From a virus, in IMG/VR virus record IMGVR_UViG_3300047476_001180, positions 1 to 64,000 of that record: a DNA stretch of 64,000 nt. One strand, 5' to 3'. Numbering within the stretch: the stretch's first letter is position 1; each line of letters starts with the position of its first letter. A program made the position numbers and the translations under genes. Positions 1 to 64,000 of this stretch are shown here, one piece after another. Under the pieces are notes generated by a model, which worked only from the letters and a program-made list of their open reading frames with translations, ran no database searches and was not told where the DNA came from.

Positions 1-692
1 TATAAATCCGAAACGGAGTCCATACCTGAAACTGAAGTATTTGCATTAAAAGTAAGATCAACTGCACCAGTATCTTTCCTAACTCTGGCGATAAACTTCC
101 TGGCAACACTTCTTATCGATGTAAAATTACCAACCACATAAAGATGGCTAGTAGTTTTACACAGACCCATAGAAAATACTCCGTATCCAGTGGGCGGATT
201 GCAATTCCATGTCGAAACCAATAAATCCGAAGCATTTATTTTTGCTATTTTATTTCTGGGAGTTGTTCCTATTTTTGTGAAGGAGCCTAACAAGAAAACA
301 CCAGAATTATCAGTATCAGTAATGATTTTATAAACTAATCCATTTATATATTGTGTTCCGACTTGCACGACAGACGAATCAGATTTTTTAATTTTATCCA
401 ATCCATTAGATGGTATAAAAAATATCTCCTGATTAGTAGCAATATCAAATCCAGACGAACATGAATATGTTACGCCATATACATTTGTGATACCAAAACC
501 GCCATCAAGAACATTGCCATTAGACAGCTTTGCCATATTATAACGAGTGTTACCTTGCACAGAAAGGAAATCACCAAATATAAAATTATTATCTGCCGAA
601 TCTGTTATTACGCTATACACTGCCCCACTGATATTCAATTCAGGGAATCTAGCAGTAGTAAATCTAAGAGCAATAGGAACGATTAATGACAT
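1..692 (-). CDS. Beta-propeller (delta-60/DUF5122-type) structural protein, 3' end outside window
   Basis: An open frame of 230 codons runs from an ATG at 692 to the window edge without a stop, so the C-terminus is missing. The protein contains repeats of about 50-60 residues with the pattern hydrophobic-GSFTKIG...IAKINA...STWN and VVGNFTSI...FIARVRKDTGAVDLTFNA. This resembles the delta-60 repeat (DUF5122), which builds beta-propellers. The start lies one base after the stop of the upstream fibre-like gene (TAA-T-ATG), so the two are probably translationally coupled and share that gene's late promoter. The role is likely a tail or fibre component. Family assignment is moderate, coding status high. 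Confidence 0.75.
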   Translation of the reverse strand, partial: MSLIVPIALRFTTARFPELNISGAVYSVITDSADNNFIFGDFLSVQGNTRYNMAKLSNGNVLDGGFGITNVYGVTYSCSSGFDIATNQEIFFIPSNGLDKIKKSDSSVVQVGTQYINGLVYKIITDTDNSGVFLLGSFTKIGTTPRNKIAKINASDLLVSTWNCNPPTGYGVFSMGLCKTTSHLYVVGNFTSIRSVARKFIARVRKDTGAVDLTFNANTSVSGMDSVSDL

Positions 693-693
693 A

Positions 694-1356
694 TTAAATG
701 TTAAAGAAATTCATATTAGAGAGGAACTGTTCTCCATCATAGTAGAATGAGATAACATTCTTTGCAGAAAGTGTGGTATAAAATGCGGAATTGTTGTCCA
801 CGAAAGTCCACAAAGACCCAAATGCAGATAATTCAGAACCCGCACTGGCCACTTTTATGATAAGGTTCCCGCTCTGTCCTGCAAAAATTTCTGTTGGATT
901 GTTTAATTTGGCTTTACCCTCTAAATGTATTATGGCATTACTACCAACTTCATCAAAATTCCAATTAATCTCTGCGGCAGAGTTTATAGTAAGAACACCC
1001 TGTAATATAAAATCATTGACCACATTTGCCGATACGTAATCTACTGATGAACTCACAAAATTTATATGATTTAACAATGCGCCACTAGTAGAAATCATCG
1101 TAGAACTTAAATAATCAATCCTAGTGTTCAATGTTGCACTAGTGGAAACCATTGTAGAACTCAGATAATTGATCCTAGTGTTCAATGTTGCACTAGTGGA
1201 AACCATTGTAGAACTCAGATAGTTTACACTATTAACAGTATACGAAGATAGATTATATAAATTGGTATCTAGAGATGAAAAACTTATATTAAAAGTTGAT
1301 AGTGTATTTCCTATACATGTTGTTCTAGAAGTCAAGTCAGGAATATAATAAGGCAT
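694..1356 (-). CDS. Fibre-like protein with three 18-residue repeats
   Basis: 220 residues. I take the ATG at 1356 (MPYYIPDL) rather than the one at 1389, because a TATAAATA box ends five bases before it, as for most late genes here. Residues 45-98 are three nearly identical 18-residue units (YLSSTMVSTSATLNTRI type) rich in Ser/Thr with hydrophobic spacing, suggesting a trimeric coiled or beta-helical shaft. The C-terminal 110 residues look like a compact beta domain. It heads a two-gene unit with the beta-propeller gene at 1-692. I recognise no family. A tail-fibre or whisker subunit is the most likely role. Confidence 0.7.
   Translation of the reverse strand: MPYYIPDLTSRTTCIGNTLSTFNISFSSLDTNLYNLSSYTVNSVNYLSSTMVSTSATLNTRINYLSSTMVSTSATLNTRIDYLSSTMISTSGALLNHINFVSSSVDYVSANVVNDFILQGVLTINSAAEINWNFDEVGSNAIIHLEGKAKLNNPTEIFAGQSGNLIIKVASAGSELSAFGSLWTFVDNNSAFYTTLSAKNVISFYYDGEQFLSNMNFFNI
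1063..1224 (-). repeat. Three tandem 54-bp coding repeats
   Basis: These encode the 18-residue units of the fibre-like protein. Two copies are almost identical at DNA level over about 50 bases, so slippage or recombination could change copy number. Confidence 0.85.
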
Positions 1357-1361
1357 AATGA

Positions 1362-1369
1362 TATTTATA
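1362..1369 (-). promoter_or_regulatory. Late promoter box TATAAATA
   Basis: Perfect T4-type late box. Five bases separate it from the ATG at 1356, which selects that start. Confidence 0.75.
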
Positions 1370-1378
1370 TACAAAATA

Positions 1379-1414
1379 AAAAAACCCACATATAATATTA
1401 TATGTGGGTTTTTT
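1379..1414 (-). terminator. Rho-independent terminator, bidirectional
   Basis: A perfect 24-base palindrome (CCCACATATAAT with its complement) is flanked by A-run and T-run. It lies just past the stop of the acidic protein gene at 1433. Confidence 0.85.
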
Positions 1415-1432
1415 GTTTAATTTATCTTTTTA

Positions 1433-2227
1433 TTAGAAGTAGTTCTTCTCTTTCTTCCCTGTAGAGGTTTTGATTCCAGTCTTGGCCTTGCCGAAGTCGG
1501 CATCACCATTTCCCTTTACGTGTGTAGTTTTTGGAAGTGCGCGAGCTTTTCCATCATAATTTCCTTGTGCTCCGTGTTCAGAACCTTCGGAACCTTCCAC
1601 ATCGTCTGGATCATATCCAGTATCTTGGTCAAATTTCATATCACCATTATCTTTGACATGAGTGGTTTTTGCCTGTTTACGTGCTTTTCCGTCGTAATTT
1701 CCTTGGATACCTTTTGGATTTCCTTCACCGCCATCAAAAGCATAGGCTTCTGTAGGAATCTCGTCACCTTCATCCAAGTCGCTTTCGAATCCAAACTCAT
1801 CACCTTCATCACCAAACTCATCACCTTCATCTTCTGTTCCACCAGCAAGAAGATCCACGATCTCCCCGAGGGTCATATTACGAAGCTCATCAAGAGTAAT
1901 AGATTCACCTGTTCCGCCGATTTCGTCTTCAAATTCACCACCATCTGCATCGAAAACATTATCGTCTTCTTCACCAAATTCTCCACCCATTTCTTCCATT
2001 TCACGAAGAAGTTTACCAAAAACATTATCAAAGCTGTATGAACTATTAACTTGTTCAATCGCTCCAATCATCTTTTTATCTCCACCTTTGCGGCTTTTTT
2101 TTCCTTTAAACTTTTTCTTAAATTTGGGTGCAGCCTCTTCGATAACATTTGAAGATTCTGTAACTACATTACCTTGTGGACGGTACATGTTTTCATAAAT
2201 TGAGGTTAGATCATTATTTTGTTCCAT
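1433..2227 (-). CDS. Acidic low-complexity protein with duplicated motif, possible head-core protein
   Basis: 264 residues. The N-terminus (LTSIYENMY) resembles the start of the small head-block protein at 15276-15512 (LESIYENMQ). A basic stretch (residues about 34-52) is followed by a long Asp/Glu/Gly-rich middle. The C-terminal third carries two copies of a roughly 24-residue unit starting GNYDGKAR and containing KTTHVK. T4 uses a very acidic core protein (gp67) in the prohead, so a core or internal-head role is possible but unproven. It has its own late box and a strong terminator. No family recognised. Confidence 0.7.
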   Translation of the reverse strand: MEQNNDLTSIYENMYRPQGNVVTESSNVIEEAAPKFKKKFKGKKSRKGGDKKMIGAIEQVNSSYSFDNVFGKLLREMEEMGGEFGEEDDNVFDADGGEFEDEIGGTGESITLDELRNMTLGEIVDLLAGGTEDEGDEFGDEGDEFGFESDLDEGDEIPTEAYAFDGGEGNPKGIQGNYDGKARKQAKTTHVKDNGDMKFDQDTGYDPDDVEGSEGSEHGAQGNYDGKARALPKTTHVKGNGDADFGKAKTGIKTSTGKKEKNYF

Positions 2228-2233
2228 ATCTTT

Positions 2234-2241
2234 TATTTATT
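2234..2241 (-). promoter_or_regulatory. Late promoter box AATAAATA
   Basis: One mismatch to TATAAATA. Six bases before the ATG of the acidic protein at 2227. Confidence 0.55.
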
Positions 2242-2265
2242 TAACTTTTAACATTTTTGCTATTT

Positions 2266-2273
2266 TATAAGTA
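2266..2273 (+). promoter_or_regulatory. Late promoter box TATAAGTA
   Basis: G variant of the late box, seven bases before the terminase ATG at 2281. It is divergent from the box at 2234. Confidence 0.65.
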
Positions 2274-2280
2274 GTTTTAT

Positions 2281-3993
2281 ATGTCAAAGAAGAACAGTGA
2301 CAAATTTCTCAATAATAATGAAGCACTTCCCATATCAATTACAATAGATTATACCCCAGAACAATTAATGGAACTTAAACGTTGTTCCGAAGATATTCTA
2401 TATTTTGCAGAAAAATATTTTTATATTATCAATTTGGATGAGGGTCGTCAGACTATTAAATTATATCCCGCTCAAAGAAATGCAATAACATCTGTATTAG
2501 ATAATAAGATGACTATTATATGTGCATCAAGACAGGTCGGAAAAAGTACACTCATGACTATTATATGTCTGTGGTATGCATTGTTTACTAGCGACTATAC
2601 GATTGCTATTTTAGCAAATAAAGAAGAACAGGCAAAGGAAATTCTTGAACGTATTAAGTTGGGTTATGAAGAACTTCCTAATTGGCTTAAAGCATGTGTT
2701 CCTACATTTACTAACGAAAATATTAAGTTTGACAACGGTTCCAAGATATTCATATCAACCACATCCGAATCTGGTATTCGTGGTAAATCCGTAAACCTTT
2801 TATTTGTGGACGAATTTGCCCACTTACAATCACAGATTATAGAGCCATTCGTAAAATCCATAATGCCTACAATCTCATCTTCAAAAAGTGCAAAAATTGT
2901 CTTAGTTAGTACGCCCAAAGGCGCACAAGGAAAATTTTATGAATTCTGGGATGGTGCAGTAAAAGGTTCGAACGGTTGGTATCCTGTTAAAATTCATTAT
3001 TCAGATGTTCCTGGAAGAGATGCAGATTGGGTAAAGCGAACTCTCGCATCTATTAACTTTGATAAAGATACCTGGAATCAAGAGTTTGAAATTCAATTCT
3101 TAGAAACTGGAACGGCTGCCATCAATCAACAGGTTATTGAAAAATTGAAGGGTATGTGCTGCCCTGCCGAATTTTCGTTTGATAATGGCGATTATTATAT
3201 TTGGCAAGAACCAAGACCCGGAAGAATATATACTATCGGTGTCGATATTGCAGAAGGTGTAGGACAAGACTTCACAGTTATGCATGTACTAGATATTACC
3301 GATCCCCTTGATATTCAACATTGTGCAACTTATGCATCCAATAAAATTGCACCGTGGGTTTTTGCAGAAAAATTGAATCAAATTGCTCGTTCTTGGGGAA
3401 GACCTTTCCTGTGTATTGAACGAAATAAAGAAGGTGCAACTGTAATTGATGCATTACTAAATGTTCATAATTATGATAATATCGTAAATTATACAATGCA
3501 AAATGATAAACGCGGTGTTTATCAAAATCCTGGTATTTTCTGCCACCAAAACTCTAAATATGCAGGTATTCAGAATCTCAAATATTATGTTGAGCATAAA
3601 CAATCGGTATCTATATATGATCTTCAATCTGTCACAGAATTCGAGTCATTTATTCGTAAAGAAAATAAGACTTGGGGTGCTAAAAAGGGATACCATGATG
3701 ACCGTGTTATGGCGATGGTATGGGCACTAGTTATCCTTAAAAAAGATATTGCAGAGCGTTATTTAGATATTGAAGAATATGACGATTCAGGCGCACCTAT
3801 AAAAATAAGCGATCCTAATCAATATTTGGTCGATAATTATTTTAAAAACGGATTAGATCGATCCAAACCTATACGTGATATTGGAGGAGGAAGAATTTAT
3901 AATGCAGTATTCAATTTCGGAACAGAAACGCCTATTGATATCAGAGAAAAATATGCACAGAATGTCACAGGGGGCGGGTGGGATTTCTTATAA
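2281..3993 (+). CDS. terL: Terminase large subunit (T4 gp17-like)
   Basis: 570 residues, the usual length for this family. The ATPase domain shows a Walker A-type P-loop SRQVGKST at residues 83-90 and a Walker B strand LLFVDEF near residue 175. The C-terminal nuclease domain starts near residue 319 with GVDIAEGVGQD and has a late acidic motif YHDDRVMAMVWAL near residue 474. The protein packages DNA into the prohead through the portal and cuts concatemers. The gene is preceded by a late box, and its stop codon lies inside the late box of the next gene. Small terminase is at 8590 on the other strand, unlike T4 where genes 16 and 17 are adjacent. Confidence 0.95.
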   Translation: MSKKNSDKFLNNNEALPISITIDYTPEQLMELKRCSEDILYFAEKYFYIINLDEGRQTIKLYPAQRNAITSVLDNKMTIICASRQVGKSTLMTIICLWYALFTSDYTIAILANKEEQAKEILERIKLGYEELPNWLKACVPTFTNENIKFDNGSKIFISTTSESGIRGKSVNLLFVDEFAHLQSQIIEPFVKSIMPTISSSKSAKIVLVSTPKGAQGKFYEFWDGAVKGSNGWYPVKIHYSDVPGRDADWVKRTLASINFDKDTWNQEFEIQFLETGTAAINQQVIEKLKGMCCPAEFSFDNGDYYIWQEPRPGRIYTIGVDIAEGVGQDFTVMHVLDITDPLDIQHCATYASNKIAPWVFAEKLNQIARSWGRPFLCIERNKEGATVIDALLNVHNYDNIVNYTMQNDKRGVYQNPGIFCHQNSKYAGIQNLKYYVEHKQSVSIYDLQSVTEFESFIRKENKTWGAKKGYHDDRVMAMVWALVILKKDIAERYLDIEEYDDSGAPIKISDPNQYLVDNYFKNGLDRSKPIRDIGGGRIYNAVFNFGTETPIDIREKYAQNVTGGGWDFL

Positions 3994-3996
3994 ATA
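3989..3996 (+). promoter_or_regulatory. Late promoter box TATAAATA
   Basis: Overlaps the terminase stop codon. Six bases before the tube ATG at 4003. Confidence 0.7.
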
Positions 3997-4002
3997 ATAC
4001 AA

Positions 4003-4641
4003 ATGGCGAATAATACACCGACTCCTCCAGATATATCATGTCCTGTTCCTGCGATTATATCTACAGGCCACTACACAGATACCCAATCCACTACTAATGT
4101 ATCTAGGAAAGATAAATTTAGGCTCATCATGGATATACCAAATATCCTAAAACCTTTACTTCGAAAGGAATCCAGATTTTGTCATGGGGGAAATTTAGAA
4201 AGATTGCAGCTTAATATATGGGGGTTTGTTGTTCCTGAATTACAGATAAATAAAATAGAAGTTCCTTATTCTGGACAGACTATGAAGTTTTCTGGTTTAT
4301 CTAGACCGTCAGCACCACCATTAAATATAAATTTTACAGTAGATAATAGGTTCGATAACTATTATATTTTATATAAATGGTTGGATATTCAGAATGATGA
4401 TGAGAATTCACAATTTGATTACAAACAACTAGGAAGAGATTCAACAGGACGATTAACAGAGTATTCATCGACGTTTACCGTTTTAGCATTAGACGAATAT
4501 GAAAATGCAGTAGCGAAGTGGGATTATATAAATGCTTTTCCTACAGTACTAGGCGGTATAAATGCCAGTTATAGAGATAGTGCAGAGTTAGAATCTAATT
4601 TCACATTTGAGTTTAACTATATAAAAATGTCCCTTCTATAA
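4003..4641 (+). CDS. 19: Tail tube protein (T4 gp19-like)
   Basis: 212 residues. Features shared with gp19-type tube proteins are a central beta segment VPELQINKIEVPYSGQ, then INFTVDNRFDNYYILYKWL, then WDYINAFPTVLGGINASYRDS before a final strand FTFEFNYI. It should polymerise into the inner tail tube through which DNA passes. Position directly before the sheath gene supports this. The N-terminal 40 residues are Pro/Thr-rich and probably flexible. A tube-like baseplate/tail-tip paralogue of the gp19/gp54 fold is the alternative. Confidence 0.75.
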   Translation: MANNTPTPPDISCPVPAIISTGHYTDTQSTTNVSRKDKFRLIMDIPNILKPLLRKESRFCHGGNLERLQLNIWGFVVPELQINKIEVPYSGQTMKFSGLSRPSAPPLNINFTVDNRFDNYYILYKWLDIQNDDENSQFDYKQLGRDSTGRLTEYSSTFTVLALDEYENAVAKWDYINAFPTVLGGINASYRDSAELESNFTFEFNYIKMSLL

Positions 4642-4665
4642 TTAATTAAGTTTTCACTTGAAAAT

Positions 4666-4673
4666 TATAAGTA
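4666..4673 (+). promoter_or_regulatory. Late promoter box TATAAGTA
   Basis: Eight bases before the sheath ATG at 4682. Its position argues against the earlier in-frame ATG at 4658, which lies upstream of the box. Confidence 0.65.
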
Positions 4674-4681
4674 TTACCTAT

Positions 4682-7600
4682 ATGGCAAATACAAAACTTA
4701 ATTCTATTTTAGAATCGCCTGGAGTTTCGATCCAAGAAAGAGATATATCCCCAACAACTACAAATGCAGTTGGAACAAATATATTTATTGTAGGATTCAC
4801 TTCCCAAGGACCAACGGACGAACCGATGAGATTCTCCACACTCAACGAATTCGAAGAGGTATGTGGTTTACCCTCCACACCAGCAGAAAAATATTCACAT
4901 AATGCGGTAAAACAGATATTGACTACCACCAATGCGAGTGTGACATTCACTAGAATGCCTTATGGTTCTGGTGGTGGACTTGGCTATTCGGATTTGGTTA
5001 ATACCTTAGTATTCCCTGTTATTGGACTTAGTGCAGTAGAAAAGAATGTATGCGACTACTACAGAAGCGTTGATGAAGAAACCTGCCGAGTAAATTTCCC
5101 TTGGCTCTATACTGACCATTTCGTATCCAGTTCCATTTGCTATGGATCATCAAATATGGAATGTCCTTTAAATTCTTCCGATGAAGACCCTGGATACCTT
5201 TATATTCATGATCACCCATTTGAGTATAATTCCATATTAACCGGATTTAAATTTGTTGTTGATGCGGATAGTACTCAAGAACAACTTCGAGTTTTCCAAC
5301 TTCGTCCAACTGTTAGTGGAACCACAACCACATATAGCGTTGTAACTTCTTTAAATCTTTCCTCTATCTATGCAAGTGTTGACGAAGACTCAACAAATCT
5401 CTCAAATGATTCTAAACGTCTTATAGTTAATATTTCATCATCCCCATATGCTCAAGCATACTCTATAACCAGTGGACTATTATCAGGTAGCACTGTAAGT
5501 GGTATTCAAGTTTCTGCGGGAGATGTGTTTGGAACATATTCTATTGCAAGCAATCCAGTTCTTAAATATTTCAATGCAAGCACTGATGTTGCAGGAAGTT
5601 ATAAAACAAATCTTACCACATTGTCCACAATTAGTGCAGGCGCAACATTCGCAGTAACTACTACTGCTATTGATGCATCTACACAGGATTTCTTAATCGA
5701 ATTCTGCGGTGTTCCAGTAGAAGCAGGACTATCCTGTGCAACTATTACTGCATTAGGTCTCACTATTCCTGAGAAGGATCGTTACGATTTCTATCCTGTA
5801 AGTGGTGATGCACAACTAAATGATGCAAACTTCTATGTTCTCGGTGAACCTATCTCTAAAACACTTAATGCAAGTGAGTATCAACTTATTGAAAATGAAC
5901 AGTTCAACTGGAAATGTGGAGCATATGCTAATGCAGAAGCTCATTTAGACGTTGTTAATAATGATATTCGGGCAGGTATTATAGTTGTCAATAAATTAAA
6001 AACTGCTCAACTAGAAGACTTTACCGGATTTTATCTTGCACTTAATGATAACCTCAACGTAAATCCTGCAACTGATTTTGATGATCTAACAGGTGTTTCT
6101 GGATATTATAACGAAGTATGTCCAGGTGTTTCTGGCGAATGGGTAACTGTGCCAGAAGATCGTTGGAATTTCAAAATTTCTGAAACATTCAATGGAACAG
6201 CGGGATCTATCACTGAAATTGTTCATCAAAATGCTGGTGTAGAATTTGGTAAATCTGAATATAACGATTCCCTTATCCTTTCCCTATTCAAACTTCGTCC
6301 TACACGTCTTACAGAGACAATTAACAAACTTGATCAAATTCGTGTTGAACAGTTTGTAGGTTCTCTAAATAGTGATCGTAAAGAAAATGATAGTTTTGGT
6401 GGTCCTGCACGCTCTTATTTCCTAGAAAACACCGTCAACAATTCTAGTAATTATCTTAAAGTTATGGTTAACCCATATCTTTCTAAAAATAATTGCTGGA
6501 CAGATAGCTCTGGTAAACCACAAAAAACTGTTCGTATGTTCCGTGAAAAGACTGGCAATGTATTTGATAACTTCGATGCAGAGGCAACTCTTCGTGCATA
6601 TGGAGATAAACTATACGGTGCAGGAACTTATACAGGATATTGCCGTGATGCACTATATGATCTTTGCTACAAAAAGGATATAGGAAATCTTCCTGCTAAA
6701 CTTGAAAGAGCACTCAGAAATGTCGAAAACCCAATTGAATTCCCTATTGATATAACTATTGATAATGGTCTATCTACTATATGGGCAACTCGTCAGGCTG
6801 TTACTACCGATTCTTGTGTTACAAGTCCTACCATCTGTTACAACTTTGATGATACATATTATGTAAATACTGATTCTCTAAGTCCTTATGACGGAACAGT
6901 TATGAATAGTTCTCTGCAAGATGCATGGGAAGTCATATACAACATCTTTGACAGCTTTGCGAGATATACTCGTAAATCCGCTGGTGGTGTGCCACATGTT
7001 CATATCCAAGATCCTCTTCGTCAAATATTTGTAAACGGTAAGGATTATAAGATTGTTCAGCGTCAAAAAGGTTTAACACTTGACCCATCAACAGGTCAAC
7101 CTACTGAAAAGTATGCAACCTTTGGACGTAACATTTATTCATACCTTAGAAATCTATACCAGGGTATTAATTCTTCTTATAGCATCTCTTATGCAAACTG
7201 GATTAAATCATATGATTCTAATACTGATAGTTTCAATTGGTTTGGACCTTCTGCATTCGCTGCGGCACTTTATGCAAGAAATGACCGTGACCAATATCCT
7301 TGGGCTTCCCCGCTCGGATTATCTAATGGTATATTCGCAAATGTGAATGATCTTGCAATCAATCCTAATCAGAGAGAACGTGATCTTCTTTCCCGTATCG
7401 GAATTAATCCGATTGTGAGAGAACCTTCAGGAACTTTTGCATATAATTCCACAACTCTCATGAAAGAGAGTTCTGCATTGAAAGAAATTTCAATACGTCG
7501 TGGTGCATTATGGCTTGCAAAGAGTATCCAAGGAAATCTTTCACAGTTCATCGGTCTTCCTAATAATGTTGTGACTAGAACACGAATTGTTAATACACTT

Positions 7601-7804
7601 CGTCCTATCCTTCAATACATGAAAGATAATGGTGGATTATATGATTATATCCTAGTATGCGATGACAGAAATAACACCCTTGAATCTGTTGATCAAGGTG
7701 TATTAAATGTTGCAGTATATATCAAGCCGACCCGTCCAGTCAAGTACATCTTGGTAGATTTGGTTATAACAGGAAGTTCTGTAGATTTCAACGAGCTTAT
7801 CTAA
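4682..7804 (+). CDS. 18: Contractile tail sheath protein (T4 gp18-like), unusually long
   Basis: 1040 residues, against about 660 in T4. The N-terminus ILESPGVSIQERD is the classic sheath start (SPGV.I.E), followed by VGFTSQGPTDEP and the FEEVCGLP segment. The C-terminal domain is also classic: WLAKSIQGN, then DYILVCDDRNN and a final VAVYIKPTRPVKYILVDLVI. The extra length lies in the middle, where Ser/Thr-rich beta stretches (roughly residues 130-420) suggest surface-exposed inserted domains. I use the ATG at 4682 because the late box precedes it. A strong terminator follows. The C-terminal domain has a stand-alone relative at 9627-9926. Confidence 0.93.
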   Translation: MANTKLNSILESPGVSIQERDISPTTTNAVGTNIFIVGFTSQGPTDEPMRFSTLNEFEEVCGLPSTPAEKYSHNAVKQILTTTNASVTFTRMPYGSGGGLGYSDLVNTLVFPVIGLSAVEKNVCDYYRSVDEETCRVNFPWLYTDHFVSSSICYGSSNMECPLNSSDEDPGYLYIHDHPFEYNSILTGFKFVVDADSTQEQLRVFQLRPTVSGTTTTYSVVTSLNLSSIYASVDEDSTNLSNDSKRLIVNISSSPYAQAYSITSGLLSGSTVSGIQVSAGDVFGTYSIASNPVLKYFNASTDVAGSYKTNLTTLSTISAGATFAVTTTAIDASTQDFLIEFCGVPVEAGLSCATITALGLTIPEKDRYDFYPVSGDAQLNDANFYVLGEPISKTLNASEYQLIENEQFNWKCGAYANAEAHLDVVNNDIRAGIIVVNKLKTAQLEDFTGFYLALNDNLNVNPATDFDDLTGVSGYYNEVCPGVSGEWVTVPEDRWNFKISETFNGTAGSITEIVHQNAGVEFGKSEYNDSLILSLFKLRPTRLTETINKLDQIRVEQFVGSLNSDRKENDSFGGPARSYFLENTVNNSSNYLKVMVNPYLSKNNCWTDSSGKPQKTVRMFREKTGNVFDNFDAEATLRAYGDKLYGAGTYTGYCRDALYDLCYKKDIGNLPAKLERALRNVENPIEFPIDITIDNGLSTIWATRQAVTTDSCVTSPTICYNFDDTYYVNTDSLSPYDGTVMNSSLQDAWEVIYNIFDSFARYTRKSAGGVPHVHIQDPLRQIFVNGKDYKIVQRQKGLTLDPSTGQPTEKYATFGRNIYSYLRNLYQGINSSYSISYANWIKSYDSNTDSFNWFGPSAFAAALYARNDRDQYPWASPLGLSNGIFANVNDLAINPNQRERDLLSRIGINPIVREPSGTFAYNSTTLMKESSALKEISIRRGALWLAKSIQGNLSQFIGLPNNVVTRTRIVNTLRPILQYMKDNGGLYDYILVCDDRNNTLESVDQGVLNVAVYIKPTRPVKYILVDLVITGSSVDFNELI

Positions 7805-7816
7805 TTAAAGTTCTAA

Positions 7817-7851
7817 ACAAAAAACCCGCTAATTTCTTAGCGGGTTTTTTT
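7817..7851 (+). terminator. Rho-independent terminator after sheath gene
   Basis: Stem AAACCCGCTAA / TTAGCGGGTTT with a 4-base loop, followed by a run of T. The core ACCCGCTA is the same as in the capsid-gene terminator at 11484. Confidence 0.9.
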
Positions 7852-7863
7852 ATTGTCTACTTT

Positions 7864-7871
7864 TATAAGTA
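7864..7871 (+). promoter_or_regulatory. Late promoter box TATAAGTA
   Basis: Five bases before the ATG at 7877, which selects that start over the upstream in-frame ATG at 7853. Confidence 0.65.
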
Positions 7872-7876
7872 TCTAT

Positions 7877-8593
7877 ATGAATTTCAAAGAATTGACCGAA
7901 CATATAGTAGTCAAAGAGGCTTTGTTAAAGCGACGAGACTCTTTACATGATTATACTGCGTACTTAAAAGAAAGTGGATGGGAGTATATCGGATCGGGAG
8001 CTTATGGAGTTGTGTTTAGTAAACCTAGTAAAAATTATGTATTAAAGGTGTATAGAGATAAAGGATATGATAGTTTTTTACAATTTCTTGAAAAGGAAGC
8101 GAATAATCCCCATTTGGTTAAAATAAAAAGAAAAATAATATCATCTAATAGTGAAGATTTTCTCGGAGTCGTCGCCCTTGAGAAATTAAAACCCATCGAG
8201 GAGACTAAATATAGATGGATTTCGCGATTAACTGCGGAATTTGGGCAGACATTATCTACATCGTCTATACACACTTCGTTCGAAAACGCTTTACAATCTT
8301 TTAGGGATACATATATAAATGAAAATGAAATCGGACGACAGAATCTTAAAACGAGACTGAATTTGCATCCGCGACTTAATGAATATGCCAGAAAAGAATA
8401 CGGTATAAAAAGAAGATCGTTAGACCGCCTCGACTTCTTTATTGAAAACTATTTACCTATCGCAAAAACGTTATATAATTTAATGTTATATGTTAGGCGA
8501 AATAATCTTGGCATGTATTTTGATATACATTTAGGTAATTTCATGATCAGACCTTCTACAAATGAGATAGTTATAACCGATCCGTTGGTTTAA
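7877..8593 (+). CDS. Protein-kinase-like fold protein with capsid-targeting-like N-terminus
   Basis: 238 residues. A glycine-rich loop GSGAYGVVF (residues 39-47) and a VLKV lysine (Lys57) match the kinase N-lobe. Near the C-terminus FDIHLGNFMI gives Asp216, His218 and Asn221 of a catalytic loop, and ITDPLV places Asp235 where the metal-binding Asp of DFG would be, three residues from the end. This is the pattern of small kinase-like proteins, with key residues kept. The first 14 residues, MNFKELTEHIVVKE, match the N-terminal peptides of the 45-50 kb genes and end in a hydrophobic-x-Glu site. I infer a head-packaged, injected kinase. Substrate unknown. The 3' end overlaps the small terminase gene tail-to-tail by 4 bases. 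Confidence 0.7.
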   Translation: MNFKELTEHIVVKEALLKRRDSLHDYTAYLKESGWEYIGSGAYGVVFSKPSKNYVLKVYRDKGYDSFLQFLEKEANNPHLVKIKRKIISSNSEDFLGVVALEKLKPIEETKYRWISRLTAEFGQTLSTSSIHTSFENALQSFRDTYINENEIGRQNLKTRLNLHPRLNEYARKEYGIKRRSLDRLDFFIENYLPIAKTLYNLMLYVRRNNLGMYFDIHLGNFMIRPSTNEIVITDPLV

Positions 8594-9117
8594 ACATCTA
8601 CAACAACCCCTTCTTTTATACTCTTCTCTGCTAGTTGCATTTCTCTGACAAATTTTAATGCTTCTTCGCGGCTTGCACCCGGCATAATTATATTAGTCTG
8701 ATTAAGTGTTGCACCTGCTGGTAGTGCATTTTTCTTATTCTCTAAGTCGCCGATTTGATAATCTACGAGTTTCTCCTTAACTGCGATTTCTTTATATTTA
8801 GTTTCTCGGAAATCTTTATTCTTCTCCTTATCAGTCAAGAGCTTCATTTTCATTTTGATGGCTTCTGCCTGTGATTTACTGACAGATGCATATGTTTCTA
8901 AATAATCCTTATCGCCTGTAGATTCTACCAAACGTCTATTTTCTTCCAATACTTCACTATTCGCAGCAATAAGTTCATCAACAGCTTCAAGAGTTTCTCG
9001 AAGAATATCCTCTTCTACATATTCTTTATCTTTTGAGGGAGTTTTAGGAGGTGTAGTAGGTATATTTGCAACAGATAGTGCATTTAATACATCATCTAAA
9101 GATTGGTCTGAATTCAT
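8590..9117 (-). CDS. terS: Terminase small subunit (T4 gp16-like)
   Basis: 175 residues, close to T4 gp16 (164). The central helical part (LRETLEAVDELIAANSEV to SKSQAEAIKMKMKLLTDKEK) resembles the gp16 coiled-coil oligomerisation domain. The segment LNQTNIIMPGASREEALKFV matches the gp16 pattern of Asn-rich turn, hydrophobic strand, then helix. It would form the ring that recognises packaging substrate and stimulates the large subunit. The start at 9117 (MNSDQSLDD) is chosen because a CATAAGTA box lies five bases upstream. The assignment comes from pattern likeness, not a search. Confidence 0.7.
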   Translation of the reverse strand: MNSDQSLDDVLNALSVANIPTTPPKTPSKDKEYVEEDILRETLEAVDELIAANSEVLEENRRLVESTGDKDYLETYASVSKSQAEAIKMKMKLLTDKEKNKDFRETKYKEIAVKEKLVDYQIGDLENKKNALPAGATLNQTNIIMPGASREEALKFVREMQLAEKSIKEGVVVDV

Positions 9118-9124
9118 ATAAATA
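9117..9124 (+). promoter_or_regulatory. Late promoter box TATAAATA
   Basis: Seven bases before the lipoprotein ATG at 9132. It overlaps the divergent box at 9123 by two bases and the start codon of the small terminase gene. Confidence 0.65.
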
Positions 9125-9130
9125 CTTATG
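9123..9130 (-). promoter_or_regulatory. Late promoter box CATAAGTA
   Basis: Five bases before the small terminase ATG at 9117. Two mismatches to TATAAATA. Confidence 0.5.
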
Positions 9131-9131
9131 T

Positions 9132-9368
9132 ATGTTAAAAAATCTTTCAATCTTAATGTGTATTACACTAATAGGGTGTTCTTCCCCTAAACCACCTATT
9201 ACAGATTTTCCGGCTAACCCGCAATTAAAGCAATATACTGTTCCACCAGTTGTAAGAAAAATTGGAAACAACTATGAAGTTACTGGTGAATTAATATTGA
9301 ATTCTACGTTATTAACAGATTATTACAAGCGTATAGAAACTTGGAAAGTAAATAAGAATATACGATAA
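9132..9368 (+). CDS. Small lipoprotein, possible outer-membrane spanin-like protein
   Basis: 78 residues. The N-terminus MLKNLSILMCITLIGC is a short lipoprotein signal peptide with an L-I-G-C lipobox, so the mature protein would begin at Cys16 and be lipid-anchored. The mature part starts proline-rich (SSPKPPITDFPANPQ), like Rz1-type outer-membrane spanins, but no inner-membrane partner is adjacent. Start chosen from the late box and the signal peptide. The stop overlaps the next start (TAATG). Spanin is only one possibility. Superinfection exclusion or envelope modification is another. Confidence 0.7.
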   Translation: MLKNLSILMCITLIGCSSPKPPITDFPANPQLKQYTVPPVVRKIGNNYEVTGELILNSTLLTDYYKRIETWKVNKNIR

Positions 9369-9649
9369 TGAAAGATCTTGAAGAACTTTATATAGAAAAT
9401 TACCTTGTTCCGGTTAAAGGTGTAAACAGATTTCCATCTGGAGGAATTAGCATAAAAGAAAGAATTGAAAAGATTCAAGGCTTATTCAGTTCTCTAAAAT
9501 TGGGGCTACAACAACTCAAACATGATTTTGAGCAAAAAGAAAGAGCCGATAATGGTTTTTCTGAAACTATCGATACTATTGATGGTGCGATAGATACGCC
9601 TCATGCAATATTCGACTCAACTTTTTTTAAGAGTCGAGAGAGGTTTTAA
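9368..9649 (+). CDS. Small helical protein of unknown function
   Basis: 93 residues, starting in the stop codon of the lipoprotein gene (TAATG) and therefore probably translationally coupled to it. The first residues, MKDLEELYIENYL, resemble the short N-terminal peptide shared by many proteins of this phage (compare MKDLESIYENM at 15512 and MKFEELYN at 45927). A central amphipathic helix (residues about 29-60) could form a coiled coil. The 3' end overlaps the convergent gene at 9627. No family recognised. Confidence 0.6.
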   Translation: MKDLEELYIENYLVPVKGVNRFPSGGISIKERIEKIQGLFSSLKLGLQQLKHDFEQKERADNGFSETIDTIDGAIDTPHAIFDSTFFKSRERF

Positions 9650-9926
9650 GAATTGGTAAAGATTCGGGAAATACTAAATATCTATCATTTATATTTTCTT
9701 TAACATAGATATCCACCATAATTTTTGTAGGATCACGAACAGGAGGATTATTTCGTTCATCACATATTACCACGTAGTCATGCGATGTTATTTTTGATAG
9801 TGCCTCGCTCAACACATCCACAACCATTTTACGGGTATTTGAATTGTTCGGAAATTCTTTCTCCTCAAACAGTTTTAACGAATTTCTAATAGTAGAGGAG
9901 ATAGCTGCTTTCATATTTTCTAACAT
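9627..9926 (-). CDS. Stand-alone sheath C-terminal-domain-like protein
   Basis: 99 residues. The segment HDYVVICDERNN...IMVDIYVKENINDRYLVF parallels the sheath protein C-terminus (YDYILVCDDRNN...VAVYIKPTRPVKYILVDL), including spacing. In sheath proteins this domain provides the outer handshake and end contacts, so a free copy could cap the sheath or join it to baseplate or neck. Alternatively it is a decayed duplication. The frame is intact and the promoter match is weak. It overlaps the convergent gene ending at 9649 by 23 bases. Confidence 0.6.
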   Translation of the reverse strand: MLENMKAAISSTIRNSLKLFEEKEFPNNSNTRKMVVDVLSEALSKITSHDYVVICDERNNPPVRDPTKIMVDIYVKENINDRYLVFPESLPILKTSLDS

Positions 9927-9948
9927 ATTAGTAATTTATTATAAGGAA

Positions 9949-11436
9949 TTAAGGAACGCAAGTCCATACGTAAACTTTATTTCCACAATCCCATATTCTA
10001 TCATAGTTTAGGGATTGCATAATACTCCATTCATCATTATTAACTATATCCACCTCTGGGTATAGTTTTTTAATTCTATCCTTGGTGAAATTGGAACGAT
10101 GCAGGCGTTTCAGATAATTTTTACGATGCATATAATAATATCTAGGAGATGCATCATGAGTATGGACAAACCCTAAAACGTCATATAAATTACCATCACT
10201 TATTCTTTTATCCGCATATGATATTATAGATTTTGGATTGTAATTTTTAATGAAGTGTTGAAACAGTTTAGATGCTGCACCAACAACACATGTATTTAAT
10301 TTAGAACAGAAACGTATCAATTCCCATTCAACCTCTTTATTATATCTAGGTGCGCCAAAGGTCATAAGAGAAACAAATTCGTCATCATGGTACAATCCTA
10401 GCTTTATTTTAGAATGATCCTTACCTTGTATATGATTATTATTAAGGAATGTATTTTTATCTTCTATGGATACCTCTTTTATTACACATTTCCGTGCATA
10501 TAATCTACTAGCAAGTCCTAGTTTATTCCGTATAATAGACTTACATATATCCTCTTTGTAGAAAATCTCATCCCCGAAAAATTGAAGAAGCTGTATTCCT
10601 TTACTAGATGCTCTGGACGTTTTATCTAGATGATATTGTTTATCATGGTTTGTAATTAAATCTGAATGCCAGTAATTACCATTTATCTCTATTCCTAATT
10701 TATGTGAAGGAATTAATATATCTATTTCTTTCCCTTCTAAAACAGTCCTATCACTCCTAGTAATTACTAAGCCCAATTCTTCGATGAATTTACCTAATTG
10801 AATCTCATCCTTAGAAACTTTACAAATAGGACAGCCGTTTCCGATATTAGAATGGGAATACATCAATTGTTCAAAATCTCCGCCGCATGTATTACATCTA
10901 ATAATAACTCTATCGTGACTATGTACATTTTCTGGTATTTTAGAATAATCATATTCTCCTTTACCGTGTTTATTTTCACATAACTCTATTGTTTTTTCTA
11001 AGGAATTTCTCTTTAATTTGGCATGTAATTCTCTAGAACATTTAGGACATCCTTCTTTAGTTTTCTTATGATTACATGGAGTTTGAGAAAACTCTAAATC
11101 ATGAATAGGACAATATATAATACCTGGGATTTTATCCGTGACATATACGAATTTATCGTAATTATACTTATTATCGTGTAAGATATTCGCTTGTTTGACG
11201 AACTCTTCTTTATTGGAACGGAATCTATTACCTACTAATGTATTTCTACATTTTCTGCATCCCTGTTTATCTAAATGGGCATTTGCTCTCTGTGTAAAAT
11301 CACCATGCTCGGGACAGGTGATAATGATATAATCCCGGAGTGTTTTATATTCAGTCTTATCGTAATTATATTTATTATCATGAACCGTGTTTGCCTTATC
11401 TTTAAAGGATTCAAGGGACATCTTTTTATTTGCCAT
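9949..11436 (-). CDS. Free-standing homing endonuclease, zinc-ribbon repeats plus Vsr-like nuclease
   Basis: 495 residues. Three N-terminal repeats of about 65 residues (residues about 5-63, 70-136 and 140-208) carry paired CxxC and C/H motifs such as CPEHGDFTQ...GCRKCR and CNTCGGDF...GCPICK, typical of DNA-binding zinc ribbons (DUF723-like). A Vsr/EDxHD-type nuclease core follows (EIDILIPSHKLGIEINGNYW...KGIQLLQFFGDE, residues about 240-295), then a C-terminal domain with VVGAASKLFQHFIKNYNP. Unlike the surrounding virion genes it has no late box, and it sits between the capsid gene's terminator and the sheath-like gene. This fits a mobile intruder that spreads by cutting phages lacking it. 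Confidence 0.85.
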   Translation of the reverse strand: MANKKMSLESFKDKANTVHDNKYNYDKTEYKTLRDYIIITCPEHGDFTQRANAHLDKQGCRKCRNTLVGNRFRSNKEEFVKQANILHDNKYNYDKFVYVTDKIPGIIYCPIHDLEFSQTPCNHKKTKEGCPKCSRELHAKLKRNSLEKTIELCENKHGKGEYDYSKIPENVHSHDRVIIRCNTCGGDFEQLMYSHSNIGNGCPICKVSKDEIQLGKFIEELGLVITRSDRTVLEGKEIDILIPSHKLGIEINGNYWHSDLITNHDKQYHLDKTSRASSKGIQLLQFFGDEIFYKEDICKSIIRNKLGLASRLYARKCVIKEVSIEDKNTFLNNNHIQGKDHSKIKLGLYHDDEFVSLMTFGAPRYNKEVEWELIRFCSKLNTCVVGAASKLFQHFIKNYNPKSIISYADKRISDGNLYDVLGFVHTHDASPRYYYMHRKNYLKRLHRSNFTKDRIKKLYPEVDIVNNDEWSIMQSLNYDRIWDCGNKVYVWTCVP

Positions 11437-11483
11437 TACATAATTTACACCACATAAATGGTCATTTCAACCGTTCTGTAAAT

Positions 11484-11515
11484 AAAAAACCCGCTAGTTT
11501 CCTAGCGGGTTTTTC
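11484..11515 (-). terminator. Rho-independent terminator after capsid gene
   Basis: Stem AAAACCCGCTAG / CTAGCGGGTTTT with a short loop and A/T runs on both sides. It shares its core with the sheath terminator at 7817. Confidence 0.9.
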
Positions 11516-11529
11516 TTCCTATCTAAGGA

Positions 11530-13140
11530 TTAACTTAGGTAAGTGTAGTTAAGAGTGCTTGGGTTAGTAGCTGTTTGAGCAGTACCAGCAGTAGTAAGAT
11601 GACCGTTATTAAGATCGCGAGCGATGATTAAGTGGTAGAAATTACCGGAACCGAAGAGATGATCAATAACACCATATCTTGTCATCATACCCACGTTTGG
11701 AGTGAATGTATGAGGAGAAATAGTTCTTTGAACAAGAACAGGGATATAAGGACAGTAAACGATACCTGTATCCCAGAATTCAGAACCTTTATAACCTAGA
11801 AGAGCATACTCAACTGGTTCTGCACGGATACCGGCAAGATATTGAGCTTCTGTTCTAGTATCACGATAGATATTGAACTGACCTGCGAGAGTTCCGACGC
11901 GAGCTACACCATTTGGGTGAACTTGGATATTTGAAGAAATTTCAAATGCACGGAATTCAGGAAGCAACTGAAGGATTGTACAAACCTTTGGAGTTGCGAT
12001 GATGAAGTTTGCAGGACCACGACGGTTACGAATCGCAATACGATTTGCTTCCACCACGATTTTTGCATAGAAATCAACACCACGTTCTGCGAACCAACGT
12101 CCGTCAGCAAGTTGTGGTTTCCAGATAGAATATCCAGTACCAAATCCACTATTAAGTGAAACTTGGATCATACGGATAACCATTTCACGATCAATTTCCG
12201 CTTGAATTTCATAGGACATTGCATTGGTCATTTCTGAGTCAATGTCAATACCGTTCATATTCATAAGGTCTTGTTCGAGTTCCATAGACCAAGATGTTCC
12301 AAGACGACGAGTACCAGCTTCAACAGCTTGTTTCTCGATACGAAGGGACATTGTAGGAATATTGCTAGAAGCTTCGAAGTGGCTAAGAAGTTGAGCAACA
12401 CCAGAGTCTTGTGGAGTGAAGTCGAAGACAGATCCAGAAGTAGAATTTGAAGTAGTGGAACCTGCACCAGAAAGACCAGCAGCAGAAATACCAGTGTGAC
12501 CAGTGAAAAGTTTCTGATAACCAGCTTCATCATTAGAAGTACCAAGATGACCTGTTGGGAAAGTTTTGCCACCTACTGCACAACCCTTATCATTATAAGG
12601 ACTACATGCGAGAGGAGATTCGTCATAGAAATAACGAAGAGCAAATGCAAGACCTACAGGACCGCTCATAGGCTGAACACCGACGATTTCATGAGTAATT
12701 AACTCAGGGAATGTACGACGAATCATAGGAATGAGTGTCTTTGGAAGACGTGCATCACCAGGAGCATAGAAATCTTGGTTTCCACCAGTTCCAGGACCAT
12801 ATTGAGCACCATGAGCACCATTGTTAGCGGTAGCACCCCATACGGTGTCACTTCCACCAGCAACAAACGGAGTGTTAGCAGCACCACCCAATGAAGGAGC
12901 ACCATTCAATGGAGCTTCTTGAAGAAGTTGGCGAGGCATAAGACCGTTTTGACGGAGCCAGGTTTCTTGGTTTTCGCACATAAGTGCGGTTGCCAAACGT
13001 TTTTGATAGCCTTCGATAGGCTTAGTTTGTGAGTCGGTAAAGTCTAGGATTTTATTCCATTTACCGATGAGGGCACGCCCACGTTCTTTATTGATCATGG
13101 AGGGAGCCGAGTCTACGTAGTTTGAAGCTAGTGATTGCAT
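11530..13140 (-). CDS. 23: Major capsid protein precursor (T4 gp23-like)
   Basis: 536 residues, near T4 gp23 (521). Hallmarks are IGKWNKILDF at the N-terminus, MIRRTFPELITHEIVGVQPM followed by SGPVGLAFALRYFYDESP, the RIEKQAVEAGTRRLGTSWSMELEQDL block, FIIATPKV, and LLGYKGSEFWDTGIVYCPYIP. It forms the hexamers of the head. A cleavage site for the prohead protease is visible: LLQE75 followed by Ala76, matching the (I/L)-x-Glu rule known for T4 and analogous to T4 cleavage at residue 65. This gives the local consensus used to interpret the tagged N-termini elsewhere. Late box at 13148 and strong terminator at 11484. Confidence 0.95.
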   Translation of the reverse strand: MQSLASNYVDSAPSMINKERGRALIGKWNKILDFTDSQTKPIEGYQKRLATALMCENQETWLRQNGLMPRQLLQEAPLNGAPSLGGAANTPFVAGGSDTVWGATANNGAHGAQYGPGTGGNQDFYAPGDARLPKTLIPMIRRTFPELITHEIVGVQPMSGPVGLAFALRYFYDESPLACSPYNDKGCAVGGKTFPTGHLGTSNDEAGYQKLFTGHTGISAAGLSGAGSTTSNSTSGSVFDFTPQDSGVAQLLSHFEASSNIPTMSLRIEKQAVEAGTRRLGTSWSMELEQDLMNMNGIDIDSEMTNAMSYEIQAEIDREMVIRMIQVSLNSGFGTGYSIWKPQLADGRWFAERGVDFYAKIVVEANRIAIRNRRGPANFIIATPKVCTILQLLPEFRAFEISSNIQVHPNGVARVGTLAGQFNIYRDTRTEAQYLAGIRAEPVEYALLGYKGSEFWDTGIVYCPYIPVLVQRTISPHTFTPNVGMMTRYGVIDHLFGSGNFYHLIIARDLNNGHLTTAGTAQTATNPSTLNYTYLS

Positions 13141-13147
13141 ATATTTT

Positions 13148-13155
13148 TATTTATT
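13148..13155 (-). promoter_or_regulatory. Late promoter box AATAAATA
   Basis: Seven bases before the major capsid ATG at 13140. Confidence 0.55.
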
Positions 13156-13164
13156 GTTTTGTTT

Positions 13165-14055
13165 TTATTTTCTGTATTTCATACCCTCAACATACATATC
13201 CATTGGGTCATTTGAGATATTTGTACGTGATTGGTTATGTTCAGTGTTTTCTTTTATTATTTCATCGGCTACCCTTGTCCGATCAACGTTTAGATTTTTA
13301 CCTTCATTGATTAATGCCGAACGTTTTTCCTGTTTTTGGGAACGTTTATACAAATCAAGGACATATTGGAAATTTTCTTTGATAAATTCTGGCGACTTTC
13401 CTTCTAAGCGACTGCGAACGAATTTCGCAACATTGCTAGGGAGATTGGAAACCTTTTTAGTGAGAATATTTTTACTCTCTTCCATGAGTTGGTATTTTTT
13501 AAGTTCGGCGTTCTCTTTTACAAGAGTGTCTACTTGTTTTTTACCATCCACTAAGGCTTCTTTTATATTATTCTTAATAAACTTTTCATCCACACCAAGA
13601 ATCTTACGAGCCTCTTCGATCTGTTTAAGTGCATATTGATTTCTTGCTGCTTCTGCGATATGTTCACGCGGGAGATTTTTTTCAATATACATGTCGATAA
13701 ATTCATCAACACTTTCTAGAATAAAGTCACGATGTTGAATCGCGGTTTCTTTTAGAATTTTTTCATGTTGTTCTTTAATCTGGTTAAGTTTATCGATGTG
13801 ATCCTTGTTGATATGTTCGACGACCTGTTTAATTTTTGCAGTGTGGTCCTTGTCGATATTCTCAAGAACGATTTTACTAGCACGTTCAAATCTTTCCAAT
13901 TGTAATTTAAGTGCATTTTCTACTTCGAGTGCAGAACGCGCTTCAACTTTTGCATTAACCTTTTCTTCTACAAGAGAAGCAATATTTTTGAGTATATCTT
14001 CGGAGAGAATCTCAGAATCTACCTTTTCGAATATAGTTTTTAATTCGTTTATCAT
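13165..14055 (-). CDS. 22: Prohead core scaffold protein (T4 gp22-like)
   Basis: 296 residues, almost all predicted helix with long heptad-like stretches (residues about 30-120 and 165-200), rich in Lys and Glu. Composition, length and place between protease and capsid genes match T4 gp22, which forms the scaffold core and is degraded by the prohead protease. Several hydrophobic-x-Glu sites are present, for example EILSE near residue 18 and FILES near residue 112. Late box TATAAATA six bases before the start. Confidence 0.8.
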   Translation of the reverse strand: MINELKTIFEKVDSEILSEDILKNIASLVEEKVNAKVEARSALEVENALKLQLERFERASKIVLENIDKDHTAKIKQVVEHINKDHIDKLNQIKEQHEKILKETAIQHRDFILESVDEFIDMYIEKNLPREHIAEAARNQYALKQIEEARKILGVDEKFIKNNIKEALVDGKKQVDTLVKENAELKKYQLMEESKNILTKKVSNLPSNVAKFVRSRLEGKSPEFIKENFQYVLDLYKRSQKQEKRSALINEGKNLNVDRTRVADEIIKENTEHNQSRTNISNDPMDMYVEGMKYRK

Positions 14056-14061
14056 AATAGT

Positions 14062-14069
14062 TATTTATA
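14062..14069 (-). promoter_or_regulatory. Late promoter box TATAAATA
   Basis: Six bases before the scaffold ATG at 14055. Confidence 0.7.
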
Positions 14070-14074
14070 GAAAA

Positions 14075-14242
14075 TTATTTATTTTCCTTGAAAGATTGCA
14101 TAACTTGTGTGTATTCGCGTCTAAAGGCATCCTTGACCTTCAAATCTATTATTTCCTTCAAATCTCGTCCAGCCGCCGCTCGGTTTTCGGTAGTTAAATT
14201 ATATATCATCTTCTGTATTTTAGCCTGTGCTTCACTAGTCAT
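14075..14242 (-). CDS. Small helical protein, possible prohead core component
   Basis: 55 residues from the ATG at 14242 (MTSEAQAKIQKM), chosen because a TGTAAATA box lies upstream. Highly charged and helical (AAAGRDLKEIIDLKVKDAFRREYTQVMQSF). It lies directly upstream of the scaffold gene on the same strand. T4 encodes small core proteins (gp67, gp68) in this neighbourhood, so a core role is plausible from context only. Confidence 0.55.
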   Translation of the reverse strand: MTSEAQAKIQKMIYNLTTENRAAAGRDLKEIIDLKVKDAFRREYTQVMQSFKENK

Positions 14243-14250
14243 AGTATCTA

Positions 14251-14258
14251 TATTTACA
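14251..14258 (-). promoter_or_regulatory. Late promoter box TGTAAATA
   Basis: One mismatch to TATAAATA, eight bases before the ATG at 14242. Confidence 0.45.
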
Positions 14259-14310
14259 TTTTTTAAGATAATATTTGCGTATAGAGGCAATAAATGTTAA
14301 CGTGTATAGT

Positions 14311-14574
14311 ATGAAACTAATAAAATATGGCAATCCTTCGTGTGGACCTTGTAAAATGTTGGCACCTATTATAAAAACTGTTATTGAAAATATAGATGGA
14401 TTAGAGTATGAGGATATTAATACTTTTGACGTTTCTCCAGACGTACTGATAAATGATGGAATCCGTTCGGTTCCGACTCTAATTCTATTAAAGGATGATA
14501 AAGAAGTTTGGCGGCATGTTGGACTCTTATCAAAGGACGTAATAATCGAAAACATTAAAAAACATAATGTCTAA
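14311..14574 (+). CDS. Thioredoxin-like protein
   Basis: 87 residues with a CGPC active site (Cys11, Cys14) in the context YGNPSCGPCKML, and the cis-proline segment SVPTLILL near residue 56. Shorter than bacterial thioredoxins (about 105) and lacking their first strand and helix, like phage glutaredoxin/thioredoxin-type proteins. It could reduce phage ribonucleotide reductase or disulphides. The 3' end overlaps the phosphatase gene by 8 bases, so the two are probably co-expressed. No late box precedes it, unlike its neighbours, so timing may differ. Confidence 0.85.
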   Translation: MKLIKYGNPSCGPCKMLAPIIKTVIENIDGLEYEDINTFDVSPDVLINDGIRSVPTLILLKDDKEVWRHVGLLSKDVIIENIKKHNV

Positions 14575-15082
14575 AATAGCATATAATATACCAAGGAGAA
14601 TGGCTCTCAATGCCACATATCAAGATCCTGAAAAACATGCATGGATTTCTATCCAAGAACCTGATGATGAACATATAGCCAGTAAATTGGACGCATGTCC
14701 CAACTTAAAGTTAAAGTTCTGGGATGTTACCATACCTCTACAGGATTTGCTCGATCCCGAAGAATATTATTATCCTGCATCAGACGAAGATATTCGAGAT
14801 ATTTTTCAGTTTTTGATGCTTCATAAAGATAAACATATTATAAGTAATTGTGCGGCAGGAGTTTCGCGTAGTGGTGCAATTTCTCGATTCTGTCATGAAT
14901 TCTTAGGACATGAATGGGACCAAGAAAGTCGCAACAGGAGTTATGCACATATTGGACCGAATAAGTATATATTCGAAAAATTAGTAGAAGAGTGGAATAG
15001 GTACCACCAACTGAATAATCAGTATGATCCTCCTAAACCAACACCACTTATAGTAAATGATAAACGTAGAAAGTTTGATTAA
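14567..15082 (+). CDS. Dual-specificity/tyrosine phosphatase-like protein
   Basis: 171 residues. The P-loop is SNCAAGVSRSG with Cys95 and Arg101, fitting the CxxGxxR signature of cysteine phosphatases. The usual His before the Cys is Asn here, which may weaken catalysis. FWDVTIPL and an upstream Asp-rich segment could supply the general-acid Asp. The gene overlaps the thioredoxin gene (8 bases) and its 3' end overlaps the convergent gene at 15079 by 4 bases. A phosphatase and a kinase-like protein (7877) in one phage suggest control of phosphorylation, but targets are unknown. Confidence 0.75.
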   Translation: MSKIAYNIPRRMALNATYQDPEKHAWISIQEPDDEHIASKLDACPNLKLKFWDVTIPLQDLLDPEEYYYPASDEDIRDIFQFLMLHKDKHIISNCAAGVSRSGAISRFCHEFLGHEWDQESRNRSYAHIGPNKYIFEKLVEEWNRYHQLNNQYDPPKPTPLIVNDKRRKFD

Positions 15083-15279
15083 TTTTCTACGTATTTTTTA
15101 AGCTTCTTATAATACAAAGGCTCTTCGTCAAGATGAGCCTTTGTTATTTTTGCTATGTCGGCTTTGTTTCCGTGAGTAACATCATTGTGTTCTTTTTCCA
15201 CGTCCAATCCCGAATTAACTTCAGACTTACCATATTTCTTGGTAAGATTTTTTACAATTTTATCAAATTCCGAAGTCAT
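15079..15279 (-). CDS. Small head-block protein, DUF5661-like
   Basis: 66 residues. The core VEKEHNDVTHGNKADIAKITKAHLDEEPLYYKKL (positions about 26-61) fits the DUF5661 pattern of VE.EH ... IA..HL.E.PdYY..L as I remember it. The N-terminus MTSEFDKIVKNLTKKYG resembles the shared tag peptides but has no clear Glu cleavage site. Third gene of the protease operon, its start overlapping the previous stop (ATGA). Internal-head or core function is inferred only from position. Confidence 0.65.
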   Translation of the reverse strand: MTSEFDKIVKNLTKKYGKSEVNSGLDVEKEHNDVTHGNKADIAKITKAHLDEEPLYYKKLKKYVEN

Positions 15280-15512
15280 AATCTTCCTTGATGTAGATTT
15301 ATTAATTCATCCACATATGACTTTATAAACCTTATTTCATTTAAAAGTTGTTTCTTATATTCCTTCTCGTATGCGCGATTTGCAATAGTTTCTAGAGTAT
15401 GAATATGGGGAAGCATAGCCTTTACAGTCTTCAATTCTTCGGACTCATGTCCAGAGGAGGTTGCATAAAATGCATTTTGCATATTTTCGTATATAGATTC
15501 TAAATCTTTCAT
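15276..15512 (-). CDS. Small helical head-block protein
   Basis: 78 residues, starting one base after the protease stop (TAA-T-ATG) and overlapping the next gene by 4 bases, so it belongs to a tight operon with the protease. The N-terminus MKDLESIYENMQ is like that of the acidic protein at 1433-2227. The rest is helical (LPHIHTLETIANRAYEKEY). A candidate prohead core protein by location. No family recognised. Confidence 0.6.
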   Translation of the reverse strand: MKDLESIYENMQNAFYATSSGHESEELKTVKAMLPHIHTLETIANRAYEKEYKKQLLNEIRFIKSYVDELINLHQGRL

Positions 15513-15513
15513 A

Positions 15514-16200
15514 TTATAACGATTTTAGGAATGTTGCTAAACTTTCGACAATATGTTTTTTGATATCGTCGCGATGATGGGAAGGATACTTGGATAATTT
15601 CTTTTCAAGTTTCTCATATGCTTCTGCAACATATCCGTCATCACCTATAATATAGGACTTGTTTTCGAGAATTCCATTAACAAATTCAGAATTTGCACTA
15701 GGCTCATAAACTGCATCCACTGAAACTATAAGAGGTGATTTAACGTAATGTGCATCTGAATTAGAAGACTCTTCTATACGTCCTAAACATTTTGTAGAAA
15801 GTCCGAAACGCATATTATGCTTAATCAAACCTTCGAGAATTTTACCAGACGGATTTGAAGTTATAACTTCAGATTTTCCTATATAATAATCAGGGTTATG
15901 TTTATCTCTCTCAAGTGATACTATTTTATGTGCAAGTCTTTCTAATTTAATATCGGGGTCGTTGGAGTGGTTCAATTCCCCTCCTGCGCGATGATTGTTG
16001 ACATATTCTTTTATAAATTTATTAACCGCAGGAGCCATTTCAGATTCCTCGTACACCCTATTATTTTTATTACGACGATTAACCATTATATACTGTCCAG
16101 TAAAATATAATTTCTTTTCATTATCGCGTGATTCTTGGACTGTTTCATATTCCAGGTCATAGAATGGCTGTTCAACAATTAATTTTCTTGATAATATCAT
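15514..16200 (-). CDS. 21: Prohead maturation protease (T4 gp21-like)
   Basis: 228 residues, near T4 gp21 (212). The catalytic motifs of this herpesvirus-like serine protease family are visible: His78 in GGELNHSNDP and Ser135 in RFGLSTKCLG, with VDAVYEPSA following. It cleaves scaffold, capsid precursor and internal proteins after (I/L)-x-Glu sites during head maturation. Candidate self-cleavage sites near its own N-terminus are KLIVE and TVQES. It leads an operon with two small head-block genes. Late box nine bases upstream. Confidence 0.92.
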   Translation of the reverse strand: MILSRKLIVEQPFYDLEYETVQESRDNEKKLYFTGQYIMVNRRNKNNRVYEESEMAPAVNKFIKEYVNNHRAGGELNHSNDPDIKLERLAHKIVSLERDKHNPDYYIGKSEVITSNPSGKILEGLIKHNMRFGLSTKCLGRIEESSNSDAHYVKSPLIVSVDAVYEPSANSEFVNGILENKSYIIGDDGYVAEAYEKLEKKLSKYPSHHRDDIKKHIVESLATFLKSL

Positions 16201-16209
16201 ATATGTTTA

Positions 16210-16217
16210 TATTTATA
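16210..16217 (-). promoter_or_regulatory. Late promoter box TATAAATA
   Basis: Nine bases before the protease ATG at 16200. Confidence 0.65.
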
Positions 16218-16222
16218 CTTAA

Positions 16223-17008
16223 TTATAGATAATCACCATATATACTATTTTTTGGTTGATCAAATTCAGATTTTGCAAAGGAATCCGCATCACCAGAACC
16301 CGTTCCCATTTCTTCAGGATTTACTCCACCTGATAATCTACCAAACTCTGCGGAGTCTCCCGATGTTTGATCTAGGAACTTCTCGGGAGTTACTCCGGGT
16401 TCATAGCTATAGTCAAAACGTTTACAGGTCAATTTCCAATAAAAATGACGACCCATAAAATCTGTAGGATTTATTTTATCATCTTTATCAATAACTTCCC
16501 AACACATCGCAGTCTGTCCTAATGGTCTATCACAGGACGAATTGTCTATTATAAATAAATCTCCTGCAAGAGGAAAGGTTACTCCCTTCGACGGTCCCCA
16601 CACTGCTTCAAAGTCTTGTATAGGGATATATATTATGAGTTCAGCATCACTCATTATACCAAACTTAGTTAAAAACGTAGTATAACTTTTAAAATCAACG
16701 ATGGCTTTTAGTTTTCGTGCATAATGGTAGCCACTAGTTGGATCTTCACCATATAAGAAATTATGTGTATTAAAATTATATTTTACTGGTTGATATGAAA
16801 TAGTCTGACCGAATTGATTGACATAACTTCTAACTTGTTGGTGATGATTTGTAATCATCGTCGATTCTTGGTTGGCACATGTCGGAACATATGGATTATC
16901 TTGAACATTGTTCGGAGATATATTACCCACTGCATTCTCTTTATCATTTACAGGATTAAAAGAGAAATTTCTCTGAGGATTAAAAGGTGTTGAAATATTA
17001 TATGCCAC
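16223..17008 (-). CDS. 14: Neck protein (T4 gp14-like), GTG start
   Basis: 261 residues. Resembles gp14 in NFLYGEDPTSGYHYARKLKA, the segment FLTKFGIMSDAELIIYIP, and LAGDLFIIDNSS. gp14 with gp13 closes the filled head and joins the tail. I choose the GTG at 17008 (M-AYNISTPFN): a TATAAGTA box lies exactly five bases upstream, the commonest spacing here, and the longer frame from an ATG at 17092 would run back through the divergent gene's start. The C-terminus is Gly/Ser/Asp-rich. Confidence 0.75.
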   Translation of the reverse strand: MAYNISTPFNPQRNFSFNPVNDKENAVGNISPNNVQDNPYVPTCANQESTMITNHHQQVRSYVNQFGQTISYQPVKYNFNTHNFLYGEDPTSGYHYARKLKAIVDFKSYTTFLTKFGIMSDAELIIYIPIQDFEAVWGPSKGVTFPLAGDLFIIDNSSCDRPLGQTAMCWEVIDKDDKINPTDFMGRHFYWKLTCKRFDYSYEPGVTPEKFLDQTSGDSAEFGRLSGGVNPEEMGTGSGDADSFAKSEFDQPKNSIYGDYL

Positions 17009-17013
17009 CTCTT

Positions 17014-17021
17014 TACTTATA
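17014..17021 (-). promoter_or_regulatory. Late promoter box TATAAGTA
   Basis: Five bases before the GTG at 17008. Shares its TATA core with the divergent box at 17018. Confidence 0.65.
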
Positions 17022-17025
17022 AATA
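17018..17025 (+). promoter_or_regulatory. Late promoter box TATAAATA
   Basis: Six bases before the ATG at 17032. Overlaps the minus-strand box by four bases, so both polymerases would use the same DNA. Confidence 0.7.
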
Positions 17026-17031
17026 GTAACA

Positions 17032-18288
17032 ATGAACGATTACAACTTCCATAATGAAATACAGAAAGCATTAAAAATGTTTGAATCTGCATTTGATGAT
17101 GTATCTATTCGCAGATATGAGGATGGGACGGGATTTACAAAAGATTGGATCAAATTAAATTTCTATTATGGTCCCAAGTCGAGATTATTAGCAGATCTTA
17201 AAGGCCAAACAGACACTATTAAATTTCCAGTTGCAGCAGTTATTCCAACAGCTATGGGACGTGATCCAGAACGAGTTAAAAATAAATTGGAGGAGGATTT
17301 GTATAGAAAACCAGATGGGAGCTATGCTCGTTTAAAAAGAATTCCGTGGAATATAAATGTTGAACTTACTATAATGGCAAAGTATCAAACTGATATTGAT
17401 CAGATAGTTCAAAACTTTGCTGTTCATAATGATCCTTACATAGTTTTTTCTTGGCAAGAACCACGAACAGGAAAAGAGGTTAGGACCGAAGTACTGTGGG
17501 ATAATAATGTGTCTATAGATTATCCAATTGACCTAGATCACACTAAACCCTATAGATTTATTGCAAAAGCCAATTTTACTATAAAAACGTGGCTATTCCG
17601 TTCGGATTTATCACCAGTAGCAAATATATGCAAAATAAACGCTGACTATATATTCACTGATAAATTCTACTGTAATTATGAAACATTAATAGAGAACACA
17701 AGTGCAAACCAGACAGATTCCTATACATTATCTGGTAGACCAGTTCTTAGATATGTTGCTCCGTATTTTATTAAAACAGGTGATACTCCTAATATAAAAT
17801 TACAAGGATATAATTTGGATTCAGTAGATAGTCTATATGTCAGTGCATCGAATGGAATGTATGACTTGACTGATTATGATCCATTATCATCTGGTTCAAT
17901 AGCATTTAAAGGATTATTAATTGATCAATTTGAAAAATCACCTAATTCATTGACATTTGTATTACCCGCCCCTTCAGGATTAGGATTTATAGATATTATC
18001 GCTGTTAATGAATGTGGATGGGGGAAACTCACAGAGGATGCTAATAGATGTAGTCGAGTTGAGAATCCATATCCTATAACTAACCCAGAGCACTATAATT
18101 GGTGTGTATTACAGTTTCCTTATATAAACGGTCTTATTAGCACTAATGATCTAAATACGGATGTATTAGATAAATCTGCTCAAATTATAACACTTGAGGA
18201 AGAACCTGTATTAGATAGAGATACTATCTTACAAAAAATACGAGAACTCATGGAATTAGGCTCAATAACAGTTGACGATTTGAATTAG
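17032..18288 (+). CDS. 15: Tail sheath terminator/stabiliser (T4 gp15-like) with IPT-like domain
   Basis: 418 residues. The N-terminal 205 residues follow T4 gp15: SIRRYEDGTGF, IKLNFYYGPKSRLLADL, the block WNINVELTIMAKYQTDIDQIVQNF, and the closing FTIKTWLF. gp15 caps the finished tube and sheath and joins head to tail. Residues about 245-335 form a separate IPT/TIG-like immunoglobulin domain (VAPYFIKTGDTPNIKLQGYN ... FVLPAPSGLGFIDIIAVN), absent from T4 gp15 and possibly exposed at the neck. The C-terminal 60 residues are acidic. Confidence 0.75.
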   Translation: MNDYNFHNEIQKALKMFESAFDDVSIRRYEDGTGFTKDWIKLNFYYGPKSRLLADLKGQTDTIKFPVAAVIPTAMGRDPERVKNKLEEDLYRKPDGSYARLKRIPWNINVELTIMAKYQTDIDQIVQNFAVHNDPYIVFSWQEPRTGKEVRTEVLWDNNVSIDYPIDLDHTKPYRFIAKANFTIKTWLFRSDLSPVANICKINADYIFTDKFYCNYETLIENTSANQTDSYTLSGRPVLRYVAPYFIKTGDTPNIKLQGYNLDSVDSLYVSASNGMYDLTDYDPLSSGSIAFKGLLIDQFEKSPNSLTFVLPAPSGLGFIDIIAVNECGWGKLTEDANRCSRVENPYPITNPEHYNWCVLQFPYINGLISTNDLNTDVLDKSAQIITLEEEPVLDRDTILQKIRELMELGSITVDDLN

Positions 18289-18306
18289 TGTCGTATACTG
18301 TACGAT

Positions 18307-19905
18307 ATGCTCAAATTTAATAAATGTAAGTTAAATGATAAACTTCTTGATCAATGGATTCATGCCGATGTTAATGTTTTATTAATCGGAGAAAAAGGTG
18401 TCGGTAAATCAGCACAAATATTAAATGCATTCGATAGAAATAAATTGAAATATGCATATTTTTCTGGTGCCACACTTGATCCATGGATTCATCTCCTAGG
18501 AATACCAAAAGCTAAAGTTCAACAAGATGGAAAAGAAAAAATGGAATTTATTCTACCTGAAAATCTTGATAATGATGTTCAGGCTATTTTCTGTGACGAG
18601 TGGAATAGAACTAATAAAGTAGTAAGAAATGCATTATTAGAACTTCAGCAGTTTAAGTCTATTAACGGTCGTAAGTTTCCTAATCTCAAAATAGTTTGGG
18701 GGGCTGTTAATCCTCCAAAAGATGATTCTGATGACAGTTCTGCCGATTATGATGTAGATGAATTAGATCCAGCGCAATTAGACCGTTTCCATATAATTGT
18801 AGAATTGCCGAATGAGCCTGATCTAACGTTCTTTAAAAAGAGATTCGGTGAGTATTATGGCAAAATACTAGTAGATTGGTGGAAAGAACAATCTGTAGAA
18901 TCTAAGAAGATTTTGAGTCCTCGTAGGTTAGAGTATATAGGAGATTCTTTTAACAAAGGTCTCGATGTTAAATTTTTACTTCCTGCATCTGCCAATGCGG
19001 GGGTTTTGATAAAAAAACTTTCGTCGGATGAAAGTGAAGAGTTAATTCGAAAATTATTAGAGTCGCCAAACGACGAAGAAATGATAGAATTTGTTAAGAA
19101 CGATGATAAATTCTTAAAGTATAGAGGAAAATTAAAAGAATCTAAATATTGGAAATACTGGGAACATGCCAATCCCGAATTTGTGGTAAACGAAATAAAA
19201 ACAAACGAGAATTTTGCTAATTTTGCCATGTATAAAATCTGTAAAAATTCTAATTTTTATAAAGAGCAATTAGTAGAAATATCTAAGTCTGACCCCTCCA
19301 ACGAACTCCTAAGAATAATAAAAGTGTTAAAAGCGCAAAAGTATACTCCACCTGATGAATGTAATATTTCGCAATTGGTAGGGGATGGCATTAAATTCCC
19401 TGTAATACCTATATTACAGGCATCACAGCCAGACACCTTTTCTACTGATTATCGGTTTGCTCCGTTTGTTCCGATAACATCAACAAAATTTTCACCAGAA
19501 TCTCTAGGATCTGGGAGCAATATCAATACGGCTGTTAGGAATATTTTACTAGATTTATTGCAAACTAACATTTACAGTGTTCCAATCAACAGAAGTAGTA
19601 GTTTTATTCTAGGATGCCTATCATCCATGCAAGCAGGAACTATACAAAAAAATAAAGCATTTATACCATTATTAGGTACTATGTGCATTTTGGTGAAAAA
19701 ACACTTTGATGAGAATACACTCAAAAGGATAGCAGATATCATATTAAACAATAGAAGCAAAATATCGTCTAACCGAATAGAAGATTTTACTGAATATCTC
19801 TTAGGAAAACCCACAAATCTTTTTATGGGAGTTCCTGAAGAATTCCTACAAAAAATAAAAGATATCAAATCTATGATGAAAGCGTTTTCCGAAAGTAAGT
19901 TATGA
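18307..19905 (+). CDS. MoxR-type AAA+ ATPase
   Basis: 532 residues. Walker A GEKGVGKS at residues 28-35, Walker B AIFCDEWNR at 91-99, a sensor-1-like segment IVWGAVNPP near residue 140 and LDRFH following, as in MoxR/dynein-related AAA+ proteins. The C-terminal 300 residues are helical and unassigned. The stop overlaps the start of the VWA gene (TTATGA), a pairing widespread in bacteria where the two act as a chaperone that remodels or activates a target. No late box precedes it. Transcription may read through from the sheath-terminator gene, which ends 19 bases upstream. Confidence 0.85.
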   Translation: MLKFNKCKLNDKLLDQWIHADVNVLLIGEKGVGKSAQILNAFDRNKLKYAYFSGATLDPWIHLLGIPKAKVQQDGKEKMEFILPENLDNDVQAIFCDEWNRTNKVVRNALLELQQFKSINGRKFPNLKIVWGAVNPPKDDSDDSSADYDVDELDPAQLDRFHIIVELPNEPDLTFFKKRFGEYYGKILVDWWKEQSVESKKILSPRRLEYIGDSFNKGLDVKFLLPASANAGVLIKKLSSDESEELIRKLLESPNDEEMIEFVKNDDKFLKYRGKLKESKYWKYWEHANPEFVVNEIKTNENFANFAMYKICKNSNFYKEQLVEISKSDPSNELLRIIKVLKAQKYTPPDECNISQLVGDGIKFPVIPILQASQPDTFSTDYRFAPFVPITSTKFSPESLGSGSNINTAVRNILLDLLQTNIYSVPINRSSSFILGCLSSMQAGTIQKNKAFIPLLGTMCILVKKHFDENTLKRIADIILNNRSKISSNRIEDFTEYLLGKPTNLFMGVPEEFLQKIKDIKSMMKAFSESKL

Positions 19906-21146
19906 ACATAGAAGATAAGCTAGAAATCGCCCAAAAACTCCAAAAACACCACTATCTATTTAGGAGTTTTTGGGATATCGGCAATCCTATAGTTGGAAAA
20001 TTTGAAGATTTAGACACGGCGGCAATTACCTTTAATGAGCAGGGAGATTCTCTGAATTTACTAATAAATGAAGAATTTTGGCAATCTTTAAATGCTGATA
20101 CTAGACTTTTCCTCATATGCCATGAGATGTTGCACGTTGTTCTACGGCATGGGTTTAGGTTTAAACATTATTTCAAAACCGAAGATTTTTCAACTATGAA
20201 TATTGCAGCGGATGTCGTTATAAACGAAATGCTTATTTCGGGATTTGGGTTTAATAGGTATGCACTAGATACTAAATTAGCTAATGAGGGATGCTGGATG
20301 AATACAGTTTTTAAAAACGATAATAACATTCGTAGAGATGAAAGTACGGAATATTATTTCAATAAACTTAAGACCAATACTCCTTTACAGAATTTATATT
20401 CTATAGACAAGCATTTAATACTAACTGATGAGCAACAAACAAATATTCAAAAACAGTTAGAAGATTCAGGTGTGTTAGACAATATTGATAATTCCTTTAT
20501 AGATAATATTCCAAAATCTTGCAAATCTGATGTTATAGCGGGTTACGGCTTAGGAAAGAATATTTCTATCAAGGCTCCTTTTAGAAGAAAGGCCAAGTGG
20601 GAAACCATTATTAAAAAATGGGAATCTTTTTATAAGAAGGAAGATATTCATCATTTTGAACGATGGGATCGAATAAATCCGAGATATTCCCATATATTAT
20701 CCGATAATACACACCTTCCCTCTGAACATAGGGTATTAGATGAACATCTGGTTAAAGATAAAATCGATGTGTACTTTTTTCTGGATACATCAGGTTCTTG
20801 TATAAATCTAGCTGATAGATTTTTTAAAGCCGCTAGAAGTCTAAATCCTAAAAAATTCAACATAAGATTGTTTTGTTTTGATACTGTTGTGAAAGAAACG
20901 AATATTATTTCTAATAATATATACGGTGGTGGAGGTACAAATTTCGGTATAATAGAAAATAAAATTCAAAGTATAATGAAAACCGAGAACAAGAAATATC
21001 CCCATGCGGTATGGATTATTTCGGACGGATATGGTACTACTGTAGTTCCTGAAAAACCGGAAAAATGGTACTGGTTCTTATCCAGTGACTACCGAAACTA
21101 CATTCCTAAAAAATCTAAGGTTTATAAATTATCAGATTTTGAATAA
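19902..21146 (+). CDS. Metallopeptidase-like plus VWA-domain protein, partner of MoxR ATPase
   Basis: 414 residues. The N-terminal part has ICHEMLHVVLRHG with a full HExxH zinc motif (His74, Glu75, His78), as in DUF2201-type N-terminal domains. The C-terminal part is a von Willebrand A domain with a MIDAS motif DTSGS near residue 295 and an IISDGYG strand near residue 375. Overlap with the ATPase gene (4 bases) indicates a functional complex. In phages such pairs have been proposed to act in assembly or host modulation, but the target here is unknown. Confidence 0.82.
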   Translation: MNIEDKLEIAQKLQKHHYLFRSFWDIGNPIVGKFEDLDTAAITFNEQGDSLNLLINEEFWQSLNADTRLFLICHEMLHVVLRHGFRFKHYFKTEDFSTMNIAADVVINEMLISGFGFNRYALDTKLANEGCWMNTVFKNDNNIRRDESTEYYFNKLKTNTPLQNLYSIDKHLILTDEQQTNIQKQLEDSGVLDNIDNSFIDNIPKSCKSDVIAGYGLGKNISIKAPFRRKAKWETIIKKWESFYKKEDIHHFERWDRINPRYSHILSDNTHLPSEHRVLDEHLVKDKIDVYFFLDTSGSCINLADRFFKAARSLNPKKFNIRLFCFDTVVKETNIISNNIYGGGGTNFGIIENKIQSIMKTENKKYPHAVWIISDGYGTTVVPEKPEKWYWFLSSDYRNYIPKKSKVYKLSDFE

Positions 21147-21350
21147 TTAGAACATTAAGCGATCATTCAAATCCTTGATATCCTTTTCGTCGTTAATAGG
21201 TTTTTCTATTATATGAGAAACCTCTTTTTTAACTTCTTCAACGTGTTTTATTTCTTTTTTTCGTTTAGATGTTTGAATCAGATTCTGTATAAATCCCCCA
21301 AATGTTTGGACGATTTTAAAAAGATCGAATATCATAGTAAGGTATTTCAT
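21147..21350 (-). CDS. Small protein with amphipathic N-terminal helix
   Basis: 67 residues. A TATAAATA box lies exactly five bases before the ATG at 21350, which is the main reason to accept it as a gene. Residues 1-27 (MKYLTMIFDLFKIVQTFGGF onwards) form a hydrophobic or amphipathic helix. The rest is highly charged, with KRKKE and EEVKKEV. It could associate peripherally with membrane. No family recognised. Confidence 0.6.
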   Translation of the reverse strand: MKYLTMIFDLFKIVQTFGGFIQNLIQTSKRKKEIKHVEEVKKEVSHIIEKPINDEKDIKDLNDRLMF

Positions 21351-21355
21351 AATAG

Positions 21356-21363
21356 TATTTATA
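21356..21363 (-). promoter_or_regulatory. Late promoter box TATAAATA
   Basis: Five bases before the ATG at 21350. Confidence 0.7.
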
Positions 21364-21371
21364 ATCCAGAT

Positions 21372-21379
21372 TATAAATA
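21372..21379 (+). promoter_or_regulatory. Late promoter box TATAAATA
   Basis: Five bases before the GTG at 21385. It also supports GTG over an overlapping out-of-frame ATG at 21383. Confidence 0.7.
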
Positions 21380-21384
21380 ACTAT

Positions 21385-23802
21385 GTGTCCTCTAATTGCC
21401 AAAAACTAACAGTTCGAACTGTAAACCATACCCACACAACATCTGACATTACCGATTTTGTAAGTGGTGTAAGTTCTATTGCACTTGATGTGTTAGACGA
21501 TTATAATACAGGTGTCGCAATAAGTGGAGAACCTTTGTTCGTATCATGGTCCAATTCATATAGTGCCAACTTGGTTAGTTCTTATAATACAGTCAACAGC
21601 AATAGTGCAAATTGGAACTATCAGGGAACAGATATTAAAACATTGACCTCTGATTGGGAACAAGTAGAAACCGTTGTTAAAGCAAATTCGGGAATATGGT
21701 CTACCGGAGGATCTGAAACAGATCCTATTTTTACTACATGGTTAGGAAACAGTGGTTCAAATTTAAATTCTTTATTTAATGTAGTCAAAAGTAATTCTTC
21801 TGTTCAGTGGAACTACCAAGGTACAGACCTAAAAACACTTTCCAGTAACTGGCAGTCAACCTATAATATAGTTCAGACTAATAGTTCCAATTGGGAGAAC
21901 GATCTGGATAATGCTGAAGTTAATACCTTTGTTAATTCAAACTCTTCTGACATAGTATTGATTAATACTACTGTTAAAAATAATTCTGCATTATGGATTT
22001 TAAGTGGTTCTTCAATTTCTGAAACTGATCCCATTTTTACTACATGGGCACAGAGCTATAGCTCTGTGATTATTAACACTAGTAATCTGACAATATCTAA
22101 CAGTTCTAATTGGAATGCGGTATACACCACAGTTCAGACTAATAGTTCCAATTGGGAGAACGATCTGGATAATGCTGAAGTTAATACTTTTGTTAATTCA
22201 AACTCTTCAGATATTACCTTAATAAACAACACAGTCAAGAATAACTCTGCACTATGGATTTTAAGTGGAAATACTATATCCTCAACGGAAACAGATCCTG
22301 TTTTCACTACATGGGCACAAACATATTCTAGTAACTATGAAGTGTCGTATAATAATTTAATATCAAACAGTGCAGCATATCTTTTCGTTCCAGATTTGAG
22401 TCTTTCTAGTAACTGGCAGTCAACCTATACCACAGTCCAAACTAATAGTTCTAATTGGGAAAATGATTCGGATAATACTGAAGTCAACACATTCGTCAAC
22501 TCTAATTCTTCAGATATTGTATTGATAAACAATACGGTAAAGAATAATTCCGCACTATGGATTTTAAGCGGTTCTTCGACTTCTGAAATAGATCCTGTTT
22601 TTACTGCATGGTTAAATTCTAGTGCATCAAATATACAAACACTATACAGTACTGTTAATTCCAACTCATCAATAACTTGGAACTATCAAGGTACAGACTT
22701 AAAAACACTTTCTAGCGACTGGCAATCGTCTTTCATCACAGTTCAAACTAATAGTTCCAATTGGGGAAATGGCGGGACTGATAATACTGAAGTTAATACT
22801 TTTGTCAATTCGAACTCTTCTGACATAGTATTGATTAATACTACTGTTAAAAATAATTCTGCACTATGGATTTTAAGTGGTGGAGTGGGTACCGAGTCAG
22901 ATCCTATTTTTACCACATGGCTAGAATCTAGTGCATTGAATATACAAACTTTATATAGTGCTGTTACTCTGAATTCTGCAACAAATTGGAACTATCAGGG
23001 CACCGATTTAAAAACATTATCTAGTGAATGGGATAGTACCAAAACCACTGTTATGAATAATAGCACATTTTGGGGAATTGGTGATAATACTGAAGTTGAC
23101 ACTTTCGTAAACACAAATTCTGCCGGATTGATATCCACAGATAATGTTGTGAAGAGTAATTCTTCTTTATGGATTCTATCAGGAATATCAATAGAATCTG
23201 ATCCTATTTTTACTACATGGGCACAAAGTTACAGTGGTGTATACACCACTGTAAATGCAAATAGTAGTTTATGGTCTGTGAGAGGTACTGATGAGGTGTG
23301 GATAGATGCGGGCGCAATGGCACCCCAAATAGGTTCCCCCGCACAAGCATCTACGATATGTCTATCGTCTAATTATATAACCTTTGATTGTTATGATTTT
23401 GATGCAGGTTCTGTTGAATATGTTCATTTTAAAATATCTCCTCCTCTTAATTGGAATCTAGGGAATTTTAAAACTCGATTCTATTGGACAAGTACTACAG
23501 GAACTGTAACTACTTCCGCAGTATTTGCTATTCAGAGTATGGTAAAAAACGATCTCGAATCGATTGATCAATCTTGGGGAACAGCGGTTAGTGTGGTTGA
23601 TCAACTAAACACTCTCAGTGCATTACATATTTCAGACATATCGAATACTATAACTTTCAGTGGAACACCTACCCAAAATAGTCTTGTCTATTTTAGAATA
23701 TATCGTGATGTTAATAATGTTAATGATAATCTTGCAACTGATGCAAGATTATTGGGAATAAAATTACAGTTCGGAACATTAAGTACTGTTACTGTATGGT
23801 AA
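21385..23802 (+). CDS. Repetitive tail fibre protein, GTG start
   Basis: 805 residues. After a short N-terminal region (TVRTVNHTHTTSDITDF, a common fibre start) come at least six degenerate repeats of about 90-110 residues containing ETDPIFTTW, NWNYQGTDLKTLSS, QTNSSNWEN and NSALWILSG. The TDPxFxxW unit is widespread in phage fibres and adhesins. The last 170 residues, from DEVWIDAGAMAPQIGSP on, are non-repetitive and probably form the receptor-binding or trimerising tip. Start is GTG because the late box lies five bases upstream, and the ATG at 21383 is out of frame with a stop after eight codons. Confidence 0.85.
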   Translation: MSSNCQKLTVRTVNHTHTTSDITDFVSGVSSIALDVLDDYNTGVAISGEPLFVSWSNSYSANLVSSYNTVNSNSANWNYQGTDIKTLTSDWEQVETVVKANSGIWSTGGSETDPIFTTWLGNSGSNLNSLFNVVKSNSSVQWNYQGTDLKTLSSNWQSTYNIVQTNSSNWENDLDNAEVNTFVNSNSSDIVLINTTVKNNSALWILSGSSISETDPIFTTWAQSYSSVIINTSNLTISNSSNWNAVYTTVQTNSSNWENDLDNAEVNTFVNSNSSDITLINNTVKNNSALWILSGNTISSTETDPVFTTWAQTYSSNYEVSYNNLISNSAAYLFVPDLSLSSNWQSTYTTVQTNSSNWENDSDNTEVNTFVNSNSSDIVLINNTVKNNSALWILSGSSTSEIDPVFTAWLNSSASNIQTLYSTVNSNSSITWNYQGTDLKTLSSDWQSSFITVQTNSSNWGNGGTDNTEVNTFVNSNSSDIVLINTTVKNNSALWILSGGVGTESDPIFTTWLESSALNIQTLYSAVTLNSATNWNYQGTDLKTLSSEWDSTKTTVMNNSTFWGIGDNTEVDTFVNTNSAGLISTDNVVKSNSSLWILSGISIESDPIFTTWAQSYSGVYTTVNANSSLWSVRGTDEVWIDAGAMAPQIGSPAQASTICLSSNYITFDCYDFDAGSVEYVHFKISPPLNWNLGNFKTRFYWTSTTGTVTTSAVFAIQSMVKNDLESIDQSWGTAVSVVDQLNTLSALHISDISNTITFSGTPTQNSLVYFRIYRDVNNVNDNLATDARLLGIKLQFGTLSTVTVW
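21849..22900 (+). repeat. Long tandem coding repeats in fibre gene
   Basis: Four copies of a segment of about 150 bases (encoding QTNSSNWEN through NSALWILSG) at roughly 21860, 22130, 22425 and 22740, with long near-identical stretches. Homologous recombination could shorten or lengthen the fibre. Confidence 0.75.
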
Positions 23803-23818
23803 TATGCTTCACTTAATA

Positions 23819-23826
23819 TATAAATA
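23819..23826 (+). promoter_or_regulatory. Late promoter box TATAAATA
   Basis: Five bases before the PAS protein ATG at 23832. Confidence 0.7.
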
Positions 23827-23831
23827 TTCTT

Positions 23832-24473
23832 ATGGATTTTACAAACACTAAGGATATTTTAGAATTTATCGTCGCCGCAATAACTGTGGCTGGTTTTAGT
23901 ATACCTATATATACCTATATGATAAAACCGTGCTGGCTAAGATTCGTATACAACCCTATCATGGGCCACATTTCTAAGATAGATAAAATGGCGGAGACGG
24001 TTAATATTATTAATACCGAAATATTACCAGTTATTCAATCTTTAAATAAAGAGTTCTCAAAAAACAGTGGTAAGTCTATTATGGATAGAATACTACGAAT
24101 AGACGATAATACTCGTTTGGCGGAATTGCGATCCAAGCTTATTGCATCAAATTTAGTAACCACAGGAATGGTTGAGTTTGATAAAACCGGGCAATTGGTA
24201 TGGGCTAATAAAGCCTTTTTAAACATGACTGGCCTTGATTCTGAAAGTGTTAAGTCAAATTCATGGGTTATTAGCATAGAGGAGGATTTTCGGGATAAAG
24301 TGTGGGCATTGTGGCAAAATAGTATAAAGTATAATATACCCTTTGAATCCGAGTTCATAATAAAACACCAACAAACAGGCATAACTGAAGATGTTAAATG
24401 TACTATATATCCCCACAAATCAGTGGATGGAACTATTCTAGGTTATCATGGGACTATTACCCAAACACATTAA
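23832..24473 (+). CDS. Membrane-anchored PAS-domain protein
   Basis: 213 residues. One membrane segment (residues about 10-32, FIVAAITVAGFSIPIYTYMI), a helical linker, then a PAS domain from about residue 103: TGMVEFDKTGQLVWANKAF with the usual NKAFLNMTGL turn, and an end strand GTILGYHGTITQ. No kinase, cyclase or other output domain follows. PAS domains sense small molecules, redox or light, or mediate dimerisation. A late promoter and membrane location would fit a sensor linked to lysis timing or envelope state, but that is inference. 3' overlap of 4 bases with the convergent basic-protein gene. Confidence 0.8.
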   Translation: MDFTNTKDILEFIVAAITVAGFSIPIYTYMIKPCWLRFVYNPIMGHISKIDKMAETVNIINTEILPVIQSLNKEFSKNSGKSIMDRILRIDDNTRLAELRSKLIASNLVTTGMVEFDKTGQLVWANKAFLNMTGLDSESVKSNSWVISIEEDFRDKVWALWQNSIKYNIPFESEFIIKHQQTGITEDVKCTIYPHKSVDGTILGYHGTITQTH

Positions 24474-24769
24474 CCTTTACGTCTTCTTAAACGACGTTTG
24501 CGATTAGCAGCAGCCCGTCTTGCTAGACGACAATCTTCATATTTCGAAGTGCCATATCTAGGATCATTCTTACATTTATCCAACGTAAGAGGTTCTCCAC
24601 GACGAAGATAATAAATTCTTTTATATCCAGCGGTGTAGGGATTTGGCGCACATCTACTAAACACATAACGAGGATTATCAGATAATTGTGGAAGTGTAGG
24701 CCCAGTACAACGAGGTTTTTTACCCTCATGTAATAGGTTGTAAACAAATTCGTCAAATTTCTCGGTCAT
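24470..24769 (-). CDS. Basic internal-head-type protein with targeting-like N-terminus
   Basis: 99 residues. The N-terminus MTEKFDEFVYNLLHE ends in a hydrophobic-x-Glu site and is followed by GKKPRC. The C-terminus is extremely basic (RLARRAAANRKRRLRRRKG). Small basic proteins with a cleavable N-terminal peptide are exactly what T4 packages in its head (internal proteins), so a DNA-bound internal head protein is the best reading. A CxxxPNPYT...YGTSKYEDCR segment may form a small cysteine-containing fold. Late box AATAAGTA six bases upstream. Confidence 0.7.
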   Translation of the reverse strand: MTEKFDEFVYNLLHEGKKPRCTGPTLPQLSDNPRYVFSRCAPNPYTAGYKRIYYLRRGEPLTLDKCKNDPRYGTSKYEDCRLARRAAANRKRRLRRRKG

Positions 24770-24775
24770 ATGTTA

Positions 24776-24783
24776 TACTTATT
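24776..24783 (-). promoter_or_regulatory. Late promoter box AATAAGTA
   Basis: Six bases before the ATG at 24769. Confidence 0.5.
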
Positions 24784-24804
24784 AAATTATTCAACTGTAT
24801 ATAG

Positions 24805-26901
24805 TTATCCGATATAGAATCCCATAGGACTTGAATATCTATACTCATCACGAAGTTCTGCTAATAATTTTTCTGCCTTTGCCTCACCCTTTTCAACTAA
24901 TTGAGCGCCTTCTAGTGTTGCACCACCATAAAGCGTAACACCACCAAAAGTTGAACGAATTCTTCCAAGAGTGATCATTGCAAGTGCAAGTACGTATTCT
25001 TTAATGAAATAAGTATTTAGCAAAGTTTCCACAGAAGGTTCGATATAAACCCCTAATACATAACATTGATTACCCCCTCTATTCACCTGATTATTGCAGC
25101 AAGAAGTTTCAAATCCAAATGTCGTACCAGCAGGTTCAGGAGTTATTTTTAAATACTGTGTTCTTGGATTAAATTGATAAGAAACATATCTTAGCATTTT
25201 CTTGGAGTGGTCAACAAAATCTCTTGCCATATGATATGTTAGTAAATCATAGCCTTGTTTGCCTAGGTTGTTTCTGCTACCCATTAAGTCATAACCAAAT
25301 GTACTTGCAAGAAGTGCATAATCAAAATTGAATAATAGATCACCACCGCCCCCGAAATATCCACCTTGTCCCGCATTATCTGCCGCAAACACCCCGAGAA
25401 CTTTTCTTCTACGGTTAAGAACATCATCATATCCACCATCGATAACAGTGCTAACTACACCTACCTCGGTTACTGTAGAACAATTTTTAAACGATACATC
25501 GACTTTAACCTTTTTAGGAGTCGGACGAACACATGCCGTATGGGCAGAATTGTAATAAGAAAACGTAAACCCGTTATTTGTCCATGCACAGTTTTGATCA
25601 TATAATATTTCTAGAGGTGGCTTAGAATCTTCGAAGAATTGAACTTTCTCAAGCGTCATAGGACCATTCGTAGAGAACGCTGTATTACATAGCGTAAAGG
25701 TGCCAAGAATGCCGTTGTTTGAGTCGAGAGGTATCGAACCATCAGTGGTGCATGAAGGCACGCCAAAAAGCCGTATATGCGTTGCATCTGATATATCTCT
25801 TGCTGATAGATCCCATACAATCCCGGTGCTTGCACTTATATATGGTGAAAATAATTCAAAATGATACGAAGAAGTAGTATCTGTAAATGTTGAAAGTAGT
25901 TCACATTTACAGTTGCATTCTTCACAATAACTTGTATAGTATGCTGAGACAGCAGAAAAATTAGCAGCCGATAAAACAATATCAATACTAGAAATAATAT
26001 CAGATGTTAAAATATATGTAACAGTAGGAGAAATTCCATATTGTGCTGTTAATGCATTACATGAACTTATCAAGGATGTATTACAATTAGGATATATATA
26101 TCCTAAACCCTTTCCAATATTTACACATGCTTGAACAGGTGGTCCGAATAAAATATTATCTGAATAAAATGCAGACAAATCAAAGTAACTTATGGGTATG
26201 GCTGATAGAGCATTTCCTAATCCACTTAACGGAACGGCACTGAAATCGTATCCTATAATTTCGGCTGATATTGTAGAAAGAACATTTTCTAATATTGTAG
26301 AATTCTCAAAATTAAAAACATGTGCAGATAAATTCGGATTACTAGATAATTGAAAGTATTGTGAACTTATCGGATTTATTGTAATACAATTGGCTGCACA
26401 TACATTTGTTGCATTCCACGGGTTTTCAGGATCGAAGTAGAGATAAGAATTCTGCCCACTAGTCCCCGAATATGCGACTGAAAGTGGGTCCAAAAAATTA
26501 TAATCAGTCGGATATTCAAAAGGCGTAACTGATAAATATGCAGTAGTAGTCTGTATATCTTCACAACTTAAATATGTTGCTGTCACTGTTTCTGTGGCAA
26601 TGGTTTGGAAACATTGATTTGTATTACATGCAACTGGTAGAAGCTCATCCAGTTTAACTCCACATCCACGTTTATATAGATTGGAACAAAATACTAGATA
26701 TTCTTCTTCTCGATTACCTTCAAATTCTGTAAAATCTTCAACAGCTTTATCTATGATATGCGCCCATTGAACATCAGTGAGTTCAATTGGAGTAGAAGGC
26801 CAGCCTAATAGAGACTTAGTTCTATAAACTAAGTCTGCATATGAGCTTATTCTACCATTTAATGCTGTGGAGCCGAATCCCTCGGGTATAATACTTGACA
26901 T
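24805..26901 (-). CDS. 13: Neck protein (T4 gp13/cyanophage neck-like) with large insertion
   Basis: 698 residues, more than twice T4 gp13 (309). The N-terminus YADLVYRTKSLLGWPSTPIE followed by DKAVEDFTEFEGNREEEYLVF and the C-terminus IKEYVLALAMITLGRIRS ... GGVTLYGGATLEGAQLVEKGEAKAEKLL match the gp13-type neck protein that joins portal and tail. Between them, residues about 80-480 are a Cys- and Ser-rich beta insertion, probably head-neck decorations. It sits next to the portal gene with a late box upstream. Confidence 0.7.
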   Translation of the reverse strand: MSSIIPEGFGSTALNGRISSYADLVYRTKSLLGWPSTPIELTDVQWAHIIDKAVEDFTEFEGNREEEYLVFCSNLYKRGCGVKLDELLPVACNTNQCFQTIATETVTATYLSCEDIQTTTAYLSVTPFEYPTDYNFLDPLSVAYSGTSGQNSYLYFDPENPWNATNVCAANCITINPISSQYFQLSSNPNLSAHVFNFENSTILENVLSTISAEIIGYDFSAVPLSGLGNALSAIPISYFDLSAFYSDNILFGPPVQACVNIGKGLGYIYPNCNTSLISSCNALTAQYGISPTVTYILTSDIISSIDIVLSAANFSAVSAYYTSYCEECNCKCELLSTFTDTTSSYHFELFSPYISASTGIVWDLSARDISDATHIRLFGVPSCTTDGSIPLDSNNGILGTFTLCNTAFSTNGPMTLEKVQFFEDSKPPLEILYDQNCAWTNNGFTFSYYNSAHTACVRPTPKKVKVDVSFKNCSTVTEVGVVSTVIDGGYDDVLNRRRKVLGVFAADNAGQGGYFGGGGDLLFNFDYALLASTFGYDLMGSRNNLGKQGYDLLTYHMARDFVDHSKKMLRYVSYQFNPRTQYLKITPEPAGTTFGFETSCCNNQVNRGGNQCYVLGVYIEPSVETLLNTYFIKEYVLALAMITLGRIRSTFGGVTLYGGATLEGAQLVEKGEAKAEKLLAELRDEYRYSSPMGFYIG

Positions 26902-26910
26902 ACTTCTATT

Positions 26911-26918
26911 TATTTATA
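26911..26918 (-). promoter_or_regulatory. Late promoter box TATAAATA
   Basis: Nine bases before the ATG at 26901. An overlapping AATAAATA at 26907-26914 would give the usual five. Confidence 0.65.
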
Positions 26919-26921
26919 ATA

Positions 26922-29153
26922 CTACCCTTCCGGTGAAGGGGGTTTAGGAGGAGTATTTTCATCAGACTCTGCGGAATCTTCACTATCATTTTCCGAAGCA
27001 TCTTCTTCACCTTCTAAGGGTTTTCCGAAACTTGGAAGATTTGTATCAGATTTTCCAGGACTAGGAAGGCTTGGACCACTACCACCGCCTGATGGCGGAC
27101 CCATTGCACCAATTCCTTCAGGCATTCCACCGCCCTCACCTGTTGCTGCTTGCATCTCTTCAAGAGCTTTTTCGCGGAAATCTGGACCATTTTGTTCAAT
27201 TTGTGCAAGTTCCCAACGAAATGCAGCGTCTTTTAACAGGAATTCTCTATTAGCAAGAATTTCCTTATCATTCCATCCTAAATACAGTTTTTGAGCAAAT
27301 GTTTTGGATATAAAATCATTCTGAGACATATTGTTAAAATTATCAAATTTTAATTGGAATAATTGTTGTTGTCTAAGTGCAAAAAATTGGCTAGGTTCTA
27401 CAAATTTAATATCTAGATCCTCTTCACGAAGATCATATTGTTCCCACCAAGATTGCATATCAATTTTAGTATCTGATAATTCTTCTTGCTCTTCGCGAAT
27501 AGTATCTAGGCGTTCTTTTATAAAATCTAATTTTTCGTTCAGCAACTTTACATTATAATCTTCTGATTCTGTTATAAGTCCTCCTTGCATTCTTTTTATA
27601 GTTTCATTATAAGAATCATACTCAGATAATAATACACTATATTGTGAATCATATTCTTTTTCCAATACACTTACCCTATCGTTTACAGTTTCCACTAAGA
27701 GATCATAATAATCCCAGCACTTATTATTAAAATAATCATCTTTGAATACTTGTGAAACTTGGAACGAGTTCACTTTTCCATCTTTATCGGTTTTTATTAC
27801 TTTATCAACGTTTAATTTTTTAGCAGATTCTAAGAGTTTTTTACCTCTTAGTTTAAGATGAACTACGAAACTTTTTTTAATAGCTGCTGCCCATAATTTT
27901 TGTAAATCTATAATATATTCAGCAAATCCTAATTCTTCTCGCGTAATACTTTCCCCGTCTGAAAAAGCAGTGTCTGAATTTAAACGAGATAGTGGTACTT
28001 TTAATGCTAGATAAAGCTTTTGAACAAAGAAATTTAATATTTCTAAATTATCAGGACTAGCACTTCCACCTCCCACGGATTCGACGGTAGACCCCTTACC
28101 ATCCCCATGTTTAGGAAACCAATAATTTTCTAACATACCTTGTGGATCATATGTGTTTTCCACCCGACCATCTTGTGTTACTGTTTTCTTTGACCAAAAC
28201 TGAGACATAAGACGTTTCATGTATTGATCAGCCTTCGAAGGCTGCATATTTCCCACATCCACATTAAACACTAACCTCTCAGGGGCACGTACTAACATGT
28301 ATATTATAGTAGCATCTTCTATGAGGGAGAGTTGGCGATAAGGTCTATTAGCATAAGAAAGAACTGGTAGTCTGTATTTTTTTCCATCTGCCCATTGATC
28401 ATTAGCTATATGCGTTATTTGCTTTTCGTTTAAAAATAGAATTTGGTGTTTGTGGTTGGAACCGTAGGACGCTTGAGCAGTAAATTTTCCCCACTGAAAA
28501 GGATACATATCAGGTGATTTATTTCTCAAAAGGAAACAATCAATTAACTCATTATCAAGATCATAATAGAGGGGGTCACAGCGTTCAGCAGCAATTCTAG
28601 TTAACCCTATAATACCGAGTTCTGGCTTTTTTGTGGAAATTATATTTTCAAAAAATAATTCACCTTCTATAAGCCAGTCCCAAATCATTTTTCTACCCCT
28701 GTCTTCTAATTTCAAGACTTCTACGAAAGATAAAAATTCTTCTTCTATAAGAGATTGTACTTCTTCATTATGTTCTCCTCTAAGTTTTATTTTTAAGGTC
28801 TGACCGCGTTCGTCTGTTTCAAAAAATTCATTACAAATCTCTCGCAATGCTCTCTCTACTTCTGAAAAGTTTGCCATGGAACGATAATCATCAATTCGTC
28901 TTTTTTTATCATCCGATGTAGAATTATACATCAACTGATGGTAATATAGATTAGATACCCTGGTTCCACCCATACCATTTTCCATCTCATTATCAAATCT
29001 ATTAACAACGGACAGTCTCTGTATTTTTTTATCTTTAGAAATGCTAGAGTTATCAAATATCTCGTATTTGGTATTGGTTTTTTGAAGTTCGTCATCTCCA
29101 AACATACCTCTGATATATGGTAAAGATTTTAATAAACGATCAGTAGAATTCAT
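26922..29153 (-). CDS. 20: Portal protein (T4 gp20-like)
   Basis: 743 residues, longer than T4 gp20 (524). Portal landmarks are NEFFETDERGQTLKIKL, LIEGELFFENII, the block RAPERLVFNVDVGNMQPSKADQYM, NTYDPQGMLENYWFPKHGDG, EILNFFVQKLYLALKVPLSRL, and a helical C-terminal clip and crown. The last 100 residues are Gly/Pro/Ser-rich and acidic, an addition to the T4 protein. It forms the twelve-subunit ring at one head vertex. Start at 29153 (MNSTDRLLKS) because a late box lies five bases before it. Confidence 0.92.
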   Translation of the reverse strand: MNSTDRLLKSLPYIRGMFGDDELQKTNTKYEIFDNSSISKDKKIQRLSVVNRFDNEMENGMGGTRVSNLYYHQLMYNSTSDDKKRRIDDYRSMANFSEVERALREICNEFFETDERGQTLKIKLRGEHNEEVQSLIEEEFLSFVEVLKLEDRGRKMIWDWLIEGELFFENIISTKKPELGIIGLTRIAAERCDPLYYDLDNELIDCFLLRNKSPDMYPFQWGKFTAQASYGSNHKHQILFLNEKQITHIANDQWADGKKYRLPVLSYANRPYRQLSLIEDATIIYMLVRAPERLVFNVDVGNMQPSKADQYMKRLMSQFWSKKTVTQDGRVENTYDPQGMLENYWFPKHGDGKGSTVESVGGGSASPDNLEILNFFVQKLYLALKVPLSRLNSDTAFSDGESITREELGFAEYIIDLQKLWAAAIKKSFVVHLKLRGKKLLESAKKLNVDKVIKTDKDGKVNSFQVSQVFKDDYFNNKCWDYYDLLVETVNDRVSVLEKEYDSQYSVLLSEYDSYNETIKRMQGGLITESEDYNVKLLNEKLDFIKERLDTIREEQEELSDTKIDMQSWWEQYDLREEDLDIKFVEPSQFFALRQQQLFQLKFDNFNNMSQNDFISKTFAQKLYLGWNDKEILANREFLLKDAAFRWELAQIEQNGPDFREKALEEMQAATGEGGGMPEGIGAMGPPSGGGSGPSLPSPGKSDTNLPSFGKPLEGEEDASENDSEDSAESDENTPPKPPSPEG

Positions 29154-29158
29154 AACAA

Positions 29159-29166
29159 TATTTATA
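29159..29166 (-). promoter_or_regulatory. Late promoter box TATAAATA
   Basis: Five bases before the portal ATG at 29153. Confidence 0.7.
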
Positions 29167-29190
29167 AACAATATTAGATTTAATCAATTA

Positions 29191-31896
29191 CTATTGAAAA
29201 ATGATAGAATTTAATGAGGTATTAGCAGGTATCATATTCTTAATATTATTTTCTATATAAGTTTTTATATACTCCTGCATATTAGCATCAGATGAAAAAT
29301 TCTTAACTACTATATTGAATTTATTAGATTTATAACCTTTATATCTGTTGATGTTGATTTTGTCTATATCTTCTATTATAGTCATCGGAGGAATATCAAT
29401 ATTAATGAATATGCCGTCCCATGTTACATGAGACTGTCTGGATAATGCTTGAATATCAAAATCTGTTAAACATTTAGCATATACATTTAAATTAGATATT
29501 TGTCCGATTAAAAGATTCTTCTTGGCCATAGATTTTTCTAAACTTCTTGGACCTAGTTTCCCAGCATAGTCACCTATAATAAACGGGGATGATGGGGATT
29601 TAAATTCAATATGATACAATCCATCCAATTCCTGTTTGGTAGTTCGTATGCCATTTACATACATGCTTATTATTGTTTTTTTATTATCATGTTTCAGCGT
29701 GAATGCCAGATGATTCCAAGTGTTGGTGCTTGGGAAATTCGAATGCACGACATGTGTATAAATATTATCACCGCATCTAAGTGCTAATTTTAAAGTCAGT
29801 GCTGGATTATTCTTTGATATAATCTCATTATCGATTTTATTGAATTTTCGTATGCTGTCGAAATTTGAAAAATTTCCATGTAAATCGAAAGTATATGAGG
29901 AACAGATGCTATCCCCTATATTGTTTAGGGGAATGCGCTTAACAATATTTCCAGTTTCATCTATCACTATTATAGTAGTTTCTTCGTTAAAGATAATCCA
30001 TAGATTAAAACCATTCATATTATTCGTAACGAAAGACATCTCTGTTGATGAATATTTTTTAAAATCTAAAGGCAATATAGTATCTATTATAACGTTGCCA
30101 TATATATCTATTTTTAATAAATTTTTACCGACTAAAAGCCATATGTTGTTGTCTATATCTACGGCCATGCTACTAGGTTTATCCACTAGATGTAATATCT
30201 TGCTATCATCAACATATATTGTTGCACCTATAACCTTAATTTCTCGATCATAGTTATCAAATAGTAAGAATTCTGCTGACGCAGATGTGATGATGTCATT
30301 TGAGTTAATATCGAAAGTCGTATCATATTGAGATATAGAAAAACTTGACAAAAGTATTCCAGTAGAATCGAAAGACGATATAATGTTCCCGCTACTATTC
30401 AGTATAGCGAATGAGTTATTTGAGTAATTACTCATTTTTGAAATGGATGAATCTTCTGGGAGAGATATTTGATAAGAGATGATATTATCGTTTTCTAATC
30501 TATAGATTTTTTTGTTAAATGAATCGTAGAGCCATGCATTACCATTTAGATCTGTATTGATATATGTTATGTTAATAGCAGATACTGATAATGCATTTAA
30601 TATATCTTTTTCGAATATTTTAAAGCCTTTATAATTAACTGAAAAGCAATTACCTGATGCCGAAGGAATCGTCACATTATCCGCCGTATTCCCTAAGTTT
30701 ATACCAATACCGTATCCATAACCATTATAAAAGTTACCAAATATTTGATAGTCTTGAAGATACGGAATATTTAACCAAGTAGAAAAAGTTAAGGAATTTT
30801 TTGATAGCATTGCATCACTAGGAATGATTACTCCAAAAGAGGTGCCATCCATATTAAATTGCGAGGAAGATCCGTCGAATGATGTCAAATATCCCGACGT
30901 TTCTTTTTGAGAAAAGACAGAATTCCAAGAAGTAAGATTTAAAATAGAACCTTCGATGTTAGATATATAGGTAGCATTTCTTGCTGGACCGTGGCGAATA
31001 TACTGAAATTTCTCTTTTGGAGATAACGTTTTATTTGAGGGTATGTCAACTATATAATTAAAATCTGCGCTTAGTGGATGTAGATAAGGTGTAATATTAG
31101 TGTCTGAAGTGTTAGGGTCGAACCACCTTTCCATCCAGATTTTATTGGAACTTACTTCATAAGATTGTGAAGATAGCCATAGTCCTAATAAGGTACCATT
31201 TTGAAGATTGTGAATGTTATCAGTCCCTTCGTCAGAATATTCTCCATACTCAGTCGAATCGAATATAATCATATCAGAATTCAAAGGACATGAACCACCA
31301 ATAGCGCCTTGTTGAATGAATGGTGATGCAGATATCGCCAATGAATCCACATTATAAGAGTTATATATTATATTGGTGGTATCTGGATCTATGGTTTTAG
31401 GTAGTGATGTTATTTTATACTGAATAAACGGTTTATTCTTTTTGTATATGCGTTGATAGGTTTTGAATGAATTATAACGACCAAATCCAAGATCATCGAA
31501 TGTTTTAAGAGGGAGGATGTTTATATTATTATCTAATAATACAATATACTGATTAGTTATGTCTTCTTTTGTAGATGGAACCAAAGGAATACTGGAATCG
31601 TAATTACATACGAATTGGTTATAGTTTCTGCCATATTCATAAGACGATAGATTGTATGTAGTCGAAATAAACGAAGACAGTGGCGCATATTCTGACAACA
31701 TTAAGGTATAGTTGTTATCAGTTATAATGTTTTTCAGAGAGTTGGAGAATGATAATGTTTTATAATTTATTCCATCAACGGCTGATACTGTGTACATACC
31801 GTTCACACGCCTTTCGCTATTTACATAATTCGAGGTGACAGAATCGAATAATGTACTTAAAGGTAGTATAGAAATATCAGTGTTTACGGAGAACAT
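29191..31896 (-). CDS. Baseplate or fibre protein: LamG-like domain with inserted beta-propeller
   Basis: 901 residues. Residues about 350-400 (MLSKNSLTFSTWLNIPYL ... FGNFYNGYGYGIGIN) and about 690-800 (NTWNHLAFTLKHDNKKTIISMYVNG ... PFIIGDYAG ... GQISNLNVYAKCL) look like the two halves of a LamG/concanavalin-like jelly roll. Between them are NHL-like propeller blades such as DLNGNAWLYDSFNKKIYRL and DIDNNIWLLVGKNLLKIDIYGN. The last 80 residues (YKSNKFNIVVKNFSS onwards) look like an assembly domain. Surface carbohydrate binding is likely for LamG folds. Encoded in the baseplate block with its own late box. Confidence 0.7.
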   Translation of the reverse strand: MFSVNTDISILPLSTLFDSVTSNYVNSERRVNGMYTVSAVDGINYKTLSFSNSLKNIITDNNYTLMLSEYAPLSSFISTTYNLSSYEYGRNYNQFVCNYDSSIPLVPSTKEDITNQYIVLLDNNINILPLKTFDDLGFGRYNSFKTYQRIYKKNKPFIQYKITSLPKTIDPDTTNIIYNSYNVDSLAISASPFIQQGAIGGSCPLNSDMIIFDSTEYGEYSDEGTDNIHNLQNGTLLGLWLSSQSYEVSSNKIWMERWFDPNTSDTNITPYLHPLSADFNYIVDIPSNKTLSPKEKFQYIRHGPARNATYISNIEGSILNLTSWNSVFSQKETSGYLTSFDGSSSQFNMDGTSFGVIIPSDAMLSKNSLTFSTWLNIPYLQDYQIFGNFYNGYGYGIGINLGNTADNVTIPSASGNCFSVNYKGFKIFEKDILNALSVSAINITYINTDLNGNAWLYDSFNKKIYRLENDNIISYQISLPEDSSISKMSNYSNNSFAILNSSGNIISSFDSTGILLSSFSISQYDTTFDINSNDIITSASAEFLLFDNYDREIKVIGATIYVDDSKILHLVDKPSSMAVDIDNNIWLLVGKNLLKIDIYGNVIIDTILPLDFKKYSSTEMSFVTNNMNGFNLWIIFNEETTIIVIDETGNIVKRIPLNNIGDSICSSYTFDLHGNFSNFDSIRKFNKIDNEIISKNNPALTLKLALRCGDNIYTHVVHSNFPSTNTWNHLAFTLKHDNKKTIISMYVNGIRTTKQELDGLYHIEFKSPSSPFIIGDYAGKLGPRSLEKSMAKKNLLIGQISNLNVYAKCLTDFDIQALSRQSHVTWDGIFINIDIPPMTIIEDIDKININRYKGYKSNKFNIVVKNFSSDANMQEYIKTYIENNIKNMIPANTSLNSIIFQ

Positions 31897-31901
31897 CTAT
31901 A

Positions 31902-32561
31902 TTATTTATATTCCAATATTCCGTAATCATTTCCCATCTTATATATTAGCCCCTGTTCATTAAAACCAGTGAAATTTAGATCAGGAATTTCCAGCATATT
32001 GTAATTTGTTATATAACATTTGTTCGTATTTGTATTAAATTCTATCAAATTTAAATAATATTGTCCAGCACTTAATGTCTTAAATCCTACAGTTAATCCG
32101 TTTCCTTTTTTTATAAACGGTGTCTGCGTTGAAACGAATGTATAGTTATTAAAACCGTTCCAATCTGTTATATCAGTTTCAGAAGGAAATGTTTTTATCA
32201 AGGATTTGGTGTTGAGATTATAACTGTATATAATAGGTATAGTATAATCTGGACAGGATGATAAGCCTACTATGAAGACTATTTTCTTTGGGTCATCTAG
32301 TAAATAATCTACAACAGTATTTCCGTTGGATTTTAGAGGTGATGAATCGAAAGTGTTTCCGAAGTTAATAAGGATACCCTCACCTCCAGAAGAAAAAGAA
32401 CTATTTTCAAAATTATATTTAAATGGTTCAATTAATAAAATATTAAGATACTCTGTATCGTTTATGATTTTAGTGTTTAAAAATAAAGTGTCATAAAATA
32501 TTTTAAAATCTTGAACTCCTTCGCCCGCATTTAAAAAAACAGAATCATAGATATTGTACAT
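31902..32561 (-). CDS. Structural protein of unknown family in baseplate block
   Basis: 219 residues, beta-rich and Asn/Ser-rich, without recognisable motifs. Repeated hydrophobic strands separated by polar turns (IVFIVGLSSCPDYTIPIIYS, YYLNLIEFNTNTNKCYITN) suggest a beta sandwich or propeller-like fold. It lies between the 1298-residue baseplate protein and the LamG protein on the same strand, with a TGTAAGTA box six bases before its ATG. Likely a baseplate or fibre-attachment component. Confidence 0.6.
   Translation of the reverse strand: MYNIYDSVFLNAGEGVQDFKIFYDTLFLNTKIINDTEYLNILLIEPFKYNFENSSFSSGGEGILINFGNTFDSSPLKSNGNTVVDYLLDDPKKIVFIVGLSSCPDYTIPIIYSYNLNTKSLIKTFPSETDITDWNGFNNYTFVSTQTPFIKKGNGLTVGFKTLSAGQYYLNLIEFNTNTNKCYITNYNMLEIPDLNFTGFNEQGLIYKMGNDYGILEYK
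31903..31910 (-). promoter_or_regulatory. Late promoter box TATAAATA
   Basis: Six bases before the ATG at 31896. Confidence 0.7.
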
Positions 32562-32567
32562 ATTGTT

Positions 32568-32575
32568 TACTTACA
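32568..32575 (-). promoter_or_regulatory. Late promoter box TGTAAGTA
   Basis: Six bases before the ATG at 32561. Confidence 0.45.
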
Positions 32576-35500
32576 GAATAATAAAGTTACCATCCTCTGT
32601 GGTTATCATAATAGAATCCTCTGTGGTTAGATAAGTGAAATTGTTGGCGGAAGTGCCGAACGATATGTTTTTATATTTACTAAATACGGCACTCATACTT
32701 TCCATCATACTAGAAACCGTTCTATCAGTTCTTTTAATAAAAATATTTCCGTAATTAGATGGAGTGGTAGAGAAATTTATCGTCTCATCCATAACCAAAT
32801 AATAATTATTGCCGAATATATCACCATCCCAATTCCACACATCACCCGTTAAAGGTAATTGAGACACGAACCAATCATCCACACACTTATAATCTTTTTT
32901 AAATTTTATAGAATCGGTAGGCCAATTATAAGTTTCCCACGGACTAAAATTCATATTATTCTGAAAAAGACCTAATAATTCTTCTGAGAAGATTGAATTA
33001 TATGGTGTTAGATTTTGATATTTTATATCTATAGTTCCATTTGTTTTTCCGAAAGTATTGTTTGCAACAAAATCATTGGAAGCTTTTGGACCAATGGAAC
33101 CTTTTAAATAATTATCATATGAGAATGTCTGCAACGAACCTGACAATTCACGCATATTATATTGATCGCCATGCGTTTCAAACCTATTCATAGATATCAT
33201 GGAAGGAATGTAAAATCCTAATTGATCCAACGACACCAAATCGGTGGATTCTTCGGTCACAAACACTGATCTATCATTGTTTATTATATTTCTCCATGGG
33301 TATTCGGAAGATACTAGTAAGCCAGATACTACAGGAACATATTCACTACTAAGACCATTGGAGATGTCCACGACACTTATGGGCTGGACAAAATCCTTCT
33401 TGGCAATATATGTAATGAACACGGGAATTCCGCTCAATTCTGTATTAAATACCAGATTTGATTTTTCGTTTGTAGCGGTTATACCTGTTTTATTGGTTAA
33501 ACATCTTCTGTAACAGTCCGAGTAAAAATTTGTATTACAATCCGTAACATTATTACCAGGAACGGTGCATCCGTTTTTTTCTGAATTCAAATATTTAAGA
33601 ATATCACTATAAACATAAGGATCAACATTAATTTTATTCCATTGTTTTATAGGATTATATGTATCGAAAACGAGCGGCTGTTCCCATAAAAAACATGCGG
33701 AGTTGCAACCAAATTTGTACTCGATTATATCAAATTGGTTTAGAATTTTATTTAATGGTTTTGGTTGATATATTTGAAGATACTCATGAGTCGTGGTTGT
33801 CCTTGCATTATTATATTCACCCCAATAAGGAGTATTACCTTCTATAGGTATTTGTATTAAGAAATTTATAGAGGGGATTTGTGTGGTAGATGATATGTAT
33901 GAGATACCTTCGTCCCTAGTATCTAATACCACAGATGCACCGCTTAAAGAAGATATATCTTCTCCGTTATATAACAACTTCGTTCGTTCTTCTGAAATTT
34001 CTAACTTATGATCATATGTGATGAAGTCGCCGAAATTTAGTACCATATCAGATATTTCACCTGTATCTTGCCATTCTCCATCAGAATCTTTAATAGCCTT
34101 CATCCATACTGGTAAATTAGAAATAGTATCACAGCTTATACCTTTAAGATTAAATTTATTATACTTGTGATTTATTACAAAGTATGGCGATTCAAACGAA
34201 CAGTTGTTAGTGGTCGCCCGATAATATATATAAGTGCTCCCTTTCTCTAAAATAAACGAAGATTGATTGGAAACGTTTTTCCAACTTCCTGGTCCCCAGC
34301 CGATATATTGTTCGATAATAGTTGGATAAAACTTAGCACAATCTATACTATTTAAATATGGTTTACCATCAGATCCTTTCCATATACTTTTATTAAAATT
34401 ATTAGGAAATCCTGTATCTTTTACTATAAAGTCTGGTGTTATTTTAAAATGTTCTATGTCATTATAGTTATGACCAAATGGAGAATATTGCACAGCTTGA
34501 CATGAGCAAGTTTTCCATTTTTCGAATAGAGACCGGTTATCATCATTTAGATAATTTTTATCAACTATAGAAATGCTATGATCTTCAGATTTGTACGGAC
34601 ATGCATCATCATGAGAGAATCCTGTGAAACCTTTAACATCATTTATATCAACAGATTCGCCAGTCCAAGTGAATCTTATATATTCTCCTGGATTACATCT
34701 AAATGAAGTTCCTAATTGTGCTCCTCCACTTATAAACTCCCAACCAGTCGAAAAGGTTTTGAGAGAATCTATACATGAACATTCACTTCCTATATTGTAT
34801 TTGAAATTTTTGAGTGCTGGGGAACGCAACCATGCACCTTCTATTTCTGGACCACATATTGTTGCGTTTTTTATTATCATGTCGGAGAACGGTAAGGTTT
34901 CCCCCGCCACTGCACCGCAGAAACATTCTCCTACGTCTAATGATGATAGTACTACGGGAGTTCCTACCGAATAGTCGAAGAATAATTCGGAAGAATCGTT
35001 ATAAGATTGAATAGGAAATAGTATATTATTTTTTCCTGGTGCTATTGGTAATTGTGTTTTCTTAAAATCAAATAACCAACCTACGACATGATCATTATAT
35101 ATTTTTCGGTCAGATCCATCAGAACTTATTATCAACTTATCTGCATTTATATAGTCATTGCTTGCAAACCCAGCGGTTTTCCCTAGAGATAAATCCTGAA
35201 TATTAATCCCTTTTACGGTAGATACCGATGAGAATGTGTTCCAATACAATGTATTAATATCATTTTGACTATTTAAGAAATCTTCCTCACTTGGGTAAAA
35301 TTCTTTAGGCTTGTTATTTGTATCCACTATACTAGGACCGGACCATTCTCCTCCGAATGCCGATGTCCCGAAATTACAAAATGGAAATTTAAATATCCTG
35401 CCATCAGCAATAACACATGACATAACCCCCGTGGTTGTTGTATATAATGTATCTTGGAACCATGCACCTTCATTCGCTGCATTACCCACTGTCAAGAATA

Positions 35501-36467
35501 ATACATCAGAATTGTTATAACTAGTGGAACCGAAAGAATTCCACACAATATCATTAATACTAACATCCCTAAACTTGCCATCAGGAATATCGAATACATT
35601 TTTTCCACTAAACCAATAGAAATAGTTATTTCCGACAGTAAATGATAAATCCGTGTTCCTTACATATTCTTTATAATTACCACCAGAGATATAATATATA
35701 TCAGTACCTATGTATTTGTTATATGCTGCTTGTAGGGTCGCTTCTATTTTATCTGTTGTATTTTCACAGAAAACGCTTTGCATAGGATCTATAAGACCTG
35801 ATAGAGGCGAATCAAGTAAACTTGAACAGGTATCGTTGAATATACATGCAAATGGATTTAAATTTTCGCTAGCATAAAAAGGATCAATCGTATTATATAA
35901 ATCTTGAATTTCTATAGAGAAATTGTCCCTTATAGCTGAAAATTGAGGAGCCATTGTTATAAGAGGGTTTTCGTTGCCAAATGGTGCCTTGGTTCCTGTG
36001 AACGATCCTGCTAATTTATTATATATAATAGTACTAAGCCCTGCCTCAGAACCCACTAAATTATATTCTATTTTTTTACGTTTTAACTCTTCTCTTTTAG
36101 AAATATAATACAATGCTATATTTTTCAGTTTTTCGGCATATTTCGGTATGGCGATTTTGAGATCATCGACAGAATCAAAATCAATAGTGCTGTATCTGGA
36201 AAAATCTTCATCATTTTTAAATAAAATGCTTAATTTTTTAATTAAAGATATGTAGTCGGATTTTAGACGATTTGTTGCCAAAGATGATGACTTATCGACA
36301 GATCCATAAAAAGAATCCACATAGTTTTTATATTGTTTATCTGCATCGTTAAAGGCTATACCGGTGTTTCTATTATACCAGTCCACAAACGATAATGGAT
36401 AAGACTTATTTGAGTCTGATACATTATTATTTGGTTCGGCGATAGAATTTAGAGATACGGATATCAT
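32571..36467 (-). CDS. Very large baseplate protein, positional counterpart of T4 gp7
   Basis: 1298 residues. It follows the gp6-like gene on the same strand, as gene 7 (1032 residues) follows gene 6 in T4. The first 200 residues are helical (FVDWYNRNTGIAFNDADKQY, LKNIALYYISKREELKRKK). The rest is beta-rich with about 30 cysteines, including SCSCQAVQYS-like and CTNKTGITATNEK regions that could form disulphides or bind metal in small decorating domains. No sequence likeness to gp7 can be claimed by eye. The assignment is positional only. Confidence 0.55.
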   Translation of the reverse strand: MISVSLNSIAEPNNNVSDSNKSYPLSFVDWYNRNTGIAFNDADKQYKNYVDSFYGSVDKSSSLATNRLKSDYISLIKKLSILFKNDEDFSRYSTIDFDSVDDLKIAIPKYAEKLKNIALYYISKREELKRKKIEYNLVGSEAGLSTIIYNKLAGSFTGTKAPFGNENPLITMAPQFSAIRDNFSIEIQDLYNTIDPFYASENLNPFACIFNDTCSSLLDSPLSGLIDPMQSVFCENTTDKIEATLQAAYNKYIGTDIYYISGGNYKEYVRNTDLSFTVGNNYFYWFSGKNVFDIPDGKFRDVSINDIVWNSFGSTSYNNSDVLFLTVGNAANEGAWFQDTLYTTTTGVMSCVIADGRIFKFPFCNFGTSAFGGEWSGPSIVDTNNKPKEFYPSEEDFLNSQNDINTLYWNTFSSVSTVKGINIQDLSLGKTAGFASNDYINADKLIISSDGSDRKIYNDHVVGWLFDFKKTQLPIAPGKNNILFPIQSYNDSSELFFDYSVGTPVVLSSLDVGECFCGAVAGETLPFSDMIIKNATICGPEIEGAWLRSPALKNFKYNIGSECSCIDSLKTFSTGWEFISGGAQLGTSFRCNPGEYIRFTWTGESVDINDVKGFTGFSHDDACPYKSEDHSISIVDKNYLNDDNRSLFEKWKTCSCQAVQYSPFGHNYNDIEHFKITPDFIVKDTGFPNNFNKSIWKGSDGKPYLNSIDCAKFYPTIIEQYIGWGPGSWKNVSNQSSFILEKGSTYIYYRATTNNCSFESPYFVINHKYNKFNLKGISCDTISNLPVWMKAIKDSDGEWQDTGEISDMVLNFGDFITYDHKLEISEERTKLLYNGEDISSLSGASVVLDTRDEGISYISSTTQIPSINFLIQIPIEGNTPYWGEYNNARTTTTHEYLQIYQPKPLNKILNQFDIIEYKFGCNSACFLWEQPLVFDTYNPIKQWNKINVDPYVYSDILKYLNSEKNGCTVPGNNVTDCNTNFYSDCYRRCLTNKTGITATNEKSNLVFNTELSGIPVFITYIAKKDFVQPISVVDISNGLSSEYVPVVSGLLVSSEYPWRNIINNDRSVFVTEESTDLVSLDQLGFYIPSMISMNRFETHGDQYNMRELSGSLQTFSYDNYLKGSIGPKASNDFVANNTFGKTNGTIDIKYQNLTPYNSIFSEELLGLFQNNMNFSPWETYNWPTDSIKFKKDYKCVDDWFVSQLPLTGDVWNWDGDIFGNNYYLVMDETINFSTTPSNYGNIFIKRTDRTVSSMMESMSAVFSKYKNISFGTSANNFTYLTTEDSIMITTEDGNFIIL

Positions 36468-36472
36468 TCAAC

Positions 36473-36480
36473 TATTTATA
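36473..36480 (-). promoter_or_regulatory. Late promoter box TATAAATA
   Basis: Five bases before the ATG at 36467. Confidence 0.7.
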
Positions 36481-38194
36481 GTATGACTATCCTATCTTTA
36501 ATGTTTTTATCGTTGAGATATGGGAATTGAAAGTCTTCCAACTGTTTTCTAGTACCGACATCCTCCACTGATATATCTGGGTATACCGGATTCCAACATA
36601 TCATATGTATTCCTTGACTACTCACATCATTATCCACAATGAAGACTTTATCTACCCCACTTATATCTAAAATAGAAGTCTCTAATTGAACTAAATTTAT
36701 GATATTGCCTAAAACATTATTACTAGGACTGAAAAATGAAGTAATAATATTCGAAACATCTTGAACTATACTCGTTTCGCTACGTCTATTATTTGGAATT
36801 GTTTTTATGCCTATTTTAGATGTTTTGGTCGGTAAATCGAATGCAAGATATACAGGGTCCATGGGTATAACATCAGAAGTCAATACCTTAGAGTTTTGTA
36901 TATTATCTATGATAGTATGTTTCTGCGTAGGTGTTAGACATATGTTTCCGTATTCGAACGATTTAGGAACGATGAACAAGTATATGTTATTAAAACCACA
37001 TGAATCAGAAAACTCAACTTGGTTGAATAATGCACGGCTTTCGTATTGTGGTTTAGTTAAGCCTAAGTTATAAAAATATTTTATATAAGAATCAATATAA
37101 TCTTTATTATTCTTAACTTTTATATCGTGTATTATATTTGAGAAATTAGATCGTATATAAGTCTCGTATGATTTATTCGTAGTTAGACTAAATTGTGAAC
37201 GAAATACTGAGGGTGCATTCTTTCTAATAGATTCCACATCCTCGTGCTCATTAAATATCGTACTTGGATATTTGTTATTAAACGACAATTTAGAAAAATA
37301 AGAAGTGTTTAATAGAGATTCATTTTCTGTTAATATGTCATTTAAAATCTCAGAAAGTTGTGTAGTTAAAGATGGGTTTATTTTTTTATTATTAAGAGCG
37401 CCTGCACCAATCTCACCATCTTTACCATCTGTTGATAGATAATATATGGCAACAGAATCTGTGGATAATAATTTTTTACCATTTATATCATCCCCAAATT
37501 TTATTTCATACCTTTTATTTTCATTAAATCTGACCTCGTAACATAGATCATTATAAGAATTCAAATACAATGATTGAGTACGTTTCCACTGTTTCCAATG
37601 CCCATCAGTTTTAACATATATATCAATATTAAAGTTATCAATAAGAGTATCATCGTCTACCGTTAATACTATTGTTTCATTAGAATTTCCTGATGGGGTT
37701 ATTAAGGGGTATTCTATGAATCGTCCCTGGTATAACGTCTCATTAGATTCTATACCACCTATTTCTTCTTGTATATTCGAAGTTTTGGTAAAACGGAGAT
37801 CAGTGTTTAAACTGAATGATATTCCTGCAACATCTAAACTTGAATATCTCGGAATAGTGTAGAATCCTGGTGCAAAATCTCCTGCGGATAAAGAAAAATT
37901 AACTGATGCTGTTTGATATCCTATAGGACTGTACCCTATTTCTTTAACGATACGATTCATGTTTTCGTATAAATTCGTTACAGAGAAAGATCCATTCACA
38001 GATTGTTGATTGACATAATATAGAAGGAGAGAAAAGCTCATTGCAAATGCATCATTAATACCTGCAAGATTCGAGCCTTCGAAGTTTTGATCAGTGAATA
38101 TTCCTGTCTGATTTAGACGTTCGCGTATTTTTTCTTTGATGGTAAGTCCGTCAAAGGCTACATAAGAATTTTTGGCAACAGGAAAATCAGTCAT
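36476..38194 (-). CDS. 6: Baseplate wedge protein (T4 gp6/P2 J-like)
   Basis: 572 residues, near T4 gp6 (660). The N-terminal region has the pattern of the family: FDGLTIKEKIRERLNQTGIF, NFEGSNLAGINDAFAMSFSL, YVNQQSVNGSFSVTNLYENM, RIVKEIGYSPIGYQTASVNF. A later segment YEIKFGDDINGK followed by VAIYYLSTDGKDGEIGAG is also typical of gp6/J baseplate proteins. Gp6 dimers form the iris of the inner baseplate that opens on contraction. Late box five bases before the start. Confidence 0.82.
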   Translation of the reverse strand: MTDFPVAKNSYVAFDGLTIKEKIRERLNQTGIFTDQNFEGSNLAGINDAFAMSFSLLLYYVNQQSVNGSFSVTNLYENMNRIVKEIGYSPIGYQTASVNFSLSAGDFAPGFYTIPRYSSLDVAGISFSLNTDLRFTKTSNIQEEIGGIESNETLYQGRFIEYPLITPSGNSNETIVLTVDDDTLIDNFNIDIYVKTDGHWKQWKRTQSLYLNSYNDLCYEVRFNENKRYEIKFGDDINGKKLLSTDSVAIYYLSTDGKDGEIGAGALNNKKINPSLTTQLSEILNDILTENESLLNTSYFSKLSFNNKYPSTIFNEHEDVESIRKNAPSVFRSQFSLTTNKSYETYIRSNFSNIIHDIKVKNNKDYIDSYIKYFYNLGLTKPQYESRALFNQVEFSDSCGFNNIYLFIVPKSFEYGNICLTPTQKHTIIDNIQNSKVLTSDVIPMDPVYLAFDLPTKTSKIGIKTIPNNRRSETSIVQDVSNIITSFFSPSNNVLGNIINLVQLETSILDISGVDKVFIVDNDVSSQGIHMICWNPVYPDISVEDVGTRKQLEDFQFPYLNDKNIKDRIVIL

Positions 38195-38199
38195 TTAAC

Positions 38200-38207
38200 T
38201 ATTTATA
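38200..38207 (-). promoter_or_regulatory. Late promoter box TATAAATA
   Basis: Five bases before the ATG at 38194. Confidence 0.7.
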
Positions 38208-39333
38208 TATGATTATCATTCGACCATAAGATATGTCTATCATCCGTCTCATTATCCCATTCAATAGTTTTTATATTATTCTCTATACATATATCTATAA
38301 TACTTTGTATTCTTTTCGGCTTCTCTCCAATTTTATGGCAATATACTGTACCACGAAATGCGGTTATTCGGGACCACCCTCGTTTGAATAACTCGTTTAT
38401 AATAGAATCATATTTCTTAATTTTATTTGTATCTATTCCTTTAGTTTGGAGATATTTATCTGCCCAATCCCCATGACTGATGTGTATAGGAATATATTCT
38501 CCATCAGGTTTCAACCAACCATATAAATGTCCCTGAGACTCTGTTAAAACTGTATTCACAAAATTTGTAAATGAATCACCTATTACATTTTTCTTTTTAT
38601 AGTAATCCGGCATTATATTTAAATCCATATCACGAACTTGTTTAGTCGCCGCACTTACCTGTGGCACCTGTTCTTCTTCTAAACCAGAAACATTACCACG
38701 TTCCATATCATCTAGAGTTATGGTATATCTTTTTCCTGTATATGTGGAGATATGATATTCTACTTGTCCCGCCTTTTCATACGAATCGTCCTCATACATA
38801 TCACCTTCCTGTTCAAGTGCATCGTTTATACCTTTTGCAACGTTTTTAAGAGTGACGGCATTTAGTTTATTAACTTCTATATGAGTCCCTGCAACTCGAA
38901 TCCAGTTCCAGTTTTTAATCGCATATTCGCGGGCATCCATAGATGATGAACCATATGCAGTAAAAACCAAATCCGATGCTTTATCTTCAGGAACGTTACA
39001 ATTTAATACTAGATATTTTATAATAGCTCTGGCAGGATCGTCTTCAATATCCCACCCCCACGAATCTCCAACTTCGTCCTTTATTATTTCAACAATCTGA
39101 TCCTCTTTAATGGCAAACTCATCAGTGGTTACATCAAAGTCTAGATTAAACCATGCTAGAACTTCATTAATACAACGCTGAATAACATATTCTTCATGAC
39201 CCATATCACCAACATCACCATCAGCATATTGTGCATTACCGTGTTCGTCGAACCAATACTCTCCAGTTATTTTTGGAGCATCTTGGTTTTCTTTAATAAT
39301 TTTTGATATAAAATTATCGAAGAGTTGTGTCAT
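38203..39333 (-). CDS. Two-part protein with two capsid-targeting-like peptides
   Basis: 376 residues. The N-terminus MTQLFDNFISKIIKE is a tag-like peptide ending in Ile-Lys-Glu. A second copy of the pattern occurs inside the protein near residues 250-264 (DSFTNFVNTVLTES). If the prohead protease cuts both, two separate products result: an acidic first part (residues about 16-260, including DSWGWDIEDDPARAIIKYL) and a second part of about 110 residues starting SQGHLYGWLKPDGEYIPIH. The second part might be an ancestral separate gene fused in frame. No enzymatic motif recognised. Late box TGTAAATA five bases upstream. Confidence 0.65.
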   Translation of the reverse strand: MTQLFDNFISKIIKENQDAPKITGEYWFDEHGNAQYADGDVGDMGHEEYVIQRCINEVLAWFNLDFDVTTDEFAIKEDQIVEIIKDEVGDSWGWDIEDDPARAIIKYLVLNCNVPEDKASDLVFTAYGSSSMDAREYAIKNWNWIRVAGTHIEVNKLNAVTLKNVAKGINDALEQEGDMYEDDSYEKAGQVEYHISTYTGKRYTITLDDMERGNVSGLEEEQVPQVSAATKQVRDMDLNIMPDYYKKKNVIGDSFTNFVNTVLTESQGHLYGWLKPDGEYIPIHISHGDWADKYLQTKGIDTNKIKKYDSIINELFKRGWSRITAFRGTVYCHKIGEKPKRIQSIIDICIENNIKTIEWDNETDDRHILWSNDNHI

Positions 39334-39840
39334 TTAGTTATTTACAGTTCCTTTGGGTTGTTTCCCGTTGTTATATTCGTTCTCTAATTTAGAACCACGA
39401 TCTAATTTTGGTTTTGCAACGAATTGATCATCAATAGGATGTTGCATAATATCAGAGGAAGATGTATGGGTTTTTAGAATAGAACATGGTACAGAGATAA
39501 TACCAGTATACAATCCGGGAACTTTATGATTTACAAGGTCTGCCTCTTCAGGATGGCTTGATGGAGATTCTGACAAATATCCAGAAGTTGTACGCAATGT
39601 TTTAAGTGCCGACACATACATTACCATTTTATCTGCCGCCATTTTATCAAGTTGGGCGAGATAAGTTGCGCCTTTTTTAGTTGTTAAATCTCTGCGAATA
39701 TCTTGATTTTTAAGAGCTTCTGGGTCCAAAACCACAAAGCTTCCCGGATTTATCTTATTAGGATCACAACTTTCAACTATAGTTTGAAATATGGATTCTG
39801 GATTATATTTTTCAAGAAGTTCTTCGATTTTATTAGTCAT
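39334..39840 (-). CDS. Structural protein of unknown function, possible targeting N-terminus
   Basis: 168 residues. IEELLEKYNPESIFQTIVES near the N-terminus contains IVE followed by Ser, a possible prohead protease site, though the peptide matches the shared tag less well than others. The middle (FVVLDPEALKNQDIRRDLTTKKGATYLAQLDKM) is helical. Late-box controlled, divergent from the gp25-like gene. No family recognised. Confidence 0.6.
   Translation of the reverse strand: MTNKIEELLEKYNPESIFQTIVESCDPNKINPGSFVVLDPEALKNQDIRRDLTTKKGATYLAQLDKMAADKMVMYVSALKTLRTTSGYLSESPSSHPEEADLVNHKVPGLYTGIISVPCSILKTHTSSSDIMQHPIDDQFVAKPKLDRGSKLENEYNNGKQPKGTVNN
39339..39346 (-). promoter_or_regulatory. Late promoter box TGTAAATA
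   Basis: Five bases before the ATG at 39333. Confidence 0.5.
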
Positions 39841-39846
39841 ATTAAC

Positions 39847-39854
39847 TATTTACT
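39847..39854 (-). promoter_or_regulatory. Late promoter box AGTAAATA
   Basis: Six bases before the ATG at 39840. Two mismatches to TATAAATA. Confidence 0.4.
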
Positions 39855-39859
39855 TATTT

Positions 39860-39867
39860 TATAAATA
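39860..39867 (+). promoter_or_regulatory. Late promoter box TATAAATA
   Basis: Five bases before the gp25-like ATG at 39873. Confidence 0.7.
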
Positions 39868-39872
39868 CTTAG

Positions 39873-40343
39873 ATGATAACCATTTCCAACCTTTCAAGTA
39901 AAAAATCGGGTAAATCTAATACCTATTCAGATTTAGATTTAAACTTCGAGGAGAAGAAAGTGTCGTCCAATATTCGAAATGATAATATAGTTGCAGGAAA
40001 TGATTTAGTTGTTTCGACAGATATAGAAGCCATTAAAAATTCTATAAGAAATATCCTGTTCCAGAAAAGACATCTAATTCCAGCAGTGGGAGTAAACCTT
40101 AAAAAATATATAGGTCAGCCCATATCAGAAATGCGAGCACAATCTATCGGGGATGATATTGAACGAGGAATAACATTATTCGAACCTAGAGTTAAAGTTG
40201 AGAAAATATTAGTTCGTTACAACATTGATCAGAGTACATACTTTATAGAACTTAGATTAAAACTTGTTAATTTTTCCGAATCATTAACTATTCTAAATGC
40301 CGCATTTAGTCAACAAGGCGAGTTCACATTTGTAAATAGGTAA
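39873..40343 (+). CDS. 25: Baseplate wedge protein (T4 gp25-like)
   Basis: 156 residues, close to T4 gp25 (132) plus an N-terminal extension. The family pattern is visible: DIEAIKNSIRNILFQKRHLIPAVG, QPISEMRAQSIGDDIERGI, and the conserved FEPR motif followed by VKVEKILV. Gp25 links wedge to central tube and sheath initiation. The gene is followed two bases later by the PKD-domain gene, so they are one transcription unit. Confidence 0.88.
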   Translation: MITISNLSSKKSGKSNTYSDLDLNFEEKKVSSNIRNDNIVAGNDLVVSTDIEAIKNSIRNILFQKRHLIPAVGVNLKKYIGQPISEMRAQSIGDDIERGITLFEPRVKVEKILVRYNIDQSTYFIELRLKLVNFSESLTILNAAFSQQGEFTFVNR

Positions 40344-40345
40344 TA

Positions 40346-42220
40346 ATGATTCAAGTATCACCATTGTCCGGTATTCGAAATGTAACAGCCTTTACATTTC
40401 AGATTTCTCCGTCTTCAGCAAATCCTGTAATTGATTGGGGAGATAATACTTTTTCATACACCAATACTGCAACACATGTATATTCTTCAATAGGATTGTA
40501 TAATGTAATTGGTGGGGAATGTTCTACAACTTCTGCATTTCAATTAAGCGTTTATGGTGGAGAATTCTTTACCGATAAATTATTAGTAACGAGTGATGCA
40601 ACATCCTCGATAGTTTCTAATACACATTCCTTTGTTTTGAATTTATCATCCAGAAACGAAGTAAGTACGGTTGTTTTATATTCAAGTGGAAGCAATTCTA
40701 TTCCTTATTCTGATCAAAGAGATTTTTGGTCACACCTTCAGCCTGAATGGTATTTTCAGAAAAATGGTGAATATGTTTCGGAGATATCTTTAACTGGTTC
40801 TCCTGTTTATTCGGGAATACACCTTCTAGGTTATTCAGCATCGTCTGCGGTGGATTATGTAGATGATATGCCTGGACATAGAGTTTTGTGGTTTACCGTT
40901 AAGCAAACTGATAAAACCGCCCCCATCAATTCTAGAGTATATTCTACAGTTTATCATGATGTATGTGCATCTGTCCCGGATAAACTATTTATAACGGCTG
41001 ATGGCATAAAAGACCTGAACCGTATACAGTGGTCAGATATTGATATTCCTTATATAATTAGCGTGGGAAGTACTAGTAATACTGCGACTAATATACTTCA
41101 CTATGTTTCAGGGAACATAACAGATATAGAATTCATATCTAATTGTTTTGGATTAGATTCCACGGACTTTTTAGCACCAGTATCTAGTATAAATTTAACC
41201 GATGATTGTTTAAAAACTGGAGGTTATTTATTAACTAATTTCAGATTACCCACATCCGCCCTGCCAGATAAATTCATAGAAGATAATTCTGATGCATGTA
41301 ACACTACCTATGATCGTAAAGAGTATAAACAAACGAGAAAAACTCCTAAAAATATAATTCTGTCTGCTACTGGAATTTTTAATTACAACGGTATAGAATA
41401 TACACTTTCTGGTGTCTCCGAGCCCTTTGATGTCTATGCATTTGAAAATCGACATGAGTTTTATCGTAAGGGAGAAGATAATAACATATACAAAATATTA
41501 AAAGAATCTTTACCGTTCGACATCAATCAATATACTAATTTTAATAGTTACTTGTCTGCTATTGCAGGAGAAGGTGATTCACTAGGAAAGGTTTATGATA
41601 GCATATATAATTTTATTGGTAATCATTCAGACATTGATACGTGCTCTTTGAATACATTAAAAGATAAATCAATAATGTTGGATGATCCTTTAGATGACTT
41701 TGGCCTAGAGTTCCCCGAGGAACTTAAAAGACTATTTGAATTTTCTACAATTCCCTTGCAGAAATTAATAGGAAGTAGATGTGTATGCAATACTAATTTT
41801 GAAACATGTAACGGTTGTAAAAATAGTAATATTTGCACCATATGTAAATTTGATAAACGTAGTAATTTAGGAAATAAATTAAGTAACTCGGACTATATCT
41901 CAGCAGGAACCACTATAGTTTATAAAGAAAATGGTGGAACAATATTTAATTTTCATACTGTTGCAGAACAATCTTCAACAATCTTTAAACTACACACTTT
42001 ATCCGCTGAACCATTTTATTCTAGGGGTATAGATAATTATTGTTTTTATGAATGGAATAAATCCCCACAGAATAACCCGGTTAATAGTATAGTTAATTAT
42101 CAAGACGAAAGAAATACACTAAATCCTGTTCTATCTTCTAATACTGATTGGTATGGAAATAATGGTGTGATTGAAGAGATGTTCAACTTTATATTAACTA
42201 AGAATCTCATAAATATCTAA
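40346..42220 (+). CDS. Baseplate-associated protein with N-terminal PKD-like domain and Cys cluster
   Basis: 624 residues. Near the N-terminus, VIDWGDNTFSYTNTATHVYS followed by GLYNV matches the WGDG...H.Y...G.Y core of PKD (Ig-like) domains. Near residue 485 a dense cysteine cluster (CVCNTNFETCNGCKNSNICTICKF) could bind zinc or an iron-sulphur cluster. The C-terminus ends DWYGNNGVIEEMFNFILTKNLINI. It starts two bases after the gp25-like gene and ends where the late box of the next gene begins. Its place between gp25 and the packaged-protein run suggests a baseplate component. Confidence 0.65.
   Translation: MIQVSPLSGIRNVTAFTFQISPSSANPVIDWGDNTFSYTNTATHVYSSIGLYNVIGGECSTTSAFQLSVYGGEFFTDKLLVTSDATSSIVSNTHSFVLNLSSRNEVSTVVLYSSGSNSIPYSDQRDFWSHLQPEWYFQKNGEYVSEISLTGSPVYSGIHLLGYSASSAVDYVDDMPGHRVLWFTVKQTDKTAPINSRVYSTVYHDVCASVPDKLFITADGIKDLNRIQWSDIDIPYIISVGSTSNTATNILHYVSGNITDIEFISNCFGLDSTDFLAPVSSINLTDDCLKTGGYLLTNFRLPTSALPDKFIEDNSDACNTTYDRKEYKQTRKTPKNIILSATGIFNYNGIEYTLSGVSEPFDVYAFENRHEFYRKGEDNNIYKILKESLPFDINQYTNFNSYLSAIAGEGDSLGKVYDSIYNFIGNHSDIDTCSLNTLKDKSIMLDDPLDDFGLEFPEELKRLFEFSTIPLQKLIGSRCVCNTNFETCNGCKNSNICTICKFDKRSNLGNKLSNSDYISAGTTIVYKENGGTIFNFHTVAEQSSTIFKLHTLSAEPFYSRGIDNYCFYEWNKSPQNNPVNSIVNYQDERNTLNPVLSSNTDWYGNNGVIEEMFNFILTKNLINI
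42208..42215 (+). promoter_or_regulatory. Late promoter box CATAAATA
   Basis: Five bases before the ATG at 42221, inside the last codons of the previous gene. Confidence 0.6.
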
Positions 42221-45200
42221 ATGCTAGATTCGCACGTAGACGCTTTTTATAAAATTCTTTTAGAAAAGAATTACTCATATTTTATTCCTCAAGACAAAGA
42301 GCTTCTTCTTTATGATTTTTATATGTTAGTTCATATGAGTGCCTTGGATAAAGAAGGTAGGTTCGAACCAGGAGATAAAAAAGATCCATATGGACAATTG
42401 ACACGAACTTCGACATTATCAATGGGTCTTTCCGAATCTACTAAATTCTCGTTTGAAGAGATTAAAAAACAAGTAATAGATTATTTACAACCAGAGCTTC
42501 TAGAATCTGCATTTTATGCTATATCTTGTGAAATTCGTCACGTATTTGATATAAATACAATACCTGAAATTGTATCTAAATTAAACGATAGTTCAGACTT
42601 TTTTCGCAATTTCCAATATAATTATCAAAAATTGAAGAGTATGCAAGCATTCAAACGTAATACCAGTGGAATGCAGGATATCTTCGATAAAAGACGTAGA
42701 CAATTTAATAAAAAATATGATATAGTTAAAAAAGAAAAAAACCCTTCAAATTTGCAGTATCAAATGTCCTATAAGGCAGTTAAGAAGACATTAAAATCCA
42801 TTAATATGTCTGAGATAGATTTTATAAGATTAGCAGAAAGATCATTTAATGAACTTACATGGAATAGGAGTTATGGCGGAAAGGCATGGGCTAGTATATG
42901 TGATGCTTTTCAAAAATTGTATTATGCAAAGCGTGAGGTGGACCAGATAATTTTTATAGATAACATGTATCATCAGCAACACAATACAGATACTGTGTTT
43001 AATAAATTACAAAGTTATTATAAAAATGGTTACAGTTGGATACTATCTGCATTGAATTTTAAAGCAGATGTGAGAGATACTTGGGATCGTGTTGAACGTA
43101 TTCGTAAAGTTACTGGAAATAAAATACGAAATGTTGATAAGATGTATATCGAGATGTTGAAAGCATCTGGTGATAAAACATGGCAACAATATTACAAAAT
43201 AGAAAATAAGACTGATGAGCAGAAGAAGCTCGAAGATGAATGGCTAGATGATCTCGGTCTGACTGATAGTTCTTCTTCTTTACCCTCTAAATTAAAACAG
43301 AAGTATCATAATCTTGCAAAGGAAGGTATTATTAAATTCAATAATCATTTCAAAGATGGATATGTATATATGGGGACAGGAGACGACAAAGAAAAAAGTA
43401 TTGAACAGGATTTGACGACAACTATACCCGATTTGATATCTAAATATGGATATCAAGGTCTTTACATAGAAGGCGCGAAGGGAAAGATGTCAGATGATGC
43501 GATTTATTCAGGTACAGACGCAGATGGTGAGTATTTCTTAGATGTAGAAACTTGGGAAAAAATATTCGGATCATTACCTTCTAAAGATAAAGTCGCAACT
43601 AAAGACAATAGCTTAGAGAAATTTAAGGAAGAATTTATAAATTATGCAAAACACGGTATAAGAAAAATGTCAAATATTTTAGGTGATAGATACGTCTATA
43701 TAGGTAAAGGATCGAACAAAAAAAGCATTAGAGAACAATTAACAACCCATTTTCCGCATTTACATAATAATATCACAGGTAATATTGGAAAAATGTTTTC
43801 TACGGGTTCCATAAGTATGGGATATTCAGGCTCTACGCCTAATTCTGATTATGTGATGGATAAAACAGCATGGGAAAATATCTTTGGCCCTTTATCTGAC
43901 ATCATAACTAAAAAAGATAAAGAGTTACTTGCGAAACTGGAAGATGATACCTCTAGAAAAACATTAGAAGACTTCAAGGAACTGGGGCCGAGTATATTTC
44001 CAAAAGAACCGAGCATCGTAAACGGTAATTTTATATATACGGGGAGAGGTAAGGATGTGAAAAACCTTTTAAATTCTATAAAGAATAATAATTTAGTGTC
44101 CCTCTTGAAAATCCATTATGCGACACGTTTTAAGGACTGGGCTGTTGATCCGATTTCATATAAAGATTTAGAGGATGATTACTATACTTGTATCGCATTG
44201 AGCGATTGGAACGATTTAGTACATATACTCAAGAACTCCCAAGTAGGTGATAAGAAACCGAAACCACCAGTTTCATTTGATAGAATTAAAGAATATGGAA
44301 AAATATTATTCACTGTATCAACGGGTATACTAACTGGATCATATGTATATGTAGGTTTAGGAAAGGACTCAAAGAAATATATAACAACACTAAGTCCTAA
44401 TTATAAAACAGACAAAACTTATGTGGTATACCAGTCAGAACTAACAGGAAAGCTATGCGAATGGAAACCGGTAAAAACCATGGACAGTATAGAAGATAAC
44501 TATCATATTTGCGTAGACCACAAGTACTGGGAACTATATTTTAAAAATAAAGAATCTAATAAAAAAAGAGAACTACCCGAAACAATCGAATATTATAAGA
44601 AACTTGCAAAAGAAGGTAAGAAGAAATTTAATGATTCACATGTGACTAATATGAATGTTGTATATGTCGGACACGGACAAGCCGTTAAAACCGCAATAGA
44701 CCATGGCATACTCCCATATGATACAGAAGATGATAAAAAAGCATATGGGAAATGGTTAACAGTGGGAAAATGGGAGCCATTAACGACTCTTTCTGATATT
44801 TCTTTTGCATATGATGTGTGGATGCTGAATCATCAATGGGTAGAATTGTTCGGTCCTATTGCAGATTTAAAAGATAAGATAGACAAGAAAAGAGTACCTG
44901 CAAGTGCCCGTGCAAAATTTAGAAAAATCGCAAAAGAATATTTAATGGCGGGTAAGTTCTATCATAATTATAAAAAACAACGTCTTATTTATATAGGCGA
45001 TGGGGACATATTAAATGCTGATCCAGATATCCCTAAGATATTAACCTCTGAATATATATATGGTGCTAGTAAGGTGGATGACGATAATGAAATATATTTA
45101 ATGAATGGTATGAAAGGAGATAACGGAGGTATAAATTATTTTACCACTGAAGATAAGTGGGAAGAGTTGTTTGGTCCCCTTCCAAAAATAGAGGATAGTC

Positions 45201-45517
45201 AATCACAGGTAGTTAGTGACGAATATAAAGAATATATGATTATGGCAGCAGAAAGCGGTTATGAATCAGATTATTTCGAACTGATAACGAAGCATGGCTA
45301 TATTTTTATCGGTAATAAAGGTCAAGAATACTTGAGGGAGATTTTAAAAAGGGGGGCTAAAATATATGCTCATAATCATAGCGGTCTTAAAGTACAACCG
45401 AGTGATATGTTTCAAATTTATGATGTATTTAAATATTCACACCAGAACCTTTTCATAAAAAAACGCGACTGGATAAAAATAACCGGAGAACTTCCCCCAC
45501 CAAACCTTACATTCTAA
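42221..45517 (+). CDS. Giant tagged protein with about seven tandem repeats (YVYxGxG ... WExxFGPL)
   Basis: 1098 residues. The N-terminus MLDSHVDAFYKILLEK fits the shared tag with a Leu-Leu-Glu site. Residues about 20-350 are helical and basic. From about residue 360 there are seven diverged repeats of 95-125 residues. Each has a helix (KxLAKEGxxKF), a strand YVYIGKG or variant (GYVYMGTG, RYVYIGKG, NFIYTGRG, SYVYVGLG, VVYVGHG, LIYIGDG, YIFIGNK) and a closing W-x-x-[IL]-F-G-P-[LI] motif (degenerate in the third, fourth and seventh). I do not recognise this repeat. The protein is likely packaged in the head or associated with it. Confidence 0.75.
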   Translation: MLDSHVDAFYKILLEKNYSYFIPQDKELLLYDFYMLVHMSALDKEGRFEPGDKKDPYGQLTRTSTLSMGLSESTKFSFEEIKKQVIDYLQPELLESAFYAISCEIRHVFDINTIPEIVSKLNDSSDFFRNFQYNYQKLKSMQAFKRNTSGMQDIFDKRRRQFNKKYDIVKKEKNPSNLQYQMSYKAVKKTLKSINMSEIDFIRLAERSFNELTWNRSYGGKAWASICDAFQKLYYAKREVDQIIFIDNMYHQQHNTDTVFNKLQSYYKNGYSWILSALNFKADVRDTWDRVERIRKVTGNKIRNVDKMYIEMLKASGDKTWQQYYKIENKTDEQKKLEDEWLDDLGLTDSSSSLPSKLKQKYHNLAKEGIIKFNNHFKDGYVYMGTGDDKEKSIEQDLTTTIPDLISKYGYQGLYIEGAKGKMSDDAIYSGTDADGEYFLDVETWEKIFGSLPSKDKVATKDNSLEKFKEEFINYAKHGIRKMSNILGDRYVYIGKGSNKKSIREQLTTHFPHLHNNITGNIGKMFSTGSISMGYSGSTPNSDYVMDKTAWENIFGPLSDIITKKDKELLAKLEDDTSRKTLEDFKELGPSIFPKEPSIVNGNFIYTGRGKDVKNLLNSIKNNNLVSLLKIHYATRFKDWAVDPISYKDLEDDYYTCIALSDWNDLVHILKNSQVGDKKPKPPVSFDRIKEYGKILFTVSTGILTGSYVYVGLGKDSKKYITTLSPNYKTDKTYVVYQSELTGKLCEWKPVKTMDSIEDNYHICVDHKYWELYFKNKESNKKRELPETIEYYKKLAKEGKKKFNDSHVTNMNVVYVGHGQAVKTAIDHGILPYDTEDDKKAYGKWLTVGKWEPLTTLSDISFAYDVWMLNHQWVELFGPIADLKDKIDKKRVPASARAKFRKIAKEYLMAGKFYHNYKKQRLIYIGDGDILNADPDIPKILTSEYIYGASKVDDDNEIYLMNGMKGDNGGINYFTTEDKWEELFGPLPKIEDSQSQVVSDEYKEYMIMAAESGYESDYFELITKHGYIFIGNKGQEYLREILKRGAKIYAHNHSGLKVQPSDMFQIYDVFKYSHQNLFIKKRDWIKITGELPPPNLTF

Positions 45518-45519
45518 TT

Positions 45520-45527
45520 TATAAATA
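45520..45527 (+). promoter_or_regulatory. Late promoter box TATAAATA
   Basis: Five bases before the ATG at 45533. Confidence 0.7.
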
Positions 45528-45532
45528 TCAAT

Positions 45533-45925
45533 ATGACAAAATTATTCAATGAGTATGTGTCCAACATTTTAGAGAAATGTTGGAAAGGATATAAACAAAA
45601 AGGAATGAAGAAAAAGGGAAAAAGAATTGTTCCTAATTGTATCGAAGAATATCATATAACTGGCGAGGATTTTCAGAGAAAATTATCCCTTGCGGTTTCT
45701 GGTAAAAAAATAAAACTTAAACAATGGGGATTATTCACTGAAATAGATGCAAGTCGGAATGATATTCAAGAAATCTTGAAGAATCTCAAAAAGCAGGGAA
45801 TTATATCTTTTTATCAATATCCTGTGAATGATCCTGCAAAAATTCTTTTGTTTAAAAATGTTCAAGACGTAAAAAGATTATTGAGAGCCGATCCAAATGC
45901 ACTGCAAGGATTTGTGAATTATTAA
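45533..45925 (+). CDS. Tagged basic protein with winged-helix-like tail
   Basis: 130 residues. MTKLFNEYVSNILE matches the shared N-terminal tag and ends in Ile-Leu-Glu. After it comes a strongly basic stretch (KGYKQKGMKKKGKRIVPNC). Residues about 45-120 alternate helices and strands (NDIQEILKNLKKQGIISFYQ) in a way that could be a winged helix. Like the protein at 24470 it has the make-up of a DNA-associated internal head protein. The stop is followed one base later by the next tagged gene. Confidence 0.65.
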   Translation: MTKLFNEYVSNILEKCWKGYKQKGMKKKGKRIVPNCIEEYHITGEDFQRKLSLAVSGKKIKLKQWGLFTEIDASRNDIQEILKNLKKQGIISFYQYPVNDPAKILLFKNVQDVKRLLRADPNALQGFVNY

Positions 45926-45926
45926 T

Positions 45927-47918
45927 ATGAAATTTGAAGAACTCTATAACACACTATTATTAGAAAAAGATAATAGACCAAAAATATTAAAATTAGGAAT
46001 ACCACAAAATGTAGCAGATTATCTACATAGTCTAAGTGATAAATATTCTTTATGGTTTGCGGATAAAATCGCACGTATGCCTGATTATCAAACTGCCCGT
46101 GATAAATTTCGTTATGTGCATAGCCTTCAGACACAAATACAAGGAATTATAGATTGGATCAGAGGGGCACAAAATATTCCAATTAACAACTTTGATTGGA
46201 ATTCTGCACTCAATGCCTCCCGAGAATGGCACGAAAAACTTACCATATCCAATACGTCCCGCGAAACCAATACTATATTGAAAGAATATTCTGATGGTTA
46301 TTATTGGGTAGATTTAGAGAGTTCTTCTGATACTTGTGAAAAAGGTGCAATGGGTCATTGTGCAACGACTAGTAAAGGAGATACATTATACTCTCTTCGA
46401 AAACATAATAGATCTACTAATGAAATTGAATCGTTTATAACTATTGCAGTTTCTCCCGATGAGGGAACTTGGTTTCAGTGTAAAGGAAGAAAGAACTCAA
46501 AACCAAAAGAAGAATATCACAAATATATAGTAGATATATTTGTTACTAAAAATATTTTTAAATTTAAAACTGAGTATGATTCGAGTGCCGATTTTAAACC
46601 TGAAGACTTTGTGAAGTTCTTGGAGGAAAATCCAGATATATATGATAATACCAATGAACTTATAGAGAAGGTTAATGAGGATAAAATAGGATATGAAGAT
46701 TTCGAAAAAATCCTAAAACGTTATGAAGAATCTTTTAAATATATTTTTATTACTCTACACGATGACGACTATGATGATAGCAATTCTATTTATACTAGTT
46801 ATTCTGCTAATATCGAAATTAAAAAGGATAGTACTGATCTCACTTTAGATTGTTTAGACGTTTCGACTAAGGCTGCAAAGGATTATTTAGGAAGAATTCT
46901 AGATGTTAATGTATCAGATGTGGATGTTCAGGAAGGTTATCAAGATAAAAACATAATAAACATATCTATAATTTTAGAGGATGTTGATAATGCTTATAGT
47001 ATGGACGAAGAAGGTCTAGCATCTTTCGAGCGCCAGTGTGAATACTATGACCAGCTTAATGAAAAATTTGACTATGAAGAATTCATGTCAGAACAACTAG
47101 AAAAACTATTAACACTGGATGAATGTATAGAAAATTCATCAATCGAAATAAAGAAAGGTATAGAAAAATTATTTCCTCGAAAAGGTTATTACGAACAGAC
47201 CATTAGAATAGAACAGAAATATCCTAGTTACGATTTAAATTTGGAAATAGTAACGGATAAGAACTTTTATATAGATATCGATAGAGAAGCATATAGTAGT
47301 CAATCACAGTTACGGTCTTATTATGAAGATACGATTGATATAGAAGCTATTGATAAATTTGAGTCTGCGGGCCTTAAAAAAACAAAAGACTCTGATGTAT
47401 TACTACTGTATATGTTTTGGGATTTTATAAAGAGAAATGTTTTAAAACAATATTCTCAAAACATGAGAATAAGATATTTTAAGTCTCAGAAAAGATTCTA
47501 TATTAGGTTTGTTTATGATTTTGATGAGGATTATGATGTTGATGAAGAATTATATCATGTAAAAAGATTCGTAGACTTTTTACCGCTTATGTCAAATGCA
47601 TTTCGGAAATTTATAAATGATGTAATGAGACCGTTCATTGCAACAGTGAAACCCCTTACTATCAAAGACTTTACTTTTGAACCCGGAAACTATGACTCGG
47701 ATTATGTTCATATATACTTAAATGGATACTCCGTAGGTATTGATAATAAGGCTAATATTACTGATGAAAAATTAAAAAATATAATAGCCGATAGAGCAAT
47801 GAAAGGAAGTTATGCATTTCTGGACGAAAATAAAGTAAGAAAATGGTTTAATGATAATTTAGATCCTGAGCCACAATTCTCTAGTATGTTTGAACAATAT
47901 GTAAAAAATTTATTATGA
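45927..47918 (+). CDS. Tagged large protein with PcfJ-like GHC motif
   Basis: 663 residues. The tag MKFEELYNTLLLE is encoded by 23 bases identical to the start of the next gene. Residues about 130-205 contain TCEKGAMGHCATTSKGDTLY, then SLR, FITIAVSPDEGTWFQCKGR and EYHKYIVDIF, resembling the PcfJ-type core (MGHC ... ySLR ... iQ.kG+.N.kP) known from conjugative elements and phages, function unknown. The rest is acidic, with helical and beta stretches. The protein also ends in a tag-like sequence, MFEQYVKNLL. The stop overlaps the next start by 4 bases. Confidence 0.7.
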   Translation: MKFEELYNTLLLEKDNRPKILKLGIPQNVADYLHSLSDKYSLWFADKIARMPDYQTARDKFRYVHSLQTQIQGIIDWIRGAQNIPINNFDWNSALNASREWHEKLTISNTSRETNTILKEYSDGYYWVDLESSSDTCEKGAMGHCATTSKGDTLYSLRKHNRSTNEIESFITIAVSPDEGTWFQCKGRKNSKPKEEYHKYIVDIFVTKNIFKFKTEYDSSADFKPEDFVKFLEENPDIYDNTNELIEKVNEDKIGYEDFEKILKRYEESFKYIFITLHDDDYDDSNSIYTSYSANIEIKKDSTDLTLDCLDVSTKAAKDYLGRILDVNVSDVDVQEGYQDKNIINISIILEDVDNAYSMDEEGLASFERQCEYYDQLNEKFDYEEFMSEQLEKLLTLDECIENSSIEIKKGIEKLFPRKGYYEQTIRIEQKYPSYDLNLEIVTDKNFYIDIDREAYSSQSQLRSYYEDTIDIEAIDKFESAGLKKTKDSDVLLLYMFWDFIKRNVLKQYSQNMRIRYFKSQKRFYIRFVYDFDEDYDVDEELYHVKRFVDFLPLMSNAFRKFINDVMRPFIATVKPLTIKDFTFEPGNYDSDYVHIYLNGYSVGIDNKANITDEKLKNIIADRAMKGSYAFLDENKVRKWFNDNLDPEPQFSSMFEQYVKNLL

Positions 47919-48592
47919 AATTTGAAGAACTCTATAAAATATACACGCTTTTAGAAAGTCCCAATGCGGTCGTCGATCCAAAGACGGGCAATAAAGTATA
48001 TTATTATAACAATGCCCAATCTTGGAGCGGATACTTAGTACAAACGAACCTGGAAGACTCGGTATATACGGGCTATATATTACACACGGATATTGCAGGA
48101 GTTGCAGGACACGAATATTTAAATTGGATTATCAAAGACGGGGCTAATCCCGAAGACGAATACCATAAATGGTTTAAAAGGCTTAAAACAAATATTCCAA
48201 TTGATGATATGCGGAGTCTTTGGATGTCAAATCCGACCATTCAGTTTCGTTTGTGGATTCCTCAAAAGGTTATGTCTTTCTGGCGACCTTGGGGAAAATA
48301 TTATATTCCCGGTATAGAAAATGCATTAAAGGTTATGTTTCAAAAACCTGAAGAATATACCTATGAATTTGACGGGGCTACTGCAAACACTGAAAATGCC
48401 GATTATGCATGTTATGATTATCAGGGATTATTGTCTGGTGAACGGCTTTCTGCTTTCGATGATCGATTAGCTAAACAGAGAGAAGATGAATGGGAAGAAG
48501 ATAAGAAATTACTTGCTCAAATTAAAATGGGTATGAAACCCGCTTTAAATAATAAACCCCGATCTATCTTTAATCAAGGCGAAGGGGATTAA
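47915..48592 (+). CDS. Tagged protein of unknown function
   Basis: 225 residues. Starts MKFEELYKIYTLLES, the shared tag with a Leu-Leu-Glu site. The remainder is Trp/Tyr-rich (QSWSGYLVQTNLEDSVYTGY, IQFRLWIPQKVMSFWRPWGK) with a charged helical C-terminus (LAKQREDEWEEDKKLLAQIK). Overlaps the upstream gene by 4 bases. No known fold recognised. Probably packaged with its neighbours. Confidence 0.65.
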   Translation: MKFEELYKIYTLLESPNAVVDPKTGNKVYYYNNAQSWSGYLVQTNLEDSVYTGYILHTDIAGVAGHEYLNWIIKDGANPEDEYHKWFKRLKTNIPIDDMRSLWMSNPTIQFRLWIPQKVMSFWRPWGKYYIPGIENALKVMFQKPEEYTYEFDGATANTENADYACYDYQGLLSGERLSAFDDRLAKQREDEWEEDKKLLAQIKMGMKPALNNKPRSIFNQGEGD

Positions 48593-48601
48593 GTATATTT
48601 T

Positions 48602-49624
48602 ATGAATTTCCAAGAGTTATATAATTTGATACATGAATCACCTGATAATGCAGAGTTTTGGATTCCCACACAAGGTTTAAAAGATCACATTGAAGTCGAT
48701 TATGAGGCTGAAGAGGCTTATACATTTATCATATTTAAGGGGCAATTATTTTATGCATACACTTCCGATTATTATCACGGAGAGATGATGCATAACATTG
48801 CTGCCTATTTTTTAGGGGATACATATCTTCCTTCCGATATATATAAGATTGGAAAAATTTCTGACAAAGATTTGGAAAATTTTCAATTAAAAGAACAGAG
48901 AATATGGAACCGGTCATCGCTATTATCTGCATATCCCGATGTTATCCAGGGTAGAAGTTGGTACGGGGATCGCGGAGGACTTATCTCTGTTTGGAATGAT
49001 ATTAAATATATTACCCCCGAATATGTCCAACTTATCAAACAATTCATAAAAAAGATCTACGATAAGGATCAAGTCTATCTAGAAGCTGGACATGAAAATA
49101 GTATTCTTATAGATACATTATTACATAATATAAAACCCGAAATCAAAAACAATTTCGATACCTCTGTTGTACATCTCGCCCCACCCGAAAAGAAAAGAGA
49201 AATGCTTCTAAAAATGGGAGCAAAACCAAAAATTCCCTTGGACTTAAAACAAAGACAAGCAATAATGGGGGAGAGTTCTAAACGATCTATACCAATCGAT
49301 TGGGACACCTTAAATTATGAATTTTCCGAAACAGTTAACAATGAATATAAACTAACTTTCTTTAATAAGAATGGTGCAGTAGGATACATAGAATGGGATA
49401 TGGACGACGGAGAAGTTAGTAAAATATATGTAGGAGATATATACCGTCGGCAAGGAGTGGGAACATATATATGGGATGTTGCACAGGAATATGCAAAAGA
49501 TAACCGTTTAATACAACCCGAACATTCTTCCAAACGAACCCAAGAAGGAGATGCCTTTGCACAATCTATCGGAGGTTATATTCCGTCTCTACGAGACGAT
49601 GTTGATGGCTGGAGTTCAAGATAA
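48602..49624 (+). CDS. Tagged GNAT acetyltransferase-like protein
   Basis: 340 residues. Tag MNFQELYNLIHE with a hydrophobic-x-Glu end. Residues about 245-340 look like a GNAT domain: KLTFFNKNGAVGYIEWDM, then VSKIYVGDIYRRQGVGTYIW in which RRQGVG (about residues 282-287) is the acetyl-CoA-binding R/QxxGxG/A motif, followed by the usual helix VAQEYAKD. The N-terminal 240 residues are unassigned, with IAAYFLGDTYLPSD and a likely second domain. If packaged, it could acetylate a host target at infection. Substrate unknown. Confidence 0.7.
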   Translation: MNFQELYNLIHESPDNAEFWIPTQGLKDHIEVDYEAEEAYTFIIFKGQLFYAYTSDYYHGEMMHNIAAYFLGDTYLPSDIYKIGKISDKDLENFQLKEQRIWNRSSLLSAYPDVIQGRSWYGDRGGLISVWNDIKYITPEYVQLIKQFIKKIYDKDQVYLEAGHENSILIDTLLHNIKPEIKNNFDTSVVHLAPPEKKREMLLKMGAKPKIPLDLKQRQAIMGESSKRSIPIDWDTLNYEFSETVNNEYKLTFFNKNGAVGYIEWDMDDGEVSKIYVGDIYRRQGVGTYIWDVAQEYAKDNRLIQPEHSSKRTQEGDAFAQSIGGYIPSLRDDVDGWSSR

Positions 49625-49627
49625 ATA
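49620..49627 (+). promoter_or_regulatory. Late promoter box GATAAATA
   Basis: Six bases before the ATG at 49634, spanning the end of the previous gene. Confidence 0.55.
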
Positions 49628-49633
49628 TCTAAA

Positions 49634-50500
49634 ATGAATTTCCAAGAACTATATGATATCCTAATCAATGAAGATGCAATAGAGAATATTGATATCCAAG
49701 GGGATTGGAATGATAATAAACTTCATGGCTATGATAAAGCATCAATTAAGATGATGCAAAATCCTCTACAAGCTGAACGCATCAAATCTAAATGGTCAAA
49801 ACTCGAAACCCCTATCGATCTATATATCGTCAAAGGAAAAAATTTACACAAATTCTATGAATTAGGTAGAGTTGATTATTATTTTGTAAGAGATAAAATG
49901 GGATTGAATATAAATCACAATGATGACCACATCACTCTTATCTTAACTAACAACAAAGGAGATGAAAAGATTCCGTTAACTCCTTGGACAATTGCTCATA
50001 GATTCGGACATGCATTTGCAAAGGATACAGTTCAAAAACAAGGCTCTGATTATTTCTACAATCAAGTGAGAGGAACTGTGGAAAAATTATTTAAAGAGAT
50101 TGCTCGTATCGTATATGGTCTTAAAACTCTAGATAGAAGAGTTTCTACTGGACCTTATTCTTCTATAATCACACCTGATAGAGAGTTGAAGAAACTCCTT
50201 GCCCAAGCATTGGGAACATTCAAATCTGCAAGAGACAACAATATAAGAAATTCAGAAGAATTTACTAACGAGCTTATTGCACAATATATTATCACCGGAA
50301 AGATAGTATTAAATTCTGAATTACCGAAAATGTTAATTCGAAAATATGCATGGGGAAAACCTCAAGGGATTAACAAACAACAAATGACCATTGAATTGCA
50401 ACAAGAATTAGAGGATACTATCTATGAGTATCAAAATTCTCTGTTTTATGATATTGAATCACTTTTCACCTCGAATATCGGACACATATTTGTGATGTAA
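49634..50500 (+). CDS. Tagged protein with degenerate HxxxH motif
   Basis: 288 residues. Tag MNFQELYDILINE followed by Asp, almost the same as that of the upstream gene. A central motif TPWTIAHRFGHAFA places two histidines as in HExxH metallopeptidases, but the catalytic Glu is Arg, so peptidase activity is doubtful. The rest is helical. It is the last gene of the late block on this strand. Confidence 0.65.
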   Translation: MNFQELYDILINEDAIENIDIQGDWNDNKLHGYDKASIKMMQNPLQAERIKSKWSKLETPIDLYIVKGKNLHKFYELGRVDYYFVRDKMGLNINHNDDHITLILTNNKGDEKIPLTPWTIAHRFGHAFAKDTVQKQGSDYFYNQVRGTVEKLFKEIARIVYGLKTLDRRVSTGPYSSIITPDRELKKLLAQALGTFKSARDNNIRNSEEFTNELIAQYIITGKIVLNSELPKMLIRKYAWGKPQGINKQQMTIELQQELEDTIYEYQNSLFYDIESLFTSNIGHIFVM

Positions 50501-50826
50501 TTTATTCTCAAATTTGAGATTTTCCGTACATATACGTGTACGTACAAAAAATTATAAAAAAATTTTTAAAAACGACTTTAGGGAGAATTCTATAGAATTT
50601 TAAAAGGATGTAAAAGATTTTATAAGATTTTGAAATTTAGAAATGTTTTAAAGGCTGTTGCATTTGTGGGGGGTAGGGGTCTGGGCATAGGTATCCCTAT
50701 TAGGGAATTTTCCACGAGTATTAATCTATTTTAAACATTTTACCTGGGTATTCCCATTTAAGGAAGCTTCCCAGCCCTTCACAGGGTCTAAGAAGCTTCC
50801 CTACCCCAAACCACTAGGGAAATGTT
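50501..50826. other. Non-coding junction between late and early regions
   Basis: No convincing gene. It begins with the palindrome CTCAAATTTGAG just past the stop at 50500, which may end late transcription. An AT-rich stretch follows, then a G-rich patch with GGGGTAGGG near 50674 whose complement CCCTACCCC occurs near 50801, and two AAGCTTCC-type palindromes between. The inverted repeats could form a large hairpin. Confidence 0.5.
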
Positions 50827-50958
50827 CTATGCATTAGGAGTAATGCTGAAAGGTGGTAAGGGTTTGTCACCTATGATACCAGTCAATGACTTGACTGCAT
50901 CTAGGATAGAATCGTAATGATGAGCATAGGCTATGGATGGGATGTTTAGGATGAACAT
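50827..50958 (-). CDS. Possible 43-residue protein downstream of DUF932 gene
   Basis: Starts MFILNIPSIAYAHHYDSIL and contains AVKSLTGIIGDKPLPPF. It lies 36 bases after the DUF932 stop on the same strand, so it could share its transcript. Composition looks protein-like and the frame is intact, but there is no other support. Confidence 0.35.
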   Translation of the reverse strand: MFILNIPSIAYAHHYDSILDAVKSLTGIIGDKPLPPFSITPNA

Positions 50959-50994
50959 ATTTTAATCTATGCGCTCTGTATGAACCTCTAAGGG

Positions 50995-52065
50995 TTATGC
51001 ATACTCCTTGACAAGCTTTTCGCCGTAGGCAACGGTTTCCCGGTAGGAATCTTCATCAGTCAGAAGCGTAAGGAAATCTTCCTTGTGCTTTGCAGCCATA
51101 CCGAAATTCCCTACGCTCCAACGCTTGGACTTGTCAGCTTTTGACCCGCCCGCGCCGTCACCATGAGTAAAATACTCAGTGAAGCCGTTGAAGAGGTCAT
51201 AGCGAGATTTCCCAGAGTTACCCATGCCTCGCACGGTAAGTGCCTTAATTTCTTCGGCTCGGTTGTAAGAACGAGTTGAAAGAGATTCAGCCCTTTCACC
51301 TACTCGACCAGAGAGGAAACCAGCAGCGGCATAGGCAGCCTCCGTAGGAGATTCGAGAGTGAGAGTCTGGAGATAATCCATATTCTCCATGATTCTCTGC
51401 CTGCCGTACAGAACACTTTGGAAGTAAGCACCAAGATTTTCGATGCTGGCGGCAGCATTTTTCGTATGGGGGACCGCGACTTTCACAGCACCGTCATAGG
51501 CACGGGACCAGCGGAAAGTGTTCATACATACCACACGAATCATGGAATCCCTCGCCTCGAACATCATCGTACCATCATGAGAGGTAAGAAAGTTCAAGTA
51601 GGAAGAAAACTTATCCCCGTTAGTGGCTTGATACTCGCCCCCGTTAAGATCTACAGAGATGTAGAACTTTTTGCAGTTGTCGAGAGTGCCGATGGTCGTA
51701 ATTTTTACGCCGAGACCCGCAATAGAACGAGTCATACAATCCCAAATTTCCTTATTGGAAATAGGACGGTAGGAATCTTTCGGAGTGTGGAGTGGATGAA
51801 ACGTGCGGAAATGCTCGGGCAAATCTTCGCGGTGGCGAAGGTCAGCTAAGACAGATTTGTAGTCATTCAGATGAATGATTTTCATTTCGGCCTCTCCGGC
51901 ATCATTTACCGTCTCGATCTCGACAGATGGCGTACCTGTCACGATAGGAAAAAAGCAGTTTTTAGCGGTTACTTCGTTGATTTCCGCCTCATGATGCGCT
52001 TTTCCGTGCCATTCCGTTCCTGCGATTGAAACGGTATAATCCAATTCATTAATTTCGTCAGCCAT
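50995..52065 (-). CDS. DUF932-family phage/plasmid protein
   Basis: 356 residues from the ATG at 52065 (MADEINELDY). An alternative ATG at 52107 would add 14 residues of Thr/Asn-rich sequence without support. The order of segments matches DUF932 (phage/plasmid-related TIGR03299 type): HGKAHHEAEINEVTAKN at the start, the block RPISNKEIWDCMTRSIAGLG, the central region LNFLTSHDGTMMFEARDSMIRVVCMNTFRWS, and the C-terminal SKRWSVGNFG. The family is common on phages and plasmids and of unknown function. Base composition is clearly richer in G and C than the late genes, which suggests acquisition from another source. Confidence 0.85.
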   Translation of the reverse strand: MADEINELDYTVSIAGTEWHGKAHHEAEINEVTAKNCFFPIVTGTPSVEIETVNDAGEAEMKIIHLNDYKSVLADLRHREDLPEHFRTFHPLHTPKDSYRPISNKEIWDCMTRSIAGLGVKITTIGTLDNCKKFYISVDLNGGEYQATNGDKFSSYLNFLTSHDGTMMFEARDSMIRVVCMNTFRWSRAYDGAVKVAVPHTKNAAASIENLGAYFQSVLYGRQRIMENMDYLQTLTLESPTEAAYAAAGFLSGRVGERAESLSTRSYNRAEEIKALTVRGMGNSGKSRYDLFNGFTEYFTHGDGAGGSKADKSKRWSVGNFGMAAKHKEDFLTLLTDEDSYRETVAYGEKLVKEYA

Positions 52066-52297
52066 AGTAGTATTTTTTGTAGTGTGGTTTGAGGTTTGAC
52101 TCTGCATTTTTTCGGACTTGTCACCGGGGAAAGTTTCGTTTTGAATCTTTCCGTTGCATTAAACCTTTTTCAGCGGTCCAGCTCGACTGCTACGCAGTTT
52201 CATCGCTATTTGTTTGCAGGGACAAGAGGCTTGTCGATCTTGCGGGGACTTGTTATCCCGCTCACGTCTCTTTCCACCGCCATTCTAATACATGGCC

Positions 52298-52521
52298 GAA
52301 CCTTTGCAAGTGATTTCTGTTCTTTTTCGATTCTTTTTCTTTTTCCCTCATAAATGCCCTTTTAAACGCCTTCACCCTCTCCCCGGTATTCCGACACTTT
52401 CCAAGCATTTAAACGCCTAGAATGGCAAGCAATCCATAAGCCTTGCCAAGTACCGGGGATTCCTCTTTTTATCATTCCTCACTTTTCTTTTTCCATTTCA
52501 TTTTTTCACTTGCAAAGGTTC
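52298..52521. repeat. Nested inverted repeats (16, 9 and 7 bp stems)
   Basis: Outer arms GAACCTTTGCAAGTGA (52298-52313) and TCACTTGCAAAGGTTC (52506-52521) are perfect complements. Inside are TCCCCGGTA (52380-52388) with TACCGGGGA (52451-52459), and innermost TGGCAAG (52423-52429) with CTTGCCA (52442-52448). The three pairs nest without crossing. Confidence 0.75.
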
Positions 52522-52770
52522 AAGTGCTGTTTATTATGTTCCTGCCGCCCGTTATCGTGTTTTCCCTTGGAAACGTTTTAGGCGGTCAAGCTTTGACTAA
52601 CTTTGACACAGTTGGTACTGTCTTGAGTCGAAACGTTCGCAAGGGTTTTAGTTGCCTCTGGCCAGAGCGAGACAGTTTTTAGATTTAGATTCTTTTTTAT
52701 TTGACAGATGGGGTTTCCTCTCCACTGTATCCATACCGAAGGACGGCACATTTTCCCCTCCCAGCCGGTC

Positions 52771-52864
52771 AATTCTAAGTGAACCTGGGCTCGTTTTCTT
52801 AGGGCATTTACCTAAGAACCTAAGGAGATTTCTTAGGTATTCTTAAGTAGATTCACTTAGAATT
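52771..52864. ncRNA. Three-stem junction element, candidate structured RNA
   Basis: A perfect 13-bp outer stem (AATTCTAAGTGAA at 52771-52783 with TTCACTTAGAATT at 52852-52864) encloses two hairpins: TTCTTAGG / CCTAAGAA (52796-52818) and CCTAAG / CTTAGG (52819-52837), each with a 7-base loop. The two inner hairpins repeat the same CTTAGG sequence. The strand is undetermined. The plus-strand terminator at 52919 favours plus. Confidence 0.45.
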
Positions 52865-52904
52865 TTGACGCTGCGAGGATAGGTAATCGTCGTTGTCTGT
52901 TTTC

Positions 52905-52932
52905 AATCTAAACAGATTACCAATCTTGTCAA
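52905..52932 (-). promoter_or_regulatory. Possible minus-strand promoter TTGACA-16-TAGATT
   Basis: The -35 lies within the stem of the hairpin at 52919. It would transcribe the three-stem element on the minus strand. Confidence 0.3.
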
Positions 52933-52959
52933 TTTCTTTTTTGACAAGATTGGTTTTTC
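52919..52959 (+). terminator. Strong hairpin with T-run
   Basis: 14-bp perfect stem ACCAATCTTGTCAA / TTGACAAGATTGGT with an 8-base loop, followed by TTTTTCTTTTTG on the plus strand. No plus-strand protein gene precedes it, which suggests a non-coding transcript. Confidence 0.75.
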
Positions 52960-52973
52960 TTTTTGATTTGATT

Positions 52974-53222
52974 CTAGCTTGTCATCCGGTGAGCACGTCC
53001 GATCTTCTCAAAGATAACTTTGTAAGTAGGATGATTTTTGGCGATCTTCAGACAGATTCTTTTCAGTTCTCCATTATCTTGGAAGTGGGGGAGAAGAGCC
53101 TCCCGAAGTTGCAAGCCGAGTTCATGGATGGTGGCATCCTTTTTATTTGTGAATGGGACGTTGTCACTGGTGATGTACGTTGGAGTGGAACGAATGACGG
53201 GGAGTGTTGTTGCTTTTGGCAT
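52974..53222 (-). CDS. Small early protein of unknown function
   Basis: 82 residues, helical (ATIHELGLQLREALLPHFQD). Start ATG at 53222 is preceded by AGTCCT, as in two other early genes (53516 and 59428), and by a promoter TTGACG-16-TACACT. No family recognised. Confidence 0.6.
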   Translation of the reverse strand: MPKATTLPVIRSTPTYITSDNVPFTNKKDATIHELGLQLREALLPHFQDNGELKRICLKIAKNHPTYKVIFEKIGRAHRMTS

Positions 53223-53231
53223 AGGACTTAC

Positions 53232-53259
53232 AGTGTAGCGAAAGAGTGATGTTCGTCAA
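53232..53259 (-). promoter_or_regulatory. Early sigma70-like promoter TTGACG-16-TACACT
   Basis: Serves the gene starting at 53222. Nine bases lie between the -10 box and the ATG. Confidence 0.5.
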
Positions 53260-53363
53260 CGAAAAAAAAAAAGAAAAAAACGTCGAAATAAAAAAAAAAG
53301 AAAAAACCCGCCCCGGTGAACTGAGACCTTTAGATAAAATAAAGACCAAAGCTTTAGACGAGA

Positions 53364-53516
53364 TTAATTTAAACCTTTAAGATCACGATATTCTTGGTTT
53401 GACATGGTTCCAATAACAACTCCCTGCGGCTTGGGTTGAAGTTTTTTCCAATCCGTTGTTTTCATAGTATCGGCCCATGAACCTTTGAAAGATGTATCTG
53501 GTTTTTGTTTTGCCAT
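53364..53516 (-). CDS. Small early protein, 50 residues
   Basis: MAKQKPDTSFKGSWADTM onward. Polar, Lys/Gln/Pro-rich (WKKLQPKPQG). Start at 53516 chosen over 53549 because a promoter and the AGTCCT-ATG context shared with other early genes lie directly upstream. Function unknown. Confidence 0.55.
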   Translation of the reverse strand: MAKQKPDTSFKGSWADTMKTTDWKKLQPKPQGVVIGTMSNQEYRDLKGLN

Positions 53517-53519
53517 AGG

Positions 53520-53549
53520 ACTATGGTAGCGAGATTCAGGGAGAGTCAA
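53520..53549 (-). promoter_or_regulatory. Early promoter TTGACT-18-CATAGT
   Basis: Serves the ATG at 53516. TACCAT with 15-base spacing is an alternative -10. Confidence 0.45.
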
Positions 53550-53553
53550 GTTT

Positions 53554-54009
53554 TTATTGAAACATGTTCAGATTGAATTCTTTTTCAATCTGATAAATTT
53601 CACTTCTCAGTGCTTCAACCTTGTTCATTGCAGACTGGATTGCATCAGCAGAATAATCTGTTTTGAATGGAGAAAATCCATCCTCGCGGAGAATGATGAC
53701 ACCATCATTAACCTTTCCGAAATAAAAATCGGTTTTCATAGTTTCATAGAAACCTCCACCAAAATTGACGGAAATATTCAGAATCAGCGAGCCGTAACTG
53801 TTATTGATTTTAACAGATACATTTGAATTATTTCCAAAATTCGGAAGATTCAAGCTTTCTACAAGATCGGAAAACTTTTTACTCTTCATGCCAGTGGCGA
53901 GATAGGCTTTCCCGGTGAATGAAGAAATCGCTTCGATTACTTTCGGGGCATACTCGTTCATTATGCCGTTGACTACATTGGTTCTGGTGACTTTGAGGAG
54001 GAGAGACAT
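53554..54009 (-). CDS. Early protein of unknown function, 151 residues
   Basis: Mixed alpha/beta with MSLLLKVTRTNVVNGIMNEY at the start and a coiled-coil-like C-terminus (SAMNKVEALRSEIYQIEKEF). The central segment has NVSVKINNSYGSLILNISVN followed by FGGGFYET, likely a beta sheet. It has its own promoter from the repeated TTTACA...TATAGATCAGTCCC series. No family recognised. Confidence 0.65.
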   Translation of the reverse strand: MSLLLKVTRTNVVNGIMNEYAPKVIEAISSFTGKAYLATGMKSKKFSDLVESLNLPNFGNNSNVSVKINNSYGSLILNISVNFGGGFYETMKTDFYFGKVNDGVIILREDGFSPFKTDYSADAIQSAMNKVEALRSEIYQIEKEFNLNMFQ

Positions 54010-54017
54010 GGGACTGA

Positions 54018-54046
54018 TCTATAATGGATAAAATGAAAGTTGTAAA
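54018..54046 (-). promoter_or_regulatory. Early promoter TTTACA-17-TATAGA
   Basis: Serves the ATG at 54009, eight bases from the -10 box. Nearly identical to the element at 54401. Confidence 0.75.
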
Positions 54047-54049
54047 GTA

Positions 54050-54760
54050 CTATTTTGCGCTCAATGCACTCAGACGTTTGATTTCATGTTTAAGAAATTC
54101 AATTCGGGTTTTTCTTCGTGCATCCCTTGCTTCGGGATAATTATTTGTGCCATCACGAAACAAAGACTTAACACGAAACAAAGACTTAACATCATCTTCT
54201 CTTTCAGGCATTGCAGCACCATGAAAATTTATTGCGAGAGTTTTAACTTCATTAGCATGTAGCCACCAAATGAATTGAAATTCAGAACTGGCATTGCAAA
54301 GGAAAGTGTTCGAATCATCTGTTTCGAATTCTTTTAAAATACGTTTCAGAGAGGTACGAGTCCAAAGACGTTTGAAGGAGGTGTTTCTCATGGGGACTGA
54401 TCTATAAGGGATAAATGAAGGGTTGTAAAGTACTATTTTGCACTCATAATCAAGAAATTTCAAACGTATTTCTTTATAACCGTACACCGGGGAAGAGTCG
54501 AAAAGCATTCGATCTCGAACGTCTAATTCAAGATTTTCTTTTTTTACCAGTGTATTAGGAATCGTTACATTCGAATCCAAAAAGTTTTGTGCCATCTTTG
54601 TAATTGCACTCTGCACCCCTTCATCCATCCACAAATCTTTAAATGCAGGACTGGCATTACAGAAAAATACACATATACTATTCTCGAATTCCTCTTTCAG
54701 TTGTTTCAGAAAAGGAACAGTCCAAAAGCATTCTTCAAAGGCGGTGAGATTAAGATTCAT
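54050..54760 (-). CDS. Fused pair of paralogous early proteins
   Basis: 236 residues from the ATG at 54760. Residues about 1-107 and 124-236 are two members of a family whose third member is at 54793-55095 (shared pattern: N-terminal basic helix, then C-N-A-S or C-L-R-S followed by E/A-F-x-x-[IL]-W, then a long C-terminal helix). Between them, VLYNPSFIPYRSVP is simply the translation of the promoter and leader of the downstream member. In the first member the sequence before the usual stop is shortened, which removes the stop from the frame and fuses the genes. The second member can still start separately at 54391 (MRNTSFKRLW, 113 residues) from promoter 54401-54429. Confidence 0.6.
   Translation of the reverse strand: MNLNLTAFEECFWTVPFLKQLKEEFENSICVFFCNASPAFKDLWMDEGVQSAITKMAQNFLDSNVTIPNTLVKKENLELDVRDRMLFDSSPVYGYKEIRLKFLDYECKIVLYNPSFIPYRSVPMRNTSFKRLWTRTSLKRILKEFETDDSNTFLCNASSEFQFIWWLHANEVKTLAINFHGAAMPEREDDVKSLFRVKSLFRDGTNNYPEARDARRKTRIEFLKHEIKRLSALSAK
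54401..54429 (-). promoter_or_regulatory. Early promoter TTTACA-17-TATAGA inside the fused gene
   Basis: Nine bases before the internal ATG at 54391, within TATAGATCAGTCCCC-ATG. Confidence 0.7.
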
Positions 54761-54769
54761 GGGGACTGA

Positions 54770-54789
54770 TCTAAATGAAGGGTTGTAAA
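54770..54789 (-). promoter_or_regulatory. Damaged early promoter with 9-base deletion
   Basis: Same sequence as the element at 54401 except that nine bases (TATCCCTTA on the minus strand) are missing between the TTTACA -35 and the GATCAGTCCCC leader. The -10 box is lost and the gene at 54760 may be poorly expressed. Confidence 0.6.
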
Positions 54790-54792
54790 GTA

Positions 54793-55095
54793 CTATTTTG
54801 CACTCAGACGCTTGATTTCGTGTTTAAGAAATTCAGTCCGAAGTTGAATTGCTTCTTGAAAATCCAGACCATATTCATGAAACAGTGAATCGGGTATCAT
54901 TTTAGCCCGAATTCCTGAAAATTCAAATGAAAGTTTTGCAATTCGTTCCCGATGTTTGGGATTTTCCCAAATGGATTTAAATTCTCTGCTGCGAAGACAG
55001 ATGTAGGGGAAACCAGAGGTCGATCTTAGGTATTCTTTTAGAATACGGGTAACTGATGTTTTGGTCCAAATGCGTTCGAAAGAGGTGTTTTTCAT
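54793..55095 (-). CDS. Early paralogue-family protein, 100 residues
   Basis: MKNTSFERIWTKTSVTRILK start, CLRSREFKSIW motif, and C-terminus EFLKHEIKRLSAK, nearly the same C-terminus as the member ending at 54050. Basic and helical, so nucleic acid or protein binding is possible. Third copy of the tandem array, with its own strong promoter TTGACA-17-TATAGA. Function unknown. Confidence 0.7.
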   Translation of the reverse strand: MKNTSFERIWTKTSVTRILKEYLRSTSGFPYICLRSREFKSIWENPKHRERIAKLSFEFSGIRAKMIPDSLFHEYGLDFQEAIQLRTEFLKHEIKRLSAK

Positions 55096-55107
55096 AGTGG
55101 GGACTGA

Positions 55108-55136
55108 TCTATAAGCGATAAAGTGAGGGCTGTCAA
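55108..55136 (-). promoter_or_regulatory. Early promoter TTGACA-17-TATAGA
   Basis: Near-consensus. Twelve bases from the -10 box to the ATG at 55095. The -35 lies just past the stop of the upstream gene. Confidence 0.8.
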
Positions 55137-55140
55137 TCAG

Positions 55141-55299
55141 TTATTTGAAAGTATCGATCATATTATCCAGCCATGCAAGCTGTTCTTTCTTAGTCTTTGT
55201 GATGGAAAACCCGAATTTATAAAGTTCCCATTCATCATCCGACATTTCAGAAATTTTTGTTTTGAGATTTTGCAGGCATTCAATTCTGGTGAGCTTCAT
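55141..55299 (-). CDS. Small early protein, 52 residues
   Basis: MKLTRIECLQNLKTKISEM onward, with DDEWELYKFGFSITKTKKEQ and a C-terminal helix QLAWLDNMIDTFK. The frame is intact and a consensus promoter TTGACA-16-TATATT lies upstream with only five bases between the -10 box and the ATG. No family recognised. Confidence 0.65.
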   Translation of the reverse strand: MKLTRIECLQNLKTKISEMSDDEWELYKFGFSITKTKKEQLAWLDNMIDTFK

Positions 55300-55304
55300 T
55301 CGGG

Positions 55305-55332
55305 AATATATCAGCTAATGATCACCTGTCAA
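55305..55332 (-). promoter_or_regulatory. Early promoter TTGACA-16-TATATT
   Basis: Five bases before the ATG at 55299. Confidence 0.75.
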
Positions 55333-55384
55333 GACCTTTATCAAAGGAAACACAAAAACCGAATCTGATTTGATTCGGGAACTA

Positions 55385-55468
55385 TTATTGAAATGTCTTA
55401 AGTTCTTTTCTCATATCTCTAGTATCTTTCTGTTTTAAATCTAAATTTGCCTTCCTAAATCTTTTCAT
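55385..55468 (-). CDS. Possible 27-residue basic peptide
   Basis: MKRFRKANLDLKQKDTRDMR and six more codons, mostly charged, with AGGA directly before the ATG. No promoter seen. Low confidence. Confidence 0.25.
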   Translation of the reverse strand: MKRFRKANLDLKQKDTRDMRKELKTFQ

Positions 55469-55500
55469 TCCTTCTGTTTTCGTATGCCCCCATTCCTATC

Positions 55501-55677
55501 TTAGTCGGAGTCCCAATGATGCGGCAAACTAAGATTTTCGACCCACGTGCCAAAGCGCCCGTCCAATTCATGAATATTTTTAGATTCAGAAGGTTTTTCC
55601 ACAGGGAGGACGAAAGCTTGAAAAGTTTCACGTCCTTTGAGGAAGGGATTTCCAAAAGGAATACAAGAAATATGTTT
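55501..55677 (-). pseudogene. Open frame without start codon, continuing the frame of the upstream small gene
   Basis: 58 codons following the TGA that ends the gene at 55678-55794, in the same frame. It has protein-like sequence (SCIPFGNPFLKGRETFQAF, ELDGRFGTWVENLSLPHHW) but no ATG or TTG near its beginning. Either a TGA readthrough extension of the small membrane protein, a gene with a rare start, or a remnant whose 5' end was replaced. Confidence 0.45.
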
Positions 55678-55794
55678 TCATAGATATTTCTTTCCAATAT
55701 AAAAACCAATCGCAAAGCAAATAATACGAAAGATTAGAGTCTTTGATACCTGAAGGAAGTAATATTCGATAATCTGAAGACGTGTGGGAAGCAT
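55678..55794 (-). CDS. Small membrane protein, 38 residues
   Basis: MLPTRLQIIEYYFLQVSKTL followed by a hydrophobic segment IFRIICFAIGFYIG and KKYL. One predicted membrane helix with a basic C-terminus. Promoter TTGACA-16-CATATT with five bases to the ATG. The TGA stop is followed by a long in-frame extension (55501-55677). Confidence 0.55.
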   Translation of the reverse strand: MLPTRLQIIEYYFLQVSKTLIFRIICFAIGFYIGKKYL

Positions 55795-55799
55795 AAGGA

Positions 55800-55827
55800 A
55801 ATATGGCGAGGGTTAAGGAAGTGTCAA
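55800..55827 (-). promoter_or_regulatory. Early promoter TTGACA-16-CATATT
   Basis: Five bases before the ATG at 55794. Confidence 0.65.
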
Positions 55828-55966
55828 GGGGAGGGGAATTTTAAAATTGTTGAAGGATTCAAATATTCACTTGAAGCGGAAGCGCGTGAGAAATATTGAA
55901 AGGGCTGATCTTATACGATTTTATACGTTTAGAAAGATTTTATTTTAATCTTCTTTTCCATCCATA

Positions 55967-56065
55967 TCATATATAATGCAACAAGCAAATCATCTCTGCA
56001 TCTTTATCAGCGATCCAATCCGCCCGCATTGCACGGAGTTGTTTTTTAAATTTCGCTAGGTTCAT
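55967..56065 (-). CDS. Possible 32-residue protein overlapping upstream gene end
   Basis: MNLAKFKKQLRAMRADWIAD onward. It begins 20 bases before the stop of the gene at 56046, in another frame, which would suit translational coupling. Basic N-terminal half. No other support. Confidence 0.35.
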   Translation of the reverse strand: MNLAKFKKQLRAMRADWIADKDAEMICLLHYI

Positions 56066-56360
56066 CGTTTTCAATAGCGGAGGTTTCGGCTTCTGTCAAC
56101 TTACAATATTTTTTCAGAAAGTTTTCCATGATTTCCCGTGCATCCCCCCAAAAATTCCAAGTGTTTAATAAAGGATGAATATTCTTGAATCGTTTCAGAA
56201 CATAAAAAACTTTCACTTTTGAAACGTTCGATACAATATTGAGGTGATTTTCATCAGGAACATTTGAAGAATTTTTGTATTTAGAAATGATGTCGGCAGC
56301 AATATGTTTCGCCCATGGAATCATTTCAAGCGGCTTGTGTGCAAGGGAATAATGGCTCAT
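56046..56360 (-). CDS. Early protein of unknown function, 104 residues
   Basis: MSHYSLAHKPLEMIPWAKHI start, Asn-rich middle, and a helical C-terminal half (REIMENFLKKYCKLTEAETS) ending acidic. Strong promoter TTGACA-17-TATAGA directly upstream. Only weak resemblance to the 54-55 kb family in size and promoter. No family recognised. Confidence 0.65.
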   Translation of the reverse strand: MSHYSLAHKPLEMIPWAKHIAADIISKYKNSSNVPDENHLNIVSNVSKVKVFYVLKRFKNIHPLLNTWNFWGDAREIMENFLKKYCKLTEAETSAIENDEPSEI

Positions 56361-56371
56361 AGTGGGAATGT

Positions 56372-56400
56372 TCTATAACTGATAAACCTTTTCCTGTCAA
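56372..56400 (-). promoter_or_regulatory. Early promoter TTGACA-17-TATAGA
   Basis: Near-consensus. Eleven bases from the -10 box to the ATG at 56360. Confidence 0.8.
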
Positions 56401-56639
56401 TCATTAAAGTATTCAGCACGCACAATATTGTAATCGGCAGAAATATTCAATTCTGTGAAAATCTTTGCAAATAGATCACCCGCCCATGAATTTACTGGCA
56501 TTTTCTTTTTATGTTTGAAATTTTCTCGAATCTGCTGCCATGCTTGGACCATATCAGGATTTTTCATCATCGTGTACTGTGTGATGCGCTCGCGGCATAC
56601 AAGGTCAAAACAAACATGGAGTGTGCGAATGGCATTCAT
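56397..56639 (-). CDS. Early protein of unknown function, 80 residues
   Basis: MNAIRTLHVCFDLVCRERIT start, then MVQAWQQIRENFKHKKKMP, helical and basic, with a hydrophobic SWAGDLFAKIFTELNI segment. The stop overlaps the -35 of the next promoter. Own promoter upstream. No family recognised. Confidence 0.65.
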   Translation of the reverse strand: MNAIRTLHVCFDLVCRERITQYTMMKNPDMVQAWQQIRENFKHKKKMPVNSWAGDLFAKIFTELNISADYNIVRAEYFND

Positions 56640-56647
56640 GGTGTTCT

Positions 56648-56675
56648 ATAATATGCAGGATCATACTTTATGCAA
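56648..56675 (-). promoter_or_regulatory. Early promoter TTGCAT-16-TATTAT
   Basis: Eight bases before the ATG at 56639. An overlapping TATAGA at 56645 lies five bases before it. Confidence 0.55.
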
Positions 56676-56685
56676 GCGATAAAAC

Positions 56686-56732
56686 GAAAAACCCGCTTGA
56701 AGTCCGCAAGGGAATTTTCAAACGGGTTTTTC
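56686..56732 (-). terminator. Rho-independent terminator, bidirectional
   Basis: AAAAACCCG and TTGAA pair with TTCAA and CGGGTTTTT around an 11-14 base loop. It lies between the tRNA-containing block and the early gene at 56397. Confidence 0.75.
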
Positions 56733-56810
56733 TACCTCCTCATACCACTCCATCAGGATATTTCCTAATGGTTCAATCCAATAGCCACCAGGGACATTAC
56801 CGACATCCAT
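56718..56810 (-). CDS. Possible 30-residue protein
   Basis: MDVGNVPGGYWIEPLGNILM followed by EWYEEVEKPV. The sequence looks protein-like and the frame continues upstream for 11 codons without a start, so the beginning may be lost. Its stop lies in the terminator stem. Confidence 0.35.
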   Translation of the reverse strand: MDVGNVPGGYWIEPLGNILMEWYEEVEKPV

Positions 56811-56907
56811 AAAGGATTTGTCATCAGGTTTTCCTGATTGAATTCAATAGCAAAATTTTTATTCATATTTTTTTTATAATTATTCCAAACATATTTTATA
56901 TATTTGC

Positions 56908-56955
56908 TCTAATATAATATATTAGACGGGGGAGGAACCCCATTTTCCTCCCCCG
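56908..56955 (-). terminator. Double hairpin downstream of small gene
   Basis: A 10-bp GC-rich stem (CGGGGGAGGA at 56927-56936 with TCCTCCCCCG at 56946-56955) is followed on the minus strand by a perfect AT palindrome TCTAATATA/TATATTAGA (56908-56926). It lies 9 bases past the stop at 56964. Terminator or RNA-stabilising structure. Confidence 0.6.
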
Positions 56956-56963
56956 CACTATGC

Positions 56964-57071
56964 CTAACCACCTTTTCGAACGATTGCACCAAAAACTTTC
57001 AGATGTGCATGAGCTTTTTTAATTGCTTCGTCCTGTTCCTCTTCTGCGAGTTTTGCACTTGCTGCCTCCAT
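56964..57071 (-). CDS. Small helical protein, 5' end uncertain, abutting a tRNA
   Basis: 35 residues from the ATG at 57071 (MEAASAKLAEEEQDEAIKKA). The protein-like frame continues upstream (TRLIQLTTNPDVFSPSV) through the tRNA gene up to a stop near 57240 but holds no ATG, GTG or TTG start before position 57074. The true start may be GTG at 57074 or a rare codon, or tRNA insertion removed the original 5' end. Function unknown. Confidence 0.45.
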   Translation of the reverse strand: MEAASAKLAEEEQDEAIKKAHAHLKVFGAIVRKGG

Positions 57072-57153
57072 CACAGATGGACTAAAAACATCTGGATTGG
57101 TAGTAAGTTGTATGAGTCGGGTTTCATGGATAATCTTGGATTTGAATTGTTTT

Positions 57154-57229
57154 TGGTGTCCCCTGCTGGATTTGAACCAACGTTTAAAATTCAGAGAATT
57201 TTCGTCCTTGACCGCTAGACGAAGGGGAC
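57154..57229 (-). tRNA. tRNA with Glu-type body, anticodon uncertain (CTC or TCT)
   Basis: 76 bases including an encoded CCA. Acceptor GTCCCCT / AGGGGAC, D arm GTCT-AGCGGTCAA-GGAC and T arm GTTGG-TTCAAAT-CCAGC are regular, and the 5' half GTCCCCTTCGTCTAG is that of bacterial tRNA-Glu. The anticodon arm is odd: the only perfect stem (AAAAT / ATTTT) gives loop TCTCTGA with anticodon TCT (Arg) but C instead of U at position 33. Shifting one base restores U33 and gives CTC (Glu) with two A-A mismatches. Possibly a reassigned or decaying tRNA. Confidence 0.75.
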
Positions 57230-57235
57230 AAATTT

Positions 57236-57394
57236 TTATGCTTTTGCCATCAGGTTTGCAGCTTTGTTAGCAAGACGGCGATGGAACTTGTTTCGGGTGT
57301 TCGGTTTAGCGAACCGGTAGTTGAAGAATTCGGCATCCAGGGTGCGAAGGGTTTTCATATCAGAGGCAGCGGCGAGACGAGAGAGGATGGACAT
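57236..57394 (-). CDS. Small basic protein, 52 residues
   Basis: MSILSRLAAASDMKTLRTLD, then FNYRFAKPNTRNKFHRRLAN and KAANLMAKA. Basic, helical, and markedly richer in G and C than neighbours, suggesting transfer. Its stop is 6 bases before the tRNA on the same strand, so they may be co-transcribed. No family recognised. Confidence 0.6.
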   Translation of the reverse strand: MSILSRLAAASDMKTLRTLDAEFFNYRFAKPNTRNKFHRRLANKAANLMAKA

Positions 57395-57449
57395 ATATTT
57401 AGGGTTGCTTGGGTTTGTTATTTCGTTCTCTTGAACGTGTTGAACTTTA

Positions 57450-57845
57450 TCACTTATCTTGCATAGTGCAAGCGGTTTTTTCGTCTTTTTGTTCGTTGTT
57501 TATTTTTGTTCCGAAAATGTCTTCGAGTGCAGAATGAATGACGCCAGGGGGATAACCAGTTGCATTTGAAAGAAAAACAATTCCATCTTTATTTCCAGCA
57601 TTTGCTGCTTCGAAATGTTCTTCTAAGATGTGATTATCTTCCTCGTATAAACGAACAAGGCACTCATCTCCGTCAATTTCAAATCGGAAATTTACAAAGT
57701 AGTTCCATTGTATTGAATCCGAATTATCTTCATCACCTTCCTCATCACCCCACGAAGCATCGTACACCCCATGCTCTCCGCGAAAGATAACGCCAGATTG
57801 AACGATTTCGATAAACTTTGCCCATGTGATTTTTCCAGGTTTCAT
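57450..57845 (-). CDS. Acidic early protein, 131 residues
   Basis: MKPGKITWAKFIEIVQSGVI start, an Asp/Glu-rich stretch (ASWGDEEGDEDNSDSIQW), then beta strands (NYFVNFRFEIDGDECLVRLY) and GIVFLSNATGYPPGVIHSAL. The start overlaps the stop of the small membrane gene upstream (ATGA). Could be a compact acidic inhibitor or DNA mimic by composition only. No family recognised. Confidence 0.6.
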   Translation of the reverse strand: MKPGKITWAKFIEIVQSGVIFRGEHGVYDASWGDEEGDEDNSDSIQWNYFVNFRFEIDGDECLVRLYEEDNHILEEHFEAANAGNKDGIVFLSNATGYPPGVIHSALEDIFGTKINNEQKDEKTACTMQDK

Positions 57846-57949
57846 CTGAAGAATAGATATTTGAGTGCTGCGAGTTTGAAGGATAGACTTAACAAGACTG
57901 CAAACATAGCCAGAATGGCAAGACTTGCAAGGAGTAATTTAGCTTTCAT
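57842..57949 (-). CDS. Small membrane protein, 35 residues
   Basis: MKAKLLLASLAILAMFAVLL then SLSFKLAALKYLFFR: one membrane helix with a short basic tail. Its stop overlaps the next ATG (ATGA), typical of a coupled gene pair. Function unknown. Confidence 0.5.
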   Translation of the reverse strand: MKAKLLLASLAILAMFAVLLSLSFKLAALKYLFFR

Positions 57950-58001
57950 CAAATTATTACAAACTGGTGATCGCCAAAAATAAAAACTGTACTCATGAGG
58001 T

Positions 58002-58403
58002 TTAAATTATTTTAGGAATGAAAGGATCATCAGAATCATCGTCAGAATTCTCAGAATCAGTAGAATCATCCTGAATAGATTCATTATCTGATGAATCCAG
58101 ACAATCGGGATTAGGAACTTTTAGACCTTTCTCTTCCAGATAGAGTTTAGCCTGTTCCTCACGGGAGAGAGATCTATCTTTCATATTCATCCTTTTCCGT
58201 CCGCTGAATGCAAGCCATGCTGCTTCATTCTCGCCTACTACATCAGGCTTATGTGATGTTGTAGAACGTGGCGCGGAGATCGTAGCAGAAGCGAGAGTAA
58301 TGCCCCGAGACGCTAGCTGTGGCAGTAGTTGGTCCAATGCCGCCAATTGATCAGGAAGCGATTTAAAAAGAGATAGATTGATAGAGAGATTTGCAGTTGC
58401 CAT
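58002..58403 (-). CDS. Early protein with acidic serine-rich tail, 133 residues
   Basis: N-terminal half helical (LSLFKSLPDQLAALDQLLPQ), then ISAPRSTTSHKP and SREEQAKLYLEEKGLKVPNP. The last 35 residues are almost all Asp, Ser and Glu. It follows the RuvB-like gene by 14 bases on the same strand and is probably co-transcribed, so it may be its partner or regulator. Confidence 0.6.
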   Translation of the reverse strand: MATANLSINLSLFKSLPDQLAALDQLLPQLASRGITLASATISAPRSTTSHKPDVVGENEAAWLAFSGRKRMNMKDRSLSREEQAKLYLEEKGLKVPNPDCLDSSDNESIQDDSTDSENSDDDSDDPFIPKII

Positions 58404-58417
58404 GATTGTTATTGATA

Positions 58418-59428
58418 TTAGAAGGTGAAACCCATTTCTTCGATTTTGTTTTTATATGCTTTGCCAGTCTTTGTCAATGCAAGATGACCGTTATTTTCAA
58501 CTTTCATAACATTCATATTGCACGCATACGCAATAGCTTTTGTTAAAACACCCTCAAGGGCTGGCACCATTGCAGTAATTCGCATCTTGCTTACAGTAGA
58601 ATTACCCAATTTTGAAATCATTTCAACTTCAGCTTTATTGAAACCGAGCGGGAACATTTCCTGCTGTCGAAGTGCTTCTAAGACAATATCGCGGCTAATG
58701 GTCGTAGTTCCTTGTGAAATACAGAGGGGGAGAATGCTATCATTTAGAAGATTTACAATAGGGCGAGCCGTTCCCCTACCACATCCAGAGATCAGTGCAA
58801 GGATTTTATCATCCTCCACAGTCAAATTGTACTTGGAAACCAAAAGTTTTGCAATTTGCAGAATTTCCTGATTATTGTAAAGAGATAGGTTGAAAGTCTG
58901 CCAGCGGCTTAGAATAGCAGGATCGACTTTTCCCGCTTGATTTGTCCCTAGGATAATCACTTTATTCGAACGATCCGGGACAAAGAAATTAGAACCAACT
59001 TGAATAGATGTTCCGATTTTAGAAGGATCACCCATCTTCATAAGAAAAGATTTCAGATAAAGATGGGAAACTTGATTAGGTTTCATTTCATGCACCTCAT
59101 CAAGGAAAAGCACAAAACTAGCTTCAGACTCTAAACGAGCGAACCACTTGTCGAAATCAACTTTCAAACGAATTTCTTCTGGATTCTCCACGCGAATGAA
59201 AGGAACTTTGAGAATGCTAGCCAGTTCTCGACCATAGATTTCAGCAAGATTAGTTTTACCGAGCCCAGCTTCGCCAAGCAGCAACGGCCAAGTGAGCGCA
59301 ATTTTTTCTCCTGTCTCAACCATCCTCGCGGCATTGGAGAGACTGAGGGAAAATGCACTTTTAACGTTGTTTTGACCGACGACTCCGGCGAATGCTGGAT
59401 GAAAAGGGGATTCAATAGGGTTTGGCAT
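58418..59428 (-). CDS. RuvB-like AAA+ ATPase
   Basis: 336 residues, the length of bacterial RuvB. Walker A GEAGLGKT (residues 52-59), Walker B VLFLDEVHE (Asp110, Glu111), a sensor-1 Asn in VIILGTNQAG near residue 160, and a sensor-2-like GRGTARPIVNLLND. The C-terminal 70 residues look like a winged helix (KAIAYACNMNVMKVENNGHL). RuvB drives Holliday junction migration. A phage copy may act in recombination-dependent replication, though the exact activity is uncertain. Start at 59428 (MPNPIESPF), since AGTCCT and a promoter precede it. Confidence 0.8.
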   Translation of the reverse strand: MPNPIESPFHPAFAGVVGQNNVKSAFSLSLSNAARMVETGEKIALTWPLLLGEAGLGKTNLAEIYGRELASILKVPFIRVENPEEIRLKVDFDKWFARLESEASFVLFLDEVHEMKPNQVSHLYLKSFLMKMGDPSKIGTSIQVGSNFFVPDRSNKVIILGTNQAGKVDPAILSRWQTFNLSLYNNQEILQIAKLLVSKYNLTVEDDKILALISGCGRGTARPIVNLLNDSILPLCISQGTTTISRDIVLEALRQQEMFPLGFNKAEVEMISKLGNSTVSKMRITAMVPALEGVLTKAIAYACNMNVMKVENNGHLALTKTGKAYKNKIEEMGFTF

Positions 59429-59434
59429 AGGACT

Positions 59435-59465
59435 TATATAGTGGCGAGATTTTAGACTTTTGCAA
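59435..59465 (-). promoter_or_regulatory. Early promoter TTGCAA-19-TATATA
   Basis: Six bases before the ATG at 59428. ACTATA with 17-base spacing is an alternative -10. Confidence 0.5.
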
Positions 59466-59634
59466 GGGGTTTTTGTTACTTTTTTATCAATCAATAAAAG
59501 TGAGGATCATATTAAAATCGGTATCATATCGTCTTGGGTGCCCGTATTCACTAAAAAATCTATTTACTTTCAGTTATAGAAATTATAATAGATTTTAATA
59601 TTTAATTAGGCTTATTGTTGATTGTTATGAATGA

Positions 59635-59880
59635 TTAATTGTTATTAAATGAAATTTTATTAAAATCGATTTTAACAATGTACCAATAATTTCCGACAGC
59701 TTTAATTAGTTCGGTATTAAACGGCAAACGATTTGTTACATAATCGAAATAATGTTTTTCATCGCGAGCTAGTTCTTGTTCTTCTCGTAGTAAAGCTTCT
59801 TGCGGAGATAGATGAACAATTTTTTCTTTACATCCACTTAAAAAAATAATACCGGATAGTAATATGATTAAGATTTTCAT
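59635..59880 (-). CDS. Small lipoprotein, 81 residues
   Basis: MKILIILLSGIIFLSGC is a lipoprotein signal peptide with an L-S-G-C lipobox, so Cys17 would be lipidated. The mature part is charged (SPQEALLREEQELARDEKHY) then beta-like (VGNYWYIVKIDFNKISF). It would sit in the periplasm, anchored to a membrane. Possible roles are superinfection exclusion or lysis control. Same-strand neighbours are also membrane proteins. Confidence 0.7.
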   Translation of the reverse strand: MKILIILLSGIIFLSGCKEKIVHLSPQEALLREEQELARDEKHYFDYVTNRLPFNTELIKAVGNYWYIVKIDFNKISFNNN

Positions 59881-59894
59881 TTTCGAAAAATTGA

Positions 59895-60194
59895 TTATTT
59901 TTGTTGTTCTGGAAGAGGAGCAATCGTTACTATACCGTTAAACTGGTAACGAAATAAGAATCTTGTACCTTTGATTCGAACAACCTTCCAATCATTTGAC
60001 ATCGTTTCCTCGATGATCGCGCCTTCTGGTAATCCACGCATGTCGATTGTAGGTTCATCGATATGTTTTTGGGTTTGTTCTTTTGCTGATGTGTTGATCA
60101 CTAAAATCCATCCAAGGACTGTGCAAAATACAACTAACAGTACTACCTTCATCATATAGCAGTCCGATTCACTATCTGGTATGTTTTTTGGCAT
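59895..60194 (-). CDS. Small membrane protein sharing N-terminus with gene at 60904
   Basis: 99 residues. MPKNIPDSESDCY, then one membrane helix (MKVVLLVVFCTVLGWILVIN), then a periplasmic or cytoplasmic domain with DWKVVRIKGTRFLFRYQFNG. The start MPKN...DSESDCY and about 20 bases of leader (CACCAATTTAAAA) are duplicated at the gene starting at 61101, each time just after a tRNA. Confidence 0.6.
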   Translation of the reverse strand: MPKNIPDSESDCYMMKVVLLVVFCTVLGWILVINTSAKEQTQKHIDEPTIDMRGLPEGAIIEETMSNDWKVVRIKGTRFLFRYQFNGIVTIAPLPEQQK

Positions 60195-60222
60195 AATATT
60201 TTAAATTGGTGAATTTTTATTT

Positions 60223-60300
60223 TGGTAGGAGAGACAGGATTCGAACCTGCATTGATCCTTTACGGTACTACGCATTAGAAGTGCGTTCCGATACTCTCCC
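60223..60300 (-). tRNA. tRNA-Arg (anticodon TCT) without recognisable D arm
   Basis: 78 bases including encoded CCA. Acceptor GGGAGAG / CTCTCCT (one G-U), T arm GCAGG-TTCGAAT-CCTGT and anticodon arm ACGCA-CTTCTAA-TGCGT are good. Only seven bases (TATCGGA) lie between acceptor and anticodon stems, so there is no D arm, while 19 bases (AGTACCGTAAAGGATCAAT) separate the anticodon and T stems. CGG and CCG on either side of the anticodon arm could extend its stem. Unusual or degenerate tRNA. Confidence 0.7.
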
Positions 60301-60309
60301 GTAGAAATC

Positions 60310-60510
60310 TTACATAAAATAATCAACGGGATCATAGTCCAGTACAACTTCTGAGTTGTCAACAATAAGCATTGTGCCTTTGGGAAATTCTTTACAGGGG
60401 TTTGTTAATTCGACTTCCACAGAATGTGAATTAATGACCTTAATCCGTCCATTACCGTACCAGTGCCCGTCTAACTTAAAGGTAATTAGTTGATTATAGG
60501 AGAATTTCAT
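60310..60510 (-). CDS. Small beta-rich early protein, 66 residues
   Basis: MKFSYNQLITFKLDGHWYGN then GRIKVINSHSVEVELTNPCK and GTMLIVDNSEVVLDYDPVDY. Looks like a small beta barrel. It lies directly upstream of the tRNA-Arg on the same strand. No family recognised. Confidence 0.55.
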   Translation of the reverse strand: MKFSYNQLITFKLDGHWYGNGRIKVINSHSVEVELTNPCKEFPKGTMLIVDNSEVVLDYDPVDYFM

Positions 60511-60516
60511 GGTGAT

Positions 60517-60897
60517 TTATTTCGCGGCCTCTGATGATAAGCGAGGATATTCGTATGTCAAGCGTGTTTCTTTATCTTTCCACGTTTCACGATAAGTTTT
60601 AAAAGGTGTTTCAATCTTTGCAGTTTCCCAACCATCAAATTTATATCCAAAATAAACTTCGCGGGTGATTTTCATATCTTCGTCAAAGATTTGCGCATTT
60701 AATCTCCGTCTAGTATGTTTCGAACTTCCCTGTTGGTGGAAAGAAATAACTGTTACAGGAACGTATTTAGATTCAATTAGAATCCTGTCAGGCTCTTTCA
60801 TGCAAGGAGTTAAATTTATTAAAAAATACACGAAAATTGCAAAAGGAAATATAAAAATTCCGAGGATCGAAAAGAGAAATATATTATCGGTTTTCAT
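60517..60897 (-). CDS. Membrane-anchored early protein, 126 residues
   Basis: MKTDNIFLFSILGIFIFPFA then IFVYFLINL gives one long membrane helix near the N-terminus. The soluble part is beta-rich and basic (YVPVTVISFHQQGSSKHTRR, EVYFGYKFDGWETAKIET). Six bases from the stop of the upstream gene. No family recognised. Confidence 0.6.
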   Translation of the reverse strand: MKTDNIFLFSILGIFIFPFAIFVYFLINLTPCMKEPDRILIESKYVPVTVISFHQQGSSKHTRRRLNAQIFDEDMKITREVYFGYKFDGWETAKIETPFKTYRETWKDKETRLTYEYPRLSSEAAK

Positions 60898-60903
60898 AAA
60901 AAT

Positions 60904-61101
60904 TCAAATTCGTGAAGGATAATCGCCGTCAACGGAAATACTCTTTTGAGAAAGTTGTACTCCGAGATTTAATAAAACATCCCGCAAAATACGAGAAATG
61001 TCATCGCCTGATTGCCAACCACGAATAAGTTGTCCTTCATCGTCATAAATTGCATAACAATCTGATTCACTATCAGTTCCTAGTGTATAGTTCTTGGGCA
61101 T
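60904..61101 (-). CDS. Small early protein sharing N-terminus with gene at 59895
   Basis: 65 residues: MPKNYTLGTDSESDCYAIYD, then GQLIRGWQSGDDISRILRDV. It starts 12 bases after the CCA end of the tRNA-like element at 61114, with the same CACCAATTTAAAA leader as the gene at 60194. This indicates a duplicated tRNA-end-plus-gene unit. Confidence 0.6.
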   Translation of the reverse strand: MPKNYTLGTDSESDCYAIYDDEGQLIRGWQSGDDISRILRDVLLNLGVQLSQKSISVDGDYPSRI

Positions 61102-61113
61102 AACGTTTTAAAT

Positions 61114-61254
61114 TGGTGGCTCTGGTAAGGTTCACACTTACATCATCTTTGATCATGAGTCAAAGGCTTTCTTCTCATGGTGGAAGTTTGTTGACATCGG
61201 TTTGGATTTTCACCATTCCTTTCGTTTTGGTTGTCCTCTTTAAGCTACAGAGCG
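61114..61254 (-). tRNA. tRNA-like element, anticodon CAT, with about 62-base insertion in the D loop
   Basis: 141 bases including encoded CCA. Acceptor CGCTCTG / CAGAGCC (six of seven pairs), TA, D stem GCTT / AAGC, anticodon arm TTTGA-CTCATGA-TCAAA with anticodon CAT, T stem GTAAG / CTTAC, all in correct order. The D loop is 72 bases (61170-61241) instead of about 8-11, and the T loop TGTGAAC lacks the usual TTC. Likely a disrupted tRNA-Met/Ile gene, or an intron-like insertion that is removed. Confidence 0.55.
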
Positions 61255-61259
61255 AATTA

Positions 61260-61450
61260 TTATTTAACTGAAATAGAATAGTTCAGGGTCGATTCTCTAT
61301 CAAACCATCCAGTCTTTTTAATCCTCAATACTTCAACAAAAATCCTGATACGTTCTTTAATTTCAAAAGATGCGCCATAAAAGGCACTACACGGGAAACG
61401 CTATAGTGATCCTCGATGAAGTATCTATCAATAAGAACAAGTTTATTCAT
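61260..61450 (-). pseudogene. Frameshifted small gene
   Basis: The frame from ATG 61450 (MNKLVLIDRYFIEDHYSVSR) reads protein-like for about 24 codons, then a different frame continues with GASFEIKERIRIFVEVLRIK and WFDRESTLNYSISVK to a stop at 61260. The switch lies near a TTTT run around 61376 and needs a one-base step back. Without it the first frame stops at 61325. Mutation, sequencing error or programmed frameshift. Confidence 0.45.
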
Positions 61451-61795
61451 TTATGCTTTAATGTTGTGCTCCTTTTCGAGCTTTTCGAGACAAGCTTTCA
61501 CGCCATATTTACGGCAGAAACGGTCTTTCCAATAACAATTAGAAAGCACTTCGACTTTCATGTCATCTTTGATAAGAGTCATTTTAGTTGCACCACCGTA
61601 CAATTTAATACCATAATGTTCATACATACCAATTTCACACCGAAGATCAATATCAGGGACAAGCTCATCTTCATAATCTTTTCGGAAATGTTCAATTCTG
61701 ATATGGTACCCCTGATCTTTGAGGGATTTCAGGGAAGCATCATTCTTTGGTGCTTTTTTCGAGACTTTTGCTTTGCGGAGTGTTGTTTGGTTCAT
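61451..61795 (-). CDS. Small basic early protein, 114 residues
   Basis: MNQTTLRKAKVSKKAPKNDA, basic N-terminus, then an alpha/beta domain (GYHIRIEHFRKDYEDELVPD, YGIKLYGGATKMTLIKDDMK, KYGVKACLEKLEKEH). I use ATG 61795. An upstream frame from 61882 overlaps the promoter whose -10 (TATAAT) ends one base before that ATG, so it is unlikely to be translated. Function unknown. Confidence 0.6.
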   Translation of the reverse strand: MNQTTLRKAKVSKKAPKNDASLKSLKDQGYHIRIEHFRKDYEDELVPDIDLRCEIGMYEHYGIKLYGGATKMTLIKDDMKVEVLSNCYWKDRFCRKYGVKACLEKLEKEHNIKA

Positions 61796-61883
61796 AGTTT
61801 TAATGGTTTTGTAAGATAGAAAAGTCCTGTCAACGAACATACCAATATCATAAAATGGTTCGAATGGTTCGCGCGTTCTCATG

Positions 61884-61911
61884 ATTATACTTTGTCGTGG
61901 TGGTCTGTCAA
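61884..61911 (-). promoter_or_regulatory. Consensus promoter TTGACA-16-TATAAT
   Basis: Best match to sigma70 consensus in the window. The TATAAT overlaps the stop codon of the gene at 61885. Transcript would begin near 61877 and carry the gene at 61451. Confidence 0.8.
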
Positions 61912-62085
61912 ATGCTTTTTGAGAAATTTATTAGTTTCACGAATAGGATTATTACTTTTCATATATGCATCCAGAATTCGATCACGTTCATCGAGAATAC
62001 CCTCTTTATACCAAAAATCTTTAGTAAGTTTCATGGTAATTGAAACCAAAATCACTACAGGAAGAAAAATTGCAAGAAATAGCAT
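61885..62085 (-). CDS. Small membrane protein, 66 residues
   Basis: MLFLAIFLPVVILVSITMKL is one membrane helix, followed by a charged cytoplasmic-looking helix (DERDRILDAYMKSNNPIRET). Start is three bases after the stop of the gene at 62089. End of a run of four small membrane-protein genes. Function unknown. Confidence 0.6.
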   Translation of the reverse strand: MLFLAIFLPVVILVSITMKLTKDFWYKEGILDERDRILDAYMKSNNPIRETNKFLKKHLTDHHDKV

Positions 62086-62088
62086 ATA

Positions 62089-62343
62089 TTATTTACTTCC
62101 TACGAGTTTATTCAAAAGGTCTTCAAATATAGTACCCTCAAGTCCTTCGATTGCATCAATAATAAATGACAAAAAAACTAAAGATATTGCTAACCAAGAT
62201 AAAAATAACGCAAGACCTGGCATTAACCGCCATTTTGGAAGTTTGCGATATTTTACATATGCATTGTAAAATCTTACGAAGAGAATTGCCCCAACAACTC
62301 CAAAAAAATAAAAGAATAGTAAAGAGAAGAAAATGTTGATCAT
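62089..62343 (-). CDS. Paralogous two-helix membrane protein, copy 3
   Basis: 84 residues. Two hydrophobic segments (residues about 4-24 and 44-64) with the shared pattern FxRxYN after the first helix, FLSWLA in the second, and a C-terminus LLNKLVGSK. Most diverged of three tandem paralogues at 62089-62833. Confidence 0.65.
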   Translation of the reverse strand: MINIFFSLLFFYFFGVVGAILFVRFYNAYVKYRKLPKWRLMPGLALFLSWLAISLVFLSFIIDAIEGLEGTIFEDLLNKLVGSK

Positions 62344-62346
62344 ATA

Positions 62347-62595
62347 TTATTTGCCTACGAGTTTATCGAAAAATCGAGAAATTTTATCCCAAATATCTGA
62401 ATTAACGACGTATGAGAAAATATCAGCAAGTATATTAATAATAACAATAACTACTGCAAGCCAAGAGAACCACACCAAGTCTCCCGATAACCTCGCCCAA
62501 TAGTGTTTAAAATGATTATACATTCTAATCCACATGATAGCGGGAATCATTCCAATTAGATAGTATATTACAATAGTTAGTATGAAATCGATCAT
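62347..62595 (-). CDS. Paralogous two-helix membrane protein, copy 2
   Basis: 82 residues. IYYLIGMIPAIMWIRMYNHF, then FSWLAVVIVIINILADIF, and C-terminus FFDKLVGK. Shares MWIR-x-x-N, FSWLAV and FFDKLV with copy 1. Starts one base after the stop of copy 1. Confidence 0.65.
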   Translation of the reverse strand: MIDFILTIVIYYLIGMIPAIMWIRMYNHFKHYWARLSGDLVWFSWLAVVIVIINILADIFSYVVNSDIWDKISRFFDKLVGK

Positions 62596-62596
62596 G

Positions 62597-62833
62597 TTAT
62601 TTATATTTTACAAGTTTGTCGAAGAATTGTGAAATTTTCAAATTTTTATGAATTAGATATATAACATGTACTATCACACAGACAATACCGTATAGAACTG
62701 CTAACCAAGAAAAGTATAGTGCGTTCCCTGTTATTTTATCAAATCGGGATTGTGTAAATGTATTATGTAAACGAATCCACATAGCGGCACAAAGCATTCC
62801 AACCAAATAAATTATTAGAAATTTAATGAGCAT
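62597..62833 (-). CDS. Paralogous two-helix membrane protein, copy 1
   Basis: 78 residues. IIYLVGMLCAAMWIRLHNTF, then ALYFSWLAVLYGIVCVIVHV, and C-terminus FFDKLVKYK. First of three tandem copies, each separated by a few bases or less. Small hydrophobic phage proteins of this shape include holins and superinfection-immunity proteins. Which applies here cannot be told. Confidence 0.65.
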   Translation of the reverse strand: MLIKFLIIYLVGMLCAAMWIRLHNTFTQSRFDKITGNALYFSWLAVLYGIVCVIVHVIYLIHKNLKISQFFDKLVKYK

Positions 62834-62837
62834 AATT

Positions 62838-63225
62838 TTAGTCTCCTACAATGTTATTCCATTCTTCAGGGGTTAAGTCGGGCATACCATCGTCCAAAAG
62901 TCTGACAAAGTCAACATGACTTTTATGAATATATAGCTCACCAGCACCATCTTCATCAAGATAAACATATAGACTTGTTTTAAAATCACCTAGAAAAATA
63001 GTGCCTTTTTTATATGTACGATCCTCTTCGCATCCAGGAAACCAAACAATAGTAGTTATTTCTTTATTTAGACGAATTTGCGCGTTCAGCTAAATCAAAT
63101 CGTAAAACATCGCCAGTAATAGGCTTTTCTCTGAGTTGTTTCGCGGCTTCTATGAATTCAGTTAGAACATCGGGATCAATAAATGGCAAAGGTTCTTTCT
63201 TTGCATTTTCTTTTTTATTACTCAC
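62838..63225 (-). pseudogene. Frameshifted early gene
   Basis: From a GTG at 63225, 53 codons encode SNKKENAKKEPLPFIDPDVL to DLAERANSSK and stop at 63064. Overlapping it, a second frame without a start encodes RLNKEITTIVWFPGCEEDRT, then GTIFLGDFKTSLYVYLDEDG and ends DGMPDLTPEEWNNIVGD at 62838. Dropping one A from the AAA run near 63086 joins them into one protein of about 129 residues. Either a broken gene, a sequencing error or a +1 programmed shift. The GTG lies about 45 bases downstream of a promoter at 63279. Confidence 0.55.
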
Positions 63226-63278
63226 TACAATCCGGCCAGATATGGGCCAATTATGATTATTTGAACATGGTGTTCAGG

Positions 63279-63306
63279 ATAATAGCGAGATATATTCCTT
63301 TGTCAA
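63279..63306 (-). promoter_or_regulatory. Early promoter TTGACA-16-TATTAT
   Basis: Ten bases upstream of an ATG at 63268 that encodes only Met-Phe-Lys before a stop. The next open frame starts at GTG 63225. Confidence 0.6.
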
Positions 63307-63494
63307 TGCGATTCACCAGAAATATCAACAAATATTTGTTTGGTAAATTTATTGCATAGAATAGCGGTTAATACAAATAATCCGAAAACGAAAATCCAAC
63401 TAATATCCATAATTTCCCATACTTTCAGAGTTAGAAGAAAAACATTCATTCCCCATGAAAAGAGTAATAAACAAAAGTATACGACAGATTTCAT
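63303..63494 (-). CDS. Small two-helix membrane protein, 63 residues
   Basis: MKSVVYFCLLLFSWGMNVFL and ISWIFVFGLFVLTAILCNKF are two membrane helices, followed by a short polar tail. Same strand as the other small membrane genes but not clearly related to the 62 kb trio. Function unknown. Confidence 0.6.
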   Translation of the reverse strand: MKSVVYFCLLLFSWGMNVFLLTLKVWEIMDISWIFVFGLFVLTAILCNKFTKQIFVDISGESH

Positions 63495-63526
63495 AAGTTT
63501 AAGATCGTTCTATCGTTGTATAATAT

Positions 63527-63760
63527 TTAGAAGATTCTTTTCCACCAAGGAAGCGGAGGATCAGGAAGTAGCACGGCACATCTATAAGAATTTAAAAAAT
63601 ATTCTAATGATTCCGTGCTTGAAATCTTAAATGCGCTTTCACTATCTTGTTGCCATGCGACTTTTCCAGCATGTGCTGATAGAATCTTCACCGCAAATGT
63701 TTCATATCCATAACGAATCATCCATCGGCTTCCTACTTTGGGGATAGTTGTAGTGTTCAT
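63527..63760 (-). CDS. Small early protein, 77 residues
   Basis: MNTTTIPKVGSRWMIRYGYE then AVKILSAHAGKVAWQQDSES and LPDPPLPWWKRIF. Beta-rich N-terminal part with G-S-R-W and a conserved-looking PPLPWWKR end. Consensus promoter TTGACA-17-TACTAT with exactly five bases to the ATG. No family recognised. Confidence 0.65.
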   Translation of the reverse strand: MNTTTIPKVGSRWMIRYGYETFAVKILSAHAGKVAWQQDSESAFKISSTESLEYFLNSYRCAVLLPDPPLPWWKRIF

Positions 63761-63765
63761 GAGGG

Positions 63766-63794
63766 ATAGTAAAGGGTTAAGAGGGGTTTGTCAA
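63766..63794 (-). promoter_or_regulatory. Early promoter TTGACA-17-TACTAT
   Basis: Five bases (CCCTC) before the ATG at 63760, implying a leaderless mRNA. Confidence 0.75.
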
Positions 63795-63809
63795 GGTTTT
63801 TGTATTTTT

Positions 63810-64000
63810 ATGAAAAACTTACAAAATACTTCGGATGATGAACTACAAGAAATAATAAATTCAAATAATTCTATTAGTGCAATTCTGCGCGCATTGGATA
63901 TTAGCGAAACGTGCCCATATAACAGAAAATTACTAAAAGAGAGAATGAACAATTTAGATCTGTCGATCCATAAACAAAACAAAATACATACTAACCCATT
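63810..64000 (+). CDS. N-terminal part of a probable HNH-type endonuclease, 3' end outside window
   Basis: Open frame of 63 codons to the window edge, on the opposite strand to its neighbours. LQEIINSNNSISAILRALDI and NRKLLKERMNNLDLSIHKQN fit the helix-turn-helix that precedes HNH domains in many phage homing-type endonucleases. The catalytic part would lie beyond the window. Confidence 0.55.
   Translation, partial: MKNLQNTSDDELQEIINSNNSISAILRALDISETCPYNRKLLKERMNNLDLSIHKQNKIHTNP

Follow-up and report, generated by a model that had tools for sequence, protein, structure and literature searches.

A shared N-terminal tag resembling T4 capsid-targeting sequences marks candidate injected proteins in an uncultured T4-like phage

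The window, a stretch of 64,000 nucleotides of viral DNA, holds nine open reading frames whose N-terminal 12-15 residues form a similar tag, and all nine N-termini were found where the first-pass annotation had reported them. Two tag styles occur, MTxxFDxFVxxLLxE and MKFxELYxLLxE, and the tags were scored with a matrix trained on other phages (relatives) only, the window being held out. The tagged genes and a possible further one are as follows.

7877..8593, plus strand: kinase-like protein; tag MNFKELTEHIVVKE at 7877-7918, possible cut after LTE8 or VKE14
24470..24769, minus strand: small basic protein; tag MTEKFDEFVYNLLHE at 24725-24769, matrix score 21.3
38203..39333, minus strand: two-tag protein; N-terminal tag MTQLFDNFISKIIKE at 39289-39333, score 17.3
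39334..39840, minus strand: possible further tagged protein, MTNKIEELLEKYNPESIFQTIVE, with a longer leader
42221..45517, plus strand: 1098-aa protein with repeated modules; tag MLDSHVDAFYKILLE at 42221-42265, score 12.4
45533..45925, plus strand: small basic protein with a CWKGY motif; tag MTKLFNEYVSNILE at 45533-45574, score 14.5
45927..47918, plus strand: 663-aa protein with weak PcfJ likeness; tag MKFEELYNTLLLE at 45927-45965, score 18.7
47915..48592, plus strand: 225-aa protein; tag MKFEELYKIYTLLE at 47915-47956, score 13.5
48602..49624, plus strand: two-domain protein, C-terminal GNAT; tag MNFQELYNLIHE at 48602-48637, score 16.4
49634..50500, plus strand: 288-aa protein with a conserved H-R-x-G-H motif; tag MNFQELYDILINE at 49634-49672, score 15.3

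The strict tag pattern was found at 7 of 53 ATG starts and 0 of 239 internal methionines in this contig (p 5e-6), and in the relatives at 50/659 starts against 11/2736 internal methionines (p 3e-26). A looser T4-like pattern did not reach significance in the window alone (p 0.056), so the claim of a tag rests on the stricter core and on the held-out matrix, which recovered eight of the nine window tags with scores of 12.4-21.3 against a background of 2.4 hits per 100,000 residues in shuffled protein; the ninth tag, on the kinase-like protein, is weak (score <8). Within the window, cores of the form F..[FYL][VIYFL] lead into hydrophobic-x-Glu in 8/8 N-terminal and 3/39 internal cases, and in the relatives Glu is present after only 22/43 N-terminal cores. 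The bare [IL]-x-Glu motif is common near starts and is seen at 11% of internal methionines, as would be expected if these amphipathic N-termini resembled each other by chance; the enrichment of the full pattern at starts refutes this reading and, with the held-out matrix, leaves it practically without probability.

The first 23 nucleotides of genes 45927 and 47915 are identical (ATGAAATTTGAAGAACTCTATAA), as the first-pass annotation had noticed, and genes 48602 and 49634 have 24 of their first 30 bases in common. Such matches would fit the view that the common starts are functionless traces of recent copying of 5' ends. With the amino acids held fixed, the agreement of the six codons within the 23 shared bases has P ~0.03, which suggests copying and is not strong by itself, so copying of these two starts was not accepted as proven. 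As an explanation of the tags, such functionless copying is highly improbable, since tags across the relatives differ in DNA and in their variable residues and keep the hydrophobic core and Glu, and since the internal tags at fusion joints described below require no start codon.

The mature parts behind the tag are unrelated for most of the nine proteins, as had been proposed, except that 47915 and 48602 are distant relatives with a common domain family. The kinase likeness of 7877 is supported by a match to phrog_15752 (T7 gp0.7 kinase; E 2e-16) and by catalytic motifs (G-loop, Lys, HxGN, DP) invariant in six homologs; Foldseek with its model gave kinases and APH enzymes as top matches (E 2e-4, TM only 0.2-0.3), and a PDB sequence search with its profile came back empty. 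A tag-like start is retained in most of its orthologs (MNFKQFYKQRTVEEA, MNFKQFYE, MGFSKFFNE and MKYLRFIVE, with LKSFSEHIAE in a Rhizobium phage), and the ortholog in the related genome G012 lacks a Glu at the expected spacing. The GNAT likeness of 48602 was supported above gathering score by PF13673 (26.6 bits, E 7e-6, cut-off 23.6) and PF00583 (23.4, cut-off 20.7). The PcfJ likeness of 45927 fell below the cut-off (PF14284, E 0.002, 18.4 bits against 25); this protein also has a tag-like C-terminal end (MFEQYVKNLL, 47886-47915) that its ortholog G008_27923 does not share. Five orthologs of 24470 keep the tag, one with a loose match; the modules of 42221 are related to G012_13823; and 45533 matches phrog_4359 (E 7e-9) and phrog_727 (E 7e-8), both families without assigned function. 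For 49634, a single-protein search gave no relatives and an alignment-based search gave three orthologs, all retaining a tag-like start and Glu; its AF2 model (pLDDT 75, first ten residues 41) had no fold match in the PDB, the PDB sequence search was not significant, and the H-R-x-G-H motif is insufficient to call it a peptidase. In both structure models the tag helix is of low confidence and separate from the fold. The leader of 39334 ends in hydrophobic-x-Glu or similar in its orthologs, and in the G012 ortholog the tag is recognisable.

A predicted tag remover and a comparable cleavage site lie in the head gene cluster.

11530..13140, minus strand: gp23-like major capsid protein; phrog_138, E 3e-77
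13165..14055, minus strand: probable scaffold/core protein in gp22 position, between the protease and capsid genes
15079..15279, minus strand: DUF5661 protein in the head cluster; PF18905, E 2e-10
15514..16200, minus strand: gp21-like prohead protease, predicted tag remover; phrog_207, E 1e-36

The protease, already recognised in the first-pass annotation, keeps the T4 catalytic residues in His (GELNH), Ser (GxSxxxLG) and Asp (VDxVxxPS) motifs common with T4 gp21. The capsid site noted earlier was likewise recovered as RQLLQE75-A76, with predicted cleavage between LLQE75 and A76 (12916-12927), and its form, [hydrophobic][LIV]QE, is kept in nearly all relatives. The 13165 protein has only a weak phrog match, to a family without assigned function, and an N-terminus that in relatives is MLTELKSIFESVDKEILSE-like. 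In T4, IPIII is targeted through residues 4 and 7 and processed at 8 and 10, and gp21 cuts after L/I-x-E (PMC9026906). With T4 proteins as controls, the tags here were found to have the same layout, a hydrophobic pair at i and i+3 followed by a cleavable-type hydrophobic-x-Glu, and their spacing equals that of IPIII.

The late-promoter element precedes 7/9 tagged, 23/29 structural and 1/16 right-block genes, and the element of the tagged genes is that of the capsid genes. Upstream of 7877 and 42221 stand TATAAGTA and CATAAATA, each at -13, and an exact TATAAATA lies at 45520-45527 before 45533; 45927 and 48602 have no good match. These predicted elements suggest that the tagged genes are made late, with the head proteins. 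The genes of the window lack Shine-Dalgarno sites, which hints weakly at a Bacteroidota host, leaderless late genes being the alternative. No relative was found with the capsid query in a bacterial and archaeal genome collection, phage records searched at nucleotide level with part of the window returned nothing, and PADLOC gave no match.

Comparison of loci reveals a variable cargo locus between two border genes.

39873..40343, plus strand: gp25-like baseplate gene bordering the cargo locus on the left; phrog_261, E 4e-14; late element at 39860-39867
50995..52107, minus strand: DUF932 protein bordering the cargo locus on the right; PF06067, E 2e-25

Tagged orthologs occur in relatives, and a T4-like phage of Rhizobium has them as well. 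Among the relatives, tags stand on many non-homologous families, with ART-PolyVal, NUDIX and kinase domains, and number up to ~14 genes in one partial genome; G018 and G020, which have related capsid proteins, make little or no use of tags. The neighbourhood bears on another reading, in which the tag would be an unremoved helix docking accessory structural components to the baseplate, neck or tail. Several tagged genes do adjoin baseplate genes and have the same late promoter, and a similar helix that lacks the Glu is seen in the DUF5661 protein (orthologs MTxxFDKxxxxL..K). However, an association with baseplate genes is described for T4 Alt genes too (PMC5512222), and docking leaves unexplained the coupled Glu, the likeness to the T4 tag layout and to the cleavage site of the capsid protein, the tags at polyprotein joints and the enzyme cargo; we regard it as quite unlikely.

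Polyproteins with tags at their joints were identified in the relatives. G012_7467 has three internal sites and recurs almost unchanged in a second contig; the L191 protein has 658 aa, and its third unit shows 58% identity with a tagged gene that stands alone. The units correspond to stand-alone tagged genes elsewhere, and their homology boundaries coincide with the tags: 47915 is homologous to unit 864-1053 of G012_7467, and residues 12-225 of 48602 align with its residues 237-454. The units of G012_7467 and of the L191 protein are distinct, with only GNAT (48602) and NUDIX (G012_17400) recognised as enzymatic. In a general search, internal tags were not clearly more frequent in tagged than in untagged proteins, partly because the classifier placed G012_7467 among the untagged; the polyprotein claim is based on homology boundaries, not on such enrichment. 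On balance we favour the reading that the tag is a modular delivery joint, by which cargo genes are swapped and fused with their tags, the gp21-like protease would free the units in the prohead, and one polypeptide would load several host-acting proteins. The best cases for this lie in relatives. The window itself holds one internal tag, SFTNFVNTVLTE in 38203 (residues 254-265, 38539-38574, score 13.4), which is C-terminal in the orthologs G012_59203 and G019_6498. Internal and C-terminal tags, the polyproteins of relatives, the cargo locus and the late-promoter evidence had not featured in the first-pass annotation.

The proposal of a T4-type, protease-removed targeting peptide remains the best-supported reading at the level of sequence, owing to the N-terminal enrichment, the coupled Glu, the conserved protease and capsid site, the late-type promoters shared with head genes, the tagged orthologs and the Alt-like enzyme cargo. 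Very probably, then, the tags are capsid-targeting sequences (CTS) of the T4 internal-protein type, whose cargo would be packaged, trimmed, ejected and active on the host at entry. From the tag distribution and linked Glu, the protease and capsid-site conservation, the predicted promoters and the fusions, we infer packaging, cleavage, ejection and host function as follows. Tagged proteins would be produced late in infection alongside the head proteins, and the amphipathic helix (F..[FYL][VIY]) would bind the scaffold core and bring each protein into the prohead, where the gp21-like protease would cleave after hydrophobic-x-Glu at the tag end; the polyproteins of relatives are predicted to be cut apart there. 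The mature cargo, mainly from the gp25-like/DUF932 locus, would stay among the packaged DNA until ejected into the next host cell and act in take-over or counter-defence. Head location alone does not prove ejection, and the tagged proteins might be packaged and trimmed as prohead-core or DNA-packing components without being injected effectors. In favour of this stand 24470 and 45533, both small and basic, for which it may hold, and the cutting of T4 core proteins by gp21 (PMC9026906). Structural parts would, however, hardly be expected to have kinase, GNAT, NUDIX or ADP-ribosyltransferase domains or to be encoded in a variable locus specific to the strain; for the set as a whole we consider this reading unlikely.

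A T4-type system of tagged internal proteins is as such of an already known kind. With T4 IPI-IPIII and Alt it has in common the short N-terminal tag, in which two hydrophobic residues at a distance of three precede hydrophobic-x-Glu, the gp21-type protease, unrelated bodies and late genes, and, with Alt, an ADP-ribosyltransferase among the cargo of relatives. It differs in tags that are usually one hydrophobic turn longer and of two styles, in the number of tagged genes per genome, in kinase, NUDIX and GNAT cargo, in internal tags within polyproteins and in genome position. New here are the variable cargo locus, the enzyme cargo (ADP-ribosyltransferases, a T7 gp0.7-like kinase, NUDIX and GNAT) and the internally tagged polyproteins. 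T7 gp0.7 is made early inside the infected cell, whereas the 7877 kinase, with its tag and late-type promoter, would arrive with the virion. Polyvalent proteins (Iyer et al. 2017, PMC5512222) carry several host-directed domains per polypeptide and are predicted to be injected, which the polyproteins here would resemble, and the ART-PolyVal domain is common to them and the tagged cargo of relatives; here, capsid tags with predicted prohead-protease sites join the units, which also exist as separate tagged genes. In phiKZ and SPN3US, a relative of gp21 cuts many head proteins after x-x-Glu and these are ejected, but their propeptides are mostly >100 residues with no shared short tag (PMC5694885). 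An N-terminal signal also brings the antirestriction protein DarB of P1 into the head (PMC9024508), although that signal and head system are unrelated to the tags described here.

T4 internal proteins are injected inhibitors of specific host nucleases (PMC12373910), and the injected proteins of other phages have so far been found one by one. With a recognisable tag, candidates for injection could be read directly from uncultured T4-like genomes. A few dozen families emerge here; many have no assigned function, others are ADP-ribosyltransferases, a T7-type kinase, NUDIX or GNAT proteins, and each is a candidate counter-defence or take-over protein. The tag-jointed polyproteins, if the reading is true, would deliver several proteins from one gene and provide a template for loading phage heads with cargo.

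The window, which makes up most of a 66.6-kb virus record, encodes a T4-like myovirus. Its terminase matches those of T4-like phages infecting cyanobacteria, rhizobia and other hosts at 30-37% identity, its capsid protein is of the T4 type (phrog_138, E 3e-77), and the gp21-type protease proposed in the first-pass annotation is present (phrog_207, E 1e-36), alongside portal, tail tube, tail-sheath stabiliser and gp25-like and gp6-like baseplate proteins. The capsid query retrieved 34 loci from viral contigs (53-100% identical), and most of the contigs carrying them served as relatives on which genes were called; these contigs are fragments, and their gene starts were set by simple rules. Beside the capsid gene, 9949-11436 (-) has, by eye, the look of a homing endonuclease. 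Two fibre-like proteins, at 21385-23802 (+) and 694-1389 (-), contain repeated units (SNW...TTVQTNSSNW and YLSSTMVSTSATLNTRI).

All nine tagged N-termini initially listed were recovered, at 7877, 24769, 39333 (gene 38203), 42221, 45533, 45927, 47915, 48602 and 49634, and the 23-base identity between 45927 and 47915 is exact; the list left out two further sites, a second, internal tag at residues 254-265 of the 38203 protein (SFTNFVNTVLTE) and a tag-like sequence at the C-terminal end of the 45927 protein. On its own, [IL]-x-Glu close to a start is frequent (16/53 window starts; 11% of internal Met residues), but the strict pattern, a longer core of the tag, occurred at 7/53 window starts versus 0/239 internal Mets (p 5e-6) and in relatives at 50/659 versus 11/2736 (p 3e-26). 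The pattern was defined after the tags had been seen, and therefore replication in the relatives and a held-out matrix outweigh the window p-value. This position matrix, whose training set was 43 tags taken exclusively from relatives, was applied to the window and gave scores of 12.4-21.3 for eight of the nine window tags and below 8 for that of 7877, with shuffled protein reaching 12 or more at 2.4 matches per 100,000 residues. When window proteins were picked by the aromatic core F..[FYL][VIYFL] alone, hydrophobic-x-Glu followed at the right distance in 8/8, versus 3/39 internal cores (p 5e-7), and in relatives in 22/43 versus 42/398 (p 1e-9). Since cores at starts continue into hydrophobic-x-Glu far more often than internal ones, the Glu belongs to the signal. 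We infer from these sequences that the tagged proteins would be packaged, cleaved and ejected and would act in the host.

In T4, IPII and IPIII start with MKTYQEFIAE, IPI with MKTFKEF and Alt with MELITELFDE; mutagenesis of the IPIII tag assigned targeting to residues 4 and 7 and processing to residues 8 and 10, with gp21 cleaving after L/I-x-Glu (PMC9026906). The window tags share with these a hydrophobic pair three residues apart followed by hydrophobic-x-Glu, but are usually longer by a hydrophobic turn. The window protease retains the T4 gp21 motifs that contain His, Ser and Asp, and the capsid cleavage site is, as annotated, LLQE|A; almost every relative has [hydrophobic][LIV]QE there. 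The DUF5661 protein of the head gene cluster (15079, PF18905) opens with a helix of the tag kind but, like its orthologs, has no Glu there, which would fit core binding by the helix, with Glu added for removal. In one relative, the gp21-like protease (locus L095 on contig G024, gene at 7723, +) carries an intein-like insertion directly after the catalytic His motif, running from GELNH, then CVPSNYKILTNNGW..., up to WTGN.

The window cargo includes the anticipated kinase-like protein (7877; phrog_15752, E 2e-16), whose catalytic motifs are invariant in six homologs and whose AF2 model (pLDDT 80.6) retrieved kinases and aminoglycoside phosphotransferases as top Foldseek hits (E 2e-4, TM only 0.2-0.3). 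A GNAT domain and small basic proteins were likewise borne out, beside proteins with no assigned function; the proposed PcfJ likeness was seen, below the cut-off. The bodies are unrelated as claimed, in eight families rather than nine, because 47915 and 48602 are tied by homology to the same polyprotein. Tagged cargo of the relatives comprises ADP-ribosyltransferases (ART-PolyVal, E 1e-13 and 3e-14, with a weaker third at 8e-4), NUDIX proteins, more kinases and a weak metallopeptidase-like protein. T4 Alt is a known injected ADP-ribosyltransferase. A kinase of Rhizobium phage RHph_I1_18 starts with the T4-like tag LKSFSEHIAES, and small proteins of RHph_I1_18 and Cr30 have a tag followed by YHGTS, matching PARP/ART models weakly. 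At locus L099 of RHph_I1_18, kinase-like genes at 41-1204 and 1201-1866 are adjacent, the second with a T4-like tag, and several other genes of this phage open with ISFK.HLNES-type tags.

In contigs G000, G008 and G012, tagged genes are flanked by a gp25-like gene and a DUF932 gene, and the content differs from contig to contig; contigs L190 and L191 hold dense runs of tagged genes and, further on, a gene that is DUF932-like by eye. The polyprotein G012_7467 (1082 aa) opens its first unit with a tag and has further sites at GESFKDFFKE (end 237), GESFRFKDFFKVLAE (end ~466) and NVNMFTE (end 864). Residues 12-225 of 48602 align to its residues 237-454, a stretch bounded by two successive tags, and 47915 aligns from residue 14 to its sequence from 864; under other BLAST settings both alignments begin a few residues earlier, within the tag. 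A second copy, 97% identical, lies on contig L190, and L191 encodes a diverged relative (658 aa, three tags); its third unit (458-658) shares 58% identity with G008_20420, a tagged gene that stands alone, in an alignment that begins at residue 2 of G008_20420 and includes the tag. In G012_17400 a NUDIX unit is fused to a unit resembling G008_10111, again aligned from residue 2, through a degenerate tag-like joint, and the second tag of 38203, internal in the window protein, lies near the C-terminus in orthologs; T4 Alt is likewise cleaved near its C-terminus (PMC9026906). Across these cases, fusion with retention of tags is a repeated event, and an assembly artefact is unlikely. No description of tag-jointed polyproteins was found in the open-access text searched.

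The T4-type late promoter TATAAATA stands 13-14 bases upstream of many start codons, among them those of most structural genes of the window, for example:

39860-39867, + strand, late promoter
45520-45527, + strand, late promoter
21372-21379, + strand, late promoter
14062-14069, - strand, late promoter

With a matrix built from the untagged structural genes, the element was found at 23/29 of these, at 7/9 tagged genes and at 1/16 genes of the right-hand block (50995-64000), and the tagged genes thus appear to bear the head-gene promoter; a good match was absent at 45927 and 48602, both inside a tight co-directional run. The right-hand block has small genes and, in part, higher G+C, and from this G+C and the scarcity of the late element it is probably an early/middle region. 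In T4 the element is mostly 21-36 bases upstream of the start, whereas the peak at -13 recurs in relatives and in pelagiphage HTVC008M. Start-site spacing is assumed to be as in T4, and at 13-14 bases the late mRNAs would therefore start at or next to the AUG and be leaderless.

Internal proteins that carry a tag on otherwise unrelated bodies are an established feature of T4; T-even phages are reported to have at least 10 kinds, and the three of T4 act as inhibitors of different GmrSD nucleases (PMC12373910). The window system is best read as T4-type tagged internal proteins in a deep, uncultured branch. Its new features are the form of the tag, a repertoire rich in enzymes, a cargo locus that is conserved, and tags at internal positions.
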